Origin: a bacterium
Lineage (GTDB): Bacteria > Deinococcota > Deinococci > Deinococcales > Deinococcaceae
NCBI GenBank assembly: GCA_021810505.1
Contig: JAJZIR010000014.1
Location: forward strand, 1 to 64,000
Length of the DNA: 64,000 nt
Direction: 5' to 3'
Both the position numbers and the translations under genes were made by a program. Position 1 is the first letter of the stretch, and each line of letters begins with the position of its first letter. The notes below the pieces were generated by a model. The model searched no databases. It was not told the DNA's origin and saw only the letters and a program-made list of their open reading frames with translations. Shown here one piece after another: positions 1-64,000 of the stretch.

Positions 1-2225
<2,225 letters not shown>

Positions 2226-2232
<7 letters not shown>

Positions 2233-2696
2233 CGGTAATGCGCGTAGGCGCGGTTGGCCTCGGCCATCCGCTCGACGTCATCCTTCTTCTTGACCGCGCC
2301 GCCGCGGCCCTGTGCCGCGTCGATGATCTCGCCGGCCAAGCGCTCGACAGCGACCCGCTCAGGCCTACCCTCGCTGGCCAGCAGCAGCCAGCGCAGCGCC
2401 AGGCTCTGGGTGCGCCGGGGATTCACCTCGACCGGCACCTGATAGGTGCTGCCGCCCACTCGCCTGGAACGCACCTCGACGCGCGGCTTGACGTTATCGA
2501 AGGCCTGACGGAAGACTCGGAGCGGTTCCTGGCCGGTCCGCTCCTGGATCAATTGGCAGGCACCGTAGAAGATCCGGCTGGCCAGATTCTTCTTGCCGTC
2601 GCGCATGATCTTGTTGATCATGGCGCTGACGATCGCGTCGCTGTAGACCAGGTCGGGGTTGAGCTCCCTGATTTGTGCCCTACGCCTTCTCGCCAT
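2226..2696 (-). CDS. rpsG: 30S ribosomal protein S7
   Basis: 156 residues, the normal S7 length. It opens [20 protein letters not shown] and carries the conserved [10 protein letters not shown] helix and the [19 protein letters not shown] beta-hairpin region that binds 16S rRNA in the small-subunit head. It lies 37 nt downstream of rpsL and overlaps fusA, in the standard str operon order. S7 is the usual autoregulator of this operon in other bacteria; I saw no specific operator here. Confidence 0.97.
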
Positions 2697-2733
2697 CGCT
2701 ACTCCTCTTCTCCGCCGCGCCGGGAAGGCGCGG

Positions 2734-3144
<411 letters not shown>

Positions 3145-3275
3145 CGCGATCCCTTCCTTGCTGGGGAAATTCCCCGGTCTAGAGCCTAGCAGTCAACAAG
3201 ACAAGCCCCGTGAGGGGTTTTCGGAATACTCGGCTGTGTGCCACCTAGCGCTCTAGGTGGAACGTCAACTTAACG

Positions 3276-3305
3276 ATTCTACTCTAAAACAGCGTTCCCG
3301 CGCAA
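3276..3305 (-). promoter_or_regulatory. Putative str operon promoter
   Basis: On the minus strand a TAGAAT -10 box (3281-3276) is preceded by TTGCGC (3305-3300) with an 18-nt spacer. Transcription would begin near 3269 and leave a leader of about 125 nt before rpsL. The leader contains an 8-bp inverted repeat (3241-3248 with 3253-3260) and a small CCCC-GTGA-GGGG hairpin (3206-3217). The sequence match is moderate and the leader's role is unknown. Confidence 0.4.
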
Positions 3306-3310
3306 GGCCC

Positions 3311-3967
3311 TTACGGCAGCGGCGGGGACCGGAGGGAGGCCCTGCGCAGCAGGGCCAAGCCGGCCCACAGCCACCAGAGGCCCTGGAAGGCCGAGAGGAT
3401 ATCGATGAGTGCCTGCAGGGGAATCAGGGAGTTGGCCAGACCGAGCAGCCAGAACAAGGCGGCCAGGACAAGGGCGCCGTAGGCCAGAGGGCGGCCGAGC
3501 AGGCCGGAGCGGAGCAGCAGTGCGCCCAGCGGGGCGAACACCAGGGGAGCCGCCAGGACTGAGTAGCCCCTCTGCACCGCAGCGATCAGCGGAGCACCGA
3601 CCCGCACCACCGAGAGGTCTCCGGAAGTCACCAGCGCGTATCCAGCCAGCTCGGCCAGCGAGACGGCCAGTAAGACGGCGCAGCCCAGCAGGGTGAGCAA
3701 GCCATCTAGCCGAGCGGTGGATTGGGTGAGCCAGACCAGCCCCAGAGCGAAGACGATGGCCAGGGCCGTACCGGTCATCTGCATCCACCCGCCCAGCAGG
3801 ATGTCCGCAGCGTGGACAAATCCGAAGGTGGTCATCTGCTGGAGGCTGGATCCAGGGGGTGGTCCGGGATTGATGGCAAAGGAGGCGAGCAGGGTAACTA
3901 CCCCGATCAGGACGGCGACAGCAAGCCAACGCGCCGCAGAGGATGGGAAGCTATCCACGCTTCTCAT
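3311..3967 (-). CDS. Multi-pass membrane protein of unknown function
   Basis: I do not recognise the family. From the ATG at 3967 the 218-residue product begins MRSVDSFPSSAARWLAV and shows about six hydrophobic segments, ending in a short basic tail, so it is an inner-membrane protein. A longer reading frame back to 4216 adds an unconvincing 83-residue arginine/cysteine-rich extension, so I prefer the internal ATG. It stands alone between the str promoter and the pilus cluster. Confidence 0.65.
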   Translation of the reverse strand: MRSVDSFPSSAARWLAVAVLIGVVTLLASFAINPGPPPGSSLQQMTTFGFVHAADILLGGWMQMTGTALAIVFALGLVWLTQSTARLDGLLTLLGCAVLLAVSLAELAGYALVTSGDLSVVRVGAPLIAAVQRGYSVLAAPLVFAPLGALLLRSGLLGRPLAYGALVLAALFWLLGLANSLIPLQALIDILSAFQGLWWLWAGLALLRRASLRSPPLP

Positions 3968-4216
3968 GATAGCATACCGCTGCGCCCCAATAGCCCGTTT
4001 GGTCGGTGCCATGGACGCTTCAGAACCCCGCTCGAGCGAGGTGGTCTGCAGCTCCACAGGCCGTTGCGCTGGCAGCGTCACCCCCAGCCCTCCGGATCCG
4101 AGGCGGCAGCACCTGTACGGGATGGCGCACACCGGCGAGGCGAACGGCGCAGAGGCTGCTTTCGAGATCGACGTCCCGGCGCAACCGAGGTGAGGGAAAA
4201 ACCGAGCCTTGGCCAA
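3968..4216. other. Intergenic stretch, no gene seen
   Basis: This 249-bp stretch separates the pilX-like stop from the membrane-protein start. Open frames here lack initiation signals and read through as low-complexity. I see no RNA gene or strong hairpin. Confidence 0.5.
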
Positions 4217-5530
4217 TCAGCGCCAGCTCAGAAGTTGGACCAATCCGCCTGAAGATTTGGGCAGATGGGGATTCTGGATCACTTCCGAGTTGATCGCCGC
4301 GCTGCCGTTGGCCGTAATCGGTCCAGCAGCGACCACGTCACCGTTGAGGGTGGCGCTGCCGTCGTAGGTAAACGTCCCCCCGGTCCAGAACACCGCCGAG
4401 CTGGTCGAGGCGCCGTTGAAGGTCAGGTTCCCCCCGGCGATGACCGCCAAGCCATCGTTGAGCTGCATCCGGGCAGCACCGTCGAAGGTGAAGTTCCCGC
4501 CGGTCAGCAGGGTCGAGGCGCCGTCGGCGTTCAGGGTACCGTTGGCGTTCAGGGTATCCAGGGCGAAGATCCCCGAGTTGTCGAGCTCGGTACCGCCGCT
4601 CAGGTTGGCACTCTGCACCACCAAGTTGCTGTCGGTCAGAGACAGGCCACTGCCGTTGACGTCCACGCTACCGGCAACGACGGTGAGGTCGGTCAAAGAG
4701 ATGCTGCTGGCATTGATGATCAGGTTGTTCGACCCCATGCACACAGTCAGCGGCTGCTTAGCAGTCCCGGAATTCCCCTTCTCGAGAAGGTTCTGGACAT
4801 CGCTCTGGCTGTTGATGACCACCTGGCTGGTCAGCGTGACGTCACAGGTCTTGGGGACCTGGGAGTTCCAGAGCGTTTGGATCGGCGGCGCCCCGATGGT
4901 GACTGGAGGGACCAGATTGGTCGGCGTTCCGCCCTGACACCAGACCCGGTTGTTGCCGCTGGCATTGCAGGTAGCTCCCGGCGAAGCGGTCACCGAGGCG
5001 CTACCTCTCAGCGGACCATTCAGGGTGAAGCCGGTGTTCCCGTGTACGGTGCCGTTCACCGTGCTGGCTCCGTCCAAGGTCACGTTCTGCTGCGAGACCA
5101 GACCTTCGCCGAACACTGGGTTGACCGTGCCACCGGGGTTGAGCGCGACGATCGCCACGCTGCGGTAGCGGGTCTGCTGAGGGCCGGTGGCTACTGCGGT
5201 GATCTGGTAATCAGCCCCCTGCGGCTGGATGGTGGTGGTCACCTCCATGCCCTGGAGAACGTCTTGGAGGGATACTGGCCAGGCTTGGCCGCTGGGCACC
5301 GCGGACAGGAAAGCCAGGGCGTGGCCGACGCCGCCGTCCGCCGCGTATTTGGCTTGGCTCTGCAAGCGAACGGAGCGCGCCGAGCGCAGGTTACTGTTCG
5401 CCAGGTAGACTCCAGCCAAGCCCAGCAACAAGACCAGGGCCGCGATGGCCAACGCCAAGGGCAAGATGAAGCCGCCATCGCGGCGCGGTGCATCCTTATC
5501 GTCCACGGGAACAGCCTTTCCGACTCGCAT
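4217..5530 (-). CDS. PilX-like minor pilin with repetitive adhesin-like C-terminus
   Basis: 437 residues from the ATG at 5530 (GGTGAGG upstream). After a short charged leader, one hydrophobic helix (FILPLALAIAALVLLLGLAG) and the following A/S/N-rich segment resemble the N-terminus of PilX-type assembly proteins. Residues from about 170 onward form short repeats rich in N, G, S and T (for example ASTVNGTVHGN, LDNSGIFALD, GNLTFNGAST), which suggests a beta-solenoid, possibly surface-exposed, as in polymer-forming or adhesin domains. It is the last gene of a four-gene pseudopilin cluster, eight nt after the pilW-like gene. Family assignment is by position and N-terminal pattern. Confidence 0.75.
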   Translation of the reverse strand: MRVGKAVPVDDKDAPRRDGGFILPLALAIAALVLLLGLAGVYLANSNLRSARSVRLQSQAKYAADGGVGHALAFLSAVPSGQAWPVSLQDVLQGMEVTTTIQPQGADYQITAVATGPQQTRYRSVAIVALNPGGTVNPVFGEGLVSQQNVTLDGASTVNGTVHGNTGFTLNGPLRGSASVTASPGATCNASGNNRVWCQGGTPTNLVPPVTIGAPPIQTLWNSQVPKTCDVTLTSQVVINSQSDVQNLLEKGNSGTAKQPLTVCMGSNNLIINASSISLTDLTVVAGSVDVNGSGLSLTDSNLVVQSANLSGGTELDNSGIFALDTLNANGTLNADGASTLLTGGNFTFDGAARMQLNDGLAVIAGGNLTFNGASTSSAVFWTGGTFTYDGSATLNGDVVAAGPITANGSAAINSEVIQNPHLPKSSGGLVQLLSWR

Positions 5531-5538
5531 CTGGCACC

Positions 5539-6246
5539 TCACCAAGATTGGGGACTAGCCGGATACACCGCCAAAGCGTCCTCGGTCCGAGCCAGCTGGC
5601 AGCTAGCCCCCTCCGGGGTGACGCTTTGGATTCCGAGCTGGCTGGGGCTAGCCGGCAGGCCAGCGCTGGCGGAAGGGTAGCTCTGGCAGCCACCCTCTCC
5701 GGAAGATCGGTGGCTGCGCAGGCGGAAGTACACGCCGATCGCAGCGAAATTGCCGACCGACGGCTGCGACGAGGTCCAGGAGCCAGAGCTGGTCAGGAAG
5801 TACACCGAGAAGTCACTGACCCCCCACATGGCCGGAGCGCTGTTAGAAGCAGCGCTCCCCGAGCGGGTCTGCAGCTCCAGTTCCTTGGCGGAGGGGAGGT
5901 ACACGAAACCGACCTTGTCCACCTGACCTGCCTGAGCGTAGGACACCGTGAGGCAAGCGGTGCAGGAAGTACCGCTGACAGTCTGGGTGGCGGTGACCGT
6001 CGGGCTCACGGTGACCGTGAGGGAGGCGAGGTCCTTGCTCCCGGCCAAGCGCAGCTCGCTCTGCAGCAGCTCAGCCAGGGCCAGCTTATTCTCCTGAAGC
6101 GCGCTGATGGTCTGCTGGACCTGCTGGGCCTGATTGCTGCTGGCGTAGAGCTGGGTCAGGATGATCCCGAGCACGGCCGCAACCGCCAAGGCGATCAGCA
6201 CCTCGATCAGGCTGAAGCCGGCCTGCTTCGGCCCCACTCCGCTCAT
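5539..6246 (-). CDS. PilW-like prepilin, type IV pilus assembly
   Basis: 235 residues with a class III prepilin signal: a short leader MSGVGPKQAG, then FSLIEVLIALAVAAVLG, where prepilin peptidase would cut between G and F and Glu5 is conserved. The remainder is a globular beta-rich domain with a Cys pair (SCTACLTVSY). This is the expected layout of PilW, a minor pilin that primes pilus assembly. Its ATG overlaps the stop of the upstream pilV-like gene (ATGA), which indicates coupling. Confidence 0.8.
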   Translation of the reverse strand: MSGVGPKQAGFSLIEVLIALAVAAVLGIILTQLYASSNQAQQVQQTISALQENKLALAELLQSELRLAGSKDLASLTVTVSPTVTATQTVSGTSCTACLTVSYAQAGQVDKVGFVYLPSAKELELQTRSGSAASNSAPAMWGVSDFSVYFLTSSGSWTSSQPSVGNFAAIGVYFRLRSHRSSGEGGCQSYPSASAGLPASPSQLGIQSVTPEGASCQLARTEDALAVYPASPQSW

Positions 6247-6635
6247 CCGGCGGATCCCGTGGTCACATCCAGGGGGATAAGGGTCTGGATCTGGTAAAGG
6301 CCCGCGTGACCGATCCGGTCGCTGAGCGTCACTTGGTAGGCCACCGGGGAGCTGCCCCCGGCTTGGCAGGTCAACCCCTCCCCGGCCAGGGCGCAGGGGA
6401 CGCTCTGGCAGGTCAGTCCAGCTGGAGCCTGGGCGCAGAGGGTAGGAACTGCTGCGGGCTTGGAGCGCAGGACCTCAGCGAACTGGCGCACCGCCAAGAC
6501 CTCCTGCTGAAGGGCCTGAGCGTCCCGGCTGTAGCGCAGGGAAGCCGTCTGGGTGACGTAAGCAGCCAAGACGGCCACTGCAAACACGAACAGGGCGATC
6601 ATGGCCTCGATCAGCGTGAATCCCTTGCTACCCAA
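6243..6635 (-). CDS. PilV-like prepilin, type IV pilus assembly
   Basis: I chose the TTG at 6635, which has AGGGGAGGT directly upstream and gives a typical leader ending GSKG before FTLIEAMIALFVFAV; the product is 130 residues. The longer ATG at 6779 would give an atypical 48-residue leader overlapping the previous gene. Prepilin peptidase would cut at G-F. Four cysteines in the C-terminal domain (CAQAP, CQSVPC, CQAGG) may form disulfides outside the membrane. It sits between GspH/FimT-like and PilW-like genes, the usual order of minor pseudopilin operons. Confidence 0.8.
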   Translation of the reverse strand: MGSKGFTLIEAMIALFVFAVAVLAAYVTQTASLRYSRDAQALQQEVLAVRQFAEVLRSKPAAVPTLCAQAPAGLTCQSVPCALAGEGLTCQAGGSSPVAYQVTLSDRIGHAGLYQIQTLIPLDVTTGSAG

Positions 6636-6669
6636 CTTACCTCCCCTCTTGCCGCAGCAACCAGGCCAG

Positions 6670-7167
6670 TCAACCGCAGGCGCTCCCGGAGACCACCTGG
6701 ATCGCGCCGGCTGCCGCGACCTGAACGCAGTTCGAAGAAGTACCAGCCTGGACGGTGATATCCCAGCTACCGAGTCCACCGGTCGCGCTTTCCGGGAAGC
6801 CGTCCACCGTCCAGACGATGGGGCTCGCCGATCCTGCAGGGCTCAAAGCCAGGGAGGGCCGAGCGATCCCAGCCGACTGCCAAAGAACTACCGGTGTACC
6901 CGAACAGGACACCGGGGCCGTGGGCGAGGGAGATGAAGTAACCACGCAGTCCGAGATTCGGGAACTGCCGATCTGCACCACCACCGGATAACCCACGCGG
7001 GCAGCTTGCAGGCGGCTCCGCTGCAGCGCCGCCACCAACTCATCGGTCGCAGTGCTGGCCGACTGACCGGCGAAGTTGAAAACCAAGACCACCAAGCCCA
7101 GCACAGCCGCCGCGATGGCCAGGATGATCAACAGCTCGATCAGCGCAAATCCTTTCCGAAGCACCAC
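6670..7167 (-). CDS. GspH/FimT-like prepilin
   Basis: A pseudopilin with the cleavage motif RKG-FALIELLIILAIAAAVLG and a GspH-type globular domain (ELVAALQRSRLQAARVGYPVVV is characteristic). I place the start at GTG 7167: a TACACT -10-like box ends exactly seven nt upstream, as in other leaderless genes of this window, and the resulting leader is only six residues. The ATG at 7218 (182 residues in total) is the alternative. First gene of the pilus cluster; it acts in assembly of type IV pili or a related DNA-uptake or secretion filament. Confidence 0.8.
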   Translation of the reverse strand: MVLRKGFALIELLIILAIAAAVLGLVVLVFNFAGQSASTATDELVAALQRSRLQAARVGYPVVVQIGSSRISDCVVTSSPSPTAPVSCSGTPVVLWQSAGIARPSLALSPAGSASPIVWTVDGFPESATGGLGSWDITVQAGTSSNCVQVAAAGAIQVVSGSACG

Positions 7168-7357
7168 TCCCGTGAGTGTACTCCGAGCAACTGCCCGGAA
7201 TCTATAGACCAGGCTCATGATTCTGCGCTAGGTCTGGCGCGGCCTCAGGTAGGCGCAAGAATTTGCCCTCCAGGAGGTAAGTTACTCGCCTCCACCGGCT
7301 TCACGTCCCCCTGCTGCGGTCCCTCGGGGAGAGGAAAAAGGTTCGGCAAGTCCCCAG

Positions 7358-7386
7358 TTGACGGCAGCGGAGCAATCCGCTAAGCT
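7358..7386 (+). promoter_or_regulatory. tRNA-Leu promoter
   Basis: TTGACG (7358-7363), 17-nt spacer, TAAGCT (7381-7386). Transcription would begin just before the tRNA at 7402. Near-consensus spacing and the position make it convincing. Confidence 0.7.
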
Positions 7387-7401
7387 TCGGGAGCCTGAGA
7401 C

Positions 7402-7488
<87 letters not shown>

Positions 7489-7500
7489 GCGACCGAACCA

Positions 7501-7535
7501 GTTCCCCGGTGGAGCCTAAGGCTCCACCGGGGAAC
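7501..7535 (+). terminator. Terminator-like perfect hairpin after tRNA-Leu
   Basis: A perfect 16-bp stem (7501-7516 with 7520-7535) around a TAA loop, 12 nt after the tRNA. There is no T-tract, so it may act in both directions or in 3'-end processing rather than as a classical intrinsic terminator. Confidence 0.6.
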
Positions 7536-8057
7536 TCCGCAGAAGCCCTCAGCAAACCCACCCTCTGAAAACCGAGCGGCCCAGGCCGCTGCTGGGTGCA
7601 GCCCCGGCACTCCGATCGGGCAGCCCAATCTGGCACCCCGAGCTGGCAGAGCGACCGGGCGCTGCACAAACTAGCACGGGCGGCGGCGCCCCGAGCTAAC
7701 TCCTCTGGAGCGGCTGTACTAGGCCGCAGCCGGAAGCCCCGGAGAAGCCTCGCTGGGCAGCGCCCCTCCCCCGAGATCTCCCCGCAGGGGGCGGCGGGAA
7801 AGGCCGCCTAAAGCAACCACCTAGCCCGTCCTGGCCCGTCCTGCAAGCCGCCCACTGAATCCTGGACTGCCAGCCGAGTGGCAACGCAGCCCGGGAGAAC
7901 TTCCCAGCTGCCGGATGAGGGTTTGGAGAGACCCCCAACCGCCCCCCTGCCGGTAAGGAGGCGGGATACGGTCTCTGGAAAGCTGCGGGGCAGGGCGCTG
8001 AGCGGGTACCCAGAGGAAGCGCCCTGAAGGGACGGCCCGGCTGCAGATCTGGGCGCA
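7536..8057. other. Long GC-rich intergenic region, no gene seen
   Basis: 522 bp between the tRNA-Leu hairpin and the menH stop. The open frames here are GC-rich shadows without initiation signals or recognisable motifs. I see no clear RNA gene. It may hold the 3' end of the men transcript. Confidence 0.5.
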
Positions 8058-8873
8058 CTACCCCCCAGCCAGGAAATCCTCGACGCGGGCTGCGAAGTCC
8101 TCCTCGGCGTCCAGGTGCACGCAGTGGGCGGCCCCGGGAACAACGGTGTGCACAGCGTCCGGAAGCAGCGCCCGCATGTCCGCAGCGACCACAGTGAACT
8201 TGCGGTCCAGCTCTCCGGTGATCAATAGGCAGGGAACACGCAGCTGGGGCAGCGCTTCCCACAGCGAGGGCTGCACCCCGGTGCCCATCCCGAGCAGGCT
8301 GCCGGCCAACCCGGCTGGCCGGCCGGCCAGCCGGATCCGGCGCTGCAGCAGCCTGGCTCGCTCCGGGACTTGCCGCTGCGAGCGGAAAAGCGCCAGGCTT
8401 TCCCATTCGTCCACAAAGCGCTCGATGGGCATTCCCAGGATCCGCTGGGCCAGAGCCCAGTCACTGCGCCGGCGCTCCTCCCGCTCCCGCTCGGTGCGCA
8501 GGCCCGGCGAACTGCTCTCCAGAACCAGGCGCACGGCCGATGCCGGCTGCGCCGCGGCCAGAGCCAGAGCCAGCCTCCCCCCCATGGAGTAGCCGAGCAA
8601 GCTCCAGCGCTTCACGCCCAAAGCCGCGCGCAGAGCTTGCAAATCGGCGACCGCCTCCTCCATGCGGTAGCGCTCGGGGGTCAGGGGTGCCTCGGTCGCG
8701 CCGTGACCGAGCAGGTCGGGCCGGATCACCCGAAAGCGCCGAGACAGGCGCTCCCCCAGTTCGGTAAAGCTCTCGCCGCTGCCGGTGAAGCCGTGCAGGA
8801 GCAGCAGGTCTGGTCCCGCCCCGGAAACGTCCAGGGCGTAGCGCAGCCCGCGCAGCTCCAGTTCCAGCTTCAC
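8058..8873 (-). CDS. menH: SHCHC synthase, alpha/beta hydrolase
   Basis: 271 residues from the GTG at 8873, which overlaps the menD stop as GTGA. MenH removes pyruvate from SEPHCHC to give SHCHC in menaquinone synthesis. Visible features of the alpha/beta-hydrolase triad are the oxyanion region LLHGFTGSGES (about residue 20), nucleophile elbow LLGYSMGGRLAL (about residue 90), the acid in ITGELDRKF, and the catalytic His in VPGAAHCVHLD. An in-frame extension further upstream is arginine/proline-rich and overlaps menD entirely, so I reject it. Last gene of the menBEFDH operon. Confidence 0.88.
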   Translation of the reverse strand: MKLELELRGLRYALDVSGAGPDLLLLHGFTGSGESFTELGERLSRRFRVIRPDLLGHGATEAPLTPERYRMEEAVADLQALRAALGVKRWSLLGYSMGGRLALALAAAQPASAVRLVLESSSPGLRTEREREERRRSDWALAQRILGMPIERFVDEWESLALFRSQRQVPERARLLQRRIRLAGRPAGLAGSLLGMGTGVQPSLWEALPQLRVPCLLITGELDRKFTVVAADMRALLPDAVHTVVPGAAHCVHLDAEEDFAARVEDFLAGG

Positions 8874-10570
8874 GGCCGAGCCAGCTGCGAGGCCAGAGCG
8901 GCCCGCAGCTCCCGGTACATCTGCACGCTCTGCTCCGGGGGAAAGGCGGCTTCCAAGACCGTCAAGGGGGCGGTAGAGGGGTGCTTGACGGCCCGCCTGA
9001 GTTCGGGGAGGCTGTGCACCGGCCGGTGGGCGGCGCCGAAAGCCCGGGCCACCTGACCCAGGTCGGTACCGTGCGGGGTCGTGAACAGGGGGAGCTGCTC
9101 GGGGCGGCTCGCCTGCGCGAGGTGGTGGAAGATGGCCCCGCCGCCGTTCTGAATCAGGAGCACGGTGAGCTGCAGCTGCAGCTGCGCAGCCCAAGCCAGA
9201 GCCCCCACATCGTGCAGGAACGAGACGTCTCCGATGCACAGGTAGGTCGGCAGAGCCGAACCGGCAGCGCAGCCGAGCGCGCTGGAGAGCACCCCATCGA
9301 TCCCGCTGGCCCCGCGGTTGGCGAATACCCGCTGGCCGGACTTCCACCAGACCAGCGCGTCGGCGTCGCGGATCGGGCGGCTGTTGCCCAAGACGACTTG
9401 GGCCGCAGGGGGTAGCGCCTGGGCGAAGGCGCGGATGGCCGCCCCCTCAGACCACCCCGAGCAGGCCGACCGGACCGCTCTGCCGGCCTGCTGGTCAGCC
9501 CATACCCAGAGCTCGGTCCAGGCCCGCGCCCGGTCTCCCGCGCTGGCCCGCGCCCGGGCCAGCCAGGGGCGCAGGTCCCCTACCAGAACGTCCGTGGCCA
9601 GCGCATGGGGATCGCGGAAGCTGGGCGCGCTGTCGAGCACGAAGGTCCTGCAGGGGCGCTCGGACAGGAAAGCACCCAGAGCGGCCGAAGTGGGGGGGGC
9701 GCCCAGGTGGAGCACTAGATCAGGGGCCGGGAACAGCTGGGGGGCGCAGGAGAGCAGCAGGTCGTAGTGGCCCAGGGCGATACCGCCGCTGCCCCCCACC
9801 CGCGCCTGCGAGAGCACGTCGGCGCACAGCGGCAGGTGCGCGCGGCGGGCGAAGCTGCGCAGCGCGGCGGCCAGACCCAGATCGGTGTTGGGTCCCAGGA
9901 TCAGCAGCGGCCGCTCGGCGGCCTCCAGAGCCCGCTCCAGCTCCCATCCAGCCGCCCTGGAGACCGGCGGGGGCGGGGGCAGGCACAGGCGCGGGGCCCG
10001 CACCCGGGCCAAGTCCGCAGCCACATCCTCCCGCCTGGGCGGTAGGAGCGGCTCGGCCAGGGGCAGGTTGAGGTGCACCGGACCCGCTGGAGCCGCGCTG
10101 GCCAGCGCCACCGCCTTGGCTGCCGTCGCGGCGGCTGAGGAAGCGCGCTCCGGGCTCCGGCCGGGCAGGGGCAGCTCGGCGAACCACTTGACCTGGCTGC
10201 CGTACAGCGCAGCCTGCCGCACCACCTGGTTGGCGCCGACCTCGCGCAGCCAAGGTGGCCGGTCCGCGGTCACCACCACCAGGGGTATCCTGGACCAGAA
10301 GGCCTCCAACACTGCCGGGTGGTAGTTGGCCGCCGCCGTCCCGGAAGTGCAGCAGATCAGGACCGGCTCCCCCAGGGACCGGGCCAGGCCGAGGGCGAAG
10401 AAGGCCGCCGAGCGCTCGTCGATCGCGCTGTAGGTACGGACTCCGGGGTGCTCGTCCAGCGCCAGGATCAGGGGGGTGTTGCGCGACCCGGGCGAGAGCA
10501 CCGCGCGGCGCAGCCCGCCCGCCACCAGGCCGTCCACGAAAGCGTGGATGCCGAGCAGCTCCGGGTTCAC
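8870..10570 (-). CDS. menD: SEPHCHC synthase (MenD)
   Basis: 566 residues from GTG 10570, which overlaps the menF stop (GTGA). MenD is a thiamine-diphosphate enzyme that joins isochorismate and 2-oxoglutarate-derived succinic semialdehyde. Conserved pieces are LSPGSRNTPLILAL, the activating Glu in SAIDERSAAFFALGLA, CCTSGTAAANYHPA, GNSRPIRDADAL, FANRGASGIDGVLSSALG, and the Mg/ThDP-binding GDVSFLHDVGAL followed by QNGGGAIF. The length is typical of the family. Confidence 0.93.
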   Translation of the reverse strand: MNPELLGIHAFVDGLVAGGLRRAVLSPGSRNTPLILALDEHPGVRTYSAIDERSAAFFALGLARSLGEPVLICCTSGTAAANYHPAVLEAFWSRIPLVVVTADRPPWLREVGANQVVRQAALYGSQVKWFAELPLPGRSPERASSAAATAAKAVALASAAPAGPVHLNLPLAEPLLPPRREDVAADLARVRAPRLCLPPPPPVSRAAGWELERALEAAERPLLILGPNTDLGLAAALRSFARRAHLPLCADVLSQARVGGSGGIALGHYDLLLSCAPQLFPAPDLVLHLGAPPTSAALGAFLSERPCRTFVLDSAPSFRDPHALATDVLVGDLRPWLARARASAGDRARAWTELWVWADQQAGRAVRSACSGWSEGAAIRAFAQALPPAAQVVLGNSRPIRDADALVWWKSGQRVFANRGASGIDGVLSSALGCAAGSALPTYLCIGDVSFLHDVGALAWAAQLQLQLTVLLIQNGGGAIFHHLAQASRPEQLPLFTTPHGTDLGQVARAFGAAHRPVHSLPELRRAVKHPSTAPLTVLEAAFPPEQSVQMYRELRAALASQLARP

Positions 10571-11856
10571 CCGCCGCCCAGGGCGCTGCGCATGGTGGCC
10601 AGCTTGATCTCGGTCTCCTCCCACTCGGCCTCGGGGTCAGAGCCGGCCACCACACCGCAGCCAGCGTAGAGCAGCGCCTGGCCGGAGCGGATCAGGGCGC
10701 AGCGCAGGGCGACGTAGAGCGCTCCCTCCTGGCCGCCGATCCAGCCGACCAGACCGGCGTAGTAGCCGCGCTCGATACCCTCGCGCTCCTCCAGGAAACG
10801 GCGGGCCGCCCGGGTAGGGTAACCGGCCACCGCCGGGGTGGGGTGTAGGGCCGCCGCAGCCCCCAGCGGGTCTACCCCCGGGCGCAGCTGCGCCGCGACC
10901 GGGGTGTGCAGGTGCTGGACTCCGGGCAGCTTGCGGAGGACGGGCTCGCCGGGGATTTGCAGCGCGTCGCTCAGCGGTGCGAGCTGCTCCGCCAGGAACC
11001 GGACCACCAGCTGGTGCTCGGCGCGGTCCTTGGGGCTGGCCAACAGGGCCACTGCCAGCCGGCTGTCCTCCTCCGGGGTCGGGGCGCGGGCCGACGAACC
11101 GGCCAGGGCGTCGGCCCTGAGCCAGCCGCCCCCTATCCGGGCTAGACGCTCTGGGCTGGCCCCCACCAACCAATCGCCGCCCTGGTGCAGGGCGAAGACC
11201 GCAGCTAAGGGATCGGCGACCAGCTGGGCCAAGACCTGCGGCAGAGTCCTGGAGACCGGGCTGCGCTGCTGCCGGGCCACCACCACCTTGGAGAAGCGGC
11301 CGCGCTCGATCTCGGACAGGGCCGTCCGGATCAAGCCGGCGAACTCCTGGGCGTCCGCGCAGAAGCCGCTCAGCGGCTCCGCAGCGGCCGGTTCCCCTTG
11401 ACCCAGGGCCCGGGGCAGCCAATCCTCCCACCCCGACAGAGCCGGCCACAGCAGCGCGCAGCGCAAGGTAGCGTCGGGGTCCCGCTGCAGGGTCAATCTG
11501 GGCAAACTCCAGGTCGCACCGGGCCAACCGCTCCAGACCCCATCCGGCCCAGGAGGTCCAAAAGGCGAGGCGCCCAGCCAGCGCAGCCCCCCAGGGAGCG
11601 GCCGGCCAGACAACTGGGCCAGGTCGCTGGCCACCTCCCAGACCCCGATGCCCCACAGCTCCTCGCCGCTCTCCGGATCCCTCAAGTAGCTCATCGGCTC
11701 AGCCGCCGACCAAGCCAACCGGGCCCACAGCGGCTCTGGGCAGGGCAACTCGGCTGCGCGCAGCCACCCCCCCGGCATCGGCGCTGGCCGGGCCGCCGAG
11801 AGGGCCCCGGCCAACCCAGGGATGAGGGGGGAGGAGTGGACCGGTAGGGCAGTCAC
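10567..11856 (-). CDS. menF: Isochorismate synthase
   Basis: 429 residues of the chorismate-binding enzyme family, converting chorismate to isochorismate as the first step of menaquinone synthesis. The C-terminal catalytic block is clear: FSKVVVARQQ, PSPKDRAEHQLVV-like ASPKDRAEHQLVV, HLHTPVAAQLRPGVD, HPTPAVAGYPT, and ERGYYAGLVGWIGG. The ATG overlaps the menE stop (ATGA). It could in principle be a salicylate-type synthase, but the men operon context settles the role. Confidence 0.92.
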   Translation of the reverse strand: MTALPVHSSPLIPGLAGALSAARPAPMPGGWLRAAELPCPEPLWARLAWSAAEPMSYLRDPESGEELWGIGVWEVASDLAQLSGRPLPGGLRWLGASPFGPPGPDGVWSGWPGATWSLPRLTLQRDPDATLRCALLWPALSGWEDWLPRALGQGEPAAAEPLSGFCADAQEFAGLIRTALSEIERGRFSKVVVARQQRSPVSRTLPQVLAQLVADPLAAVFALHQGGDWLVGASPERLARIGGGWLRADALAGSSARAPTPEEDSRLAVALLASPKDRAEHQLVVRFLAEQLAPLSDALQIPGEPVLRKLPGVQHLHTPVAAQLRPGVDPLGAAAALHPTPAVAGYPTRAARRFLEEREGIERGYYAGLVGWIGGQEGALYVALRCALIRSGQALLYAGCGVVAGSDPEAEWEETEIKLATMRSALGGG

Positions 11857-13379
11857 CGGCCACCCCCGGCCGGGGCACCGTCTCTCAGGGCGCGCCGGAG
11901 CAGCTTGCCCGAGGCGTTGCGCGGCAGAGCAGGAAGAAACTCCCAGCGTTTAGGCACCTTGTAGCCGGCTAAGTGCTCCCTGCAGAAGGCGGTCAGCTCC
12001 TCCTCGCTGGCTGAGGCCCCGGGGACCAGGACGACGCAGGCGCGCGGCACCTGCCCCCAGCGGGAGTCCGGCTGGGCGACCACCGCCGCCTCGGCGACGG
12101 CCGGGTGGCGCAGCAGCGCCGCCTCCACCTCGCTGGGGTAGACGTTCTCTCCCCCCGAGACGATCAGGTCGCTGCGCCGGTCGAGGACGTAGAGGTAACC
12201 TTCCGGGTCGAGCAGCCCCAGGTCACCGGTCCGAAACCAGCCGTCCTGGAAAGCGGCCGCCGATTCCTCCGGACGGTTGTGGTATCCGCTGACCAGCGTG
12301 GGGCCGCGCACCCAGATCTCCCCTTCCTCCCCGGGAGGCAGGGGGGCGCCGCCCGCACCCAACAGCCGTAGCTCGTTGCCGGCCAAGGGGAGGCCGGCGC
12401 TGCCCAGCTTGCGCAGGGCGTCAGACGGCGGCAGGGTGGTGAACTGCGCGTTGGTCTCGGTCATGCCGTAGCTCTGGCACACCGGAACCCCCAGATCGGC
12501 GGCCCGCTCCAGCAGGGCCCTGGGCGCCGGCCCGCCTCCCAGCAGGACCGCCCGCAGCGAGGGGGGGTAAGGGGCGGCGCACTGGTCCAGCAGGCGGGCG
12601 AGCATGGTGGGAACCAAGGAGACCAGGGTAGCGCGGCTGGACCGCAGGGCCTGGTCCACCGCCTGCTCGCGGAAGCGGTCGTGGAGGACGGCGGTGGTGC
12701 CGTAGATCAGGCTGCGCATGAGGACACCCAAACCGCCCACGTGGAACAGCGGCATGGGTACCAGCCAGCGCTCGTTCAGGTCCAGGCCGAGCTGCAAGCT
12801 GGAGCCCAGGGCAGCGAAGAGGTGGTTTCGGTAGGACAGAACGGCGGCCTTGGGGCGCCCGGTGGTACCGCTGGTGTAGATCAGTGCCTGGGGATCGGCG
12901 AGGTCGAAGCGCTCCCTGACAGCGGGGCGCGCATCCGGCTGCGGGAGGCCGGCGGCCATGACCGGGCAGGGGGCCTCCAAGCTCTCCGCCAGAGCAGTCA
13001 TGGCCGCGTCGTGCACCAGCAGCGCCGCGCCGCTGTCTTGCAGCTGGAACTGCAGCTCCGCCGGGGTCAGGCGCCAGTTGAGCGGGACGGCCACCCCGCC
13101 CCGCTGCATCAGGGCGTGCAGCCACAGCGCGAAGAGTTCGCCGCGCTGGATCAGCAGGGCGACCCGGTCCCCCCTACCCAGTCCCCGGGCGCCTAGGACC
13201 TGCGCGCCGTGGCCAGCCAGCTCCAGGAGCTGGCGGTAGGTCCAGCGCAGATCTGGCGTCTCGATAGCCGGCTGCTGCGGCCTGCGCCGCGCCTGCGCCG
13301 CCAGCCAGTCGGGCAGCTCCCACTCAGGGCAGGCGCTTGAACTTGGCGAAGTTGGGCTTGCGCTTCTCCAGGAAGGCAT
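11853..13379 (-). CDS. menE: o-Succinylbenzoate-CoA ligase
   Basis: 508 residues of the acyl-CoA synthetase (ANL) superfamily: AMP-binding core [61 protein letters not shown], and the C-terminal catalytic lysine region [14 protein letters not shown]. It activates OSB for ring closure by MenB. I start at ATG 13379, which has GAGGGG five nt upstream. This overlaps the menB 3' end by 56 nt; no in-frame start exists after the overlap before the conserved sequence begins. Confidence 0.9.
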
Positions 13380-14142
13380 TCTTCCCCTCTCTGGCCTCAT
13401 CGGTCATGTAGTAGAGCATGGTGGCGTCACCGGCCAACTGCTGCAGCCCAGCCAGCCCGTCGGTGTCGGCGTTGAAGGCCATCTTGAGAAAGCGCAGGGC
13501 CATCGGGCTCTTCTCCAGGATCTCTCTGGCCCACTGCAGGCTGGTCTCCTCGAGCTCGGCCAGCGGGACCACCGCATTGACCAAGCCCATCTCCAGGGCC
13601 TCCCTGGCGCCGTACTGGCGACAGAGATACCAGATCTCCTTGGCCTTCTTGTGGCCGACGGTACGGGCCAGCAGCGTCGCCCCGTACCCGGCATCGAAGC
13701 TACCCACTTTGGGGCCGGTCTGCCCGAACACCGCGTTTTCCGCGGCGATGGTCAGGTCGCAGACCAGGTGGAGCACGTGGCCACCGCCGATGGCATAGCC
13801 GGCCACCACCGCGATGACCGGTTTGGGCAGCTGGCGGATCAGGCGCTGGAGATCGAGCACGTTGAGACGAGGAATACCGTCCCCGCCGACGTAACCGCCC
13901 TCCCCGCGCACCCGCTGATCCCCGCCGGAGCAGAAAGCTCGGTCACCCGCGCCGCGGAACAGGACCACTCCGGTCTCAGGGTCCTCCCGGATGCGGGAGA
14001 AGGCATCGATCAGCTCCGAGATGGTCTCGGGCCGAAAGGCGTTGCGCACCTCCGGGCGGTTGATGGTGACCCGGGCTATCCCCTCTGCCCGCTCGTAGAG
14101 GATATCGGCGTACTCCTGGACGCTCTCCCACTGCAACAACAT
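13324..14142 (-). CDS. menB: 1,4-dihydroxy-2-naphthoyl-CoA synthase
   Basis: 272 residues of the crotonase fold, closing the second ring of menaquinone. The MenB-specific segments are [14 protein letters not shown], the oxyanion loop [20 protein letters not shown], the active-site block [15 protein letters not shown], and [15 protein letters not shown]. The start is ATG 14142 with GGGAGGTGG immediately upstream; the longer frame to 14172 has no ribosome site. First gene of the operon. Confidence 0.95.
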
Positions 14143-14246
14143 CCACCTCCCAGCTGGGGCCTCGGCCCCCACGGCCGCTTATGCTACGCCACCCGGCCGG
14201 GCGAGGCAGTAGGAAGAGTTGCGCAGCGGCGGCGCGGCCGGCTGGC

Positions 14247-14252
14247 TAGAAT
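14247..14252 (+). promoter_or_regulatory. -10 box of leaderless hisA
   Basis: TAGAAT lies six nt before the GTG start of hisA, so transcription would begin at or next to the start codon. No ribosome site is present. The same spacing occurs upstream of hisC. Confidence 0.55.
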
Positions 14253-14258
14253 AGACGG

Positions 14259-14981
14259 GTGCAGGTAATCCCGTGCGTGGATATTCAAGGCGGCAGGGCG
14301 GTACGGCTGTGGCGCGGCGACCCCGACCTCCCTACCGCCTATTTCCCCTCAGCCAGGGAGGCCGCCCTGCACTGGCAGGAGCAGGGCGCCTCCTGGCTGC
14401 ACGTGGTCGACCTGGACGCGGCGACCGGGCGGGGGGGGAACACCGAGGCGGTGGCCGAGCTCGCAGGCGCCCTGCGGATTCCCTTCGAGCTCGGCGGGGG
14501 GATCCGCAGCCTAGAGGGCTTGGAGCGCGCTTTCGGCTGTGGGGCCGCCAGAGCGGTGCTGGGCACCGCGGCGATCCGCCAGCCGGAGCTAGTGGACCGA
14601 GCGCTGTCCCGCTACGGCGCGGAGCGGGTCTCGGTCAGCATCGACGCTGCAGGGGGGCTGGCGCTGGTCTCCGGCTGGGCCGAGAGCGGCAAGGTCCCAG
14701 CGACCACCCTGGCCAGGGCGCTGTGGGAGCAGGGGGTGCGGATCCTGATCTTCACCGACGTCACCCGGGACGGGACGCTGCGCGGAACCGATCCCAAGCC
14801 GGTCCAAGAGGTGCGGGCCGCCTGGCCGGGGGTGCTGTGGGCCGGGGGCGGCGTGGCCGGACCGCAGGATCTGGAGCTATTAGGCCGGCTAGGCGTCGAC
14901 GCCGCCATCGTCGGCAGGGCGCTCTACGAGGGTGCGCTGCGGCTGACCGAGGACCTCTCCGAGCGGACCCGAAGACCCTAG
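14259..14981 (+). CDS. hisA: Phosphoribosylformimino-AICAR isomerase
   Basis: 240 residues of the HisA/HisF (beta/alpha)8 barrel. It catalyses the Amadori-type isomerisation of ProFAR in histidine synthesis. Catalytic Asp8 is in VIPCVDIQGGRAVRL, phosphate-binding glycines in FELGGGIRS and WAGGGVAGPQDL, and the second catalytic Asp in IFTDVTRDGTLRGTD. The GTG start is leaderless. The gene converges on hisC, with a 4-bp overlap of the 3' ends. A dual-function PriA is possible in principle; the Deinococcus-like background favours plain HisA. Confidence 0.92.
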   Translation: MQVIPCVDIQGGRAVRLWRGDPDLPTAYFPSAREAALHWQEQGASWLHVVDLDAATGRGGNTEAVAELAGALRIPFELGGGIRSLEGLERAFGCGAARAVLGTAAIRQPELVDRALSRYGAERVSVSIDAAGGLALVSGWAESGKVPATTLARALWEQGVRILIFTDVTRDGTLRGTDPKPVQEVRAAWPGVLWAGGGVAGPQDLELLGRLGVDAAIVGRALYEGALRLTEDLSERTRRP

Positions 14982-16042
14982 AGCCGGCTGACCGCAGCGA
15001 TCAGCGTGTCGTTCTCGGCAGGGCTGCCTACGCTGATCCGGATGCAGCCGGCCAGCATGGGATCGCGATCCTGGCGGCGCACCCGGATTCCGGCCCGCTG
15101 CAACCCTGCGGCCGCGGCCGCGGCGTCCGGGGTGCGCACCAGCAAGAAATTGGCGCTGGAGGGATAAACCGTCCAGCTGCGGTGGTGGCGCAGCGCGTTG
15201 TAGACGCGCTCGCGCTCGCGGGTAGCTTCCTGAACCCGCCGGGTGAGGTACTCCGGATACTCGAGGGCGACCCCGGCCGCAGCCGCGGTGAGAGCATTGA
15301 CGTTGAAGGCTGGGACCAGTTTCTGGAGCTGCTCGGCGGTGGAGGGCGCGGTCAGGGCGTAGCCCAAGCGCAGCCCGGCCAAGCCCCAGGCCTTGGAGAA
15401 GGTGCGCAGCAGCACCCGGTCCGGATGGCCCGCGACCAGGCTGCGGTAGTCGCTGGCCGAGAATTCGCAGTAGGCCTCATCCAACACGGTGATCCATCCA
15501 GACGCCTCCTCGATCAGCAGCGCCACCTGCTCGGGGCGGTCCAGGAAGCCGGTGGGCGCATGCGGCTGGGTCAGGATCAATAGGCCGGGGGAGCCGCGCA
15601 GCTCGGCCCTGAGCTGCTGGAAAGGCAGGGAGAAGTCCGGCTCCAGCGGCACCTCGCGGAGCTCGGCCTCCAGCAAGGTGGCGTCCAGAGCGTAGAGCGA
15701 GAAGTTAGGTCGGACCGTCAGCACCGTACTCCCCGCCCGGAGCAGCGCGACCAGATGGGCGATCAGGGCGTTGCTGCCCGCCGTGACCACCACCCCGGCC
15801 GGGTCCCAACCCTCCCTGCGAGCGATCGCTGCGCGCAGCTGGTCCGCGTGCAGGTCGGGGTAGCGGTTCCAGGGGAGAGCCGCCAAGCGCTCCAGGGCGA
15901 TCTGCTTGAGCTCGGGCGGGAAGTCGTAAGGGCTCTCGTTCTGGTCGAGCTTGACCGGGACCTCGGCGGGTTCGAAGGGGTAGGCCGGCGTGCGCAACAC
16001 CCCGGGGCGGATCAGCTGGGAGAGCTGGAGGGTGGCGGTCAT
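14978..16042 (-). CDS. hisC: Histidinol-phosphate aminotransferase
   Basis: 354 residues of the class I/II PLP aminotransferases. Visible are LDQNESPYDFPPE, TAGSNALIAHLV, VLDEAYCEFS, the PLP lysine in RTFSKAWGLAGLRLGYAL and the terminal RISVGS substrate-binding Arg. The usual NPNNPTG segment reads TQPHAPTG, so the Asn before PTG is replaced. I use ATG 16042, since a TATGCT -10 box (16055-16050) ends exactly seven nt upstream and itself contains the earlier ATG at 16054. Neighbour hisA supports histidine synthesis. Confidence 0.9.
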   Translation of the reverse strand: MTATLQLSQLIRPGVLRTPAYPFEPAEVPVKLDQNESPYDFPPELKQIALERLAALPWNRYPDLHADQLRAAIARREGWDPAGVVVTAGSNALIAHLVALLRAGSTVLTVRPNFSLYALDATLLEAELREVPLEPDFSLPFQQLRAELRGSPGLLILTQPHAPTGFLDRPEQVALLIEEASGWITVLDEAYCEFSASDYRSLVAGHPDRVLLRTFSKAWGLAGLRLGYALTAPSTAEQLQKLVPAFNVNALTAAAAGVALEYPEYLTRRVQEATRERERVYNALRHHRSWTVYPSSANFLLVRTPDAAAAAAGLQRAGIRVRRQDRDPMLAGCIRISVGSPAENDTLIAAVSRL

Positions 16043-16049
16043 AGCCTTC

Positions 16050-16055
16050 AGCATA
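16050..16055 (-). promoter_or_regulatory. -10 box of leaderless hisC
   Basis: TATGCT on the minus strand, seven nt before ATG 16042. It supports the internal start and leaderless transcription. Confidence 0.5.
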
Positions 16056-16069
16056 GCCGGCCGTCTCGA

Positions 16070-16549
16070 TCAGTGGCGGGGGTAATAGCGGTAGACGTAG
16101 GCGAGGATCGCCAGGTTGAAGGCGAGCACGGCGGCCACGGCCAGAGAGCGGTGCTGCCACAACAAGGCCAGCTCGGGGAGCAGAAACAGCCCGATCGCGG
16201 TGAGGACCAGCCCCCGCGCCGCAGGCCAGCGCTTGGCCAAGGCCAGAGCGGTCAGTGCCAATAGGAGCCCGTCGATCAGGAGCAGGACTCCGGTCCAGAA
16301 GGGCCCGGAGGCCGGAAGACCGCGCAGAGTCTGGCGCAGAGAGGCGCTGGCCAGGCCCAGCCAACCACCCTGCAGCGACCAGCGCTGCAGGGTGGACTGA
16401 ACCGAAGCGAGTACCTGAGGGCCGTGGGTAAGCAGGTAGACAGCCAAGCTCAGCACGAGCAGGGCCAAGGCGGCCTTGTAGGCGGTCAGCAGGTAGAAGC
16501 CCAGCGAAGTCCAGCTCCAACGGCTCCTCGGCCGATCCGGCGCAGGCAA
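16070..16549 (-). CDS. Small multi-pass membrane protein, possibly DUF2127-like
   Basis: 159 residues with four hydrophobic segments (starting LGFYLLTAYKAALALLVL and ending AVAAVLAFNLAILAYVYRYY). The pattern of an N-terminal YKA...L helix and a C-terminal VYRYY end resembles the DUF2127 family of unknown function; that is a tentative match. It lies eight nt after the aldo/keto reductase gene, so it is probably co-transcribed with it. Confidence 0.6.
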   Translation of the reverse strand: MPAPDRPRSRWSWTSLGFYLLTAYKAALALLVLSLAVYLLTHGPQVLASVQSTLQRWSLQGGWLGLASASLRQTLRGLPASGPFWTGVLLLIDGLLLALTALALAKRWPAARGLVLTAIGLFLLPELALLWQHRSLAVAAVLAFNLAILAYVYRYYPRH

Positions 16550-16557
16550 CGGGGCGT

Positions 16558-17529
16558 CTACCAGGCGTAGGCCATCGGCGCTTCGCCCCCGGGGCCCGGC
16601 CAGATCTGGTCGAGGCGTTCCAGCGAGGCGGCGTCCAGGTGGATCTCCAAGGCGCGCAGGCTACCGTCCAGCTGCTCCAAGGTCCTGGGGCCGATGATCG
16701 GGCTGGTGATAGTCGGATTGGCCAGCATCCAGGCCAGGGCCACGTCGGCCGGCTTCTCGCCCAGCCCGCGGCAGAAGGCCTCGTAGGCTTCCAGCTGGGG
16801 GCGGTAGCGCTCCACCTCTTTCTGGATCCGCTCGCCAGCCCGGCGGCCTTCGGAGAGCTTCTGCAGGACGCCGCCCAACAGGCCGCCGCCCAGGGGGCTC
16901 CAGGGGATCAGGCCCAGGCCGTAGCGGCGGCAGGCCGGGATGACCTCCAGCTCGATCGCCCGCTGGGCTAGGTGGTAGATGCTCTGCTCGCTGACCAAGC
17001 CGAGGAAGTGGCGCTTGGCGGCGAGCTCGTTGGCCTGGACGATCTGCCAGGCGGCGAAGTTGCTGGAACCCACGTAGAGGATCTTGCCCTCGCGGACCAG
17101 CTGCTCCATGGCCTGCCAGATCTCCTCCCAGGGGGTGGTGAGCTCGATATGGTGCATCTGGTAGAGGTCGATGTGGTCGGTCTTGAGCCGGCGCAGGCTG
17201 TCCTCGCAGGCCTTGCGGATATGGTAGGCGGAGAGGCCGCGCTGGTTGACCCCATTGCCCATGCGGTTGTAGACCTTGGTGGCGAGGACGATCTGGTCGC
17301 GGCGGCCGCCACCTTGAGCGATCCAGCGGCCGATAATTCCCTCGGTCACGCCTTCGCCGAGCTTCTGCCCGTACACGTTGGCGGTATCGAAGAAATTGAT
17401 CCCATGCTCCAGAGCCCGGTCCATGATCGTAAAGCTGTCGGCCTCGCTGGTCTGCGGTCCGAAGTTCATGGTCCCTAGGCAGAGCCGGCTCACCTGCAGT
17501 CCCAGACGTCCGAGCGGTCGGTATTCCAT
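16558..17529 (-). CDS. Aldo/keto reductase
   Basis: 323 residues from ATG 17529, preceded by GGAGGGAGGAG. A NADPH-dependent (beta/alpha)8 oxidoreductase. The catalytic tetrad is visible: Asp and Tyr in FFDTANVYG, Lys in VLATKVYN, His in YQMHHIE. Cofactor-binding segments WSPLGGGLL and IIGPRTLEQLDGSL follow. Length and sequence fit the YajO/Tas-like branch. The physiological substrate cannot be told. Confidence 0.88.
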   Translation of the reverse strand: MEYRPLGRLGLQVSRLCLGTMNFGPQTSEADSFTIMDRALEHGINFFDTANVYGQKLGEGVTEGIIGRWIAQGGGRRDQIVLATKVYNRMGNGVNQRGLSAYHIRKACEDSLRRLKTDHIDLYQMHHIELTTPWEEIWQAMEQLVREGKILYVGSSNFAAWQIVQANELAAKRHFLGLVSEQSIYHLAQRAIELEVIPACRRYGLGLIPWSPLGGGLLGGVLQKLSEGRRAGERIQKEVERYRPQLEAYEAFCRGLGEKPADVALAWMLANPTITSPIIGPRTLEQLDGSLRALEIHLDAASLERLDQIWPGPGGEAPMAYAW

Positions 17530-17737
17530 CAGAGTTACTCCTCCCTCCGCGAGTTTACCCGCCGGGTCCGGTTCAGGCAACCGCGCTCAGGTCACAAAGT
17601 CCGGGGAATTCTGCGCCCGGAAGCCGGATAGGGTTCCTAAGGGACCAGTGCGCGGGGCGGGCCTAGGTCCGGTAGGCCGCGCGGCCGCGGACCGGTGGGA
17701 ACCCCTAGGGCCCAGCGGCGATGTGGTAAGACGAGGC

Positions 17738-18670
17738 ATGCCTGTCGATCCAGAGCTCGCTGCCTTCTTGAAGTCCGGCGAGGAGGCGCAGCTCCCCCCG
17801 CTGCGCGCGCTGAGCGCCGCCGAAGCCCGCTGGACCTATCCTCCGCTCCTGCCGGAGCGGCTGCCCGAAGTCGGCACAGTCTTGCAGGTCACGCTGCCCA
17901 CCGACCCCCCCAGGCCGGCGCGGATCTACCAGCCCAGCAAGCCGGCCCGCAACCGGCCCGGCTTGCTCTGGCTGTTCGGAGGCGGCTTCGTCTTGGGGAA
18001 CCTGGACTCCGGGGAGTCCACCTGCCGCTACCTCTGCGAGCAGGGCGGCATCACGGTGGTCGCACTGGAATACCGCCTAGCCCCAGAGTTCCCCTTCCCG
18101 GCCGCGGTCAGCGACGCCGCGCAGGCTCTGAGCTGGCTGCGCGGGTCAGCCTCCCAACTGGGCGCTGACCCCCAGCGGCTGGTCGCAGCTGGCTACAGCT
18201 CGGGAGCCAGCCTGGCCAACGCAGCCTGCCTGTGGGCTCTGGAGCGGGGGGAACCGCTACCTCGCGCCCTGGCCCTGATCTGTCCCCCCGCCGGCGAGCC
18301 GCGCTCCCCCGAAGGCGACAGCTACCCCTCCCGGGAGCTGTTCGCGTCCGGCTACGGGCTCAGCGCCGAGGACATGGACTGGTTCGGGCAGCAATACCTG
18401 CGGGATGAAGCCGATCTGGCGGACCCCTACTTCTCTCCCATGCGCTCGCCGCACGCTGGCCAGCTGCCCAGGACGCTCATCTATACCGCCGAATACGACC
18501 CGCTGCGCGACGAGGGAGAGCGCTACGCTCGCTTCCTGCAGGAGGCCGGCGTCCAAGTGATCTCGCGCAGGTACCAGGGCGCCATCCACCAGTTCTTCGT
18601 CCCCGAGTTCCACCTGGGCCGGCAGGCCCACGACGACCTCCTGGCCGACCTAGGGAGCTGGCTGGGCTGA
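17738..18670 (+). CDS. HSL-family alpha/beta hydrolase (esterase)
   Basis: 310 residues from the ATG at 17738. The hormone-sensitive-lipase-type signature is present: oxyanion loop LWLFGGGFVLG, ALEYRLAPEFPFPAAVSD, nucleophile AAGYSSGASLANAA, Asp in YTAEYDPLRDEGERYA and His in GAIHQFF. The family usually has HGGG and GDSAG; here the first residue is Phe and the elbow is GYSSG. A TAAGAC box lies five nt before the start, and translation may be leaderless. Probably hydrolyses short acyl esters. Confidence 0.85.
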   Translation: MPVDPELAAFLKSGEEAQLPPLRALSAAEARWTYPPLLPERLPEVGTVLQVTLPTDPPRPARIYQPSKPARNRPGLLWLFGGGFVLGNLDSGESTCRYLCEQGGITVVALEYRLAPEFPFPAAVSDAAQALSWLRGSASQLGADPQRLVAAGYSSGASLANAACLWALERGEPLPRALALICPPAGEPRSPEGDSYPSRELFASGYGLSAEDMDWFGQQYLRDEADLADPYFSPMRSPHAGQLPRTLIYTAEYDPLRDEGERYARFLQEAGVQVISRRYQGAIHQFFVPEFHLGRQAHDDLLADLGSWLG

Positions 18671-19375
18671 TCAGGCGTTCTGGAACATCACCGCCCGCTT
18701 GACCTCCTCGATCAGCTGGGTAACCGGGATCCCCCGAGGGCAAGCCTCGGTGCAGTTGTAGGCAGTCCGGCAGCGCCAGACCCCGACGTTCTGGTTGAGC
18801 ACGGCCAGGCGGGTAGCCGCCGCCCGATCTCTGCTGTCAAAGATGAAGCGGTGCGCCTGCACGATCGCCGCCGGGCCCAAGTAGTTGCCGTTGACCCAAA
18901 AGATCGGGCAGGAAGTGGTGCAGGCGGCGCACAGGATGCACTTGGTCCCCGCATCGAATTGCTGCCGCTCCTCGATGCTCTGCAGCCGCTCACCGGCCGG
19001 CGGCGGCTCGTCGTTGACGAAGTAGGGCATCACCGCGCGGTAGCTGTCGAAGAACGGCTCCATGTCCACGATGAGGTCTTTCTCTACCTTGAGCCCACGG
19101 ATCGGCTCCACGGTGATCCGATCCCCCAGATCGCGCACCAGCGTCTTGCAGGCCAGGCGGTTGCGGCCGTTGATCAGCATGGCGTCCGACCCGCAGACCC
19201 CGTGCGCGCAGGAGCGCCGAAAAGCCAGGGTGGGGTCGTGGTACCACTTGACCTGGTTGAGCACGTCGAGCAGCCGGTCCCCCGGCTCCGCCTCGACGGC
19301 GAACTCCTGCCAGTAAGGCCGGTCCTTGCCCGGACGCTCTGGATCGTACCTGCGGATCTTTACCTTCAGTTGCAT
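18671..19375 (-). CDS. sdhB: Succinate dehydrogenase iron-sulfur subunit
   Basis: 234 residues. The N-terminal [2Fe-2S] domain has RRSCAHGVCGSDAMLINGRN with a later Cys, and the C-terminal domain has CILCAACTTSCPIFW and CRTAYNCTEACPRGIP for the [4Fe-4S] and [3Fe-4S] clusters. It passes electrons from SdhA flavin to quinone in the membrane. Nine nt downstream of sdhA; last gene of sdhCDAB. Its stop abuts the convergent esterase gene. Confidence 0.96.
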   Translation of the reverse strand: MQLKVKIRRYDPERPGKDRPYWQEFAVEAEPGDRLLDVLNQVKWYHDPTLAFRRSCAHGVCGSDAMLINGRNRLACKTLVRDLGDRITVEPIRGLKVEKDLIVDMEPFFDSYRAVMPYFVNDEPPPAGERLQSIEERQQFDAGTKCILCAACTTSCPIFWVNGNYLGPAAIVQAHRFIFDSRDRAAATRLAVLNQNVGVWRCRTAYNCTEACPRGIPVTQLIEEVKRAVMFQNA

Positions 19376-19384
19376 CGCTGACCT

Positions 19385-21118
19385 CTAGTAGACCCTGGGC
19401 TTGGGCTCGAATCTTCCGAGCACTACCGGCTTGTAGCACAACTCGACCTTGCCTCCCCGCGAGAACGCCAGAGAGTGCTTCAACCAGTTGGCGTCATCGC
19501 GCTCCGGGTAGTCCTCCCTGGCGTGGGCGCCGCGCGACTCCTTGCGGTTCAGTGCCGAATGGGTGGTCGCCTCGGCCACATCCAGCAAGTATCCGAGCTC
19601 GACCGCCTCCATCAGCTCGGTGTTGTAGCGCAGCCCCTGGTCGGTGACCGCCACCTTCTGGTAACGCTCCCTGAGTTCGGCCAACACCTCCACCTCGCGG
19701 CTCAGGGTCTCCTCAGTCCGGAACACCGAGACGTTGTCCATCATGGTGGCCTGCAGTTCCTTGCGGATCGCCGCCGGCGACTCGCTCCCCTTCGACGCTT
19801 TGAGCCGGTCGACCTCGGCCTGCGCCGCCCCCGCGGCGTCCCCAGGGACTTCCGGGAAACCGGCGGCCGCCGCGTAGCGCGCCGCCGCCACCCCGGCCCG
19901 GCGGCCGAAAACGATCAGGTCGCCTAAGCTGTTGGTACCGAGGCGGTTGGCGCCGTGCAACGACACGCAGGCGACCTCGCCGGCGGCGTAGAGCCCCTCC
20001 ACGGTACGGCCCTGGGCGTCCTGGATCACCTGCCCGTCGATAGTGGTCGGGATCCCGCCCATGGCGTAGTGCGCGGTGGGCTGGGTGGGGATCGGTTCCT
20101 TGACCGGGTCGACTCCCAGATAGGTCCTGGCGAAGTCGGTGATGTCCGGCAACTTACCCTCGATGACCTCGCGCGGCAGGTGGGTGAGGTCCAGATGGAT
20201 GTAGTCCTTATCCTTACCCAGGCCGCGGCCCTCCCGGATCTCCATGTAGATGGCCCTGGAAACCATGTCCCTGGGGGCCAGATCCTTGATGGAAGGGGCG
20301 TAGCGCTCCATGAAGCGCTCGCCCTCGCTGTTGCGCAAGATGCCGCCCTCACCGCGGGCACCTTCGGTGATCAGGATGCCCATCTTGGCAATCCCGGTAG
20401 GGTGGAACTGATAGAACTCCATATCCTCCAAGGGAAGGCCCCTGCGGTAGGCCACGCTCATCAGGTCGCCGGTGAGCGAGAGGGCGTTGCTGGTGACCCG
20501 GAACACCCGGCCGTAGCCGCCGGAAGCCAAAATGACCGCCTTGGCTTGGAAGACGTGCAGCTCGCCGCTGGCCAGCTCGTAGGCCACGATCCCGGCGCAG
20601 CGGCCATCCTCTAGGATCAGGTCCAGGACCTGATATTCGTTGAAGAAGGTGACGCCGGCCTTGACCGACTGCTGGTAGAGGGTCTGCAGGATCATGTGGC
20701 CGGTACGGTCCACCGCGTAGCAGGCCCGCTCGACCGGGGCCTTGCCAAACTCCCGGGTGTGGCCCCCGAACTTGCGCTGGGCGATCTTGCCGCTGGGCAA
20801 CCTGGAGAAGGGCAATCCTAGGTGCTCGAGCTCGTAGACCGCCTCGATCACATCCTTGGCGAAGACCTCGGCGGCGTCTTGGTCGGTGAGGTAGTCCCCC
20901 CCTTTGACCGTGTCGTACATGTGCCACTCCCAGTGGTCTTCCTGGACGTTCCCCAACGCCGCCCCCACCCCGCCCTGGGCCGCCCCGGTATGCGACCTAG
21001 TGGGGTAGAGCTTGCTGACCACGGCCACCGAGACGTTCTTGTTCTTGCTGGCGTACAGCGCCGACATGAGGCCAGAGCCGCCGGCGCCTACCACCAACAC
21101 GTCATAGCGATGCAACAT
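19385..21118 (-). CDS. sdhA: Succinate dehydrogenase flavoprotein subunit
   Basis: 577 residues from ATG 21118. FAD-binding [13 protein letters not shown] at the N-terminus, the covalent-FAD histidine in [16 protein letters not shown], active-site FHPTGIA and HYAMGGIPT, and [22 protein letters not shown]. Oxidises succinate to fumarate in the TCA cycle. The frame stays open upstream to 21580, but that part overlaps sdhD and is not SdhA-like. Confidence 0.96.
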
Positions 21119-21153
21119 ACTCTCCCTCCGCGACCAACCAGGTTGGCCGCCAG

Positions 21154-21552
21154 TTAGCCAGCCAGCATGGCCTTCGAGATGATGAACAAGCCCATGGTCC
21201 CCAGGACGTAGATCAAGGCAGCTAGGCCGTAGACCAGCGTCTTGGTCCAGACCCGCCTGGAGACCTTCTGGACGTAGTCGTCGATGGAGTAGCGCGCGCC
21301 GTTGACGCCGTGCAGCATGGCTAGGGTCAGCATCAGCCAGTCGTAGATCTTCCAGACCGGCTGAGCCAGCTGGTTGACCACCACCGAGTAACTGGCCTGC
21401 AGCTCCGAGGTGAGCAGGAAGGTCATGTAGATGTGGCCCAACACCAAGAAGATCAGGACGACCCCGCTCACCCGCATGAACACCCACCAGGCCAGCTCGG
21501 GGTTGCTCCTGGCCTGAGCTCTGGCGTCTTGGTACCGCCTGGCGCGGATCAT
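21154..21552 (-). CDS. sdhD: Succinate dehydrogenase membrane anchor subunit D
   Basis: 132 residues from ATG 21552, which shares one base with the sdhC stop (TGATG). Three hydrophobic helices; His in GHIYMTFLL and [14 protein letters not shown] match the quinone/haem region of SdhD anchors. With SdhC it holds the complex in the membrane. Confidence 0.88.
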
Positions 21553-21908
21553 CAGTGACCCGCCAGGATCCTGGGGACAACCACCCAGGCGGTGATGAGC
21601 AGGCCGATCAGGCTGATCGCCAAGACGCCGTACCAGAGCTGGCGCTGGACTGCGGTGCCCCAGCCGGTAAAGTCCATGATGGCGACTCGCAGGCCGTTGA
21701 AGCCGTGGTAGAGCACGCCCCCGGTCACGGCGATCAATCCGACCCGGAACAGCCAGAAGCCGTAGATGTCGTGTAAAACGGTGAAAGCATTGGCTCCGAA
21801 CAGGACGAGCGAGATGCTGACGACGTGGATGAGCAGGTAGAGCAGAATCAGCAAGCCGGAGATGCGGTGCAGCGCAAACGCCCATTGCCCTTCGCGAGCT
21901 CGGTACAT
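21552..21908 (-). CDS. sdhC: Succinate dehydrogenase cytochrome b subunit C
   Basis: 118 residues, three transmembrane helices. [19 protein letters not shown] and [10 protein letters not shown] are the classic SdhC segments, with haem-ligand His candidates in each. A good ribosome site (GGGAGGG) precedes ATG 21908. First gene of the sdh operon. Confidence 0.92.
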
Positions 21909-22197
21909 GCAGCCCTCCCAAACTGTAGCCGCGCGGCGCAGCCAGAGAATCTGGTCCTAAGTCCTAGGGGGAAGCCGCAAGTTTCCTTACCCCCAATCCC
22001 ACGGCATGGTAGCACGTACCGGACCCACACTCTGCTCAGATCGCTGCGCGGCGGTAGGTGGAGACACGGTGCAGCGTGCGGGCACCGCTCAGCTGAGCGG
22101 CCAAATAGTCATCGGGAAAAACTGCTCTCCTGGCCAACAAAATAGCTCGTTCCGGATTCCACAAATTGCCAAGATTCCGAGCGATCTCGCAAGATTG

Positions 22198-22225
22198 TTG
22201 ACAGTGATACGGGCATGTGTATAAT
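22198..22225 (+). promoter_or_regulatory. Near-consensus speD promoter
   Basis: TTGACA (22198-22203), 16-nt spacer, TATAAT (22220-22225). Both boxes are perfect. The transcript would begin near 22232, about 40 nt before the TTG start of speD. Confidence 0.85.
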
Positions 22226-22270
22226 TCAAATTCGGCAGTGCCCCTGCGGCTGGCCACGGAGGAGGGTAAG

Positions 22271-22714
22271 TTGGAACTGTTTGGATTTGGTCCTCATCTG
22301 ATGGTCGACGGATATCAGGCCAACCCCAGCAAACTGGACGACGAGGAGCTGATCCGTCAGGTCTTGGACGAGCTCCCCCGCGAGATGTCCATGACCAAGA
22401 TCCTTCCCCCCCACGTATCTAGGCACCAGGGACGCACCGATGAGGAGAACGGGATCACCGGTGTGGTCATCATCGCCGAGTCCCACATCTCGATCCAGAC
22501 TTTTCCGAAGCGCTCTTTTCTCAGCGTGGATGTGTTCTCCTGCAAGGGCTTCGACGCCCAGGCAGCCCAAGATTGGCTGGTCCAGCGCTTCGAGATCGGC
22601 CGCTGCGACAGCCACTTCATCAACCGCGGCAAGGAGTTGCCCCGGGACCTCGCCGAAGTCGACCGGATCCTGAGCGGGGAGCGCGAATACATCGGCGCCC
22701 GCATCGACGCCTAG
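22271..22714 (+). CDS. speD: S-adenosylmethionine decarboxylase proenzyme
   Basis: 147 residues from TTG 22271, which has GGAGGAGGG five nt upstream. The longer open frame to 22217 runs into the -10 box and cannot be translated from this promoter. SpeD makes decarboxylated SAM for spermidine and longer polyamines. It self-cleaves at the Glu-Ser bond in AESHISIQTF to form the pyruvoyl cofactor. Other conserved parts are FGFGPHLMVDGYQANP and FLSVDVFSCKGFD with the catalytic Cys. It ends at a large bidirectional hairpin. Confidence 0.92.
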   Translation: MELFGFGPHLMVDGYQANPSKLDDEELIRQVLDELPREMSMTKILPPHVSRHQGRTDEENGITGVVIIAESHISIQTFPKRSFLSVDVFSCKGFDAQAAQDWLVQRFEIGRCDSHFINRGKELPRDLAEVDRILSGEREYIGARIDA

Positions 22715-22720
22715 GGACCC

Positions 22721-22767
22721 ATTCAAGCACCGCTCCCGCGAGGACCTCGCGGGAGCGGTGCTTGAAT
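22721..22767. terminator. Bidirectional terminator hairpin, perfect 22-bp stem
   Basis: 22721-22742 pairs perfectly with 22746-22767 around a three-base loop. It sits between the convergent stops of speD and the secreted protein; its last base is the first base of the latter's stop codon. Confidence 0.8.
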
Positions 22768-23435
22768 CAGCGGAATTCTGCCAGGTTAAAGGGAATCTGG
22801 TACTGCTTGCCGTTCATGTCGGTGAAGCGGAAGTTGCCCCGGAGATCGTGGACGTCGACGCCGGCCCGCACCAGAGAAGCTAAATTGAAGGTGTAGATCA
22901 CGTCGCCGAGCCAGCGGAAACGGGTCCCCACGCCGGTCACCTGGAAGTAGTCGTAGGAGGGACCATCCTGCTTGACTGCTTTGGTGCGCAGCGCCGACGC
23001 CTGACCGGAGATGGTCAGATAACCAGGCCCGAAGTGGTTGAGGAAACCGCGTTGGCTGGTCGCCGAAGACGGGGTGTGGGCGAAGACCAGGAACGCGATG
23101 GTGTCCCGGTAGCGCGAGGCCAGCTTGGACGCGGCAGCCTGGGACAGCGGCTGTCCCTGATAGGTTTCCAGGTAGCTCTGGAATTGGAGCCGCTCAAAGG
23201 GCGTAGCGACCACCACGGCGTCCACGACCGAGTTCTTCGGAACGTTCAGGCCGTCGTCGAACTGCTTGAGCAAGTACCCCTTCCAGGAGTAGCCGTGCCT
23301 GGGAGAGACCTGCACGGAGCCGGCCTTGATCGCTGCCTGGATCTGCTGGGCGGATAGGCTGGGGCTGAAGGCCAGGCCGATGGTAGCCAAAGCCAAGAAG
23401 CTTGCGGAAACAGCGAAGCGGATTGCCTGTCTCAC
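22767..23435 (-). CDS. Secreted protein of unknown function, linked to PQQ dehydrogenase
   Basis: I do not recognise the family. From GTG 23435 the 222-residue product has a signal peptide (VRQAIRFAVSASFLALATIGLAF, predicted cleavage near SLSA-QQ). The mature part contains VVVATPFERLQFQSYLETYQG and HFGPGYLTISGQ, no Cys, and looks like one globular periplasmic domain. It follows the PQQ dehydrogenase by 61 nt with a terminator in between, so its expression may be a fraction of the dehydrogenase's. Confidence 0.7.
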   Translation of the reverse strand: MRQAIRFAVSASFLALATIGLAFSPSLSAQQIQAAIKAGSVQVSPRHGYSWKGYLLKQFDDGLNVPKNSVVDAVVVATPFERLQFQSYLETYQGQPLSQAAASKLASRYRDTIAFLVFAHTPSSATSQRGFLNHFGPGYLTISGQASALRTKAVKQDGPSYDYFQVTGVGTRFRWLGDVIYTFNLASLVRAGVDVHDLRGNFRFTDMNGKQYQIPFNLAEFR

Positions 23436-23452
23436 AGATTCACACGCCTTCC

Positions 23453-23489
23453 AAAAAGTGCGGCTTCCGGGAGCCTGCTCCCGGAAGCC
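23453..23489 (-). terminator. Intrinsic terminator after PQQ dehydrogenase
   Basis: A 12-bp stem (23489-23478 with 23473-23462) with a four-base loop, followed on the minus strand by five T residues (23457-23453). Placed between the dehydrogenase stop and the next gene, it would attenuate read-through. Confidence 0.75.
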
Positions 23490-23496
23490 AGTTCGC

Positions 23497-25089
23497 TCAG
23501 TAGGGCAAGGCAAACACGAAGATGGTGCCCGAACCCGTCGTTCCCCAGATCGATCGCGAGGAGTTGCCCGAGGCGACCGCCACGTACTGGCGCCCGTTTA
23601 CCTTGTAGGTGATCACGCCGCCGGCCATGGCCCCGCCGGTATCGAACTGGTAGAGCTTCTGGCCGGTCCGGGCGTCGAAGACCAGGAAGTTCCCGTTGAG
23701 GTCGCCGGTCATCAGCACGCCGCCGGCGGTAGGAGTCACGCCGGCCAACATCGGCGTGGGGGAGTGCCAACGCCAGAGGGTCTGCCCGCTGCTGGCATCG
23801 AAGGCGTCCAGCCACCCGCTGGCCTTAGCTACCGGGTCGAGGATCGAGGACCCGCCGAAGAACAGCTGGCCAGCGACGTAGCGGACCTCGCCGAGCTTGT
23901 CCACGCCGCACCAGTCGACCGAGTTGACGTAGAGCGCAGCGGTTTGCGGGTCGTAGGCCGGACTGCTCCACTCGGTGCCGCCCAGGTCGGCCGGGCAGGT
24001 GTAGACGCCCTTGACGGTGGGGTGCAGCGAGGCGTTGTGGATGGTGGTCGTGGGGACCTTGTAGGCCAACTTGTGGGTGGCCTGATTGTAGACAAACAGG
24101 TAACCAGCCTTATCGGCTACGGCCATGTAGTGGTGACCGTTCGAGGTCGTGAACAGGATCGGCGCCGCCGCAGTGTCCCAGTCGTGGGAATCGTTGGGAA
24201 CCTGCTGGTGCCAGCGGACCAGCTTGCCGGTCTTAGCGTTGAGCTCCACCACCGAGTCGGTGAACAGGTTAGCCCCAGGGCGGTACTCGGGGGCGAAGTC
24301 GGGCGCCGGGTTGCCGATGGGCACGTAGACCAGGCCGTTGCTCCGGTCCAGAGTGATGGTGCTCCAGGTGGAACCGCCGCCGGTCGCCGTCGACGCCGCC
24401 CTGCCCCAGGTGCTGGCCCCCACGGCATTGCCGGTCGGGATGTCGTTGAAGGTCCAGACCCGCTTGCCGTTTTTGACGTTGTAGGCATAGACCTGACCCT
24501 TGATCCCCCAGTCGGCCCCGGCCAGGCCGATGAAGATCAGGTTCTTCCAGACGATCGGAGCCGCGCTCAGGAATTCCCCGATGGCCGAGTTGCCGACCTT
24601 GACGTTCCAGATCAGCTTACCCGTCCCTGCATTCAGGGCGATCAGGTGGGCGTCGTCGGTGCCGCGGATGACCATCCCCTTATAGAGCGCCACACCCCGG
24701 TTGGTGTTGATCGGCTCGGGGCCGGTAGGAACGTAGGTGTAGTCCCAGAGAGTCTTGCAGGTCGCGGCGTTCATGGCCACGGTCTGGTGCTGGGTGGTGA
24801 CGTACAGGACCCCGCGGTACTCTACCGGAGTGGCCTGGAAAGCCGCCAGGGTGCCGAGCTGGTTGGCGCAGACCGGAGTCAGCTGGCTGGCGTCGGTGGT
24901 GTTGATCTGGGTCAGCGGCGAGAAGCGGTCGCCGCTGTAGGTTCGGTTGTACATCAGCCAGTTGGATCCGTTTTGCCTGGCCGCGTCGAGTTGGTGTTGG
25001 GTAGGGCCGGCGGCTAGGCCAAGGGAACTCACCGCCAGCGAGAGGACGGCGGCGGCGGCCAGGCGGAGGGAGAGGGGGTAAGCTTTCAT
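23497..25089 (-). CDS. PQQ-dependent alcohol dehydrogenase-like quinoprotein
   Basis: 530 residues from ATG 25089 (AAGGAG upstream), with a signal peptide ending LGLAAG. The rest is an eight-bladed quinoprotein propeller with repeated tryptophan-docking motifs (for example LNAGTGKLIW, VKNGKRVWTF, FDASSGQTLWRW, FDARTGQKLYQF). The metal/catalytic region reads PIGNPAPDF and NDSHDWDTAAAP. Aligned with methanol dehydrogenases, the residue two after the catalytic Asp is Ala, which suggests Ca2+ rather than a lanthanide; that is inference. No vicinal CC pair and no fused cytochrome domain. The upstream cytochrome c probably accepts its electrons. Confidence 0.85.
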   Translation of the reverse strand: MKAYPLSLRLAAAAVLSLAVSSLGLAAGPTQHQLDAARQNGSNWLMYNRTYSGDRFSPLTQINTTDASQLTPVCANQLGTLAAFQATPVEYRGVLYVTTQHQTVAMNAATCKTLWDYTYVPTGPEPINTNRGVALYKGMVIRGTDDAHLIALNAGTGKLIWNVKVGNSAIGEFLSAAPIVWKNLIFIGLAGADWGIKGQVYAYNVKNGKRVWTFNDIPTGNAVGASTWGRAASTATGGGSTWSTITLDRSNGLVYVPIGNPAPDFAPEYRPGANLFTDSVVELNAKTGKLVRWHQQVPNDSHDWDTAAAPILFTTSNGHHYMAVADKAGYLFVYNQATHKLAYKVPTTTIHNASLHPTVKGVYTCPADLGGTEWSSPAYDPQTAALYVNSVDWCGVDKLGEVRYVAGQLFFGGSSILDPVAKASGWLDAFDASSGQTLWRWHSPTPMLAGVTPTAGGVLMTGDLNGNFLVFDARTGQKLYQFDTGGAMAGGVITYKVNGRQYVAVASGNSSRSIWGTTGSGTIFVFALPY

Positions 25090-25144
25090 GCGCACACTCC
25101 TTGCAGGGCGAGAGGCTTCGGTGTCGGGGGGCGGCTGGTCCAGC

Positions 25145-25603
25145 TCACGGGGCCTTGGGGAGGGTGGTCTTCTTGAGCAGCGCCACGGTCATCGCGGTCT
25201 TACCGGGAACCAGACCGTTCTGGGAGAGGATGTAGCTCAGGGCCTCGAGGTACTGGCTGGTCTTGAGGCTGCCCGGGGCGTTGAAGGGCATCTGGGTCGA
25301 GATGACGTAGAAGAGGCTGTCCGCGTTCTGCTTTCCGGTGAGCCAGACGTCCGCGAAGGCAGGGCCCTTGAGCGCCGGACCGATCTTGCCTTGAAGCTGA
25401 TAGCCGTGGCAGACCGCGCAGTGGGCCAAGAAGACCTGCTGTCCTGCCTTCACTTGCGACTTGGTGAAGATCTGGGGGGCCGCTGGAGCGCTGCTAGAAG
25501 CGGCCAGCGCCAGGATCCATCCGCCGGCAGCGACCCCCAGACCGGCTATGGACAGCCCCGCCAACTTCCACCATCTCCTGCGATCGCGTACCGGTCGGTT
25601 CAA
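25145..25603 (-). CDS. Secreted or membrane-anchored cytochrome c
   Basis: 152 residues from TTG 25603, which has AGGAGGTGAAG upstream. The N-terminal hydrophobic segment (KLAGLSIAGLGVAAGGWILAL) may be an anchor or signal. One haem c site CAVCH (about residue 62) and a Met ligand candidate in ISTQMPFNAPG. The size and ALSYILSQNG end fit the small class I cytochromes paired with PQQ dehydrogenases. It lies 55 nt before the dehydrogenase gene in the same direction. Confidence 0.88.
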   Translation of the reverse strand: MNRPVRDRRRWWKLAGLSIAGLGVAAGGWILALAASSSAPAAPQIFTKSQVKAGQQVFLAHCAVCHGYQLQGKIGPALKGPAFADVWLTGKQNADSLFYVISTQMPFNAPGSLKTSQYLEALSYILSQNGLVPGKTAMTVALLKKTTLPKAP

Positions 25604-25966
25604 ACTTCACCTCCTGTGGTCCAGGGTTCCCGCAAGGAGAGCAGTCAGCCCAGAAAGCCCCACCAAGCGGCCTCCCCGCTGGGCAGCGGGACTGGATTTC
25701 CCGGTCCACACCTCAAGGTAATTCCCAGATCATGATTCCCTGGTGAGCTGCAGCTGTGGGCACCGTTATATATACTTGGTACAGTTTTTCCGGGCACCCG
25801 ACCCGGCCGGCCAAGCTCCGGCGGGGACGCCCTGGTCACCGCGGCCACCCCGGAACCGAGCAGTCCGCCAAGGTTTAGAATCGTTGCTGACCGAGCAGCC
25901 GACTACCCAGCCGGCTGCCAGCGCGCAGGGCTGGCCGGAGGCCGGCGGCCCAGTTCAGGAGGAGCA
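25604..25966. promoter_or_regulatory. Divergent promoter region, cytochrome c / E1 alpha
   Basis: 363 bp without a gene. An AT-rich core at 25765-25776 (GTTATATATACT) offers -10-like boxes on both strands and stands out from the GC-rich surroundings. A separate TAGAAT at 25876-25881 could serve the rightward 2-oxoacid dehydrogenase operon, with no clear -35. Confidence 0.4.
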
Positions 25967-27028
25967 ATGCTCACACCCTTCCAAATCCTCGCTGCGGACG
26001 GGTCAGTTACCCAGCCCGATCTGCTACCGCCCCTAGACCAGGTCGAGTCGATCTACCGGAAGATGGTGCGCCTGCGCCACTTCGATGACCGCCTGATGGT
26101 CCTCTACAAGCAGAGCAAGATGGGAACCTATCCTCAATTCGGCGGCCAGGAGGCCTCCCAGCTGGGCGCGACACTGGCGCTCTCCCAGGGGGATTACCTG
26201 GCACCGATGTACCGCAACACCGGGGCGGCCCTGGCCTTCGGCTGGAGTCCCAAGCAGGCCATCCTCTACTGGCGCGGGCACCCGGCGGGCTGGAAGATCC
26301 CCGACGAGCTCAACATGCTCCCCATCATCATCGACATCGCCTCCCAGTTCCCGCACGCTGCCGGCGCGGCGACCGCGCTCAAGCTGCGCGGGCTTCCCCA
26401 GGTAGTGCTCTCCTTCATCGGCGAAGGGGGGACCTCGCAGGGGGACTTCCACGTCGGGGTCAACTGGGCCTCGGCCATGCGCGCTCCGGCCGTCTTCGTG
26501 ATCGAGAACAACGGCTACGCCATCAGTGTGCCCAGAGCGCTGCAATCCGGCGCCGACTACCTGTTCAAGCGGGCCGAGGGCTACGGGATTCCCGGACACT
26601 TGGTCGACGGCAACGATGTCTTCGCAGTGCACCACATCGCCAAGGAAGCGGTCGAACGGGCCAGGCGAGGAGAGGGGCCCAGCCTGATCGAGCACTTGAC
26701 CTACCGCCTGCGCCCCCACACCACCGGGGACGACCCCAAGGCCTACCGCAGCGACGCGGAGACCCAGGAGTGGGCCGAGCACCGGGATCCGCTGCTGCGG
26801 GTCCGGCTGCTGCTGACCGCCCAGGGGCATTGGGACGACCAGCACGAGGCAGAGCTGCGCAAGGAAGCTGAGGAGGAGTTCAACGCCGCTTTGGCCGAGG
26901 CGGACGCAACCCCCGCCCCCGATCCGCACGCCCTGCTGGAGTACGCCATGGCGAGTCCCACCCCGGCATTGCGCGCGCAGGGCAAGATTTTAGAGCAGCG
27001 CATCCGACTATTGGAGGCACAGGCATGA
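25967..27028 (+). CDS. 2-oxoacid dehydrogenase E1 alpha subunit
   Basis: 353 residues with CAGGAGGAG before the ATG. The thiamine-diphosphate motif is clear: [18 protein letters not shown] followed by [11 protein letters not shown]. Phosphorylation-loop-like [15 protein letters not shown] matches branched-chain and pyruvate dehydrogenases. It decarboxylates pyruvate or a branched-chain 2-oxoacid and passes the acyl group to E2 lipoate. The short alpha subunit with a separate beta is the heterotetrameric type; substrate choice cannot be fixed from sequence. It overlaps the beta gene as ATGA. Confidence 0.88.
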
Positions 27029-28050
27029 CCCAGACAGTGCAGCCAGCGGCCAAGGCGGCGCCAGCGTCTCAAAAGACTATGACGCTGGCCGCCGCCCTAA
27101 CCGACGCGATGGACCTAGCCCTAGCTCGCGACCCCAACGTGATCCTGTACGGAGAGGATGTCGGGGTGATGGGCGGCGTGTTCAGGATCACTACCGGCCT
27201 GCAGGCCAAGTATGGCAAGGAGCGGGTCTTCGATTCGCCGCTGACCGAGTCGGGGATCGTGGGGAGCGCGGTAGGGATGGCCGCCCTGGGCTTCCGCCCG
27301 GTGGTAGAGCTGCAGTTCGGCGGCTTCCTGTATCCCGGCTTCGACCAGATGGCCAGCCACGTCAGCCGCTACCGCTACCGCTCCCGGGGCCGCTGGTCCA
27401 CCCCGCTGGTGATCCGCTTCCCCTACGGTGGCGGGGTCAACCTGCTCGAGCAGCACCACGACAGCCCGGAAGCCTACCTGGCACACACCCCGGGGATCAA
27501 GGTGGTGATCCCCTCCAGCCCCAAGGACGCCAAGGGGTTGTTGCTGGCCTCGATCGAGGATCCCGATCCGGTGGTCTTCTTCGAGAACATCAAGCTCTAC
27601 CGCTCGGTCAAGGAAGAGGTGCCTCAGGGCTACTACACCGTCCCGCTGGGCCAGGGGCGGCGGGTGCACGAAGGCAAGGACGTCACCGTCATCGCCTGGG
27701 GCGCCATGGTACAGACCTGCCTGCAGGCAGCAGTGGCCGCCGAGGAGGCCGGCATCGGCGTGGACCTGATCGACCCGCGCACCCTGGTTCCCCTCGATCT
27801 GGAGCTGATCCTAGAGAGCGTGGCCAAGACCGGTCGGGTAGTGATCGTCCACGAGGCGGTCCGGACTGCCGGCTTCGGCGCTGAGATCAGCGCCCTGATC
27901 GCCGAACACGCCATCTACCACCTGGAGGCACCGGTGCTGCGGGTCACCCACCCGGATACCATGCACTCCCCCTTCAACGCGATCAACCACTACTCGCGGC
28001 CGGAGCCAGCCTACGTGGCCGACGCCATCCGCCAGGTTTTGGAGGCCTGA
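27025..28050 (+). CDS. 2-oxoacid dehydrogenase E1 beta subunit
   Basis: 341 residues: [57 protein letters not shown] and [13 protein letters not shown] are the conserved transketolase-type blocks of E1 beta. It forms the alpha2beta2 E1 with the preceding gene. Its stop overlaps the E2 ATG by one base (TGATG). Confidence 0.9.
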
Positions 28051-29429
28051 TGCCCAAGGAGATGAAGCTGCCCGAACTCGCCGAGAGCGTGGTGGAGGGC
28101 GAGATCCTCAAATGGCTGGTCGAAGAGGGCCAGAACGTCGCCCAGGACCAGCCAGTGGTCGAGGTGATGACCGACAAGGTCACCGTCGAGCTGCCGGCCC
28201 CCTTCCCCGGCCGGCTAGAGAAGCGCCTGGTCAAGGAGGGGGACGTGGTCCCTATCCACACCCCCATCGCCCTATTCGCCGAACAGGGCGAGAGCGCAGC
28301 GCCGCAAGCCGATACTCAACCGGCTCAGGCCGCGCCGGATCAGCCGGAAGAAGTGGCCCTGGGAGGAGAGATGAGCGCCACCGAGAGCGCAGTGGGCTCT
28401 AATTACGGGACTCCCCAGACCGGCAGCAAGGTCAGCTTCGCCAAGCCAGAGAAACCGCAGGCCGCTGCGCCCGCTGGGAGTCCAGCTCCCAGCGGGCGGG
28501 TCTTGGCCGTTCCAGCCGCCCGACAGGCAGCCAGGGAAGCCGGCGTCGACCTAGCGGCTGTGCCGGGCAGCGGACCCAACGGCCGGGTAGGTATGGACGA
28601 CATCCGCGCGTACCTAGCTAGCCTGAGCCACCAGCCAGCCGCCCCCAGCCCCAGCTCTCAGGCCCAGGGCGGGCCGGCCAGGCCGCAGCCAGCTGTGGCC
28701 TACCGGACCCCCAAGGGCTACGAGGACCGAGAGGTGCGCCAGCCGCTGCACGGCCTGCGCCGGGTGATCGCCCAGCAGATGCTCACCTCGCACCTGAGCA
28801 CGGTGCGGACCCTGACGGTGGCCGAGGCCGACCTGACCGAACTGGTCGCCCTACGGGCCCGGCTCAAGCCCGGAGCGGCAGCCAAGGGGGTCAAGCTGAC
28901 CTACCTTCCCTTCATCGCCAAGGCGGCGGTAAGCGCCCTGCAACGTTTTCCCCACCTCAATTCCAGCCTGGACGAGAGCAGAAATGAAATCGTCTCCAAG
29001 AGCTACTACAACCTGGGTGTGGCCGTGGACACCGAGGCAGGACTGCTGGTTCCGGTCATCCACGACGTCGACCGGCGCAGCATCTTAGACATCGCGGCCC
29101 AGATCGAGCAGTTGGCAGCCAAGGCCAGGGAAGGCAAGCTCAGCGCCGAGGAGAGCAGCGGCAGCAGCTTCAGCATCACCAACATGGGCTCAGCCGGGTC
29201 GCTGCTGAGCTTCCCGATCATCAACGTCCCCGACGCCGCCATCCTAGGGGTGCATACCATCGTGGAACGGCCAGTCGGCCGCCAAGGACAGGTGGAGCTG
29301 CGCTCCATGATGTACCTCTCGCTCAGTTTCGATCACCGCTTGGTGGACGGGGCTGAGGGTGCCCGCTTCCTGCAGGACATCGTCCGGTTACTGGAGGACC
29401 CGGAGACCCTGCTGCTCGAAGCCGTCTGA
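28050..29429 (+). CDS. 2-oxoacid dehydrogenase E2, dihydrolipoyl acyltransferase
   Basis: 459 residues. One N-terminal lipoyl domain with the lipoylated Lys in VEVMTDKVTVELPAP (about residue 43); a long A/P/Q-rich linker; a peripheral E3-binding domain (VLAVPAARQAAREAGVDLA then GSGPNGRVGMDDI, about 150-190); and the catalytic core ending LSFDHRLVDGAEGA with the active His. No dihydrolipoamide dehydrogenase gene follows in this window. The linker encodes an 11-bp DNA palindrome. Confidence 0.9.
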   Translation: MPKEMKLPELAESVVEGEILKWLVEEGQNVAQDQPVVEVMTDKVTVELPAPFPGRLEKRLVKEGDVVPIHTPIALFAEQGESAAPQADTQPAQAAPDQPEEVALGGEMSATESAVGSNYGTPQTGSKVSFAKPEKPQAAAPAGSPAPSGRVLAVPAARQAAREAGVDLAAVPGSGPNGRVGMDDIRAYLASLSHQPAAPSPSSQAQGGPARPQPAVAYRTPKGYEDREVRQPLHGLRRVIAQQMLTSHLSTVRTLTVAEADLTELVALRARLKPGAAAKGVKLTYLPFIAKAAVSALQRFPHLNSSLDESRNEIVSKSYYNLGVAVDTEAGLLVPVIHDVDRRSILDIAAQIEQLAAKAREGKLSAEESSGSSFSITNMGSAGSLLSFPIINVPDAAILGVHTIVERPVGRQGQVELRSMMYLSLSFDHRLVDGAEGARFLQDIVRLLEDPETLLLEAV

Positions 29430-29431
29430 AG

Positions 29432-30883
29432 ATGGACTGCGCCCGGGTCGAGATCGACGCGCGGCGGCGGATCGCAGAGATCTCTCCCCTGCTCTTCGGC
29501 AGTTTCGCCGAACACTTGGGCCGCTGCATCTACGGTGGCCTCTACGACCCCGGCTCGCCGCTGGCGGACGCTGCGGGGTTTCGCCTAGACGTGCTGGAGG
29601 CGGTAAAAGAGCTAGGTGTCCGTATGGTCCGCTATCCAGGGGGCAATTTTGCCTCCGGCTACCACTGGCGGGACGGGGTGGGGAGGAACCGCCCGCGCCG
29701 GCTGGAGCTGGCCTGGCGGTCCACTGAGCCGAACCTATTCGGGACTGACGAATTTCTGGCCTGGTGCGAGCAGGCCGGCGCCGAGCCGATGCTGGTGGTC
29801 AACCTGGGGAGCGGGACCCCTGAGGAAGCCGCCGGCTGGGTAGAGTACTGCAACCGGCCACCGGGAACCCAGTGGAGCGACCTGCGCGCCGCTCACGGGC
29901 ACCCAGCGCCCTACCGGGTGCGCTGGTGGGGGCTGGGCAACGAGATGGACGGCCCCTGGCAGATCGGCCACCTGGACGCAGCCAGCTACGGGCGGCTAGC
30001 CGACGAGACCGCCAGGCGGATGCGGGCAGTGGACCCGGAGCTCAAGCTGGTCCTGTGCGGGTCCTCGGGGACCGAGCTGAGCAGCTACCTCAGCTGGGAC
30101 CGCGTCGCCTTAGAAGCCTCCTGGGACAGCATCGACTGCCTCTCGCTGCACCGCTACCTGCACGAGGAGGGGGATCCCGAGCGCTACTTGGCCTCCGGGC
30201 TGCTTCTGGAAGAGCAGCTGCTGGCGACCTGGGCCACCGTGGAGCACGTCCGGGCCCAGAAACGCTCGAGCAAGCGGGTACGGCTGTGCTGGGACGAGTG
30301 GAACGTCTGGAGCGGGCAGTGGACCCCCCCGAACTGGGAGGTCGCTCCTCCCCTGCTGGAAGAGAACTACACCTTGGCCGACGCCTTGGTGGTGGCGCAG
30401 TGGTTGAACCTCTTCCTGCGGCACTGCGACAAGCTGGAAGTGGCCTGCTTCGCCCAGCTGGTCAACGCCATCGCCCCGCTGCACACCCGCAGGGATGGCC
30501 TGCTCAAGCAGACCACCTTCTACCCCATCGCGCTGTTCGGCCAGCTGGCCAAGGGGGAGGCGCTGGAGCTCTGGGCCGAAGGCCCCAGCTACCGCTGCGG
30601 GGACCTGGAGGTGCCGCAGTTCGATTTCTCGGCCTGCCAGTCAGGCGAGCGAGGCCAGCTGTTCGCAGTCAACCGCAGCGACCAGCCGGCTGAGCTGGAG
30701 ATCTCCTGGACCGATCCGCCCCGCAGCCTGAGCGGCCTGCAGCAGCTCAGCGGCCACCTGGAAGACCGCAATCTCTGGGGGGCCGAGGCGGTGCGGACCG
30801 TCCAGCTGCCCGCCCCAGCCCTAGAAGCTGGCCGCTGCCGGCTACAGGTACCGGGCCACTCGCTGAGCTGCCTGAGCTGGTAG
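29432..30883 (+). CDS. GH51 alpha-L-arabinofuranosidase
   Basis: 483 residues. N-terminus ISPLLFGSFAEHLGRCIYGG, then YPGGNFASGYHW, the acid/base Glu in WGLGNEMDGPWQ and the nucleophile Glu in LCWDEWNVWSG, all typical of family 51. It removes terminal arabinofuranose from arabinan or arabinoxylan fragments. No signal peptide, so probably cytosolic. It begins two nt after the E2 stop, an odd partner for a central-metabolism operon. Confidence 0.92.
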   Translation: MDCARVEIDARRRIAEISPLLFGSFAEHLGRCIYGGLYDPGSPLADAAGFRLDVLEAVKELGVRMVRYPGGNFASGYHWRDGVGRNRPRRLELAWRSTEPNLFGTDEFLAWCEQAGAEPMLVVNLGSGTPEEAAGWVEYCNRPPGTQWSDLRAAHGHPAPYRVRWWGLGNEMDGPWQIGHLDAASYGRLADETARRMRAVDPELKLVLCGSSGTELSSYLSWDRVALEASWDSIDCLSLHRYLHEEGDPERYLASGLLLEEQLLATWATVEHVRAQKRSSKRVRLCWDEWNVWSGQWTPPNWEVAPPLLEENYTLADALVVAQWLNLFLRHCDKLEVACFAQLVNAIAPLHTRRDGLLKQTTFYPIALFGQLAKGEALELWAEGPSYRCGDLEVPQFDFSACQSGERGQLFAVNRSDQPAELEISWTDPPRSLSGLQQLSGHLEDRNLWGAEAVRTVQLPAPALEAGRCRLQVPGHSLSCLSW

Positions 30884-30999
30884 GCCGCCGCCCCTGAGAA
30901 CCGCCACCTCGGTACCAGCTCCTTCGGGACCCACCTCCGAGGGAGCTGGCGGATTCGGCAGCGGACGCCGCCTGCAGCGAAACCCCACAAAACCTTGCG

Positions 31000-31029
31000 C
31001 GGACAGGTGCCGAGCTCGGCACCTGTCCG
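31000..31029. terminator. Perfect 30-bp palindrome after the arabinofuranosidase
   Basis: 31000-31014 is exactly the reverse complement of 31015-31029. It probably folds with a minimal loop and ends the E1-E2-GH51 transcript. No T-tract follows. Confidence 0.6.
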
Positions 31030-31092
31030 GCGCCCTACTGGCGTCGCGGCGGCCGATGGAATCCTCTCCTCTACCACCGGAATTTGACAAAT

Positions 31093-31139
31093 TTGACAGA
31101 GTTAACAAGAGTTGTTAACTCTGTCAAGTTCGGTATACT
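31093..31139 (+). promoter_or_regulatory. Operator-like inverted repeat overlapping a promoter
   Basis: 31093-31107 and 31113-31127 form a perfect 15-bp inverted repeat (TTGACAGAGTTAACA). TTGTTA (31112-31117) and TATACT (31134-31139) give a rightward promoter with a 16-nt spacer, so the repeat covers the -35 box. An extra TTGACA stands at 31084-31089. This arrangement suits binding of a dimeric repressor. Confidence 0.55.
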
Positions 31140-31201
31140 TTGTGCGAGTCGCCAGATACCTTCGCTGCAAATCAGTACCGCCTGCAGCATCGAGGAGAGG
31201 G

Positions 31202-31279
31202 ATGATCCTAGAAACGATCCACCCAACTAGCCGGGGCCCCGGCCACTTCAGCGTCAGCTTCCCTGCTGCTCGGCCTTGA
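31202..31279 (+). CDS. Candidate 25-residue peptide
   Basis: ATG ATC CTA to TGA, reading MILETIHPTSRGPGHFSV and on to ARP. GAGGAGAGGG directly precedes the ATG and the promoter at 31112-31139 would transcribe it. It overlaps the antisense of the mscS-like 3' end. It could equally be noncoding RNA; coding evidence is weak. Confidence 0.25.
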   Translation: MILETIHPTSRGPGHFSVSFPAARP

Positions 31280-32162
31280 GCCGCAATACCACCCGCATGA
31301 CGTCCTGCAGGATGTCGCTGCGCGGCGGCTCCTCCAGGTGGCCGTGGACCGGGGTGCTGATCAGCAGGATGTAAGAGAGAGCGGTGGTCTCCTGAATCAG
31401 GACGCTGGGCGCTTCGTCCGGCAGGACCCAGCGATTCTTCGTCAACTCGGCTTGGACGGCAGGGATGACGACTTGAGGGTCGAGCGCTTTCTCCACCTCG
31501 TACTTGGTGCGCAAGAGGATGTGCTCGGAGCGGGAGTGGTTGATGATCAGAGCCTGCATGAACACGCCAGCCGGCAGCTTGACGTGGCGGCGGTCGTCGG
31601 TGAGCAAGCTGATGTAGAGAAAACCCACGTCCTCGACGGTGCCGGTATAGCCGGGAATCAGCAGATCGCTGGAGTAGAACTTAGGTGGGTAGGCCGGCGC
31701 CACCACGCCGTACTGCCAGGTGGCGAAGGTGATCCGGTCGCCGACCCGTACCGGTTGGGCGAAGACAAACAGGATACCGGCCAGCAGGTTGGAGAAGACC
31801 GATTGGGAGATCAGTCCCAGCAGCAGGCCGGCGAAGGCGCCACCGACCAGCAGGCTGCCGACATTGATCTTGAGGACCGAGAACACCGCCAGGGCCAGCA
31901 GGATGTAAGCCAGCAGCTGGAACAGGAAGCGCAGCGTGGAGACCCGGCTCTGGTCCAAGCTGGAGGCCAGATAGGCCGGCATGGCGCGGGAGACCCAGGA
32001 GATCCACCAAGCCAAGGCCGCCCCGGTCAGGACCGCTAGGAGCAAGGGGGTGTAGGCAAAGTGCAGCCGGGAGAGGCCCTGGAAAGCGCCGTAGAGGACC
32101 AGGGCGATCAGCCCCAGCGCCAGCAACGTGCTGATCAGCAGCCGCTGCCAGCCGTGCCTCAC
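31254..32162 (-). CDS. MscS-family mechanosensitive ion channel
   Basis: 302 residues. Three to four N-terminal membrane helices, the pore-lining helix VGSLLVGGAFAGLLLGLISQSVFSN-type segment (Gly/Ala-rich, about residues 100-125), then the beta domain with FAQPVRVGDRITF and GTVEDVGFLYISLLTDD. It would open on membrane tension to release solutes. It stands alone, convergent with a putative rightward transcript. Confidence 0.88.
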   Translation of the reverse strand: MRHGWQRLLISTLLALGLIALVLYGAFQGLSRLHFAYTPLLLAVLTGAALAWWISWVSRAMPAYLASSLDQSRVSTLRFLFQLLAYILLALAVFSVLKINVGSLLVGGAFAGLLLGLISQSVFSNLLAGILFVFAQPVRVGDRITFATWQYGVVAPAYPPKFYSSDLLIPGYTGTVEDVGFLYISLLTDDRRHVKLPAGVFMQALIINHSRSEHILLRTKYEVEKALDPQVVIPAVQAELTKNRWVLPDEAPSVLIQETTALSYILLISTPVHGHLEEPPRSDILQDVMRVVLRLKAEQQGS

Positions 32163-32228
32163 CTAGATCCCTGCGGCGCGGGGAGAAAAGCCTGTTGGAC
32201 GGTCACCTGGCCACCTTAGCAGATCAGG

Positions 32229-32405
32229 CTAGCGCAGCTTGCGGTAGGTGGTGTTGATCATGGTGAGCACCACCCCCAGAAGCAACAGGAAGGCGGCCAA
32301 GGTAGGAGCTCCCAAGCGGACCACCAGCCAGCTGATCAAGGCAGTGACCAGCACCCAGATCAGGGTCAGGTGGTCGCCGATCAGCAGGTTGTAGAGGACC
32401 TTCAC
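32229..32405 (-). CDS. 58-residue membrane peptide at the end of the iron-transport operon
   Basis: Starts at GTG 32405, overlapping the stop of the Ftr1-like gene (GTGA). It reads VKVLYNLLIGDHLTLIWVLV and ends TMINTTYRKLR. Two hydrophobic helices separated by a short VVRLGAP turn, with a basic C-terminus. Translational coupling to the transporter operon and clean codon structure argue that it is real. I do not recognise the family; it may be a small subunit of the membrane protein upstream. Confidence 0.6.
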   Translation of the reverse strand: MKVLYNLLIGDHLTLIWVLVTALISWLVVRLGAPTLAAFLLLLGVVLTMINTTYRKLR

Positions 32406-33196
32406 GCCGTCCTCGCGGCGCGGCCGGAGATCCGCAGCACCAGCATGCGGGTGGCCAGCCAGATCACCAGCGCCAAGCCCAGCAGCGAGAGGTCACTCCC
32501 GGGCCAAGCCACCCCCAGGCCCTCCCCGGCCCAGAAGGTGCCGAAGGTGGTCAGAAAAACGCCGACGATGTACTTGAGGGTGTTCTCGGGGACCTGGGTC
32601 AGCGGCCGGTGCACCGCCGCGCCCAGCAGGGCAACCACTACCAGGGCCAAGAGGGCGCCGCCCACCGCGAAGCCCAGGGGGTGAGCAGCCGCCTGGCCGA
32701 AATGGTCGCTGACCCCGAAGGTGATCACGATGAAAGCGACCTCTAGGCCCTCCAGCAGCACGCTCTGGAAGGACACCGCCTGGGCAGCCCGGTCGGCCTG
32801 GGCGGTCATCGCAGCCAGCTTGGCTTGGTCCTCGGCGCTGCGCTGGTCCGGAGCCAGCTTGCGCAGGGCCGCCACCTGCCGCTCGAAGATCTGGTCCTCG
32901 TCGTGCAGGCCCACCCGGCCGGCGCTGCGCAGCACCGCCTTGGCTACCCAGCGCAGCCCGAAGAGCAGCAGCAGCAGGCCGATGACCAGCTGCAAGATGG
33001 TCTTGAGAAAAGCCAATTTGGCCAGCAGCAGGCCGAAAGCGGCCACGATCAGGGCCAGGGCCAAGAAGCCCAGCAGGGTGCCCCGCAGCGCCGGCCGCCA
33101 GCCCATGGTCAGTCCCGTCGCCAAGACGATGGTGAGGGCCTCGACCCACTCCACCGTCGCCGCCAGGAAAGTCAACAGCGCGATGATCCAGTTCAC
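32402..33196 (-). CDS. Ftr1-like / COG4280-type membrane protein
   Basis: 264 residues from GTG 33196, overlapping the ABC ATPase stop (GTGA). About seven membrane helices in two halves. Each half carries an ExxE motif within a helix: EWVE at residues 16-19 and EGLE in VLLEGLEVAFIVITFG. This is the hallmark arrangement of Ftr1/EfeU-type iron permeases (REGLE), though the first motif lacks the Arg. A charged soluble loop (HDEDQIFERQVAALRKL) joins the halves. Placed in an fbp operon, iron transport is the likely role; that is inference. Confidence 0.7.
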   Translation of the reverse strand: MNWIIALLTFLAATVEWVEALTIVLATGLTMGWRPALRGTLLGFLALALIVAAFGLLLAKLAFLKTILQLVIGLLLLLFGLRWVAKAVLRSAGRVGLHDEDQIFERQVAALRKLAPDQRSAEDQAKLAAMTAQADRAAQAVSFQSVLLEGLEVAFIVITFGVSDHFGQAAAHPLGFAVGGALLALVVVALLGAAVHRPLTQVPENTLKYIVGVFLTTFGTFWAGEGLGVAWPGSDLSLLGLALVIWLATRMLVLRISGRAARTA

Positions 33197-34239
33197 GTAC
33201 GCTCCTCTCGAGGAAAGGCGAGCAGGCCCTGGGGCGAGAGGCGCAGCCACACCCGGCAACCGGGATCCAGGCGCTGTGCGCTGTAGGCTTGCAACTGCTC
33301 GCCGCCCTCCAGGCGCAGCCAACACTGGTAGCGCTCGCCGCAGAAAGCGGAGTACAGGGCAGTCGCGGGCAAGACTCCCGGGGAGCCCTCACAGGTCAGG
33401 CCAATGTCCTCGGCGTGCACCACCAGCTGCATCATACCGCAGAGCTGGGGAGCGGCCGGCCCCAGAGCGCAGCTACCCTTGTAGAGCTGGCCGGAACGGG
33501 CCTCCACCTCCAGCGGCCCCTGCGCGCCGGTGAACTGGGCGACGAACAGGTCGGCAGGGTGGCGGTAAACCTGCTCCGGGGAAGCGTACTGCAGCAACCG
33601 GCCAGCGCGCATGACCCCTACCCGATCGGCCAGAAAGAAGGCCTCCTGCTGATCGTGGGTGATGTAGAGGGTGGTGGTCCGCTGCGCGCGGACGATCTCG
33701 GCGATCTCTAAGCGCAGCTCCTCGCGCAGCTGAGCGTCCAAGTTGGAGAGCGGCTCATCGAAGAGCAGGAGCTCGGGCGCCCTGGCCAACGCCCTGGCCA
33801 GAGCCACCCTCTGCTGCTGGCCGCCGGAGAGCTGATGGGGGAAGCGGGAAGCGTTGGCCCCCAAGCCGACCCGCTCCAGCGCCGCCTGAGCCCGCTCCCT
33901 CCAATCCGGCAGGCGGGCTTCCCGGAGCGGCAGGCCGACGTTGCCTTCAGCAGAGAGGTGGGGCCACAGGGCGTACTCCTGAAAGACCATGCCGATCCGG
34001 CGGCGCTCCGGGGGCAGGTGCAGCCTCCGGGCTGGAGCTGCCACCAGCTGATCCCCCAGCCAGATCTCGCCGCTGTCTAGAGTCTCTAAGCCGGCGACGC
34101 AGCGCAATAAGGTGGTCTTGCCCGAACCAGAAGGGCCAAGCAGGACCACGAACTGCCCGCTCTCCACGCTCAGATCGACCGCAGCGAGGGCCTGGAGCTG
34201 GCCGAAGGCTTTGCTGGCCGCAGAAATCTTTAGATGCAC
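33193..34239 (-). CDS. fbpC: Iron(III)-type ABC transporter ATP-binding protein
   Basis: 348 residues. Walker A LLGPSGSGKTTLLR, Q-loop region MVFQEYALWPHL, signature LSGGQQQRVALARALA, Walker B LLFDEPLSNLDAQLREEL, switch His in LYITHDQQEAFFLADR, then a C-terminal TOBE-like regulatory domain. It powers import through the two-part permease upstream. The ATP-binding subunit type (FbpC/PotA-like) fits Fe3+, though polyamine or sulfate importers look similar; the binding protein favours iron. Confidence 0.85.
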   Translation of the reverse strand: MHLKISAASKAFGQLQALAAVDLSVESGQFVVLLGPSGSGKTTLLRCVAGLETLDSGEIWLGDQLVAAPARRLHLPPERRRIGMVFQEYALWPHLSAEGNVGLPLREARLPDWRERAQAALERVGLGANASRFPHQLSGGQQQRVALARALARAPELLLFDEPLSNLDAQLREELRLEIAEIVRAQRTTTLYITHDQQEAFFLADRVGVMRAGRLLQYASPEQVYRHPADLFVAQFTGAQGPLEVEARSGQLYKGSCALGPAAPQLCGMMQLVVHAEDIGLTCEGSPGVLPATALYSAFCGERYQCWLRLEGGEQLQAYSAQRLDPGCRVWLRLSPQGLLAFPREERT

Positions 34240-34246
34240 GCTCCCC

Positions 34247-35989
34247 CTAGACCGCCCGGCGGATCCAGCCGGCCGGGGCCAACTTGGCGAACAGCGCCCT
34301 GAGAAGCCAGACCACCAGCACCACCGCCAGGACCGAGACGACCTCCAGAGCGGTACTAAGGCCGAAATTGAAGCCGTGAACGAACTTGATCAGGGCTACG
34401 GACAAGGGCGGCCGGCCCGGAGGATAGAGCAATTCGGAGGCCGGCAGCTCGAACATGACACCGCTCGCGGCCGCCAGCCAGGCGTAGAGCATGGGTTCGG
34501 ACAAGATAGGCAGCGTGACCCGTCCCAGCACCACCTGTGGCCTCAGGCCGTGCACCCTGGCCGCCTCGCCCAAGCTGCGGTGTACCTGGGAGAGGGGACC
34601 CAGCAACAAGCGGCTGCTGCTGGGCATCGCCCCCCCGGCGTAGGCCATCCCCAGCAGGAAGGAGGTCCCATAGAGCGGCAAGAAGGGTAAGTTGTACGCG
34701 AAGATGTAGCCGGCAGCCAGCACCAGGCCGGGCAAAGCCATGGCGGCCAGCAGGGCAAAGTCCAGGCCGCGGGCCAGGCCGGAGCGGCGACTGAGCACCC
34801 CGGCCAGCGCCAGGCCCAGAGCCAGGGCGGCCGTCGCCGCAGCGCAAGCCATCCCGGCGGAGTAGCCCAAAGGCCCCAGGATGCTGCGGTGGGCGAAGAC
34901 CTCGGCGTAGTTGTGCAGGCTGAGGTTGGTCAGGCTGAAGCCGTAGGCGATCACCCGGGTGAAAGACATGAAAGCGGTGCTCAGCAGCGGGACAGCGAGA
35001 GCGCACAGCCCGGTAGCGCCTAGGGTAGTCCAGGCTAGGACCCGGGCGTAGCGGGGTAGCGCCACCCGCCTAGGCGGCCTGGAGCGCCCAGAGAGCACGG
35101 CGTAGCGGGCAGTCCGGGCGCCCACGCGGGCCTGCACCCAGACCGCTAGGGCGCTCAGAGCCATCAGCAGCCAGCTGCTGGCCGCGGCCAGCGAGAAGCT
35201 GAGCGGGGTGGTGTAGAGAGCCTGGTAGATAGCGTAGGTCGCCAGGGGGAAGTTGGCGGTAGCGCCCAGGGTGGCGGCGACGCCAAAATCCCCCAGGGAC
35301 TCGGCGAAGACTACGGCGAAGGCGGCAGCCAGGGCCGGCCAGAGCAGCCGGATCAGCAGAACGGAGCGGCGAAAGCGGCTCAGGCCGTGCACCAGCGCTG
35401 CCTCCTCGAGCTCACCGCCCACCGCGTTCCAGCTGGGGGCAGTGGCCAGGTAGGCGAAGGGGACGTGCTTCATGGCCAAGACCAGGATGACCCCGAAGGG
35501 GCCGACGAAGAGGTTCTGCAGCCAGAGCGCCTGCAAGCCGAGCTGGTTCAATAGCCCACCGCGCTGCAACAAAATCAGCCAACCGATCGCCAGCAGGTAG
35601 GAAGGCATCAGCAGCACCAACCAAGCCGCCGCGTCGATGATGCGCCGACCCGGCAGGTCGCTGCGCTGGGTGAGCCAGGAAAGGTAAAGCCCCAGCGCGG
35701 TGGCCAGAGCCCCGCTGGCCAGCCCGACCAGCAGGGAATCGCCCAGCGCCTGGGCCGCGTAGCCGTTCAGAGCGGCCGCGAAATAGCGCAGGGTGAAGCC
35801 GCCGCTGCCCTCACCGAACAGGCCAGGGAACCAAGCCAAGGCCAAGAAGCTGGCGAGAGGGTAAATCAGCAGCAGGGTGATGACTAGGACGGCGACGGGG
35901 AGGAGGCCGATGCGGAGCAGGCCACCAGAGCGCGCCCACACTCCTGGGCGCGCTCTGGTCCGGCCGGTGGCCAGGCTGGGCTCGGCCAT
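34247..35989 (-). CDS. fbpB: Iron(III)-type ABC transporter permease, fused two-domain
   Basis: 580 residues, about twelve transmembrane segments: two BPD-type permease halves in one chain, each with an EAA-like loop (LEEAALVHGLSRFRRSVLL and SLGEAARVHGLRPQVVLGRV). This fused form is typical of FbpB/SfuB. ATG 35989 shares a base with the fbpA stop. The first codons contain a perfect hairpin (35924-35959). Confidence 0.88.
   Translation of the reverse strand: MAEPSLATGRTRARPGVWARSGGLLRIGLLPVAVLVITLLLIYPLASFLALAWFPGLFGEGSGGFTLRYFAAALNGYAAQALGDSLLVGLASGALATALGLYLSWLTQRSDLPGRRIIDAAAWLVLLMPSYLLAIGWLILLQRGGLLNQLGLQALWLQNLFVGPFGVILVLAMKHVPFAYLATAPSWNAVGGELEEAALVHGLSRFRRSVLLIRLLWPALAAAFAVVFAESLGDFGVAATLGATANFPLATYAIYQALYTTPLSFSLAAASSWLLMALSALAVWVQARVGARTARYAVLSGRSRPPRRVALPRYARVLAWTTLGATGLCALAVPLLSTAFMSFTRVIAYGFSLTNLSLHNYAEVFAHRSILGPLGYSAGMACAAATAALALGLALAGVLSRRSGLARGLDFALLAAMALPGLVLAAGYIFAYNLPFLPLYGTSFLLGMAYAGGAMPSSSRLLLGPLSQVHRSLGEAARVHGLRPQVVLGRVTLPILSEPMLYAWLAAASGVMFELPASELLYPPGRPPLSVALIKFVHGFNFGLSTALEVVSVLAVVLVVWLLRALFAKLAPAGWIRRAV
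35924..35959 (-). promoter_or_regulatory. Perfect 15-bp hairpin at the fbpA/fbpB junction
   Basis: 35924-35938 pairs with 35945-35959 around six bases, inside codons about 11-22 of fbpB. A strong stem just after a binding-protein gene commonly protects that part of the message and lowers permease expression. Confidence 0.6.
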
Positions 35990-36993
35990 CAGTGCACGAT
36001 ATTGTTGGTGAACCAGGTGTTGATCGCCGACTCCTTGGGTCCCCAGATCAGCGGATCGACCTTCTGGAAGTGGATGCCCTGAACCGGCGTGACCCCGACC
36101 TTAGGGTTTTCGCCCTGGACAATCGGGTAGAAGTTGGAGTCTCCCCCCGGATCGCCGGTCTGCATGACCCGCTGCCCCGCCTTGGACATCACGAAGTCGA
36201 CGAACTTCTTGGCCTCGGAGATCACCTGAGGGCTGGCCTGCGCGTCGATCCCGATGTCTCCGGGGAGCAGGCTGACCGGATTTGGATAGATCAGCTTGAC
36301 CGGCTCGTGCTTGAGCAGGGCGCCCACCCCGGCCGAACTCTGCACGATCGCGATCCCGATCGCACCGGAAAACAGCGCCCGCAGGGTGACCCCATTGGTG
36401 TCGTAAACGTGCAGGCCGTTCTTCTTGAGGGCCTCAAAATACGCCTTGCCGGCCTTGGTGCCGCCCAGCGACTGGAACAGGCCAGCTACCAAGGGGTAGG
36501 TCGGTCCCGAGATAGCCGGGTTGTTCATCCCGACCAGACCGCGGTACTCGGGCTTGAGCAGGTCTTTCCAGGTGGTGGGGATCTGAGCGGGCGCGATCAC
36601 CTTGGTATTGACCACCAAGATCCCCGCGAAAGTCGCCGAGACCGGAACGTAGGCCCCGTCGGCGGGAACCACATCCCTGCCCAGAGCGTTCCACTGCACC
36701 TTGGGTTCGAAGTGCTTGAGCAGCAGCCCCTGATCGGCCAGCGCGCGCATGGCCTCGGCGCCGTCGAACCAGACCACGCCCCACTGGGGGTGCTGCTTCT
36801 GCGCTTCCACCCGGGCGATCAGCGGCCCGGTGCTGGAATCTACCAGTTCGGCGGGGATACCGGTCGCCTTGACGAAGGCGTTGACCACCGCCCGGTCATA
36901 CCCCTGCGCCGAGTAGACGATCAGGGGTTGCGCGGCCAGCGCCAGGCTCCCCCCTAGGCCAGCGAGCAGGGTTGCCATCCAGATTCGCTTCAT
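35989..36993 (-). CDS. fbpA: Iron(III)-type ABC transporter substrate-binding protein
   Basis: 334 residues from ATG 36993. Signal peptide MKRIWMATLLAGLGGSLALAAQP, then the ferric-binding fold: LIVYSAQGYDRAVVNAFVKATGI, VVWFDGAEAMRALADQGLL, MNNPAISGPTYPLVAGLFQS, and INPNPVSLLPG-like IYPNPVSLLPGDIGIDA. FbpA/FutA family proteins capture ferric ion in the periplasm. The substrate could be another small anion or metal complex, but the Ftr1-like partner supports iron. Confidence 0.85.
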   Translation of the reverse strand: MKRIWMATLLAGLGGSLALAAQPLIVYSAQGYDRAVVNAFVKATGIPAELVDSSTGPLIARVEAQKQHPQWGVVWFDGAEAMRALADQGLLLKHFEPKVQWNALGRDVVPADGAYVPVSATFAGILVVNTKVIAPAQIPTTWKDLLKPEYRGLVGMNNPAISGPTYPLVAGLFQSLGGTKAGKAYFEALKKNGLHVYDTNGVTLRALFSGAIGIAIVQSSAGVGALLKHEPVKLIYPNPVSLLPGDIGIDAQASPQVISEAKKFVDFVMSKAGQRVMQTGDPGGDSNFYPIVQGENPKVGVTPVQGIHFQKVDPLIWGPKESAINTWFTNNIVH

Positions 36994-37139
36994 AAGACCT
37001 CCTAGATACCGCTTCTCTGCGAGTTGGGACCCAAACTCCGCCCGCAAGGTAGGGCCGCAGAGTCATCTGGGTGTCAGCGCAGGCCTAAGTTCGGATCCAC
37101 TCGGACGCTGGTATCCTGGGGTGGAGGGAGCGTGACATC

Positions 37140-37808
37140 TTGGGAGAACTGCTCGAGTTCATCAGCGCAGGACGACCGGGCCCGGCCTACTTAGCCCGGC
37201 CAGCGCAGCCGGGCCCAGCCGTCCTGGTGATCCAGGAGTGGTGGGGGCTCAACGACCAGATCAAGGCAGTAGCTGACCGCTTCGCAGGCGAGGGCTTCTA
37301 CGCGCTCGCCCCGGACCTCTACCACGGCGAGGTAGCGCAGGCCCCGGACCAGGCTAGGCGGCTAGCCATGCAGCTGGCCCTGAATCAAGCCGCCGACGAC
37401 CTCAGCGGGGCCGTCGACCTGCTGATCGCCGAGTCGAGCCAGCCGAGGATCTCAGTAGTCGGCTTCTGCATGGGCGGCGGCCTCACCCTATCGCTCGCAG
37501 TCCACCGCAGCGAGGTGGCCGCAGCGGTCCCCTTCTACGGCATCCCCCGAGACGCAGCCGAGCTGGACTGGAGCAAGTTGCAGGCCAAGGTGTTGGGACA
37601 CTACGGGGAACAGGATTCGGGGATCCCGGTAAGCGCAGTGCTGGAGCTGCAGGAAAAATTGCGCACTCTGGGCAAGGACGCCGAGCTGCGGGTCTATCCG
37701 GACGCAGGCCACGCTTTCTTCAACGAGCAGGGCCGCAATTACCAGGAGAAGGCCTCTCGGGAGGCCTGGGAGGCCACCCTCCGCTTCCTGCGCCAGGTGC
37801 TGGTGTGA
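37140..37808 (+). CDS. Dienelactone hydrolase family protein
   Basis: 222 residues from TTG 37140; a GGAGGG lies upstream and a TATCCT -10-like box at 37111-37116. Conserved VLVIQEWWGLNDQIKAVADRFA, Cys nucleophile VVGFCMGGGLTLSLA, acidic GEQDSG and His in YPDAGHAFFNE. Hydrolyses dienelactones in aromatic degradation or, more broadly, other esters. It overlaps the next DLH gene as GTGA, so the two are a coupled pair. Confidence 0.85.
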   Translation: MGELLEFISAGRPGPAYLARPAQPGPAVLVIQEWWGLNDQIKAVADRFAGEGFYALAPDLYHGEVAQAPDQARRLAMQLALNQAADDLSGAVDLLIAESSQPRISVVGFCMGGGLTLSLAVHRSEVAAAVPFYGIPRDAAELDWSKLQAKVLGHYGEQDSGIPVSAVLELQEKLRTLGKDAELRVYPDAGHAFFNEQGRNYQEKASREAWEATLRFLRQVLV

Positions 37809-38530
37809 CCAGCAGCGCTACCCCCGGGCGGACCAGCGCAGCCACAGAGGAGGTCCGCTTTGCCAGCGGCACAGAGACCCTGTCGGCCTTCCTGGCCATC
37901 CCCGAGGGGACAGGGCCCTTCCCGGGCCTGGTAGTAATCCACGAGATCTACGGACTCAACCAGAATATCCAAGAGATCGCCCAGAGGCTGGCTGCCGAAG
38001 GCTACCTGGCGCTGGCGGTCGATCTCTTCTCCGAGCGCAACCGCACCGCCTGCATGTTCCGCTTCATGGCTGGGATCTTCACCAATTCCTTGGACCATCA
38101 AGGTATCTGCGACCTGCAGCGAGCGCTCGATTTTCTGGAAGCCCGGCCAGATGTAGCCCAGGGTCAGCTCGGCGCCATCGGCTTCTGCATGGGCGGCTCC
38201 TTCGCGGTTGCCCTGGGTTGCAAGGACCGCCGGTTGGCCGCCATCGCGCCGTTCTATGGCATGAACCCCCGCCCAGCTGCCGCCCTAGCCAGGCTGTGCC
38301 CGGTGGTCGGTTCCTACCCGGGTCTGGACTTCACCGCCAAAGCCGGGCGCCAGCTGGACGCCAGCCTCGACCAGTACGGGATCGCACACGACATCCGGAT
38401 CTATGAGGGGGCCAAGCACTCCTTCTTCAACGACCACGGTCCGGCTTACCAGGTCGAGGCCAGCCAGGACGCCTGGAAGCGCGTCCTAGACTTCTTCGCC
38501 GACCACGTGAAGGGGCAAGCCAACCGGTGA
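37805..38530 (+). CDS. Dienelactone hydrolase family protein, second copy
   Basis: 241 residues from GTG 37805. LVVIHEIYGLNQNIQEIAQRLA, nucleophile AIGFCMGGSFAVALG and YEGAKHSFFNDHGPAYQ. It differs considerably from the preceding copy, so the pair is old or has different substrates. Its stop overlaps the folC start (GTGA). Confidence 0.85.
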   Translation: MTSSATPGRTSAATEEVRFASGTETLSAFLAIPEGTGPFPGLVVIHEIYGLNQNIQEIAQRLAAEGYLALAVDLFSERNRTACMFRFMAGIFTNSLDHQGICDLQRALDFLEARPDVAQGQLGAIGFCMGGSFAVALGCKDRRLAAIAPFYGMNPRPAAALARLCPVVGSYPGLDFTAKAGRQLDASLDQYGIAHDIRIYEGAKHSFFNDHGPAYQVEASQDAWKRVLDFFADHVKGQANR

Positions 38531-39711
38531 CCCCCGGCTCTGGGCTGCTCGATTGGCTGTTCGCTCAGAGCCGGGGAGGCTTGCCCAGGAACCCGGCTCG
38601 GGCCAGGGAGCTGTTGGACCAGCTGGGCGCGCCGGATCGGAACTTCCGGTCCATGCTGGTGGTGGGCACCAACGGCAAGGGATCGGTCTGCACCATGCTG
38701 GAAGCCGGCCTGATCCAGCAGGGTGGACCGCCGACCGGCTGCTTCACCTCCCCGCACCTGCAGGTCTTCGAGGAGCGGATCCGGGTGGACGGCCAGCGCA
38801 TCCAGCGCAGACGCACCGAGCAGTTCATCCGGAGCCGGATGGAGGAGCCCGGCACTTTCGCTTTCTTCGAGCTGAGCTTGGGCTTGGCTTGCAGCTACTT
38901 CGCGGAGCAGGGCGTCGGTGTCGCGGTCATGGAGGCTGGAGTAGGGGGCAGGGGCGACGCGACCGCCGCCCTCGGGGAGGTCGAGCTGGTGCTGATCACC
39001 AACGTCTCCTTGGACCACACCGCCACCTTGGGAGCGAGCATCCGGGAGATCGCTACCGAGAAGGCGGGGGCGATCCGCCCGGGAAAGGCGGTCCTGACTA
39101 CCGCTCGGGGAGAGGGGCTAGAGGTGCTCCGCGCAGTCGCGGCTAGCAAGAAAGCACCGCTGTATGCGCCCGGAGACCACCCTGAGCTCTTCCGGCTACC
39201 CCACCCGCCCAGGTTAGCCGGGCAACACCAGATCACCAACGCCCAGCTGGCCCTGGCGGGGTTGAGGTTTCTGGGCAGAGAGGAAGGAATAGAAGCAGCT
39301 CTAGGCGCCGAGCACCCGGGCAGGCTAGAGTGCCAGGCGTGGAGAGGGCGCACCCTGTGGCTAGACGGAGCCCACAACCCGGCAGCAGCGCAGGCCTTGG
39401 CGGAGAGCGTCGGTCAAGTTGACCTGCTGATCTTCGGGATCATGGCTAGGAAAGACGCCAGACAAACCCTAGCTCCCCTACTGGAGATCAGCAAGCGGCG
39501 CATCTACACCTGGCCCGGAACTGGCGGCCTAGACCCCGAGCTGCTGCGCACCTTGGCTGCGGGAGAGGTCGCCGAGGGGGCAGAGCTGGCTCTGGAAGCC
39601 GCCTACCAGCTGACACAGCCCGGAGAAACCATCCTGGTAGCTGGCAGCCTGCACTTGGTAGGGGCTATCAAGGACCTGCTCGGCGTTGACAGGGGGGCAG
39701 TCGGTCGGTAG
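38527..39711 (+). CDS. folC: Folylpolyglutamate / dihydrofolate synthase
   Basis: 394 residues. Mur-ligase fold: P-loop VVGTNGKGSVCTMLE (about residue 45), VMEAGVGGRGDATAALGE, NVSLDHTATLG, TEKAGAIRPGKAVLT, and LDGAHNPAAAQALAE. It adds glutamates to folates. The GTG start is coupled to the DLH gene. The TAG stop (39709-39711) is the first half of the tRNA-Lys -10 box. Confidence 0.9.
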   Translation: MTPGSGLLDWLFAQSRGGLPRNPARARELLDQLGAPDRNFRSMLVVGTNGKGSVCTMLEAGLIQQGGPPTGCFTSPHLQVFEERIRVDGQRIQRRRTEQFIRSRMEEPGTFAFFELSLGLACSYFAEQGVGVAVMEAGVGGRGDATAALGEVELVLITNVSLDHTATLGASIREIATEKAGAIRPGKAVLTTARGEGLEVLRAVAASKKAPLYAPGDHPELFRLPHPPRLAGQHQITNAQLALAGLRFLGREEGIEAALGAEHPGRLECQAWRGRTLWLDGAHNPAAAQALAESVGQVDLLIFGIMARKDARQTLAPLLEISKRRIYTWPGTGGLDPELLRTLAAGEVAEGAELALEAAYQLTQPGETILVAGSLHLVGAIKDLLGVDRGAVGR

Positions 39712-39714
39712 AAT
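39686..39714 (+). promoter_or_regulatory. tRNA-Lys promoter inside the folC 3' end
   Basis: TTGACA (39686-39691), 17-nt spacer, TAGAAT (39709-39714). An almost perfect promoter lying in folC codons and its stop. Confidence 0.8.
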
Positions 39715-39748
39715 CCCAGAAGTCGCTGAGGCGGCGGAGACACGGTGC

Positions 39749-39824
39749 GGGTCGTTAGCTCAGTTGGTAGAGCAGCTGACTCTTAATCAGTAGGTCGTAG
39801 GTTCGAGCCCTACACGACCCACCA
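39749..39824 (+). tRNA. tRNA-Lys (anticodon CTT)
   Basis: 76 nt. Acceptor stem GGGTCGT/ACGACCC, D-arm GCTCAGTTGGTAGAGC, anticodon loop CTCTTAA (anticodon CTT), T-arm GTAGGTTCGAGCCCTAC, discriminator A and encoded CCA. It marks the left border of the CRISPR region. Confidence 0.95.
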
Positions 39825-40267
39825 GAGAAACAAGGTCTGAGAAGAGGTTTTTGTCAGAGGATGCATCGGAGATTTGGCGGCTCCGATGTACTTTTTGCAG
39901 CTAACGTACAGCTGCCAGTTCCCGATTGGCAGCAGGTCTCCGGCTTCATGCGGTCGCTCTGCCACACCTGCAGGATCTATGGGAGTGGCTACACGGTCAT
40001 GTCTTCTGTCTCTTAGCAGATTGGGGGCAGGAATGATGTCGGTGCGCCCCACAACCAAAAGTTTCCCTTGATCTAAGTCTCGTATCCATAGTTTTATCAG
40101 CACCTTACTGGAGAAGCCTTTTTTTGGAATAGTCCTAGCACAAATCTGTTACAATCAAGGCGAGCTCGTGCAAACGGGTCACGTAGAATGAAAATTTAAC
40201 TTGAATTAATTTAGTAGGCCGAGACATAGGGTAGGTAAGTGTGCTATTTTTGCCGTGCGCTTGATGT
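39825..40267. other. tRNA-Lys downstream region and CRISPR leader
   Basis: 443 bp without a convincing gene. The left half includes a 7-bp inverted repeat (GCTGCCA/TGGCAGC, 39911-39933). From about 40080 the DNA turns strikingly AT-rich, forming the leader next to the first repeat. Confidence 0.6.
40120..40267 (+). promoter_or_regulatory. CRISPR leader with possible array promoter
   Basis: AT-rich sequence directly before the first repeat, in contrast to the GC-rich surroundings. A weak rightward promoter, GAGACA (40221-40226), 17-nt spacer, TATTTT (40244-40249), would start transcription about 12 nt before the first repeat. A TAGAAT also occurs at 40184-40189. The left boundary is approximate. 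Confidence 0.55.
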
Positions 40268-43200
40268 GCGTTCCCCACGCACGTGGGGATGGACCGAGCC
40301 CCCCGAGGCTCTGGGTAGCCTCGGGGTCGCGTTCCCCACGCACGTGGGGATGGACCGGCGCGGACCTCGGCGAGGCTCATGCCGCCACCGCGTTCCCCAC
40401 GCACGTGGGGATGGACCGTAGCGAGCGGAGGAGACGATCTGGCTGGGGTCGCGTTCCCCACGCACGTGGGGATGGACCGTCAATCTCACCGCCGGCTCCA
40501 TCGCGCCCGGCGCGTTCCCCACGCACGTGGGGATGGACCGTTCACGAAGCTCCATCATTTCCTCCTCATTAGGCGTTCCCCACGCACGTGGGGATGGACC
40601 GCGGGGATAACCCAGGTGCGGGAGGCGGCGTTCGCGTTCCCCACGCACGTGGGGATGGACCGCCGCGTCGGAGAGGGCCCCGAGGCTCTGGAGAGCGTTC
40701 CCCACGCACGTGGGGATGGACCGTCCCCCTCGCTGGCTGGGAGCTCGGACGGGGAGCGTTCCCCACGCACGTGGGGATGGACCGCCTCTCCGTCTCGAGC
40801 CCCTACTCGGCCGAGTGCGTTCCCCACGCACGTGGGGATGGACCGGCAAGGGCGGCACCGACCGGGTGACGAATCTCGCGTTCCCCACGCACGTGGGGAT
40901 GGACCGCTTAATTGTTGCGCCAGCTGGCTCTGATAGCGGCGTTCCCCACGCACGTGGGGATGGACCGTGCTCGCCCGCCCTGGCGAGCTGTTGGCCGGCG
41001 CGTTCCCCACGCACGTGGGGATGGACCGCTGTCCTCCTCCTCGGGATCGAGCGCCACGACGCGTTCCCCACGCACGTGGGGATGGACCGCCCAGTCCAAA
41101 ACCTAGGGTCTCCGCCGCCCAGCGTTCCCCACGCACGTGGGGATGGACCGTAGCCAACCGCCCGGAGATTTGCCGTGCTGGTGCGTTCCCCACGCACGTG
41201 GGGATGGACCGGGCAGCGCCTGGCGGGAGAAGACCCCTATCAAGCGTTCCCCACGCACGTGGGGATGGACCGAGTACGTTGGTATCGACGGATTGAAGGT
41301 TTCCGCGTTCCCCACGCACGTGGGGATGGACCGACTTTGCGATGGAGCTGCCGGCCGCCCAGGAGGCGTTCCCCACGCACGTGGGGATGGACCGACTACG
41401 ATCTGCACTTCTGGTTAACCCGGGTAGCGTTCCCCACGCACGTGGGGATGGACCGGGTTCGCTGGATCTCTGATCCCCGCCGGGGGCGCGTTCCCCACGC
41501 ACGTGGGGATGGACCGGAGGCGGTCCAGAACTGCCCGTTCTGGAAGAAGCGTTCCCCACGCACGTGGGGATGGACCGCGAGCGCTGGAGACGATGCGGCT
41601 GGGGTCGAAGCGTTCCCCACGCACGTGGGGATGGACCGATGCGGAGCGGGGCGGGCCGGAGGAGGAAATCGCGTTCCCCACGCACGTGGGGATGGACCGT
41701 CAACCTCGCCGCAGGGAGGGAGGTTGGCACAGCGTTCCCCACGCACGTGGGGATGGACCGGCTTAATTGTTGCGCCAGCTGGCTCTGATAGCGCGTTCCC
41801 CACGCACGTGGGGATGGACCGCCACTTGGCCTCCAGGGCGGGCCCGTGGCCCTGCGTTCCCCACGCACGTGGGGATGGACCGTAATCTTGGCGGCTACGC
41901 TCAAAGACTACCGGGCGTTCCCCACGCACGTGGGGATGGACCGCCCCCGAGACATCCCAGCCGTACCGGTTGGTGGCGTTCCCCACGCACGTGGGGATGG
42001 ACCGCAACGGAGGAGACCGACACGGCGCGGCTAGTGGCGTTCCCCACGCACGTGGGGATGGACCGCTTACGCTGGGAGCACCGCCAACCCAGGTTCGGCG
42101 TTCCCCACGCACGTGGGGATGGACCGGCGCCGTGCGCCCCATGTCAATAGGCCCACCCGCGTTCCCCACGCACGTGGGGATGGACCGATAGTGGCCTCCG
42201 TCAGCGCCGACATGGTGATGCGTTCCCCACGCACGTGGGGATGGACCGGGGTTAAAGGTGGGGTCGGTGGGGACATAATTGCGTTCCCCACGCACGTGGG
42301 GATGGACCGATTGGCCGGTAGCGCCGTACATATTGATCAGTGCGTTCCCCACGCACGTGGGGATGGACCGTATGCCCAGTCAATCCGAGCTCAAGATGAC
42401 CCGCGTTCCCCACGCACGTGGGGATGGACCGAGGGGCGCATCCAGGGCGCGATCCGGGAGGGCGCGTTCCCCACGCACGTGGGGATGGACCGTCCCTCAC
42501 AGGATCAATCAAACGCGGCCATGCGCGTTCCCCACGCACGTGGGGATGGACCGTCAGCAGCATAGAGCCGTGCGCGCCAGATGTCGCGTTCCCCACGCAC
42601 GTGGGGATGGACCGCGGCGTGGGCCGAGCTGGCCCACCCGATCGACGCGTTCCCCACGCACGTGGGGATGGACCGAAGATCGCGCGGATCAGCGCCGCGC
42701 TCGGGGAGCGTTCCCCACGCACGTGGGGATGGACCGGCGCCCGGGGGCACAGCTCGGTGGCGAGCTCCGCGTTCCCCACGCACGTGGGGATGGACCGGCC
42801 AGCGAGGCGGCGAGAGAGCGGGTGAAAAAGCGTTCCCCACGCACGTGGGGATGGACCGTCCTAGACAGCGAGCCGCTCTATACCGCGGTCGCGTTCCCCA
42901 CGCACGTGGGGATGGACCGCTATCGGTATGTATCGTTCGTTTTCCGCCAGCGCGTTCCCCACGCACGTGGGGATGGACCGATGAGGAAGCCCCTGGCAGC
43001 CCCATCCGGGAGGCGTTCCCCACGCACGTGGGGATGGACCGGTGGGCATTAGCTATGCAAGCTCAGGTTATCGGCGTTCCCCACGCACGTGGGGATGGAC
43101 CGCGGGAGCGAGCGGTTAACGGTTCTCCTATGGGGCGTTCCCCACGCACGTGGGGATGGACCGCCGCCGACATGGAGCCCGACAGCACCCCCAGTGCGTT

Positions 43201-46200
43201 CCCCACGCACGTGGGGATGGACCGCCGTAGATGCCGTCTTTTTCATTTCTTACCTCGCGTTCCCCACGCACGTGGGGATGGACCGCCGGAAGTACTGCGT
43301 GGGCGCACTTACAAGGTGCGTTCCCCACGCACGTGGGGATGGACCGGCCTTGGCGTGACGGCGGTAGACCTTTCGGGCGCGTTCCCCACGCACGTGGGGA
43401 TGGACCGTCTCGGGTGTTCTGCGAGAACTCGACTATCCGGCGTTCCCCACGCACGTGGGGATGGACCGCGTACTCGCGAATCCATGATTTTCTTGATGGC
43501 GCGTTCCCCACGCACGTGGGGATGGACCGTACCACTAGGTCTTACCGCCGGCACCCCTGCTGCGTTCCCCACGCACGTGGGGATGGACCGCAGCAGCCGA
43601 GCCCAGGCATGCCCGAGCGCGCGCGTTCCCCACGCACGTGGGGATGGACCGATCAAGCAAGAAGATGGGCTCGCTGCCCGGCGCGTTCCCCACGCACGTG
43701 GGGATGGACCGAACTATTGATTGATCAATGATTGAGGGTTGATGCGTTCCCCACGCACGTGGGGATGGACCGCCTCCAAGTCGCGCTTACTTCCGCGGAA
43801 GAAGCGTTCCCCACGCACGTGGGGATGGACCGCTGTTGATATGTACCGTCCCTCCCCCGCCCGCGCGTTCCCCACGCACGTGGGGATGGACCGGTCATAC
43901 CCTGCACCGGGAAGTCGGCCAACATGCGTTCCCCACGCACGTGGGGATGGACCGCCCCATGCATGTGCACGGGGCTTCTTAAGGGCGCGTTCCCCACGCA
44001 CGTGGGGATGGACCGGCCGCCCACAATGGCTCTAGCCATACGGCCGGGCGTTCCCCACGCACGTGGGGATGGACCGCGGTGGAACCGGTCGTCGCCACAA
44101 CGGACACAGCGTTCCCCACGCACGTGGGGATGGACCGTCATTATCGCAGATGGGATTCTCATTCCTGGTGCGTTCCCCACGCACGTGGGGATGGACCGCG
44201 AAGCACGCCGGCGGGCGCAGACGCGCCAATGCGTTCCCCACGCACGTGGGGATGGACCGCGCTGGTTGTGATAGCGTCCGCTGTTCTTCAGCGCGTTCCC
44301 CACGCACGTGGGGATGGACCGCCAAGCATCACAGGGACGCAGCAGCAACGTAAGCGTTCCCCACGCACGTGGGGATGGACCGCCCCCCTGGCTGGCCGGC
44401 TCCTGGCCGCTTGAGCGTTCCCCACGCACGTGGGGATGGACCGCGATCCGCCGGATTCAGCGGGCCATGGACCGCGCGTTCCCCACGCACGTGGGGATGG
44501 ACCGGCCCAGGGCGGCATGGAGCTGGAGGGCCAGCTGCGTTCCCCACGCACGTGGGGATGGACCGTGGCGCCTGATCTGATCGACCGGCTGCGGGGAGCG
44601 TTCCCCACGCACGTGGGGATGGACCGGATACCGTTTGTCTCGGAGAGTCACTCATACCGCGTTCCCCACGCACGTGGGGATGGACCGAGGCTTTGGAGTT
44701 CTTGCAGGGGGCTCTGAACGCGTTCCCCACGCACGTGGGGATGGACCGGCTGCTGGCCGCCCCAACGGCTTTAAGAGTCTGCGTTCCCCACGCACGTGGG
44801 GATGGACCGTCGCTGGTTCCCGGTCCCGGCCGCTGGCCATGGCGTTCCCCACGCACGTGGGGATGGACCGGTTAGATCCTGATCCTCAGGGTCCCCGCCC
44901 ACGCGTTCCCCACGCACGTGGGGATGGACCGCAGTCCCTGAAGGCGGTGGATAGGCGGCCGATGCGTTCCCCACGCACGTGGGGATGGACCGAGCGCCAT
45001 GGCGGGGATTACCCGTGAGAGAAAGCGTTCCCCACGCACGTGGGGATGGACCGCAGGCGCGGGCCTCCCCGCCCCGGCCCTGTATGCGTTCCCCACGCAC
45101 GTGGGGATGGACCGATACTCTCATACTCCCACCCGCGGCGCGGTATGCGTTCCCCACGCACGTGGGGATGGACCGAGGCGCGGGCCAAGGGCGCCGAGCT
45201 CTGGGGCGCGTTCCCCACGCACGTGGGGATGGACCGAGGCAGGGCCGAGCGGGGCAGCGGCAGCGAACGCGTTCCCCACGCACGTGGGGATGGACCGGAG
45301 GCGTCGCCATCTGGCCGGGCGACAGCCCCGCGTTCCCCACGCACGTGGGGATGGACCGCTGCCCCTGAGGGGTGGGCCAATAGGCTTGGTGCGTTCCCCA
45401 CGCACGTGGGGATGGACCGCCCAAGAGCGGCGAGACCGATCAGGATCAGGGCGTTCCCCACGCACGTGGGGATGGACCGTCTCATCTAGCCTGGTCGCTG
45501 GCGTCAGAATAGCGTTCCCCACGCACGTGGGGATGGACCGGGCAGGGAGCCCGGCACCCGCCTCCCGGTAGAGCGTTCCCCACGCACGTGGGGATGGACC
45601 GTCTCTTCCGGTCCTGGGGGCTCACCACCTCCGCGTTCCCCACGCACGTGGGGATGGACCGCAAACCGGCCAGACCACGCGGACGCCCTCAGAGCGTTCC
45701 CCACGCACGTGGGGATGGACCGGGTGGTACTGGCTGGCCACCCAACCCAAAAGCGCGTTCCCCACGCACGTGGGGATGGACCGCGGCCTAGGGCAGCTAA
45801 GGGCTATCAATCGGTGCGTTCCCCACGCACGTGGGGATGGACCGTAGGGCACAGCCCGAGCAGCATGACCGAGGTGGCGTTCCCCACGCACGTGGGGATG
45901 GACCGCCGGGGTGACTGGGCGCGCCGTGGCGGTGGATGCGTTCCCCACGCACGTGGGGATGGACCGCTGTTCCTGATGCGCCGCGAGGCTGAGGCCCTGC
46001 GTTCCCCACGCACGTGGGGATGGACCGGTCAGGTAGCCGCTATAGGAAGAGGTGGATGAGCGTTCCCCACGCACGTGGGGATGGACCGCTTGGTACAGAC
46101 CAGCGGGGACGGCCTGCTGCGCGTTCCCCACGCACGTGGGGATGGACCGGCGAAGGTCGTGCCGGCCTCGGCCATGGCCAGGCGTTCCCCACGCACGTGG

Positions 46201-49200
46201 GGATGGACCGCTCACCCCGCCGGCTCGGCCCGGGCGGCTGGTGCGTTCCCCACGCACGTGGGGATGGACCGAAGCATCGTTCATCGACGCGACCTCCTCG
46301 GGAGCGTTCCCCACGCACGTGGGGATGGACCGCTCGCTGGTCTCAGCACCGACCCGCTGCCAGCGCGTTCCCCACGCACGTGGGGATGGACCGAGGAGCG
46401 CATCCAGGGCGCGATCAGGGAGGGGCGTTCCCCACGCACGTGGGGATGGACCGTTACCGGTCAGCTGAGCGGCCGAGAGCTGCTGGCGTTCCCCACGCAC
46501 GTGGGGATGGACCGGAGGTAGCCTCCTCGCTGCTGAGCTCCCAGTGGCGTTCCCCACGCACGTGGGGATGGACCGACCGAGTTCGACCCCAGCCGCATCG
46601 TCTCCTCGCGTTCCCCACGCACGTGGGGATGGACCGGGTGGTACTGGCTGGCCACCCAACCCAAAAGCGCGTTCCCCACGCACGTGGGGATGGACCGACC
46701 CACGCTACCCGCCCGCCCGGGCTGACGTAGCGTTCCCCACGCACGTGGGGATGGACCGAGCGCGGGATTAGCCGCGCTGGAGGGCTCCCAGCGTTCCCCA
46801 CGCACGTGGGGATGGACCTGAGCGCCGTGAGGCCGCTGGGCAGCGGAGTGGGCGTTCCCCACGCACGTGGGGATGGACCGATGGGGATCTCGTAGCGGGC
46901 CACCTTGCGCCCGCGTTCCCCACGCACGTGGGGATGGACCGGCCACGGCCCGGCCCTGGAGGCTCGCTGGATCGCGTTCCCCACGCACGTGGGGATGGAC
47001 CGAAGCGGGCGGAGGAGACGATCTTGCTGGGGTCGCGTTCCCCACGCACGTGGGGATGGACCGCTTATCGCCGGAATTGTTCGGCTTCCACGGCCGCGTT
47101 CCCCACGCACGTGGGGATGGACCGTTTCCGACCGACGGGGCGGTACTAGACCTACAGCGTTCCCCACGCACGTGGGGATGGACCGCTGAGCGCCCTGGCG
47201 GTGCTTACTCCCGGGTCGCGTTCCCCACGCACGTGGGGATGGACCGATTTATGAGCTTCGCGCGGACTCGGTCAACGTGCGTTCCCCACGCACGTGGGGA
47301 TGGACCGGCAGCCCCAGCTCCTCTAGGGCGGCGCTGACGGCGTTCCCCACGCACGTGGGGATGGACCGGTCCAAGCTGTCTTGCCACAGTACCATGAGGC
47401 GCGTTCCCCACGCACGTGGGGATGGACCGCTTGGGCGGAGCGGCAGCCTAAGCCCCACCTAGCGTTCCCCACGCACGTGGGGATGGACCGTAGGCGGTTG
47501 TGAGCGGCGAGCGTGTAAGGGGCGTTCCCCACGCACGTGGGGATGGACCGTCCCTCGAGGACATGCTGCGCAAGGTGATCGCGCGTTCCCCACGCACGTG
47601 GGGATGGACCGGTAGCGCCCCACAGACATATACGGACAGGGATGCGTTCCCCACGCACGTGGGGATGGACCGTAGCACCGCACCGCACCGCGACACCGCG
47701 ACACGCGTTCCCCACGCACGTGGGGATGGACCGTTCTTCTTCGGGGAATTCTTACAATCCTACTAGCGTTCCCCACGCACGTGGGGATGGACCGGGCAGC
47801 CGCAGCTGCCTGCCTGGCCAGTTTTGGCGTTCCCCACGCACGTGGGGATGGACCGAACCTGGATAATCAGGGACAACTCTTAAAGAGCGTTCCCCACGCA
47901 CGTGGGGATGGACCGGGGACACCCTGACCGTCACTTTCCCGAATCAGGCGTTCCCCACGCACGTGGGGATGGACCGTCAGAGTCAAGGAACAAGTACCAT
48001 CCGACGTCGCGTTCCCCACGCACGTGGGGATGGACCGAAGCGGTACATAATCGAAATGAGGTTCGTGCCGCGTTCCCCACGCACGTGGGGATGGACCGTC
48101 AGAATAGGCCGGGCTCCGGCGATTCTGCACGCGTTCCCCACGCACGTGGGGATGGACCGGGTGGCGGGCTTATGGTAAACGCACAAGCGCAGCGTTCCCC
48201 ACGCACGTGGGGATGGACCTACCGGTCTCCATGTCAGCCCTCCCTCCTTCTCGCGTTCCCCACGCACGTGGGGATGGACCGCCGAGGCCCTCAGCTGGAT
48301 CCAGCTACTCCCGGCGTTCCCCACGCACGTGGGGATGGACCGGTCCAGGTCGCGCTCGAGCAGCGCAGCCCGGAGCGTTCCCCACGCACGTGGGGATGGA
48401 CCGGCGTTGCCGCCATACCGAGCCAACGGGCTCGAGCGTTCCCCACGCACGTGGGGATGGACCGCCTGGTGGAAGAAAGGGCAGCCGCAGGTGGCCGCGT
48501 TCCCCACGCACGTGGGGATGGACCGACGGGGCCTCGGCGGAGACCCCTGGCACTCTAGCGTTCCCCACGCACGTGGGGATGGACCGATTAACCAGTACAT
48601 TGTCTCGCTTGAGTTCAAGCGTTCCCCACGCACGTGGGGATGGACCGTACCGGGCCTGGGAGGTTGCCGAAGACGACGGGCGTTCCCCACGCACGTGGGG
48701 ATGGACCGCTCACCACGCGCATACGGGAACTCCTGGGTGAGCGTTCCCCACGCACGTGGGGATGGACCGCTGCGCACGATTCGCGCGAGCATCGAGCTGA
48801 TGCGTTCCCCACGCACGTGGGGATGGACCGTGTCGGGGTCGCCTCCAGGGTCGACCGGAGGTGCGTTCCCCACGCACGTGGGGATGGACCGTGTCGGGGT
48901 CGCCTCCAGGGTCGACCGGAGGTGCGTTCCCCACGCACGTGGGGATGGACCGATTCCGCTGCTGTCTTCGGTAAAATCGGCTTCGCGTTCCCCACGCACG
49001 TGGGGATGGACCGGCCAGGGCATGGGGAGCGCAGTCGGCGTCCTCGCGTTCCCCACGCACGTGGGGATGGACCGATGGATTCCGAAGAAAATAGAGATTG
49101 GGACAAGCGTTCCCCACGCACGTGGGGATGGACCGACAACTGGAGTGACTAATCCTCCAGATTTAGCGCGTTCCCCACGCACGTGGGGATGGACCGCTCA

Positions 49201-52200
49201 CCGTCCAATCATGAGGATCCCACCGAGGGCGTTCCCCACGCACGTGGGGATGGACCGCAGTCTCGCCGCGGCAGAGAGCCCGCAGCAATGCGTTCCCCAC
49301 GCACGTGGGGATGGACCGGCCCGGCGGCTGGTGAAGCCGGCCTGGTACATGCGTTCCCCACGCACGTGGGGATGGACCTGAGGAAGCGCGCGCTCAGGAG
49401 TATTTAGCCGAGCGTTCCCCACGCACGTGGGGATGGACCGCGTACAGGATGTTCAGCGAATCAACGTAGGTCGCGTTCCCCACGCACGTGGGGATGGACC
49501 GAGGTGGTCAGCGTATAGATCTGAGCGGTGGTGGCGTTCCCCACGCACGTGGGGATGGACCGTAGACAGGGTGTAATAGGACTGCTGGGTAAGGGCGTTC
49601 CCCACGCACGTGGGGATGGACCGAGATGGGAAGATGGCGTACTCCCCAGACGCCGGCGTTCCCCACGCACGTGGGGATGGACCGAGATATCTGTATTGTC
49701 CACTAAACCAGCTTAAGCGTTCCCCACGCACGTGGGGATGGACCGAGACCAAGCCGTCTACCACCTCGAAATCGGTAGCGTTCCCCACGCACGTGGGGAT
49801 GGACCGAAGTGTGCTTCGCGGCCCGGGAACGGGCCAAAGCGTTCCCCACGCACGTGGGGATGGACCGCAGGCGTGGGCGATCTGGGTGGCGCAGACCCGC
49901 GTTCCCCACGCACGTGGGGATGGACCGTTGGCCTTGCTGAGCAGGATCACCCGGCGGTGGCGTTCCCCACGCACGTGGGGATGGACCGTCATAGATGATG
50001 TCTTCCGGGATGCCGTTGATGCGTTCCCCACGCACGTGGGGATGGACCGCCTGCGGATCGCTCTGGAAGAGCGACTCCAGCGCGTTCCCCACGCACGTGG
50101 GGATGGACCGCCAGCTCAAGGTAGCTGGCCGGGGCGGGGATGGCGTTCCCCACGCACGTGGGGATGGACCGGGTTGGGTAATTACCGACGGTCGTACGCA
50201 TACGCGTTCCCCACGCACGTGGGGATGGACCGGTCTGGCCACCTGGCCGGTCGGTACCCACCGGGCGTTCCCCACGCACGTGGGGATGGACCGCAGGGGC
50301 ATGGGGCGGGCGCCTCCCAGGGCCCGCGTTCCCCACGCACGTGGGGATGGACCGCTGATCTGCCTGGTTCTGATCGGCCTGACCGCGCGTTCCCCACGCA
50401 CGTGGGGATGGACCGCGATTGAAAAATTGCCGCGCATAGCCCCATTCGCGTTCCCCACGCACGTGGGGATGGACCGTCCCCTACTGTACGGTCAGTAGGG
50501 GACTTGGGGCGTTCCCCACGCACGTGGGGATGGACCGAGAGCGGGGCATCTTCTCGCGCTTGGCTTCGGGCGTTCCCCACGCACGTGGGGATGGACCGGT
50601 TACAACCCGATCACCCTCGGAAACTACAACGCGTTCCCCACGCACGTGGGGATGGACCGTCCGCTCAATCATCCTCCTTATCGCCGTTGTGGCGTTCCCC
50701 ACGCACGTGGGGATGGACCGTCTTTACGGCTTCCCTCCAATACCTCCGTGATGCGTTCCCCACGCACGTGGGGATGGACCGACCAAGCGGTATATCGTCA
50801 CCAGCAGGTTTGCGCGTTCCCCACGCACGTGGGGATGGACCGCATTGCAGGCGATTCTATATTCGGGCATGTCAGCGTTCCCCACGCACGTGGGGATGGA
50901 CCGGGAAGGCAGAAATGACCAAGACCAAGCGCTATGCGTTCCCCACGCACGTGGGGATGGACCGAACTCACCGGGTTTGCGGAGCCGCGCATTGATGCGT
51001 TCCCCACGCACGTGGGGATGGACCGGTCACGTCTTGGGCACGCTATGTGCCCATGCCGCGTTCCCCACGCACGTGGGGATGGACCCCGACATAGCGCTGA
51101 AGCTCGTGCCGGTAGACCTCGCGTTCCCCACGCACGTGGGGATGGACCGCCTCTGGTTATGGAGTTGGACGCCCCCTATGCGCGTTCCCCACGCACGTGG
51201 GGATGGACCCAGCTATCCGTCCGATGGGGAGGAACTCATGAGCGTTCCCCACGCACGTGGGGATGGACCGGTAGCGCCCCACAGACGTATACGGACATGG
51301 GTGCGTTCCCCACGCACGTGGGGATGGACCTTCAACATGAACGGCGACCCCGCGGCGGTGATCGCGTTCCCCACGCACGTGGGGATGGACCGGGAGGGTT
51401 TCCAGTCCTGAGTACTCAGGCAAGGCGTTCCCCACGCACGTGGGGATGGACCGACGCGTAAGCTGCTCGACCGGCAGTTGAAGCGGCGTTCCCCACGCAC
51501 GTGGGGATGGACCGACAGCTTGGGTGAGCTGCGCATCAGCGCCCGAGCGTTCCCCACGCACGTGGGGATGGACCGCTCTCTGGCCCTGGCCAGGCTGTCG
51601 CGACAACGCGTTCCCCACGCACGTGGGGATGGACCGGCCTGAGGGTTGGCCCGGAGGTCCGAGAGGCGGCGTTCCCCACGCACGTGGGGATGGACCGGGA
51701 ACCTAGGGGATATCTGGCTAGATGGGCTAGCGTTCCCCACGCACGTGGGGATGGACCGTCTGCGGCATTTTTAGGCTCTCCAGAGAAGCCGCGTTCCCCA
51801 CGCACGTGGGGATGGACCGTGAGCCAAACGCCGCGTGCCATAGCCCAATTCGCGTTCCCCACGCACGTGGGGATGGACCGGCGACGCTATCGATCACTAC
51901 CAAGCTAACGCCGCGTTCCCCACGCACGTGGGGATGGACCGGCCAGATCCAGCGCGTCGGAGGCGGCCTGGATGCGTTCCCCACGCACGTGGGGATGGAC
52001 CGTCTTCACGGCTTCCCTCCAGTACCTCCGTGATGCGTTCCCCACGCACGTGGGGATGGACCGACCGCCCGGAGCTTCCCGGGGAGGTCCTTCAGGCGTT
52101 CCCCACGCACGTGGGGATGGACCGATAGCCCTCCCCATTTTCTATACGCCAGTGGGCGTTCCCCACGCACGTGGGGATGGACCGACCGCCCGGAGCTTCC

Positions 52201-52489
52201 CGGGGAGGTCCTTCAGGCGTTCCCCACGCACGTGGGGATGGACCGTACGCATAAACCCTGGGACGGTAATCTCCCTCGCGTTCCCCACGCACGTGGGGAT
52301 GGACCGTACGCATAAACCCTGGGACGGTAATCTCCCTCGCGTTCCCCACGCACGTGGGGATGGACCGCGTCCGGCGCCTTGGATTGGCAAGAAGGACGCG
52401 CGTTCCCCACGCACGTGGGGATGGACCGGAGAGAGGCTGGGCTGGGCTAATAGAGCTCGGGCGTTCCCCACGCACGTGGTGATAAGCGG
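40268..52489 (+). CRISPR. Type I-E CRISPR array, 201 repeats and 200 spacers (manual count)
   Basis: A 29-nt repeat beginning GCGTTCCCCACGCACGTG and ending GGGATGGACCG, with stem CCCCACG/CGTGGGG around CA, recurs every 61 nt. I tracked repeat starts from 40268 to 52461. Spacers are 32 nt, except ten of 31, one of 33 (44260-44292) and one of 34 (51087-51120). The repeat resembles the E. coli I-E repeat in stem and handle. Orientation is left to right: the first repeats are perfect and the last (52461-52489) is decayed from position 20 on. Six repeats differ only in their last base (T at 46819, 48220, 49379 and 51331; C at 51086 and 51210). Confidence 0.98.
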
Positions 52490-52543
52490 GCTTAGAAAAG
52501 AGTTCCCAAACCCAGCTTTGGAAAATCTGGTAGGTATTGAAGT

Positions 52544-52581
52544 GGACCCGGGGTAGCTCAGAAAACACCTCGCCCGGGTCC
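52544..52581. terminator. Inverted repeat between array end and cas2
   Basis: GGACCCGGG (52544-52552) pairs with CCCGGGTCC (52573-52581) across a 20-nt loop; its last base is the end of the cas2 stop codon. It may terminate the two converging transcripts. Confidence 0.45.
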
Positions 52582-52955
52582 TAAAAAGGAGGCCCCCCAT
52601 CCTCACAGCCGGTTCCTTCAACTGTGGCAGCGGATCCGAGGCGACCCTTCGCTGCGGTTGATTCCATCCATTTAGACCAAATAGCGTCTTGCACAGCGGC
52701 TAGCTTGATTCCCTCTACGTCTAAGATCATGCGACAGGTAGGTCCATAACTGCGGACTTCAAAGCCTTGTTCGTTATTTGTCGCATATACTTGAATACAG
52801 TTACCAGTTCCCTCGCTGCGACACTTCTCCCATAAGCGATCACGGACAGCGGCCGACAGACGACCGATAAAAACACCTGTCCCGAACTCTATCATCCACC
52901 GGGATAGCTCGCCGCGCAGTCCCTTAGGAACTTCTTCAAGAATGATCAAGACCAT
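52581..52955 (-). CDS. cas2: Cas2e, CRISPR adaptation protein
   Basis: 124 residues from ATG 52955, overlapping cas1 by 20 nt. MVLIILEEVPKGLRGELSRWMIEFGTGVFIGRLSAAVRDRLW-type sequence is diagnostic of the type I-E Cas2 (ferredoxin fold; dimer bridging two Cas1 dimers during spacer integration). The C-terminal tail of about 30 residues is low in conservation. The longer frame from 53033 lies within cas1 and is rejected. It lies about 90 nt from the trailer end of the array. Confidence 0.93.
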   Translation of the reverse strand: MVLIILEEVPKGLRGELSRWMIEFGTGVFIGRLSAAVRDRLWEKCRSEGTGNCIQVYATNNEQGFEVRSYGPTCRMILDVEGIKLAAVQDAIWSKWMESTAAKGRLGSAATVEGTGCEDGGPPF

Positions 52956-53892
52956 AGGCGGTCCCGCCCGGTATATACACGTCACCCTCCCACAAGTCTC
53001 CTGGCAGGGCCGGATCATCTCCATCCACTCCATCCGGGACTACAGCTTCGCTAGCATTGGGTGGGAAAAGTGAGTTCAGATCATCTATGACCCGCTCTAG
53101 TAGCCGTGTTTCTCGGAATTGATCTCGAAGCTTGGTCCTCACCCTGGACTCAACGTGATTCGGGGAGTCAGCAACAGCCTGAAAAGCCACAGGAATTACG
53201 CTAGAGGCCTTATAGATATCCGCAACGTCATAGACGAAGGAGAGCTGCTTGCCGGTATGCAAAAAGCCGAGTGCGGTGGAATATCCAGCTGAGACAATGG
53301 CAGCGTGACAGACACCATAGAGGCAGGCTGCGCCACTGGATAATGCCCGGTTTACCGGGTCAGAGCTATTCCACTGACCTTTGTTGCGATCGTAACGGCG
53401 ACCATACCAGGGCACTCCGGTCTTACGGCTCCATTCGGTATAGGTTGTCCGTACCCGTACTCCTTCATGACCGCGCAATTGCTCGAGAGTCCACTCCTCT
53501 GGGACCGGATACCCAAAGCGTAGTGCGTACATCTTACGGACCACCCGCAGATGCAGGCTCTGATCGCACCAGGCTCGAGCCTGCCGCTGAATCCGTAAAC
53601 TACTACGGGTTTCCCCTGTACCGCAGGCATAGAAGCGCACCAAATCCTGGCCGACCCACAGTACCGAGCAACCTAGCTGGGCCAGCTGGTGCACCGCCGC
53701 GTGAGTAATCGAAGTCCCGGGACCAAGCATCAAGACTGAGAGCGAAGCAGCCGGCAGTTGAGATGAGCCCATTTCGCTGAGCCAAACTACCGCAAAATCG
53801 TGTTGGACGATATTCCCAGCTTCCAAGTAAAGGTAGCTGAGTCCATCGCGGAAACGCGGCAGCTCATTGAGGTCAGTTACCTTGCGTTCCAC
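52936..53892 (-). CDS. cas1: Cas1e, CRISPR integrase
   Basis: 318 residues. The metal-binding triad is visible: Glu143 in LRGHEGVRVR, His212 in GFLHTGKQLSF, Asp222 in FVYDVADIYK. N-terminal LPRFRDGLSYLYLEAG is the typical I-E opening. With Cas2 it captures and integrates new spacers at the leader. The C-terminal acidic tail is usual. It starts 16 nt after cas6e. Confidence 0.96.
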   Translation of the reverse strand: MERKVTDLNELPRFRDGLSYLYLEAGNIVQHDFAVVWLSEMGSSQLPAASLSVLMLGPGTSITHAAVHQLAQLGCSVLWVGQDLVRFYACGTGETRSSLRIQRQARAWCDQSLHLRVVRKMYALRFGYPVPEEWTLEQLRGHEGVRVRTTYTEWSRKTGVPWYGRRYDRNKGQWNSSDPVNRALSSGAACLYGVCHAAIVSAGYSTALGFLHTGKQLSFVYDVADIYKASSVIPVAFQAVADSPNHVESRVRTKLRDQFRETRLLERVIDDLNSLFPPNASEAVVPDGVDGDDPALPGDLWEGDVYIPGGTAYGLDHS

Positions 53893-53908
53893 ACGGATCC
53901 CTCATTCC

Positions 53909-54556
53909 TCAGCCTGCAACCAGAGAAGCCGAAGCCGCTGCTACAGACAACAAGCCCAAACCAAAAGCTTTGCCATGGCCAATCCCGAGGTGTAAGACCG
54001 AGCGGAAAATTTCCGGGTCACCAATTCGGAGGTGCCCTTGATAGGTGACAACCTGCAGGGTCATCAGGGCCGGATAGTCCCCTGATCTGCGCACTCGCCA
54101 GCGCTCGCTAGACTGCACCATCGCCCCCTTGAGCTCAAAGCCAGATTTCGAAGCCTGTCGTTCGAGCCAAGCCATCTGCTCATCCAGGCCAGCAAGCCCT
54201 CTGCGCTTCGGCCTAGCTTCGGCTTCCAGGCCCTCAGAGCGGCGAGTCACGGTAGGGTTGGCGCGCAGCAAAAAGCGCAGCAATTGGCCCGAACGAAGCG
54301 ATGGGGCGAAAAGCTTCACTCCGGCGGGTTCAGTCAAGTACTCTCTGGGCAGGGCCTCCCAATCTGGCTCGCTCCAGGTCTGAATCAGCAAAATTGGACT
54401 CCTGGTACCTTCCAAACGCCACAACAAGCGTTCTTGGCCTCGATCGAGAGCCCCAGCCACGGCCCTCGACAATGTCCTGTGACATTCATAAGGATTAGAG
54501 AGATCTCTGCGCACCTGACTATTCCGCAAGTTAGGGTGCAGCTTAGAGAGATACAT
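53909..54556 (-). CDS. cas6e: Cas6e (CasE/Cse3), crRNA endoribonuclease
   Basis: 215 residues: MYLSKLHPNLRNSQVRRDL, then ECHRTLSRAVAG with the catalytic His candidate near residue 26, and the glycine-rich RNA-binding loop LHLGIGHGKAFGLGLLSV near the C-terminus. Cuts each repeat at the base of its stem and stays on the crRNA 3' hairpin. It overlaps cas5e by 14 nt. Confidence 0.94.
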   Translation of the reverse strand: MYLSKLHPNLRNSQVRRDLSNPYECHRTLSRAVAGALDRGQERLLWRLEGTRSPILLIQTWSEPDWEALPREYLTEPAGVKLFAPSLRSGQLLRFLLRANPTVTRRSEGLEAEARPKRRGLAGLDEQMAWLERQASKSGFELKGAMVQSSERWRVRRSGDYPALMTLQVVTYQGHLRIGDPEIFRSVLHLGIGHGKAFGLGLLSVAAASASLVAG

Positions 54557-55220
54557 AGCGCTCCTTCAAGCGGCTCACAGTCAGGCTGGTGACATAGCGT
54601 GGACCGAAACGGCGCTCGGCAAAAGAGCTCAGTGGCTGATCCATTCGCAGAGCGCCACCTTCCCTTTCGTCCTGCGTTTCGAGGATTAACCTAGGGTCGG
54701 CTACCCGCTTTGACGCGCTATTTCCGAGCAAAGGGGGATACACCAGCAAGGCCTGTTCTAGGGAGGAATCAAGTAATCCCCCCTCTAACCAGACCGGCCG
54801 GCTAGGGACATAAGACTTACGCCCTAAAGAGAGAAGCCAGTGGGGATTCCGCAGAGCCTTATCGGCAGCCTTGAGAAGATTCTCCGGACCCTCCAAGCCG
54901 ACCAGAAAGGCGGCGTCAGCAAGGTAAGCGCGTCTGGAGACAGCGGTATCTTGTGTTCCTTTACCACTTGCTCGGATTACCTCCTGAGCAGTCTGGAAGT
55001 CAAAGCGCAAAACACCCTCCCGATCAACTCGGACGCCCATACGTAGCTGGCAAAGGGGCTGCAGGCTCGGCCAGTCGGCGCGATCGATACCCAAGGCTGC
55101 CGCCAAGATCCCCAGCACGCCAGACTTAGAGGGTTCGAGGTCGCTGTCCCGATTATCGAAGCGGCTTCTCGTACCCCAAGACTGCATAGGACCGACCAGA
55201 GCCATCAACAACGTCGCCAC
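54543..55220 (-). CDS. cas5e: Cas5e (CasD), Cascade subunit
   Basis: 225 residues from GTG 55220. MATLLMALVGPMQSWGTRSRFDNRDS is the classic Cas5e start; SKSGVLGILAAALG and the C-terminal RRFGPRYVTSLTV region follow. It caps the 5' handle of crRNA in Cascade. One nt separates it from cas7e. Confidence 0.95.
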   Translation of the reverse strand: MATLLMALVGPMQSWGTRSRFDNRDSDLEPSKSGVLGILAAALGIDRADWPSLQPLCQLRMGVRVDREGVLRFDFQTAQEVIRASGKGTQDTAVSRRAYLADAAFLVGLEGPENLLKAADKALRNPHWLLSLGRKSYVPSRPVWLEGGLLDSSLEQALLVYPPLLGNSASKRVADPRLILETQDEREGGALRMDQPLSSFAERRFGPRYVTSLTVSRLKERYVSL

Positions 55221-55221
55221 T

Positions 55222-56388
55222 TCAGCCCTCCAGGAGCTCGCGTACCCGAGATTCCACCGAGCTCAAGAGTTCGCTGAAAGTCAGCGATTTCTCGGGATGG
55301 AGAGCGTTGACCTCCAGTGCATCGGCGCGGTGTCCATAGATCTTCTCCAAGCGGAGCGCTTCTTCCTTGAGGATGTCGATCGAGGCAGCTACCAAACCTG
55401 CGCCCTCCGCTCGAACCGGCTTCTCGAAAGCGTTGGCCAGATTGCGGGGGCTACCCTGATCGGCGGCGACCACCGCGATGTAGCTGGGGGGGTTGTGCGC
55501 AGCAAAGCTATTCTGTTTGCCGCTTGGGAGGCTCTCAACCGAAGAAGACACGAAGGCCTTGGCGGCCGATACTGCCAATTCGCGGTCCTCTCCCAGATTG
55601 TGCAGGAGCAGGTCGAGATCGATGACGGCGTAGCGGTAGAAGCAGCTCGAAGTGAACTCGACCGTACCCAACATATCAGCACCACTAGTGTCGTCTGGCC
55701 GAAGGTCGTCCACTGCGGTATAAAAATCGAACTCGCGCTCGACTCGGTGCGTCGATATAGCGTGGGCAACCTGACAAGCTGCGTCACGGTTGGCCTCAGG
55801 TAAATCAGCCAGCATCCGCCCAAACAAGGCCAGGTCGACTGCCTTACCACCATCCAGGCTCTCCTTGAGCCGCTTGATCAGATCAGCCGGGGCTGCTTTC
55901 TTGGCTTCTTTTTTAGCCGCCTTCCCTGACTTGCCTTCGGATCCGGCTTCTGCAGCTGCTAAAAGCGCCTCGAAGGTCTTTTCCTCAGCGATCAGAGAGG
56001 TGACCTTGGCCAGCTCGCGCTCGCCCAAAAAGACCAGGTATTGTGTCTTGGCATCTCCCTCACCTTCCGGATTCCGGACCACCTTGATACCCAGCCCACC
56101 CAAGGCGCACGAAACAGCCGCTTCTGCCTGGTCGGCAGGCTTGCCCATCTCCACCAAACGGCCGACCAGCTGACCGCTGAGGCGCTTAGTCCGGTAAGCC
56201 AGGTTCTCTGTGGGTACCAGCTGGGCATCCCGCATCCGGTCACGGGCCGCACGCTTGAGCGACTGGCTGCTCAAGCGTGCACGCCGAACACCACCGAAGA
56301 TGCAGTCCTTGGGGCTACCGGTATCGTCACGGTTGAGGTTAGAAGGGGCGACGTTCTGGAGGATGTGGAGCTCGAGGTAGTGGCGCAT
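55222..56388 (-). CDS. cas7e: Cas7e (CasC/Cse4), Cascade backbone
   Basis: 388 residues. LELHILQNVAPSNLNRDDTGSPKDCIFGGVRRARLSSQSLKRA-type N-terminus and DMLGTVEFTSSCFYRYAVIDL are diagnostic. Six copies coat the crRNA and flip out every sixth guide base. A lysine/alanine-rich stretch (GKSGKAAKKEAKKAAPADL) near residue 165 looks like a lineage-specific insertion. ATG preceded by AAGGA. Confidence 0.96.
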   Translation of the reverse strand: MRHYLELHILQNVAPSNLNRDDTGSPKDCIFGGVRRARLSSQSLKRAARDRMRDAQLVPTENLAYRTKRLSGQLVGRLVEMGKPADQAEAAVSCALGGLGIKVVRNPEGEGDAKTQYLVFLGERELAKVTSLIAEEKTFEALLAAAEAGSEGKSGKAAKKEAKKAAPADLIKRLKESLDGGKAVDLALFGRMLADLPEANRDAACQVAHAISTHRVEREFDFYTAVDDLRPDDTSGADMLGTVEFTSSCFYRYAVIDLDLLLHNLGEDRELAVSAAKAFVSSSVESLPSGKQNSFAAHNPPSYIAVVAADQGSPRNLANAFEKPVRAEGAGLVAASIDILKEEALRLEKIYGHRADALEVNALHPEKSLTFSELLSSVESRVRELLEG

Positions 56389-56405
56389 ATATGTCCTTTC
56401 TTGCC

Positions 56406-57014
56406 CTAGAGGGCTTCCGAGCTAGGTGTAGATGCCTCGGCTTGATCGGCTTGTGGGGAACGGTAGAAGTCTCTGGCCCAGGCCTGCTGAACCCGTTTGG
56501 ACACAGATCCCCAACGGCGAAGATCTTGGGCTAACCCAGCCCAGTCGAATCCGAGCTCGTCCGAGCGCAGCAAAGAAATCATTTGCCTTAGGCGGTAAGA
56601 CAGCTGGTCGGCGTCCGCATCCAGAAGAGCTAGGAAGTGCTGCTCGAAGCTGCTGCCAGCGTCTCGCTGCTCCAGATCCCTGCGCATCTCCCCGCACGCC
56701 GCAGCCAGGCTGCGGTCTCCCCGGCTGGGATGAAAAGCGAACAGGCCAGCGACCAGATAGAGAACTCTGCGCTCGAATTCGTTGCAGCTCCCCGTTATCG
56801 GCTCCACCCAGCGATAAACAGCAGGGTCCTCGCCGGGCGGGAAGCTCAGGCTGCGGCGCAGGGCCGCCAGAGCACGCCGCTCCGGCGGCGGCCCGGCTAG
56901 CTGTGCGAGTAGCTCGAGCAAGCGCTGCGCCGCCAGCCAGACACCGCCCCGACCAGGGGCGATCGGCTGAACTTCCGGCGCAGCAGTGTGAGGAGCTTGG
57001 GGGTTCTCAGTCAC
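56406..57014 (-). CDS. cse2: Cse2 (CasB), Cascade small subunit
   Basis: 202 residues from GTG 57014, overlapping the cas8e stop (GTGA). All-alpha protein; ALAALRRSLSFPPGEDPAVYRWVEP and LVAGLFAFHPSRG match the Cse2 pattern. The dimer stabilises the displaced strand of the R-loop. Confidence 0.9.
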   Translation of the reverse strand: MTENPQAPHTAAPEVQPIAPGRGGVWLAAQRLLELLAQLAGPPPERRALAALRRSLSFPPGEDPAVYRWVEPITGSCNEFERRVLYLVAGLFAFHPSRGDRSLAAACGEMRRDLEQRDAGSSFEQHFLALLDADADQLSYRLRQMISLLRSDELGFDWAGLAQDLRRWGSVSKRVQQAWARDFYRSPQADQAEASTPSSEAL

Positions 57015-58630
57015 AGTTGACCTCCTCGGGTCTCTGAGGGTACTAGGTGCGGTGGGGGTGGAGCGGACGGCGCCGCGGTATCCATCAGCTTGGACTTGGC
57101 AAACATCCAGGCCCGGTCGGCCCGCTCAATAGCCCGCAAGGCTCTGGCACTCAGGCCGACCGACTGCTTGCTACGGTCCCATACCTCCTGAGCCAGCGAA
57201 AGCGCCCGATCGCGCCACCATATCCGGGTCTCCCCTAGAGCCGGCTCAGAGCCTAGCCGGCTCAGCAATTCCGGAAAGCTCTGAGCCAGCTTGGACCAAT
57301 AGTCTGGCGATAATGGCAGCGTAGCGACCAGATTGTCGACGTCCTTGCGATCCGGCTTGCGCTCGCCGACCGTGAGCAGTCCGGTAGCCAACGACCATGC
57401 TGCGGAGCGTAAGGCTCTATCCACCTGGTCGCAGAATTCCAGAGAGCTCTGCGCCACTTCATAGGCAGAGGGGTTCTCTAGCAAGCTGAGCGGTAGGCGG
57501 TAGTATTCCTGGTACCATCCCTCGATCTTGGCCTGCTCATTAGCTTGTCCCAGGACCAGAAGGTGGATGGGGCCCTCGGCCAGTCCCTCCTGGCGAAGCC
57601 GCCAGGCCCGCTCTACACAGGCCGGGGGGATGTCGCGAGTTTTAAGCTTGCTATAGGGAACCAAGGCCAGCAAGTCGCGCCACAGGCCCCTAGAAACATC
57701 AAAACCCACTAAGCGGTAACGCGCAGGCTGCCCCTTGGGCTCTACCCAACGGTAGGCGCAGAGAGGATCGGGCTGCACTACCTCGGGTTCGAGAGGGCGA
57801 ATACCCGAGGCGTAAGCAAGCCAGCGCAGCTGCACCCCGCCTTCCGACTCCTCGGGACGAAAGTGCACAGCCCGCGACAGCCAGGTGTAAGTATCCGTGA
57901 TCCCCCGGGGGCGGCGTCCAGGGCCAGGGCGGAGCGCATCCAAGGGCACCGGGTCCTGCTCCCAGATCGGGGTGTCGATGGCCCTACGCTCCGCTGGGTA
58001 ATCGGGCAGGTTGGTGCACAGCGTCTCGAACAGATTGCCACCCAAGACGATGGCCATCGCCCCCGCTGCTACTGGAGCGGTGCTGGTGTAAACTCCAGCG
58101 AAGGGGCTCTTACCTGCACTAACCGCAAAGGTCTGGTGGGCGATGAGCAAGCGGGCGGCCTCCGCCGGCTTGATAGGTGGTGGATCGTCGACCATCAGGT
58201 GGTCGAAAAGTACTTTGTTGTTGTCGGTGTTGCGCTCGGCAGCCAGGACTGCCCAGGCGCGATCGGGCAGTTCCAGAGCCCGGTCGACCACTTGCCAAAA
58301 TGGCTTTTCCGGATGGAACAGATCGAAGCGCTCTCTCCAACGATCCAGGTAAGCGTCCACTTGGGGTGGAAAACTACCCCCTTTCCATAGGTCAGACAGC
58401 TCGTCGATATCGTCTGGTCCATCTAGCGACCTATGTAGGATGGCTAGGAGCAGGCGATGCAGAGCCGCCGTCACCAGCGGCGAGGCGTCTTCTATACCTC
58501 GGATCTGGTGCGCGCGCCGCAGGGTATCCCGAATACCCAAGGCGCTGCGTTCGCCGTTCAGCAGGCGCACCGGGATCCAGGGCTCTAAGAGCAAGTCGAA
58601 AGTGTACAGGCGAAATTCACCCCTTTCCAT
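57011..58630 (-). CDS. cas8e: Cas8e (CasA/Cse1), Cascade large subunit
   Basis: 539 residues from ATG 58630. YTFDLLLEPWIPVRLLNGE, ITGIEDASP-like QIRGIEDASPLVTAALHRLL, HPEKPFWQV, NTDNNKVLFDHL and a C-terminal four-helix part (ALRAIERADRAWMFAKS) define Cse1. It recognises the PAM and recruits Cas3. It has its own promoter (58669-58674), separate from cas3. The frame extends to 58678, but that start lies within the -10 region. Confidence 0.95.
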   Translation of the reverse strand: MERGEFRLYTFDLLLEPWIPVRLLNGERSALGIRDTLRRAHQIRGIEDASPLVTAALHRLLLAILHRSLDGPDDIDELSDLWKGGSFPPQVDAYLDRWRERFDLFHPEKPFWQVVDRALELPDRAWAVLAAERNTDNNKVLFDHLMVDDPPPIKPAEAARLLIAHQTFAVSAGKSPFAGVYTSTAPVAAGAMAIVLGGNLFETLCTNLPDYPAERRAIDTPIWEQDPVPLDALRPGPGRRPRGITDTYTWLSRAVHFRPEESEGGVQLRWLAYASGIRPLEPEVVQPDPLCAYRWVEPKGQPARYRLVGFDVSRGLWRDLLALVPYSKLKTRDIPPACVERAWRLRQEGLAEGPIHLLVLGQANEQAKIEGWYQEYYRLPLSLLENPSAYEVAQSSLEFCDQVDRALRSAAWSLATGLLTVGERKPDRKDVDNLVATLPLSPDYWSKLAQSFPELLSRLGSEPALGETRIWWRDRALSLAQEVWDRSKQSVGLSARALRAIERADRAWMFAKSKLMDTAAPSAPPPPHLVPSETRGGQL

Positions 58631-58668
58631 GACAACCGGAATGTAGCTGGAAACCGGTCGACGAAGGG

Positions 58669-58674
58669 AGTATA
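58669..58674 (-). promoter_or_regulatory. Extended -10 promoter of the Cascade operon
   Basis: On the minus strand TGC-TATACT gives an extended -10 box (TATACT at 58674-58669), with only a weak -35. Transcription would start near 58662, about 32 nt before the cas8e ATG. Confidence 0.6.
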
Positions 58675-58681
58675 GCACACT

Positions 58682-58698
58682 ATGCTGTAATTGATTAC
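58682..58698 (+). promoter_or_regulatory. Predicted Cascade target upstream of the cas8e promoter
   Basis: ATG PAM (58682-58684) followed by CTGTAATTGATTAC (58685-58698). It matches the first 14 guide bases of the crRNA-like element at 58832 downward in all but positions 6 and 12. An R-loop here would cover the -35 region of the cas8e promoter. Confidence 0.6.
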
Positions 58699-58704
58699 CA
58701 GACG

Positions 58705-58720
58705 TATGACTGAAGTCATA
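58705..58720. promoter_or_regulatory. Inverted repeat upstream of cas8e
   Basis: TATGAC-TGAA-GTCATA, six-base arms, about 45 bp upstream of the predicted transcription start. It could be an operator for a protein regulator. Confidence 0.35.
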
Positions 58721-58786
58721 GAAGTCCTACCGGACCCAGCAGCTCTCGAGCGGAGCATGGTGTGTCTCTCCACATCAGGGCGAGAG

Positions 58787-58815
58787 ACAAACCCCACAGA
58801 CGTGGGGAGGGGCCC
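58787..58815. repeat. Second degenerate CRISPR repeat-like hairpin
   Basis: CCCCAC-AGAC-GTGGGG (58792-58807). Read on the plus strand, 58787-58815 agrees with the array repeat at 20 of 29 positions by my alignment; read on the minus strand (58812-58784), at 18. On the minus strand it is followed by TTTGTC and may act as the 3' hairpin or terminator of the crRNA-like element. Confidence 0.55.
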
Positions 58816-58861
58816 AACGTCATCAAATACAGCGGTTCATCCCGGAGAAGTCCTGGAAGCG
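58801..58861 (-). ncRNA. Candidate crRNA-like regulatory guide between cas3 and cas8e
   Basis: 58861-58833 aligns with the array repeat at 15 of 29 positions, but the matches are the functional ones: TTCC at the 5' side and GGGATG-ACCG at the end, giving handle ATGAACCG against ATGGACCG. Positions 6-11 and 16-21 still form a stem (five of six pairs, CCAGGA/TCCGGG, loop CTTC) in the same register, with different bases. A guide-like segment follows from 58832 (CTGTATTTGATGACGTTGGG). It may be co-transcribed with cas3. Compare CreR/CreA-type guides. Size of the guide (32 nt assumed) is uncertain. Confidence 0.6.
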
Positions 58862-58890
58862 CAGCCGCAGAAAACGGGTGCAGGCCCACT

Positions 58891-61578
58891 CTAGACCAGA
58901 TCGCCATAGACCACCCCCAGTTCTGGATCCAGGGAGATCTTGAGCTGGCCTACTTGAGCTGAGCCGCCGACCAAGGTGAGCACCTTGCAGCCGCCGAGTA
59001 GCGGGTGGTCGGTCCAGCCCGCAGGCACCTCGACTCCGCGGAGCCCCTTAACCGCTGCGGAACGGCCGAGGGTAACCATCCGGCCATAGATCGAGACGGC
59101 CTGGTCCCAAGAAGGCTTGCGCGAGGGATCGACGGCGACCCGTCCCTCAGGATCTAGGCTGAGGTGACCGGCCGAGGAGTGGAGCAAGACGGCTTGGACG
59201 GAAGGACGGACCAGCCGGGTAGAGAGGTGCTCTTCCGTGGAGCAGAGAGCGGCCTCAGCACCGCCCCAATCCCCGAGCTGAGCTGGGGGGTCCGAGTTCA
59301 CGAACTTCTCCGGGCCAGCAATCCAGCTATACGCTGCCGCCCTCTTATAGTCCGCCTTTTCGGCTTCGTATTCCTGCCAGGAAGTGCGCAGCAGGGGCCC
59401 TAGCCAAGCAGGGCTGCTCTCGGGCAAGCCTTGGGAATAGACCGCATCGATCAGGGTCTCCAGGTCATCTGGAAGTTTTAAGGAGGTGCGGCCCTGGAGC
59501 TCCCACCAGGTCCGCCACAGCAGATATGAAGGATAAATCAGGCCCGAATACCCCAGGTCCGGATTTTTGGGATCCTGCTCTAAGTAGGCCACCTGCAGCT
59601 GGGCTTCGCGCAGCAATCGAGGTCTAGGGTCATTCTCGCGATGGCGGTGCAAGCGACCAGCCCTCTGCAGGAGCAGATCGATCGGGGCCAGGTCGGTGAT
59701 CATGCCATCGAAGTCCAAGTCCAAGCTCTGCTCGGCAACCTGGGTAGCCACCAGGATCGCCCGGGGAGGTCGCGTGCCGGCAGCGGGGGCAGCAGGACCG
59801 AAGCGGCGCAGCACCTGCTCTTCGAGCCTCTGGCGGTCAGTTCCTGGAAAGCGGGCGTGGAACAGCAGCAATTCGGTCGGCTCTGGCAGAGCCGCAGCTA
59901 GGTTACGCAGCGCGAGGTAGACTTCCTGAGCCCGCTGCACGGTATTCAGGATGATCGCCAGACAACCTCCCGATCCCAGGCGCCGCAGGGCCAGCTCGGC
60001 CAGCTCGGCCGGGGCAGAAGGCGCTGGGTTCAGGCGGATGATGGGTAGCGGCCGAGCTTCGACGTGAAGACTCTCGGTCCCCTGGGCGTCTACCCGCGTG
60101 ACCCGGGGATAGGGCGCAAGCCGGCCTCCTCGGTCCCCGTAGGCTTGCAAGAGCTCCTCGCGCAGCGCGCGGGGCAGCGTAGCCGACATGATCACTGCCG
60201 AAGAACCCAGAGCCGCCAGCCAGCGCACCAGCTGAGCCAGCAGCGAACCGGTATAGCTGTCATAAGCGTGTACCTCGTCGAGGACTACTGTGCGGTTGGT
60301 CAGTCCCCAGAGCCGCACGAAGTGGTGCTTACTGCGGATCACCCCCATGAGCATCTGATCGACGGTCCCAACACCATACTCGCTCAGGAAAGCGCGCTTG
60401 CGGTGACTAAACCAGCTGGAAACCCGCAGCGCCTCTCCTGGCCCATCTTCATAGCTAACGTCACGCAGGCTCTTCAGATCAGCGTATTCAGCGTTGAGCA
60501 GCGCTGCTCCGTGCTGCAGCTGCAAGTCAGTAAGACGAGGAGCCGCTCCGCTACGCATGGCGCAGGACTCCAAAAAAGCACGGGTACGCGAGAACATGGC
60601 GTTCCCGGTCGCTCGAGTGGGCAGAGCCACGTACATGCCCCGGTGACCAAAACGCTTCTGCAAGATCAAGTGGGCATGCAGCGCGGCCTCGGTCTTACCT
60701 TCGCCGGTAGGCACCTCGACCAGCAGGAGGCTAGGTCTCGAGGCGCCTTCAGCTAGCTGAGCAGCCGCGCTCTGCAGTGGCCTGGGGAGGCGACCCGCGA
60801 AGACCTCAGCAAAAGCGATAGGTAAGGGGCCTTCCCAGAGCGCAGTTCTCGGTTGCCAACCGATCTTGTCTAAGGCAGCCGCCGCCAGCTGGGCCGCCTG
60901 CTTTAGATAAGTCACAGAGGGAGTGCGCCCATAGGGAAAGAATTCAGAAGCCGAGGCGATCCAGTCACAGAAGCTGGTCAGACCGGCTAGGCGGATCCAG
61001 GCGGGGCCCTCTAAGGCGCTGACCGCAGGGAACACCGGTGCCCCGAAGGCGAGAATCACCTGCTCTACCAATTCTTTCCGCACCAGATCCCAAGAACCTG
61101 ATCCCCACTGGCTTGGGCGGGAAGCCAGTGCTCCGAGCTCGGAAAAGCTGGGCCGGCGGCCGTGATGGCAGCCTACCGACTGCGCGATCTGCCGAGCTAG
61201 CCTGCTGGGAAAGCCCCGTCCAGCTAGCAATTTACTCAACAAAAATTCAGTGAGCAGCCCATGCGGACAGCGATCTGATTGCAGCTCGATAGATAATCCA
61301 GTTGCCAAGACACCTTGCTTTCCTTCGTCCCAGAGAGACTGAAACGCAGGTGTCGCTTTACCGAGATCGTGCAAAGCGGCTAGGATCTGCACCCAGTGCA
61401 CAGCTTGTTCAACCGGCAAACCCAAATCAGCCGCGAGCTGAGCTTTGCTCTGTGCAGGCTCACGCCCGAGCACCTCTCCAACCACCGCGCCGACATCTAG
61501 AAGGTGGGCGAGTAGGCTGTGGCGGGGCTCACCCTCCCGGGCGCTTTTGGCCCATAGGCTGTCGAGTTGCTCGGACAC
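58891..61578 (-). CDS. cas3: Cas3, HD nuclease-helicase
   Basis: 895 residues from GTG 61578, with GGAGGT four nt upstream; the ATGs at 61596 and 61644 lack such a site. N-terminal HD nuclease domain (LHDLGKATPAFQSLW; GCHHGRRPSF), then an SF2 helicase: Walker A VEVPTGEGKTEAALH, DEVHAYDS, IMSATLPR, and motif VI region LLQRAGRLHRH. It is recruited by Cascade to nick and degrade target DNA. Its stop is followed by the cas8e gap, not directly by cas8e. Confidence 0.95.
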   Translation of the reverse strand: MSEQLDSLWAKSAREGEPRHSLLAHLLDVGAVVGEVLGREPAQSKAQLAADLGLPVEQAVHWVQILAALHDLGKATPAFQSLWDEGKQGVLATGLSIELQSDRCPHGLLTEFLLSKLLAGRGFPSRLARQIAQSVGCHHGRRPSFSELGALASRPSQWGSGSWDLVRKELVEQVILAFGAPVFPAVSALEGPAWIRLAGLTSFCDWIASASEFFPYGRTPSVTYLKQAAQLAAAALDKIGWQPRTALWEGPLPIAFAEVFAGRLPRPLQSAAAQLAEGASRPSLLLVEVPTGEGKTEAALHAHLILQKRFGHRGMYVALPTRATGNAMFSRTRAFLESCAMRSGAAPRLTDLQLQHGAALLNAEYADLKSLRDVSYEDGPGEALRVSSWFSHRKRAFLSEYGVGTVDQMLMGVIRSKHHFVRLWGLTNRTVVLDEVHAYDSYTGSLLAQLVRWLAALGSSAVIMSATLPRALREELLQAYGDRGGRLAPYPRVTRVDAQGTESLHVEARPLPIIRLNPAPSAPAELAELALRRLGSGGCLAIILNTVQRAQEVYLALRNLAAALPEPTELLLFHARFPGTDRQRLEEQVLRRFGPAAPAAGTRPPRAILVATQVAEQSLDLDFDGMITDLAPIDLLLQRAGRLHRHRENDPRPRLLREAQLQVAYLEQDPKNPDLGYSGLIYPSYLLWRTWWELQGRTSLKLPDDLETLIDAVYSQGLPESSPAWLGPLLRTSWQEYEAEKADYKRAAAYSWIAGPEKFVNSDPPAQLGDWGGAEAALCSTEEHLSTRLVRPSVQAVLLHSSAGHLSLDPEGRVAVDPSRKPSWDQAVSIYGRMVTLGRSAAVKGLRGVEVPAGWTDHPLLGGCKVLTLVGGSAQVGQLKISLDPELGVVYGDLV

Positions 61579-62209
61579 TGATACCTCCAATAACATGTAG
61601 CGACGCTCTCGCGACATCCCGTGGCGCGCGGTACAGAAGTTCAAGACAATCTAGCTCATGCCGGGGAGGGGTCCACCCAAACCCTGCGTCTCTGGGTAGG
61701 CAGGGTGCGGCGCGGCTCACCCCCCCGGGCGCTTTTGGCCTACAGGCTGTCGAGTACCCTACCGAAATCCTGTACTAACACGCTTTTAGCAGGGCAGACC
61801 GGCGTACACGGTGAGCGGATTGACCGCGAGGGGCCAAAAATCCTTTGCAGCAGGTTGCAGCTGCGCCGACAGCTGGGCGGAATCTTTTAAGCCGGCCGAG
61901 CAGGGTTCCCGATCCACTCCGAGCGGGTCTGAGGCGCGCCTCTATCGCGCCGGCGCTGGTCAGCTGCGCGCAACCGGTCAACGGGATACGGGATCTCCTC
62001 TTGAACCGGACCCTACGCGCGGGCAGCGCACCGAAGCGACCCGCGCCCCCAGATGAGGACCCCTGTCCACCAGAAGACCTTATCTAGCCGCGCATCTCAT
62101 TCTAAAAGCTACTTTTGCCGCCCCTAGAGTCCCCGCAGGGGATGGGCTCGCAAAATACCTGCGCAGCTTCGGGCGGGCGCTCGGCTCAGCGCTAGACCCG
62201 GCCGCCCAC
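61579..62209. other. Intergenic region upstream of cas3
   Basis: 631 bp. It holds a 45-bp imperfect copy of the cas3 5' coding region (61711-61755) and a 7-bp inverted repeat (61681-61706). I see no other gene, and no confident cas3 promoter. The part from 61850 to 62209 has no recognisable content. Confidence 0.5.
61711..61755 (-). pseudogene. Fragment duplicated from the cas3 N-terminal coding region
   Basis: Agrees with 61523-61567 (inside cas3) at 41 of 45 bases. Read in the cas3 frame it gives LDSL, a TAG stop in place of Trp, then AKSARGGEPRR, against LDSLWAKSAREGEPRH in the gene. Neither flank continues the similarity. Confidence 0.7.
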
Positions 62210-63043
62210 TCAGGGCCCGACCTCCACCCTCACCTCGACGCTGAGCTGCTCCATACCCCCGCCCAGGCGCACCCCCCGCAGCGGCGGACAGTCATCGTAA
62301 TCCCGCCCGTGCGCTACCTTGACGTGGGAGATACCGGCTGGGCAGTCATTGGTCGGATCGATTCCGACCCAGCCGGTTCCAGGGAAGAAGGCTTCGATCC
62401 AGGCGTGGCTGCCCTCGGCTCCGACCCCGGTAGCCAGGTAGCCTGAGACGTAGCGGGCCGGCAACCTAGCCTGGCGCAGGAGAGCCAACATGGCCTGGGC
62501 GAAGTCCTGGCAAACCCCTTGACCGGAGGCGATAAAGTCCTGCAAAGGTGTATCGACCGATGTCGCGCCTACCCGGTAGGTGAAACGCGCGTGCAGGTGA
62601 TGGGCGGCCGCGAGCAGGTAGCTGAGCAGGTCATCTCTCATTCCCGGCAAGGGAAACCCGAGCAAAGCGGCCCAATCCCCCTGCAGGGGAATCCGCCTGG
62701 TCGGGGCCAGAAACTCGAAGAAGCGGGGGCGCAGCGGCTCCAAGCTGGCCACTTCCACCGCCCGGGGCTCAGCCGCCGGAAAGGTGAGAACCTCGGCGCG
62801 CGACGCGATGCGGAGCAGCCTGTGAGAAGTTGCCACGTGGAAATAGTGCACCCGGTTGCCAAAATAGTCGTCGCGGCTGCGGACCATCACCTCGGGATCC
62901 ACCTGCAGCTGGAAAGCCTGTAGGCTCTGGGTGGCGCTATCTACCGGAGAGACCCAGAGCTCATTGAAGGAGTCCTTGGCCTCCAGGGGATATCGGTATT
63001 CGGTGCAGTGCTGCACGCGCAGCTGGGTGCCCTGCGCAGTCAT
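62210..63043 (-). CDS. Transglutaminase-like cysteine protease family protein
   Basis: 277 residues. N-terminal beta domain (RVQHCTEYRYP), then the transglutaminase core with Cys in GQGVCQDFAQAMLALLR, His in EGSHAWIEAFFPG and Asp in GWVGIDPTND. It overlaps the alpha-E gene as ATGA. This pair plus an ATP-grasp gene is a widespread bacterial cassette, thought to make or process a peptide; its exact product is not established. Confidence 0.9.
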   Translation of the reverse strand: MTAQGTQLRVQHCTEYRYPLEAKDSFNELWVSPVDSATQSLQAFQLQVDPEVMVRSRDDYFGNRVHYFHVATSHRLLRIASRAEVLTFPAAEPRAVEVASLEPLRPRFFEFLAPTRRIPLQGDWAALLGFPLPGMRDDLLSYLLAAAHHLHARFTYRVGATSVDTPLQDFIASGQGVCQDFAQAMLALLRQARLPARYVSGYLATGVGAEGSHAWIEAFFPGTGWVGIDPTNDCPAGISHVKVAHGRDYDDCPPLRGVRLGGGMEQLSVEVRVEVGP

Positions 63044-63951
63044 CCGGCGCTCCCCAGGTAGAAGTACTGCTGGGAGAGGCGAACGTGGACCGCTGCGATA
63101 CGGGCCAACAGCTCTTCCAGACCGGGCTGCTCGCGCTCCAGCACCTCTGAGGCGCTGTCACAGTACTCCAGAGTGGCAGCCAGGCGCCCCGCGTCCCTGA
63201 GCGCCGCGTCGGAACCGCCCACCAAGCGCCGCAGCGCTTCCAGAGAACGGTGCAATCCGGAGAGGCTGAAGCGCACGCTGCGCGGAAAGTCGCTGTCCAG
63301 CAAAAGAAATTGTCCGATACCTATTGCCTCCAGCTTCCGGAAACGCTTGCGGTAGGCCTCTAGGGCCGAGACCGAGCGGAGCAGGGAACGGAACTGGTGG
63401 TCGCGCAGGGCCGGTTCGGGGGAGACAGCGGCCAGCAGGCCCAAGGTGCGCAACATGGTGTCGGCTCGCTCCAGGTAGCGGCCGCAGCGCACCAGGTAGA
63501 AAGCCTGATCGCGCGGCAGGGTCACCTCGGTGATGCCCATGACCAAGTGGCTGGCCTGGCAGATCTGGGTACAGAATTGGTGGAGGGCGACCGGCTCGTC
63601 CAGCAGGGGAATACCGGTCAAACGGCGCAACCGGTTGACCGCTTCCCAGATCTCCAAGTTCAGATAAAACCGCGTCAATCGGGCATTCTCATGCACCCTA
63701 TAGAGGCAGGAGCGCAACCCGTTGGGATTCTCACCCTGCTCGGCCAGCCAGGACACCACCGCCTTCTCCGCCGGTTGGATCGCGGCGGGAGCCTCGAAAG
63801 CGTCCAGAACCTTCCTCCACCAGGTGCTGGGCCACTCCGGGGCGGCCTGCGCGGTAGCCTCGAACTGCACCTCCAGGATCCGGGCGGTATTCTCAGCCCT
63901 CTCCAGGTAGCGCCCCATCCAGTAGAGGTTCTCTGCGATCCTGGCGAGCAT
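63040..63951 (-). CDS. Alpha-E domain protein
   Basis: 303 residues, almost wholly helical. MLARIAENLYWMGRYLERAENTARILEV is the signature of the alpha-E (DUF403) family, always seen with circularly permuted ATP-grasp and transglutaminase-like proteins. Function unknown; probably a partner in the same peptide-modifying system. Confidence 0.92.
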   Translation of the reverse strand: MLARIAENLYWMGRYLERAENTARILEVQFEATAQAAPEWPSTWWRKVLDAFEAPAAIQPAEKAVVSWLAEQGENPNGLRSCLYRVHENARLTRFYLNLEIWEAVNRLRRLTGIPLLDEPVALHQFCTQICQASHLVMGITEVTLPRDQAFYLVRCGRYLERADTMLRTLGLLAAVSPEPALRDHQFRSLLRSVSALEAYRKRFRKLEAIGIGQFLLLDSDFPRSVRFSLSGLHRSLEALRRLVGGSDAALRDAGRLAATLEYCDSASEVLEREQPGLEELLARIAAVHVRLSQQYFYLGSAG

Positions 63952-64000
63952 CTAGCCGACCACCCAGGTATCTTTGGAGCCGCCCCCCTGCGAGGAATTG
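63952..64000 (-). CDS. Circularly permuted ATP-grasp protein, C-terminal end only
   Basis: The last 15 codons read NSSQGGGSKDTWVVG and stop at 63954-63952. This terminal sequence, directly before an alpha-E gene, is the well-known end of circularly permuted ATP-grasp (COG2308-type) proteins. The body of the gene lies to the right of the window. Confidence 0.8.
   Translation of the reverse strand, partial: NSSQGGGSKDTWVVG

Follow-up and report, generated by a model that had tools for sequence, protein, structure and literature searches.

A short crRNA-like guide matching the cas8e promoter, very likely used by type I-E Cascade to repress its own operon in the Deinococcus–Thermus group

In a type I-E CRISPR-Cas locus of a member of the Deinococcaceae, cas3 and cas8e are separated by 260 nt, and this gap holds an element in which two degenerate repeats surround one short guide. 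This element can be regarded with considerable confidence as an autorepressor guide of the CreR type, and Cascade very likely switches down its own production through this promoter-matching guide. The CreR principle has already been published; what is described here is a family of such elements in the Deinococcus–Thermus group, in which guide and target change together, and the shortening of the guides by about 12 nt, as well as the small gene that precedes cas8e in the relatives, are possibly new. From these sequences and from known systems, we infer transcription of the guide, processing by Cas6e, loading into Cascade, repression, and release of repression. The whole stretch of 64,000 nucleotides analysed (positions 1 to 64,000 of contig JAJZIR010000014.1, assembly GCA_021810505.1) is referred to as the window, and coordinates are those of the window unless another locus is named.

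The type I-E gene set of the window is complete and lies on the minus strand, comprising cas3 (58891..61644; an open reading frame with NCBIfam matches to cas3_core, E 3.4e-64, and cas3_HD, E 3.1e-24), cas8e, also known as cse1 or casA (57011..58630; Pfam PF09481, E 2.7e-99, and TIGR02547), and the remaining operon of cse2, cas7e, cas5e, cas6e, cas1e, and cas2e (52581..57014; profile matches). The ATG at 58630 is presumed to be the start of cas8e, the longest frame of which begins at the GTG at 58678. A single very long CRISPR array lies on the plus strand (40268..52489); its 201 repeats end in the handle ATGGACCG, and a length of 32 nt is shared by 188 of its 200 spacers. A preliminary description of this DNA had proposed a type I-E system in a host related to Deinococcota; the placement of the host is right, and the system is borne out by the presence of the array and of all eight cas genes, each named by profile.

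On the cas-coding strand, the end of cas3 is followed after about 30 nt by the upstream degenerate repeat, psiR1 (58833..58861, minus strand), a counterpart of which occupies the same position in the relatives. The sequence of psiR1, CGCTTCCAGGACTTCTCCGGGATGAACCG, is identical to the array repeat, GCGTTCCCCACGCACGTGGGGATGGACCG, at 15 of 29 positions, and its handle, ATGAACCG (58840-58833), agrees with the array handle at seven of eight, being the only handle with at most one mismatch found when both strands of the window gap were scanned. Five of the six stem pairs are kept, three of them through changes on both sides, and there is one A–G mismatch. When folded alone, psiR1 reaches -6.0 kcal/mol (z -0.14; array repeat, -13.1), which is no better than shuffled sequences and, thus, its stem alone is little proof. 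The claim of a conserved stem made previously is fair with regard to base pairs but weak with regard to folding.

The guide, or psi-spacer, CTGTATTTGATGACGTTGGG (58813..58832, minus strand), is followed by a second repeat-like hairpin that had been overlooked, psiR2 (58784..58812, minus strand), which is identical to the array repeat at 18 of 29 positions and folds with a z of -3.17. Its 6-bp stem, CCCCACGTCTGTGGGG (58807-58792), is the same as that of the array outside the loop, and its T-rich tail appeared terminator-like in the scan; psiR2 is presumed to be the Cas6e site and 3′ handle of the guide RNA and, possibly, a terminator. The position of psiR2 delimits the guide to 20 nt, 12 fewer than in the array spacers. 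A promoter scan of the window returned no convincing promoter of the guide's own, none of the array spacers matched the window gap, and an Rfam search of the gap gave only a sub-threshold chance match (GHRLOS, 13.9 bits; gathering score, 48). The psiR2 hairpin was also read on the plus strand (58787-58815, 20/29 identical to the repeat) as a possible guide source, and was dropped since its best site reached 9/12 and had no PAM.

The first 14 bases of the guide, CTGTATTTGATGAC, match the plus-strand target (protospacer) CTGTAATTGATTAC at 58685..58698 with positions 6 and 12 as the sole mismatches, so that all 12 non-sixth positions agree, and the target is preceded by an ATG PAM (58682..58684, plus strand). 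The PAM starts about 4 nt upstream of the extended -10 box TGCTATACT (58669..58677, minus strand), which is inferred to belong to the presumed cas8e promoter; about 40 nt separate this box from the cas8e ATG, with no other gene between them, and the promoter scan of the window found no -35 consensus for this promoter. The match, its two mismatches, the PAM, and the location of the target just upstream of the extended -10 box had all been described previously, and each can be read in the sequence. The same description held twelve fixed matches to be improbable by chance, in agreement with the randomizations: when the gap was shuffled 3,000 times with its dinucleotides preserved, no trial gave 12/12, the best score being 10/12 at PAM-flanked sites and 11/12 when no PAM was required, and the analytic expectation for this guide is about 1e-6 PAM-flanked sites. 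Moreover, guide and target are the only exact occurrences of the pattern CTGTANTTGATNAC in the genome as a whole (2.3 Mb).

Cas8e was sought in 111 Deinococcota genomes, 41 of which were positive, and nearly all loci were read, up to 1.5 kb upstream. In ten cas8e loci, including that of the window (L002, L004, L005, L009, L017, L022, L027, L028, L034, and L039), a hairpin with its handle follows cas3, and the guide matches a PAM-flanked site before cas8e; a stem like that of psiR2 follows the guide in all ten. A further assembly (L084), reached via a small open reading frame considered below, has an identical arrangement, target included, with 13 of 15 non-sixth positions matching and an AAG PAM. 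The element is also carried, at 1421-1530, by the Thermus thermophilus SNM7-6 plasmid pTthSNM7-6b (NZ_AP025618.1, L089); neither T. thermophilus HB8 (L087) nor any further Thermus plasmid that was examined has it, and it was not found in Deinococcus plasmids with type I-E systems. A scan of genome contigs with Cas8e returned only distant relatives. The PAM is AAG in the element of every relative and ATG in the window alone, and most relatives have a TTGACA -35 box immediately adjoining the target. The element is present where the gap between cas3 and cas8e is at least 213 nt and absent where it is at most 138 nt; elsewhere the two genes nearly touch. In L004, L005, and L084, the last codons of cas3, which immediately precede psiR1, contain -10 boxes resembling TATGAT or TAAGAT that overlap the stop codon. 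They suggest that transcription of the guide starts within the final part of cas3 in these relatives; such a promoter is not clear in the window.

The guides differ between loci, and each matches a target beside the promoter of its own locus. Loss of the guide–target match in relatives had been set beforehand as the result that would refute the proposal; the match is kept in the nine other loci, in L084, and in L089. Compared with their own targets, the guides give 95 matches in 100 positions, and none of 100,000 re-pairings was as good. Among close relatives, guide and target have changed jointly at positions 3, 10, 11, and 16 in L004/L005/L009 and at positions 5, 7, 9, and 10 in L027/L028/L034/L039. 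The handles also track the arrays of their hosts, being ATGAACCG in L004, L005, L009, L017, and L022 and ATGGCCCG in L027, and those of L028, L034, and L039 differ by one base. Because of the relatedness among them, the ten elements amount to about four independent sequence groups, the window and L017 standing apart from the two others.

The mismatches between guide and target in the relatives are phased at positions 6, 12, and 18. Among the ten elements, mismatches fill 17 of the 20 cells at positions 6 and 12, compared with 5 of the 100 at the other positions of 1-11. Since the scan left sixth-base mismatches unpenalised, the phase was re-checked blind: when candidate sites were ranked by plain matches over positions 1-12, without regard to phase or PAM, the same target came first or tied first in 10/10 elements. 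Likewise, when the free positions were placed in any other phase, no match with both handle and PAM was recovered at any locus, compared with five for phase six.

In Escherichia coli, a PAM and about five seed pairs are enough for Cascade to bind; the sixth base is held flipped out of the pairing, and only extensive pairing permits interference (PMC5904413). Type I-B guides trimmed to 24-26 nt or less bring about repression without cleavage (PMC10989794, PMC10551041). On the grounds of these binding rules and of short-guide repression, autorepression is the most likely mechanism. Judging by the position of the element, the guide RNA would be made as the 3′-terminal part of the cas3 transcript; it would then be cut by Cas6e and the product, with the 5′ handle AUGAACCG followed by CUGUAUUUG, taken up by type I-E Cascade. 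Guide bases 1-5, 7-11, and 13-14 would pair with the PAM-flanked site at 58685-58698, a pairing that would suffice for Cascade binding and for blocking RNA polymerase and yet be too short to license cleavage by Cas3. Free Cascade would thereby set its own level by feedback repression of its own operon, and repression would be lifted when Cascade is sequestered by array crRNAs or inhibitors. In E. coli, a crRNA can carry a terminator hairpin at its 3′ end instead of a repeat (PMC5904413), and psiR2 may, by analogy, stand in for the 3′ repeat. The earlier interpretation of the element as a CreR-like autorepressor is supported by the unique PAM-flanked match and the covariation in the relatives. 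As a counterpoint, partially matched Cascade sites in E. coli are transcriptionally inert, although these are chance off-targets of full-length guides and lie mostly inside genes, and repression in that organism falls when six PAM-distal bases are mismatched (PMC5904413). Moreover, the pairing over 14 positions and the ATG PAM of the window are weaker than those of several relatives.

Nearly all relatives have, downstream of the targeted promoter and ahead of cas8e, a small open reading frame of about 60-90 amino acids whose C-terminus is often GSLDE-like (L004, 1290-1490; L005, 1289-1465; L009, 1269-1448; L022, 1289-1465; L028, 1275-1475; L039, 1293-1493; also in L017, L027, L084, and L089, in the coordinates of each locus). 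Its substitutions fall mainly at third codon positions, which marks it as a real gene; a Pfam search of these frames gave nothing above the cut-off, and its homologues by sequence in the phylum occur only at such loci, except for one marginal match. This gene is what would be expected of a module of the CreA/CreP type, in which the guide would serve to keep down a toxin or small accessory gene, with repression of cas genes as a secondary effect. However, the frame is truncated in L034 and absent from the window, where the -10 box stands about 40 nt from the cas8e ATG, and such a module is considered quite unlikely. The element could also be a relic, that is, a one-time repeat with a self-matching spacer whose function has been lost, and both repeats are indeed strongly degenerate and the stem of psiR1 is weak. 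Nevertheless, diverged relatives retain the seed, the PAM, and the handle while positions 6, 12, and 18 drift freely, a pattern unlike that of a relic, which makes this origin very unlikely. That the matching stretches are duplicated protein operators or the arms of a long-range leader RNA structure, as the mutually inverted stretches of the window, able to pair in one transcript, would allow, can practically be dismissed, since handle and PAM in every case directly precede the match, which shows six-base phasing, and the direct-repeat arrangement in four relatives, which allows no pairing in cis, contradicts the RNA-arm form.

The distance from the handle to the second stem is 24-25 nt in eight elements and 36-37 nt in two, which corresponds to guides of 19-20 nt or 31-32 nt, and the 12-nt step between them equals two Cas7 footprints. 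Within the preferred autorepressor reading, it might tentatively be proposed that the Deinococcota CreR guide is coded by length, that short-guide Cascade is restricted to repression, and that the ancestral module also controlled the small gene, although this combination is doubtful as a whole. On this view, the Cascade formed on a short guide would be smaller by two Cas7 units, would serve repression alone, and could not license Cas3; the small gene before cas8e, possibly a CreP-like one, would have been under the control of the ancestral module; and the lineage of the window, without this gene, would have become a pure autorepressor.

CreR are cas-regulating RNAs of modulatory mini-CRISPRs, found in types I-B, I-E, and V-A, in which a guide resembling a crRNA is encoded close to the cas genes, is complementary to a limited extent to a cas promoter, and brings about autorepression via the effector (PMC12737573, PMC13131331). 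The window element resembles them in its limited PAM-flanked complementarity (12/14, with ATG) to the presumed cas8e promoter and in its degenerate host-type repeats, psiR1 and psiR2, around a guide located outside the array and near the cas genes. Compared with CreR as known here from review descriptions, it differs in belonging to a clade-wide Deinococcota set with covariation and six-base phasing, in the 19-20-nt guides of most members, and in the small open reading frame under the same promoter in the relatives. CreA, of CreTA or CrePA modules, likewise has two degenerate repeats and a guide whose partial pairing with a promoter brings Cascade there (PMC8501985, PMC9458426), but it represses a toxin, whereas the window guide targets the cas8e promoter; no toxin gene intervenes between target and cas8e and, thus, the adjacent toxin promoter that defines CreA is lacking. 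Canonical type I-E crRNAs share the handle, the stem, the guide, and the type I-E PAM, but the element differs from them in its degenerate repeats, its guide of about 20 nt rather than 32, its partial pairing, and its self target.

With these elements, the range of CRISPR-Cas systems that probably regulate themselves by a guide RNA would come to include a clade whose thermophiles are well studied, on evolutionary evidence, covariation and six-base phasing, that is independent of any single locus. According to one paper, repression by shortened guides had yet to be demonstrated for type I-E (PMC10551041), and these loci offer a testable case in which type I-E Cascade with a naturally short guide would act as a repressor. 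T. thermophilus strains SNM7-6, with the element, and HB8, without it, provide a ready comparison.

Two minor features of the window locus were also observed. The terminal repeat of the array, which adjoins cas2, is degenerate, and a 63-nt stretch near the start of cas3 (61505-61567) is duplicated as a direct repeat of 84% identity upstream of the gene (61693-61755).
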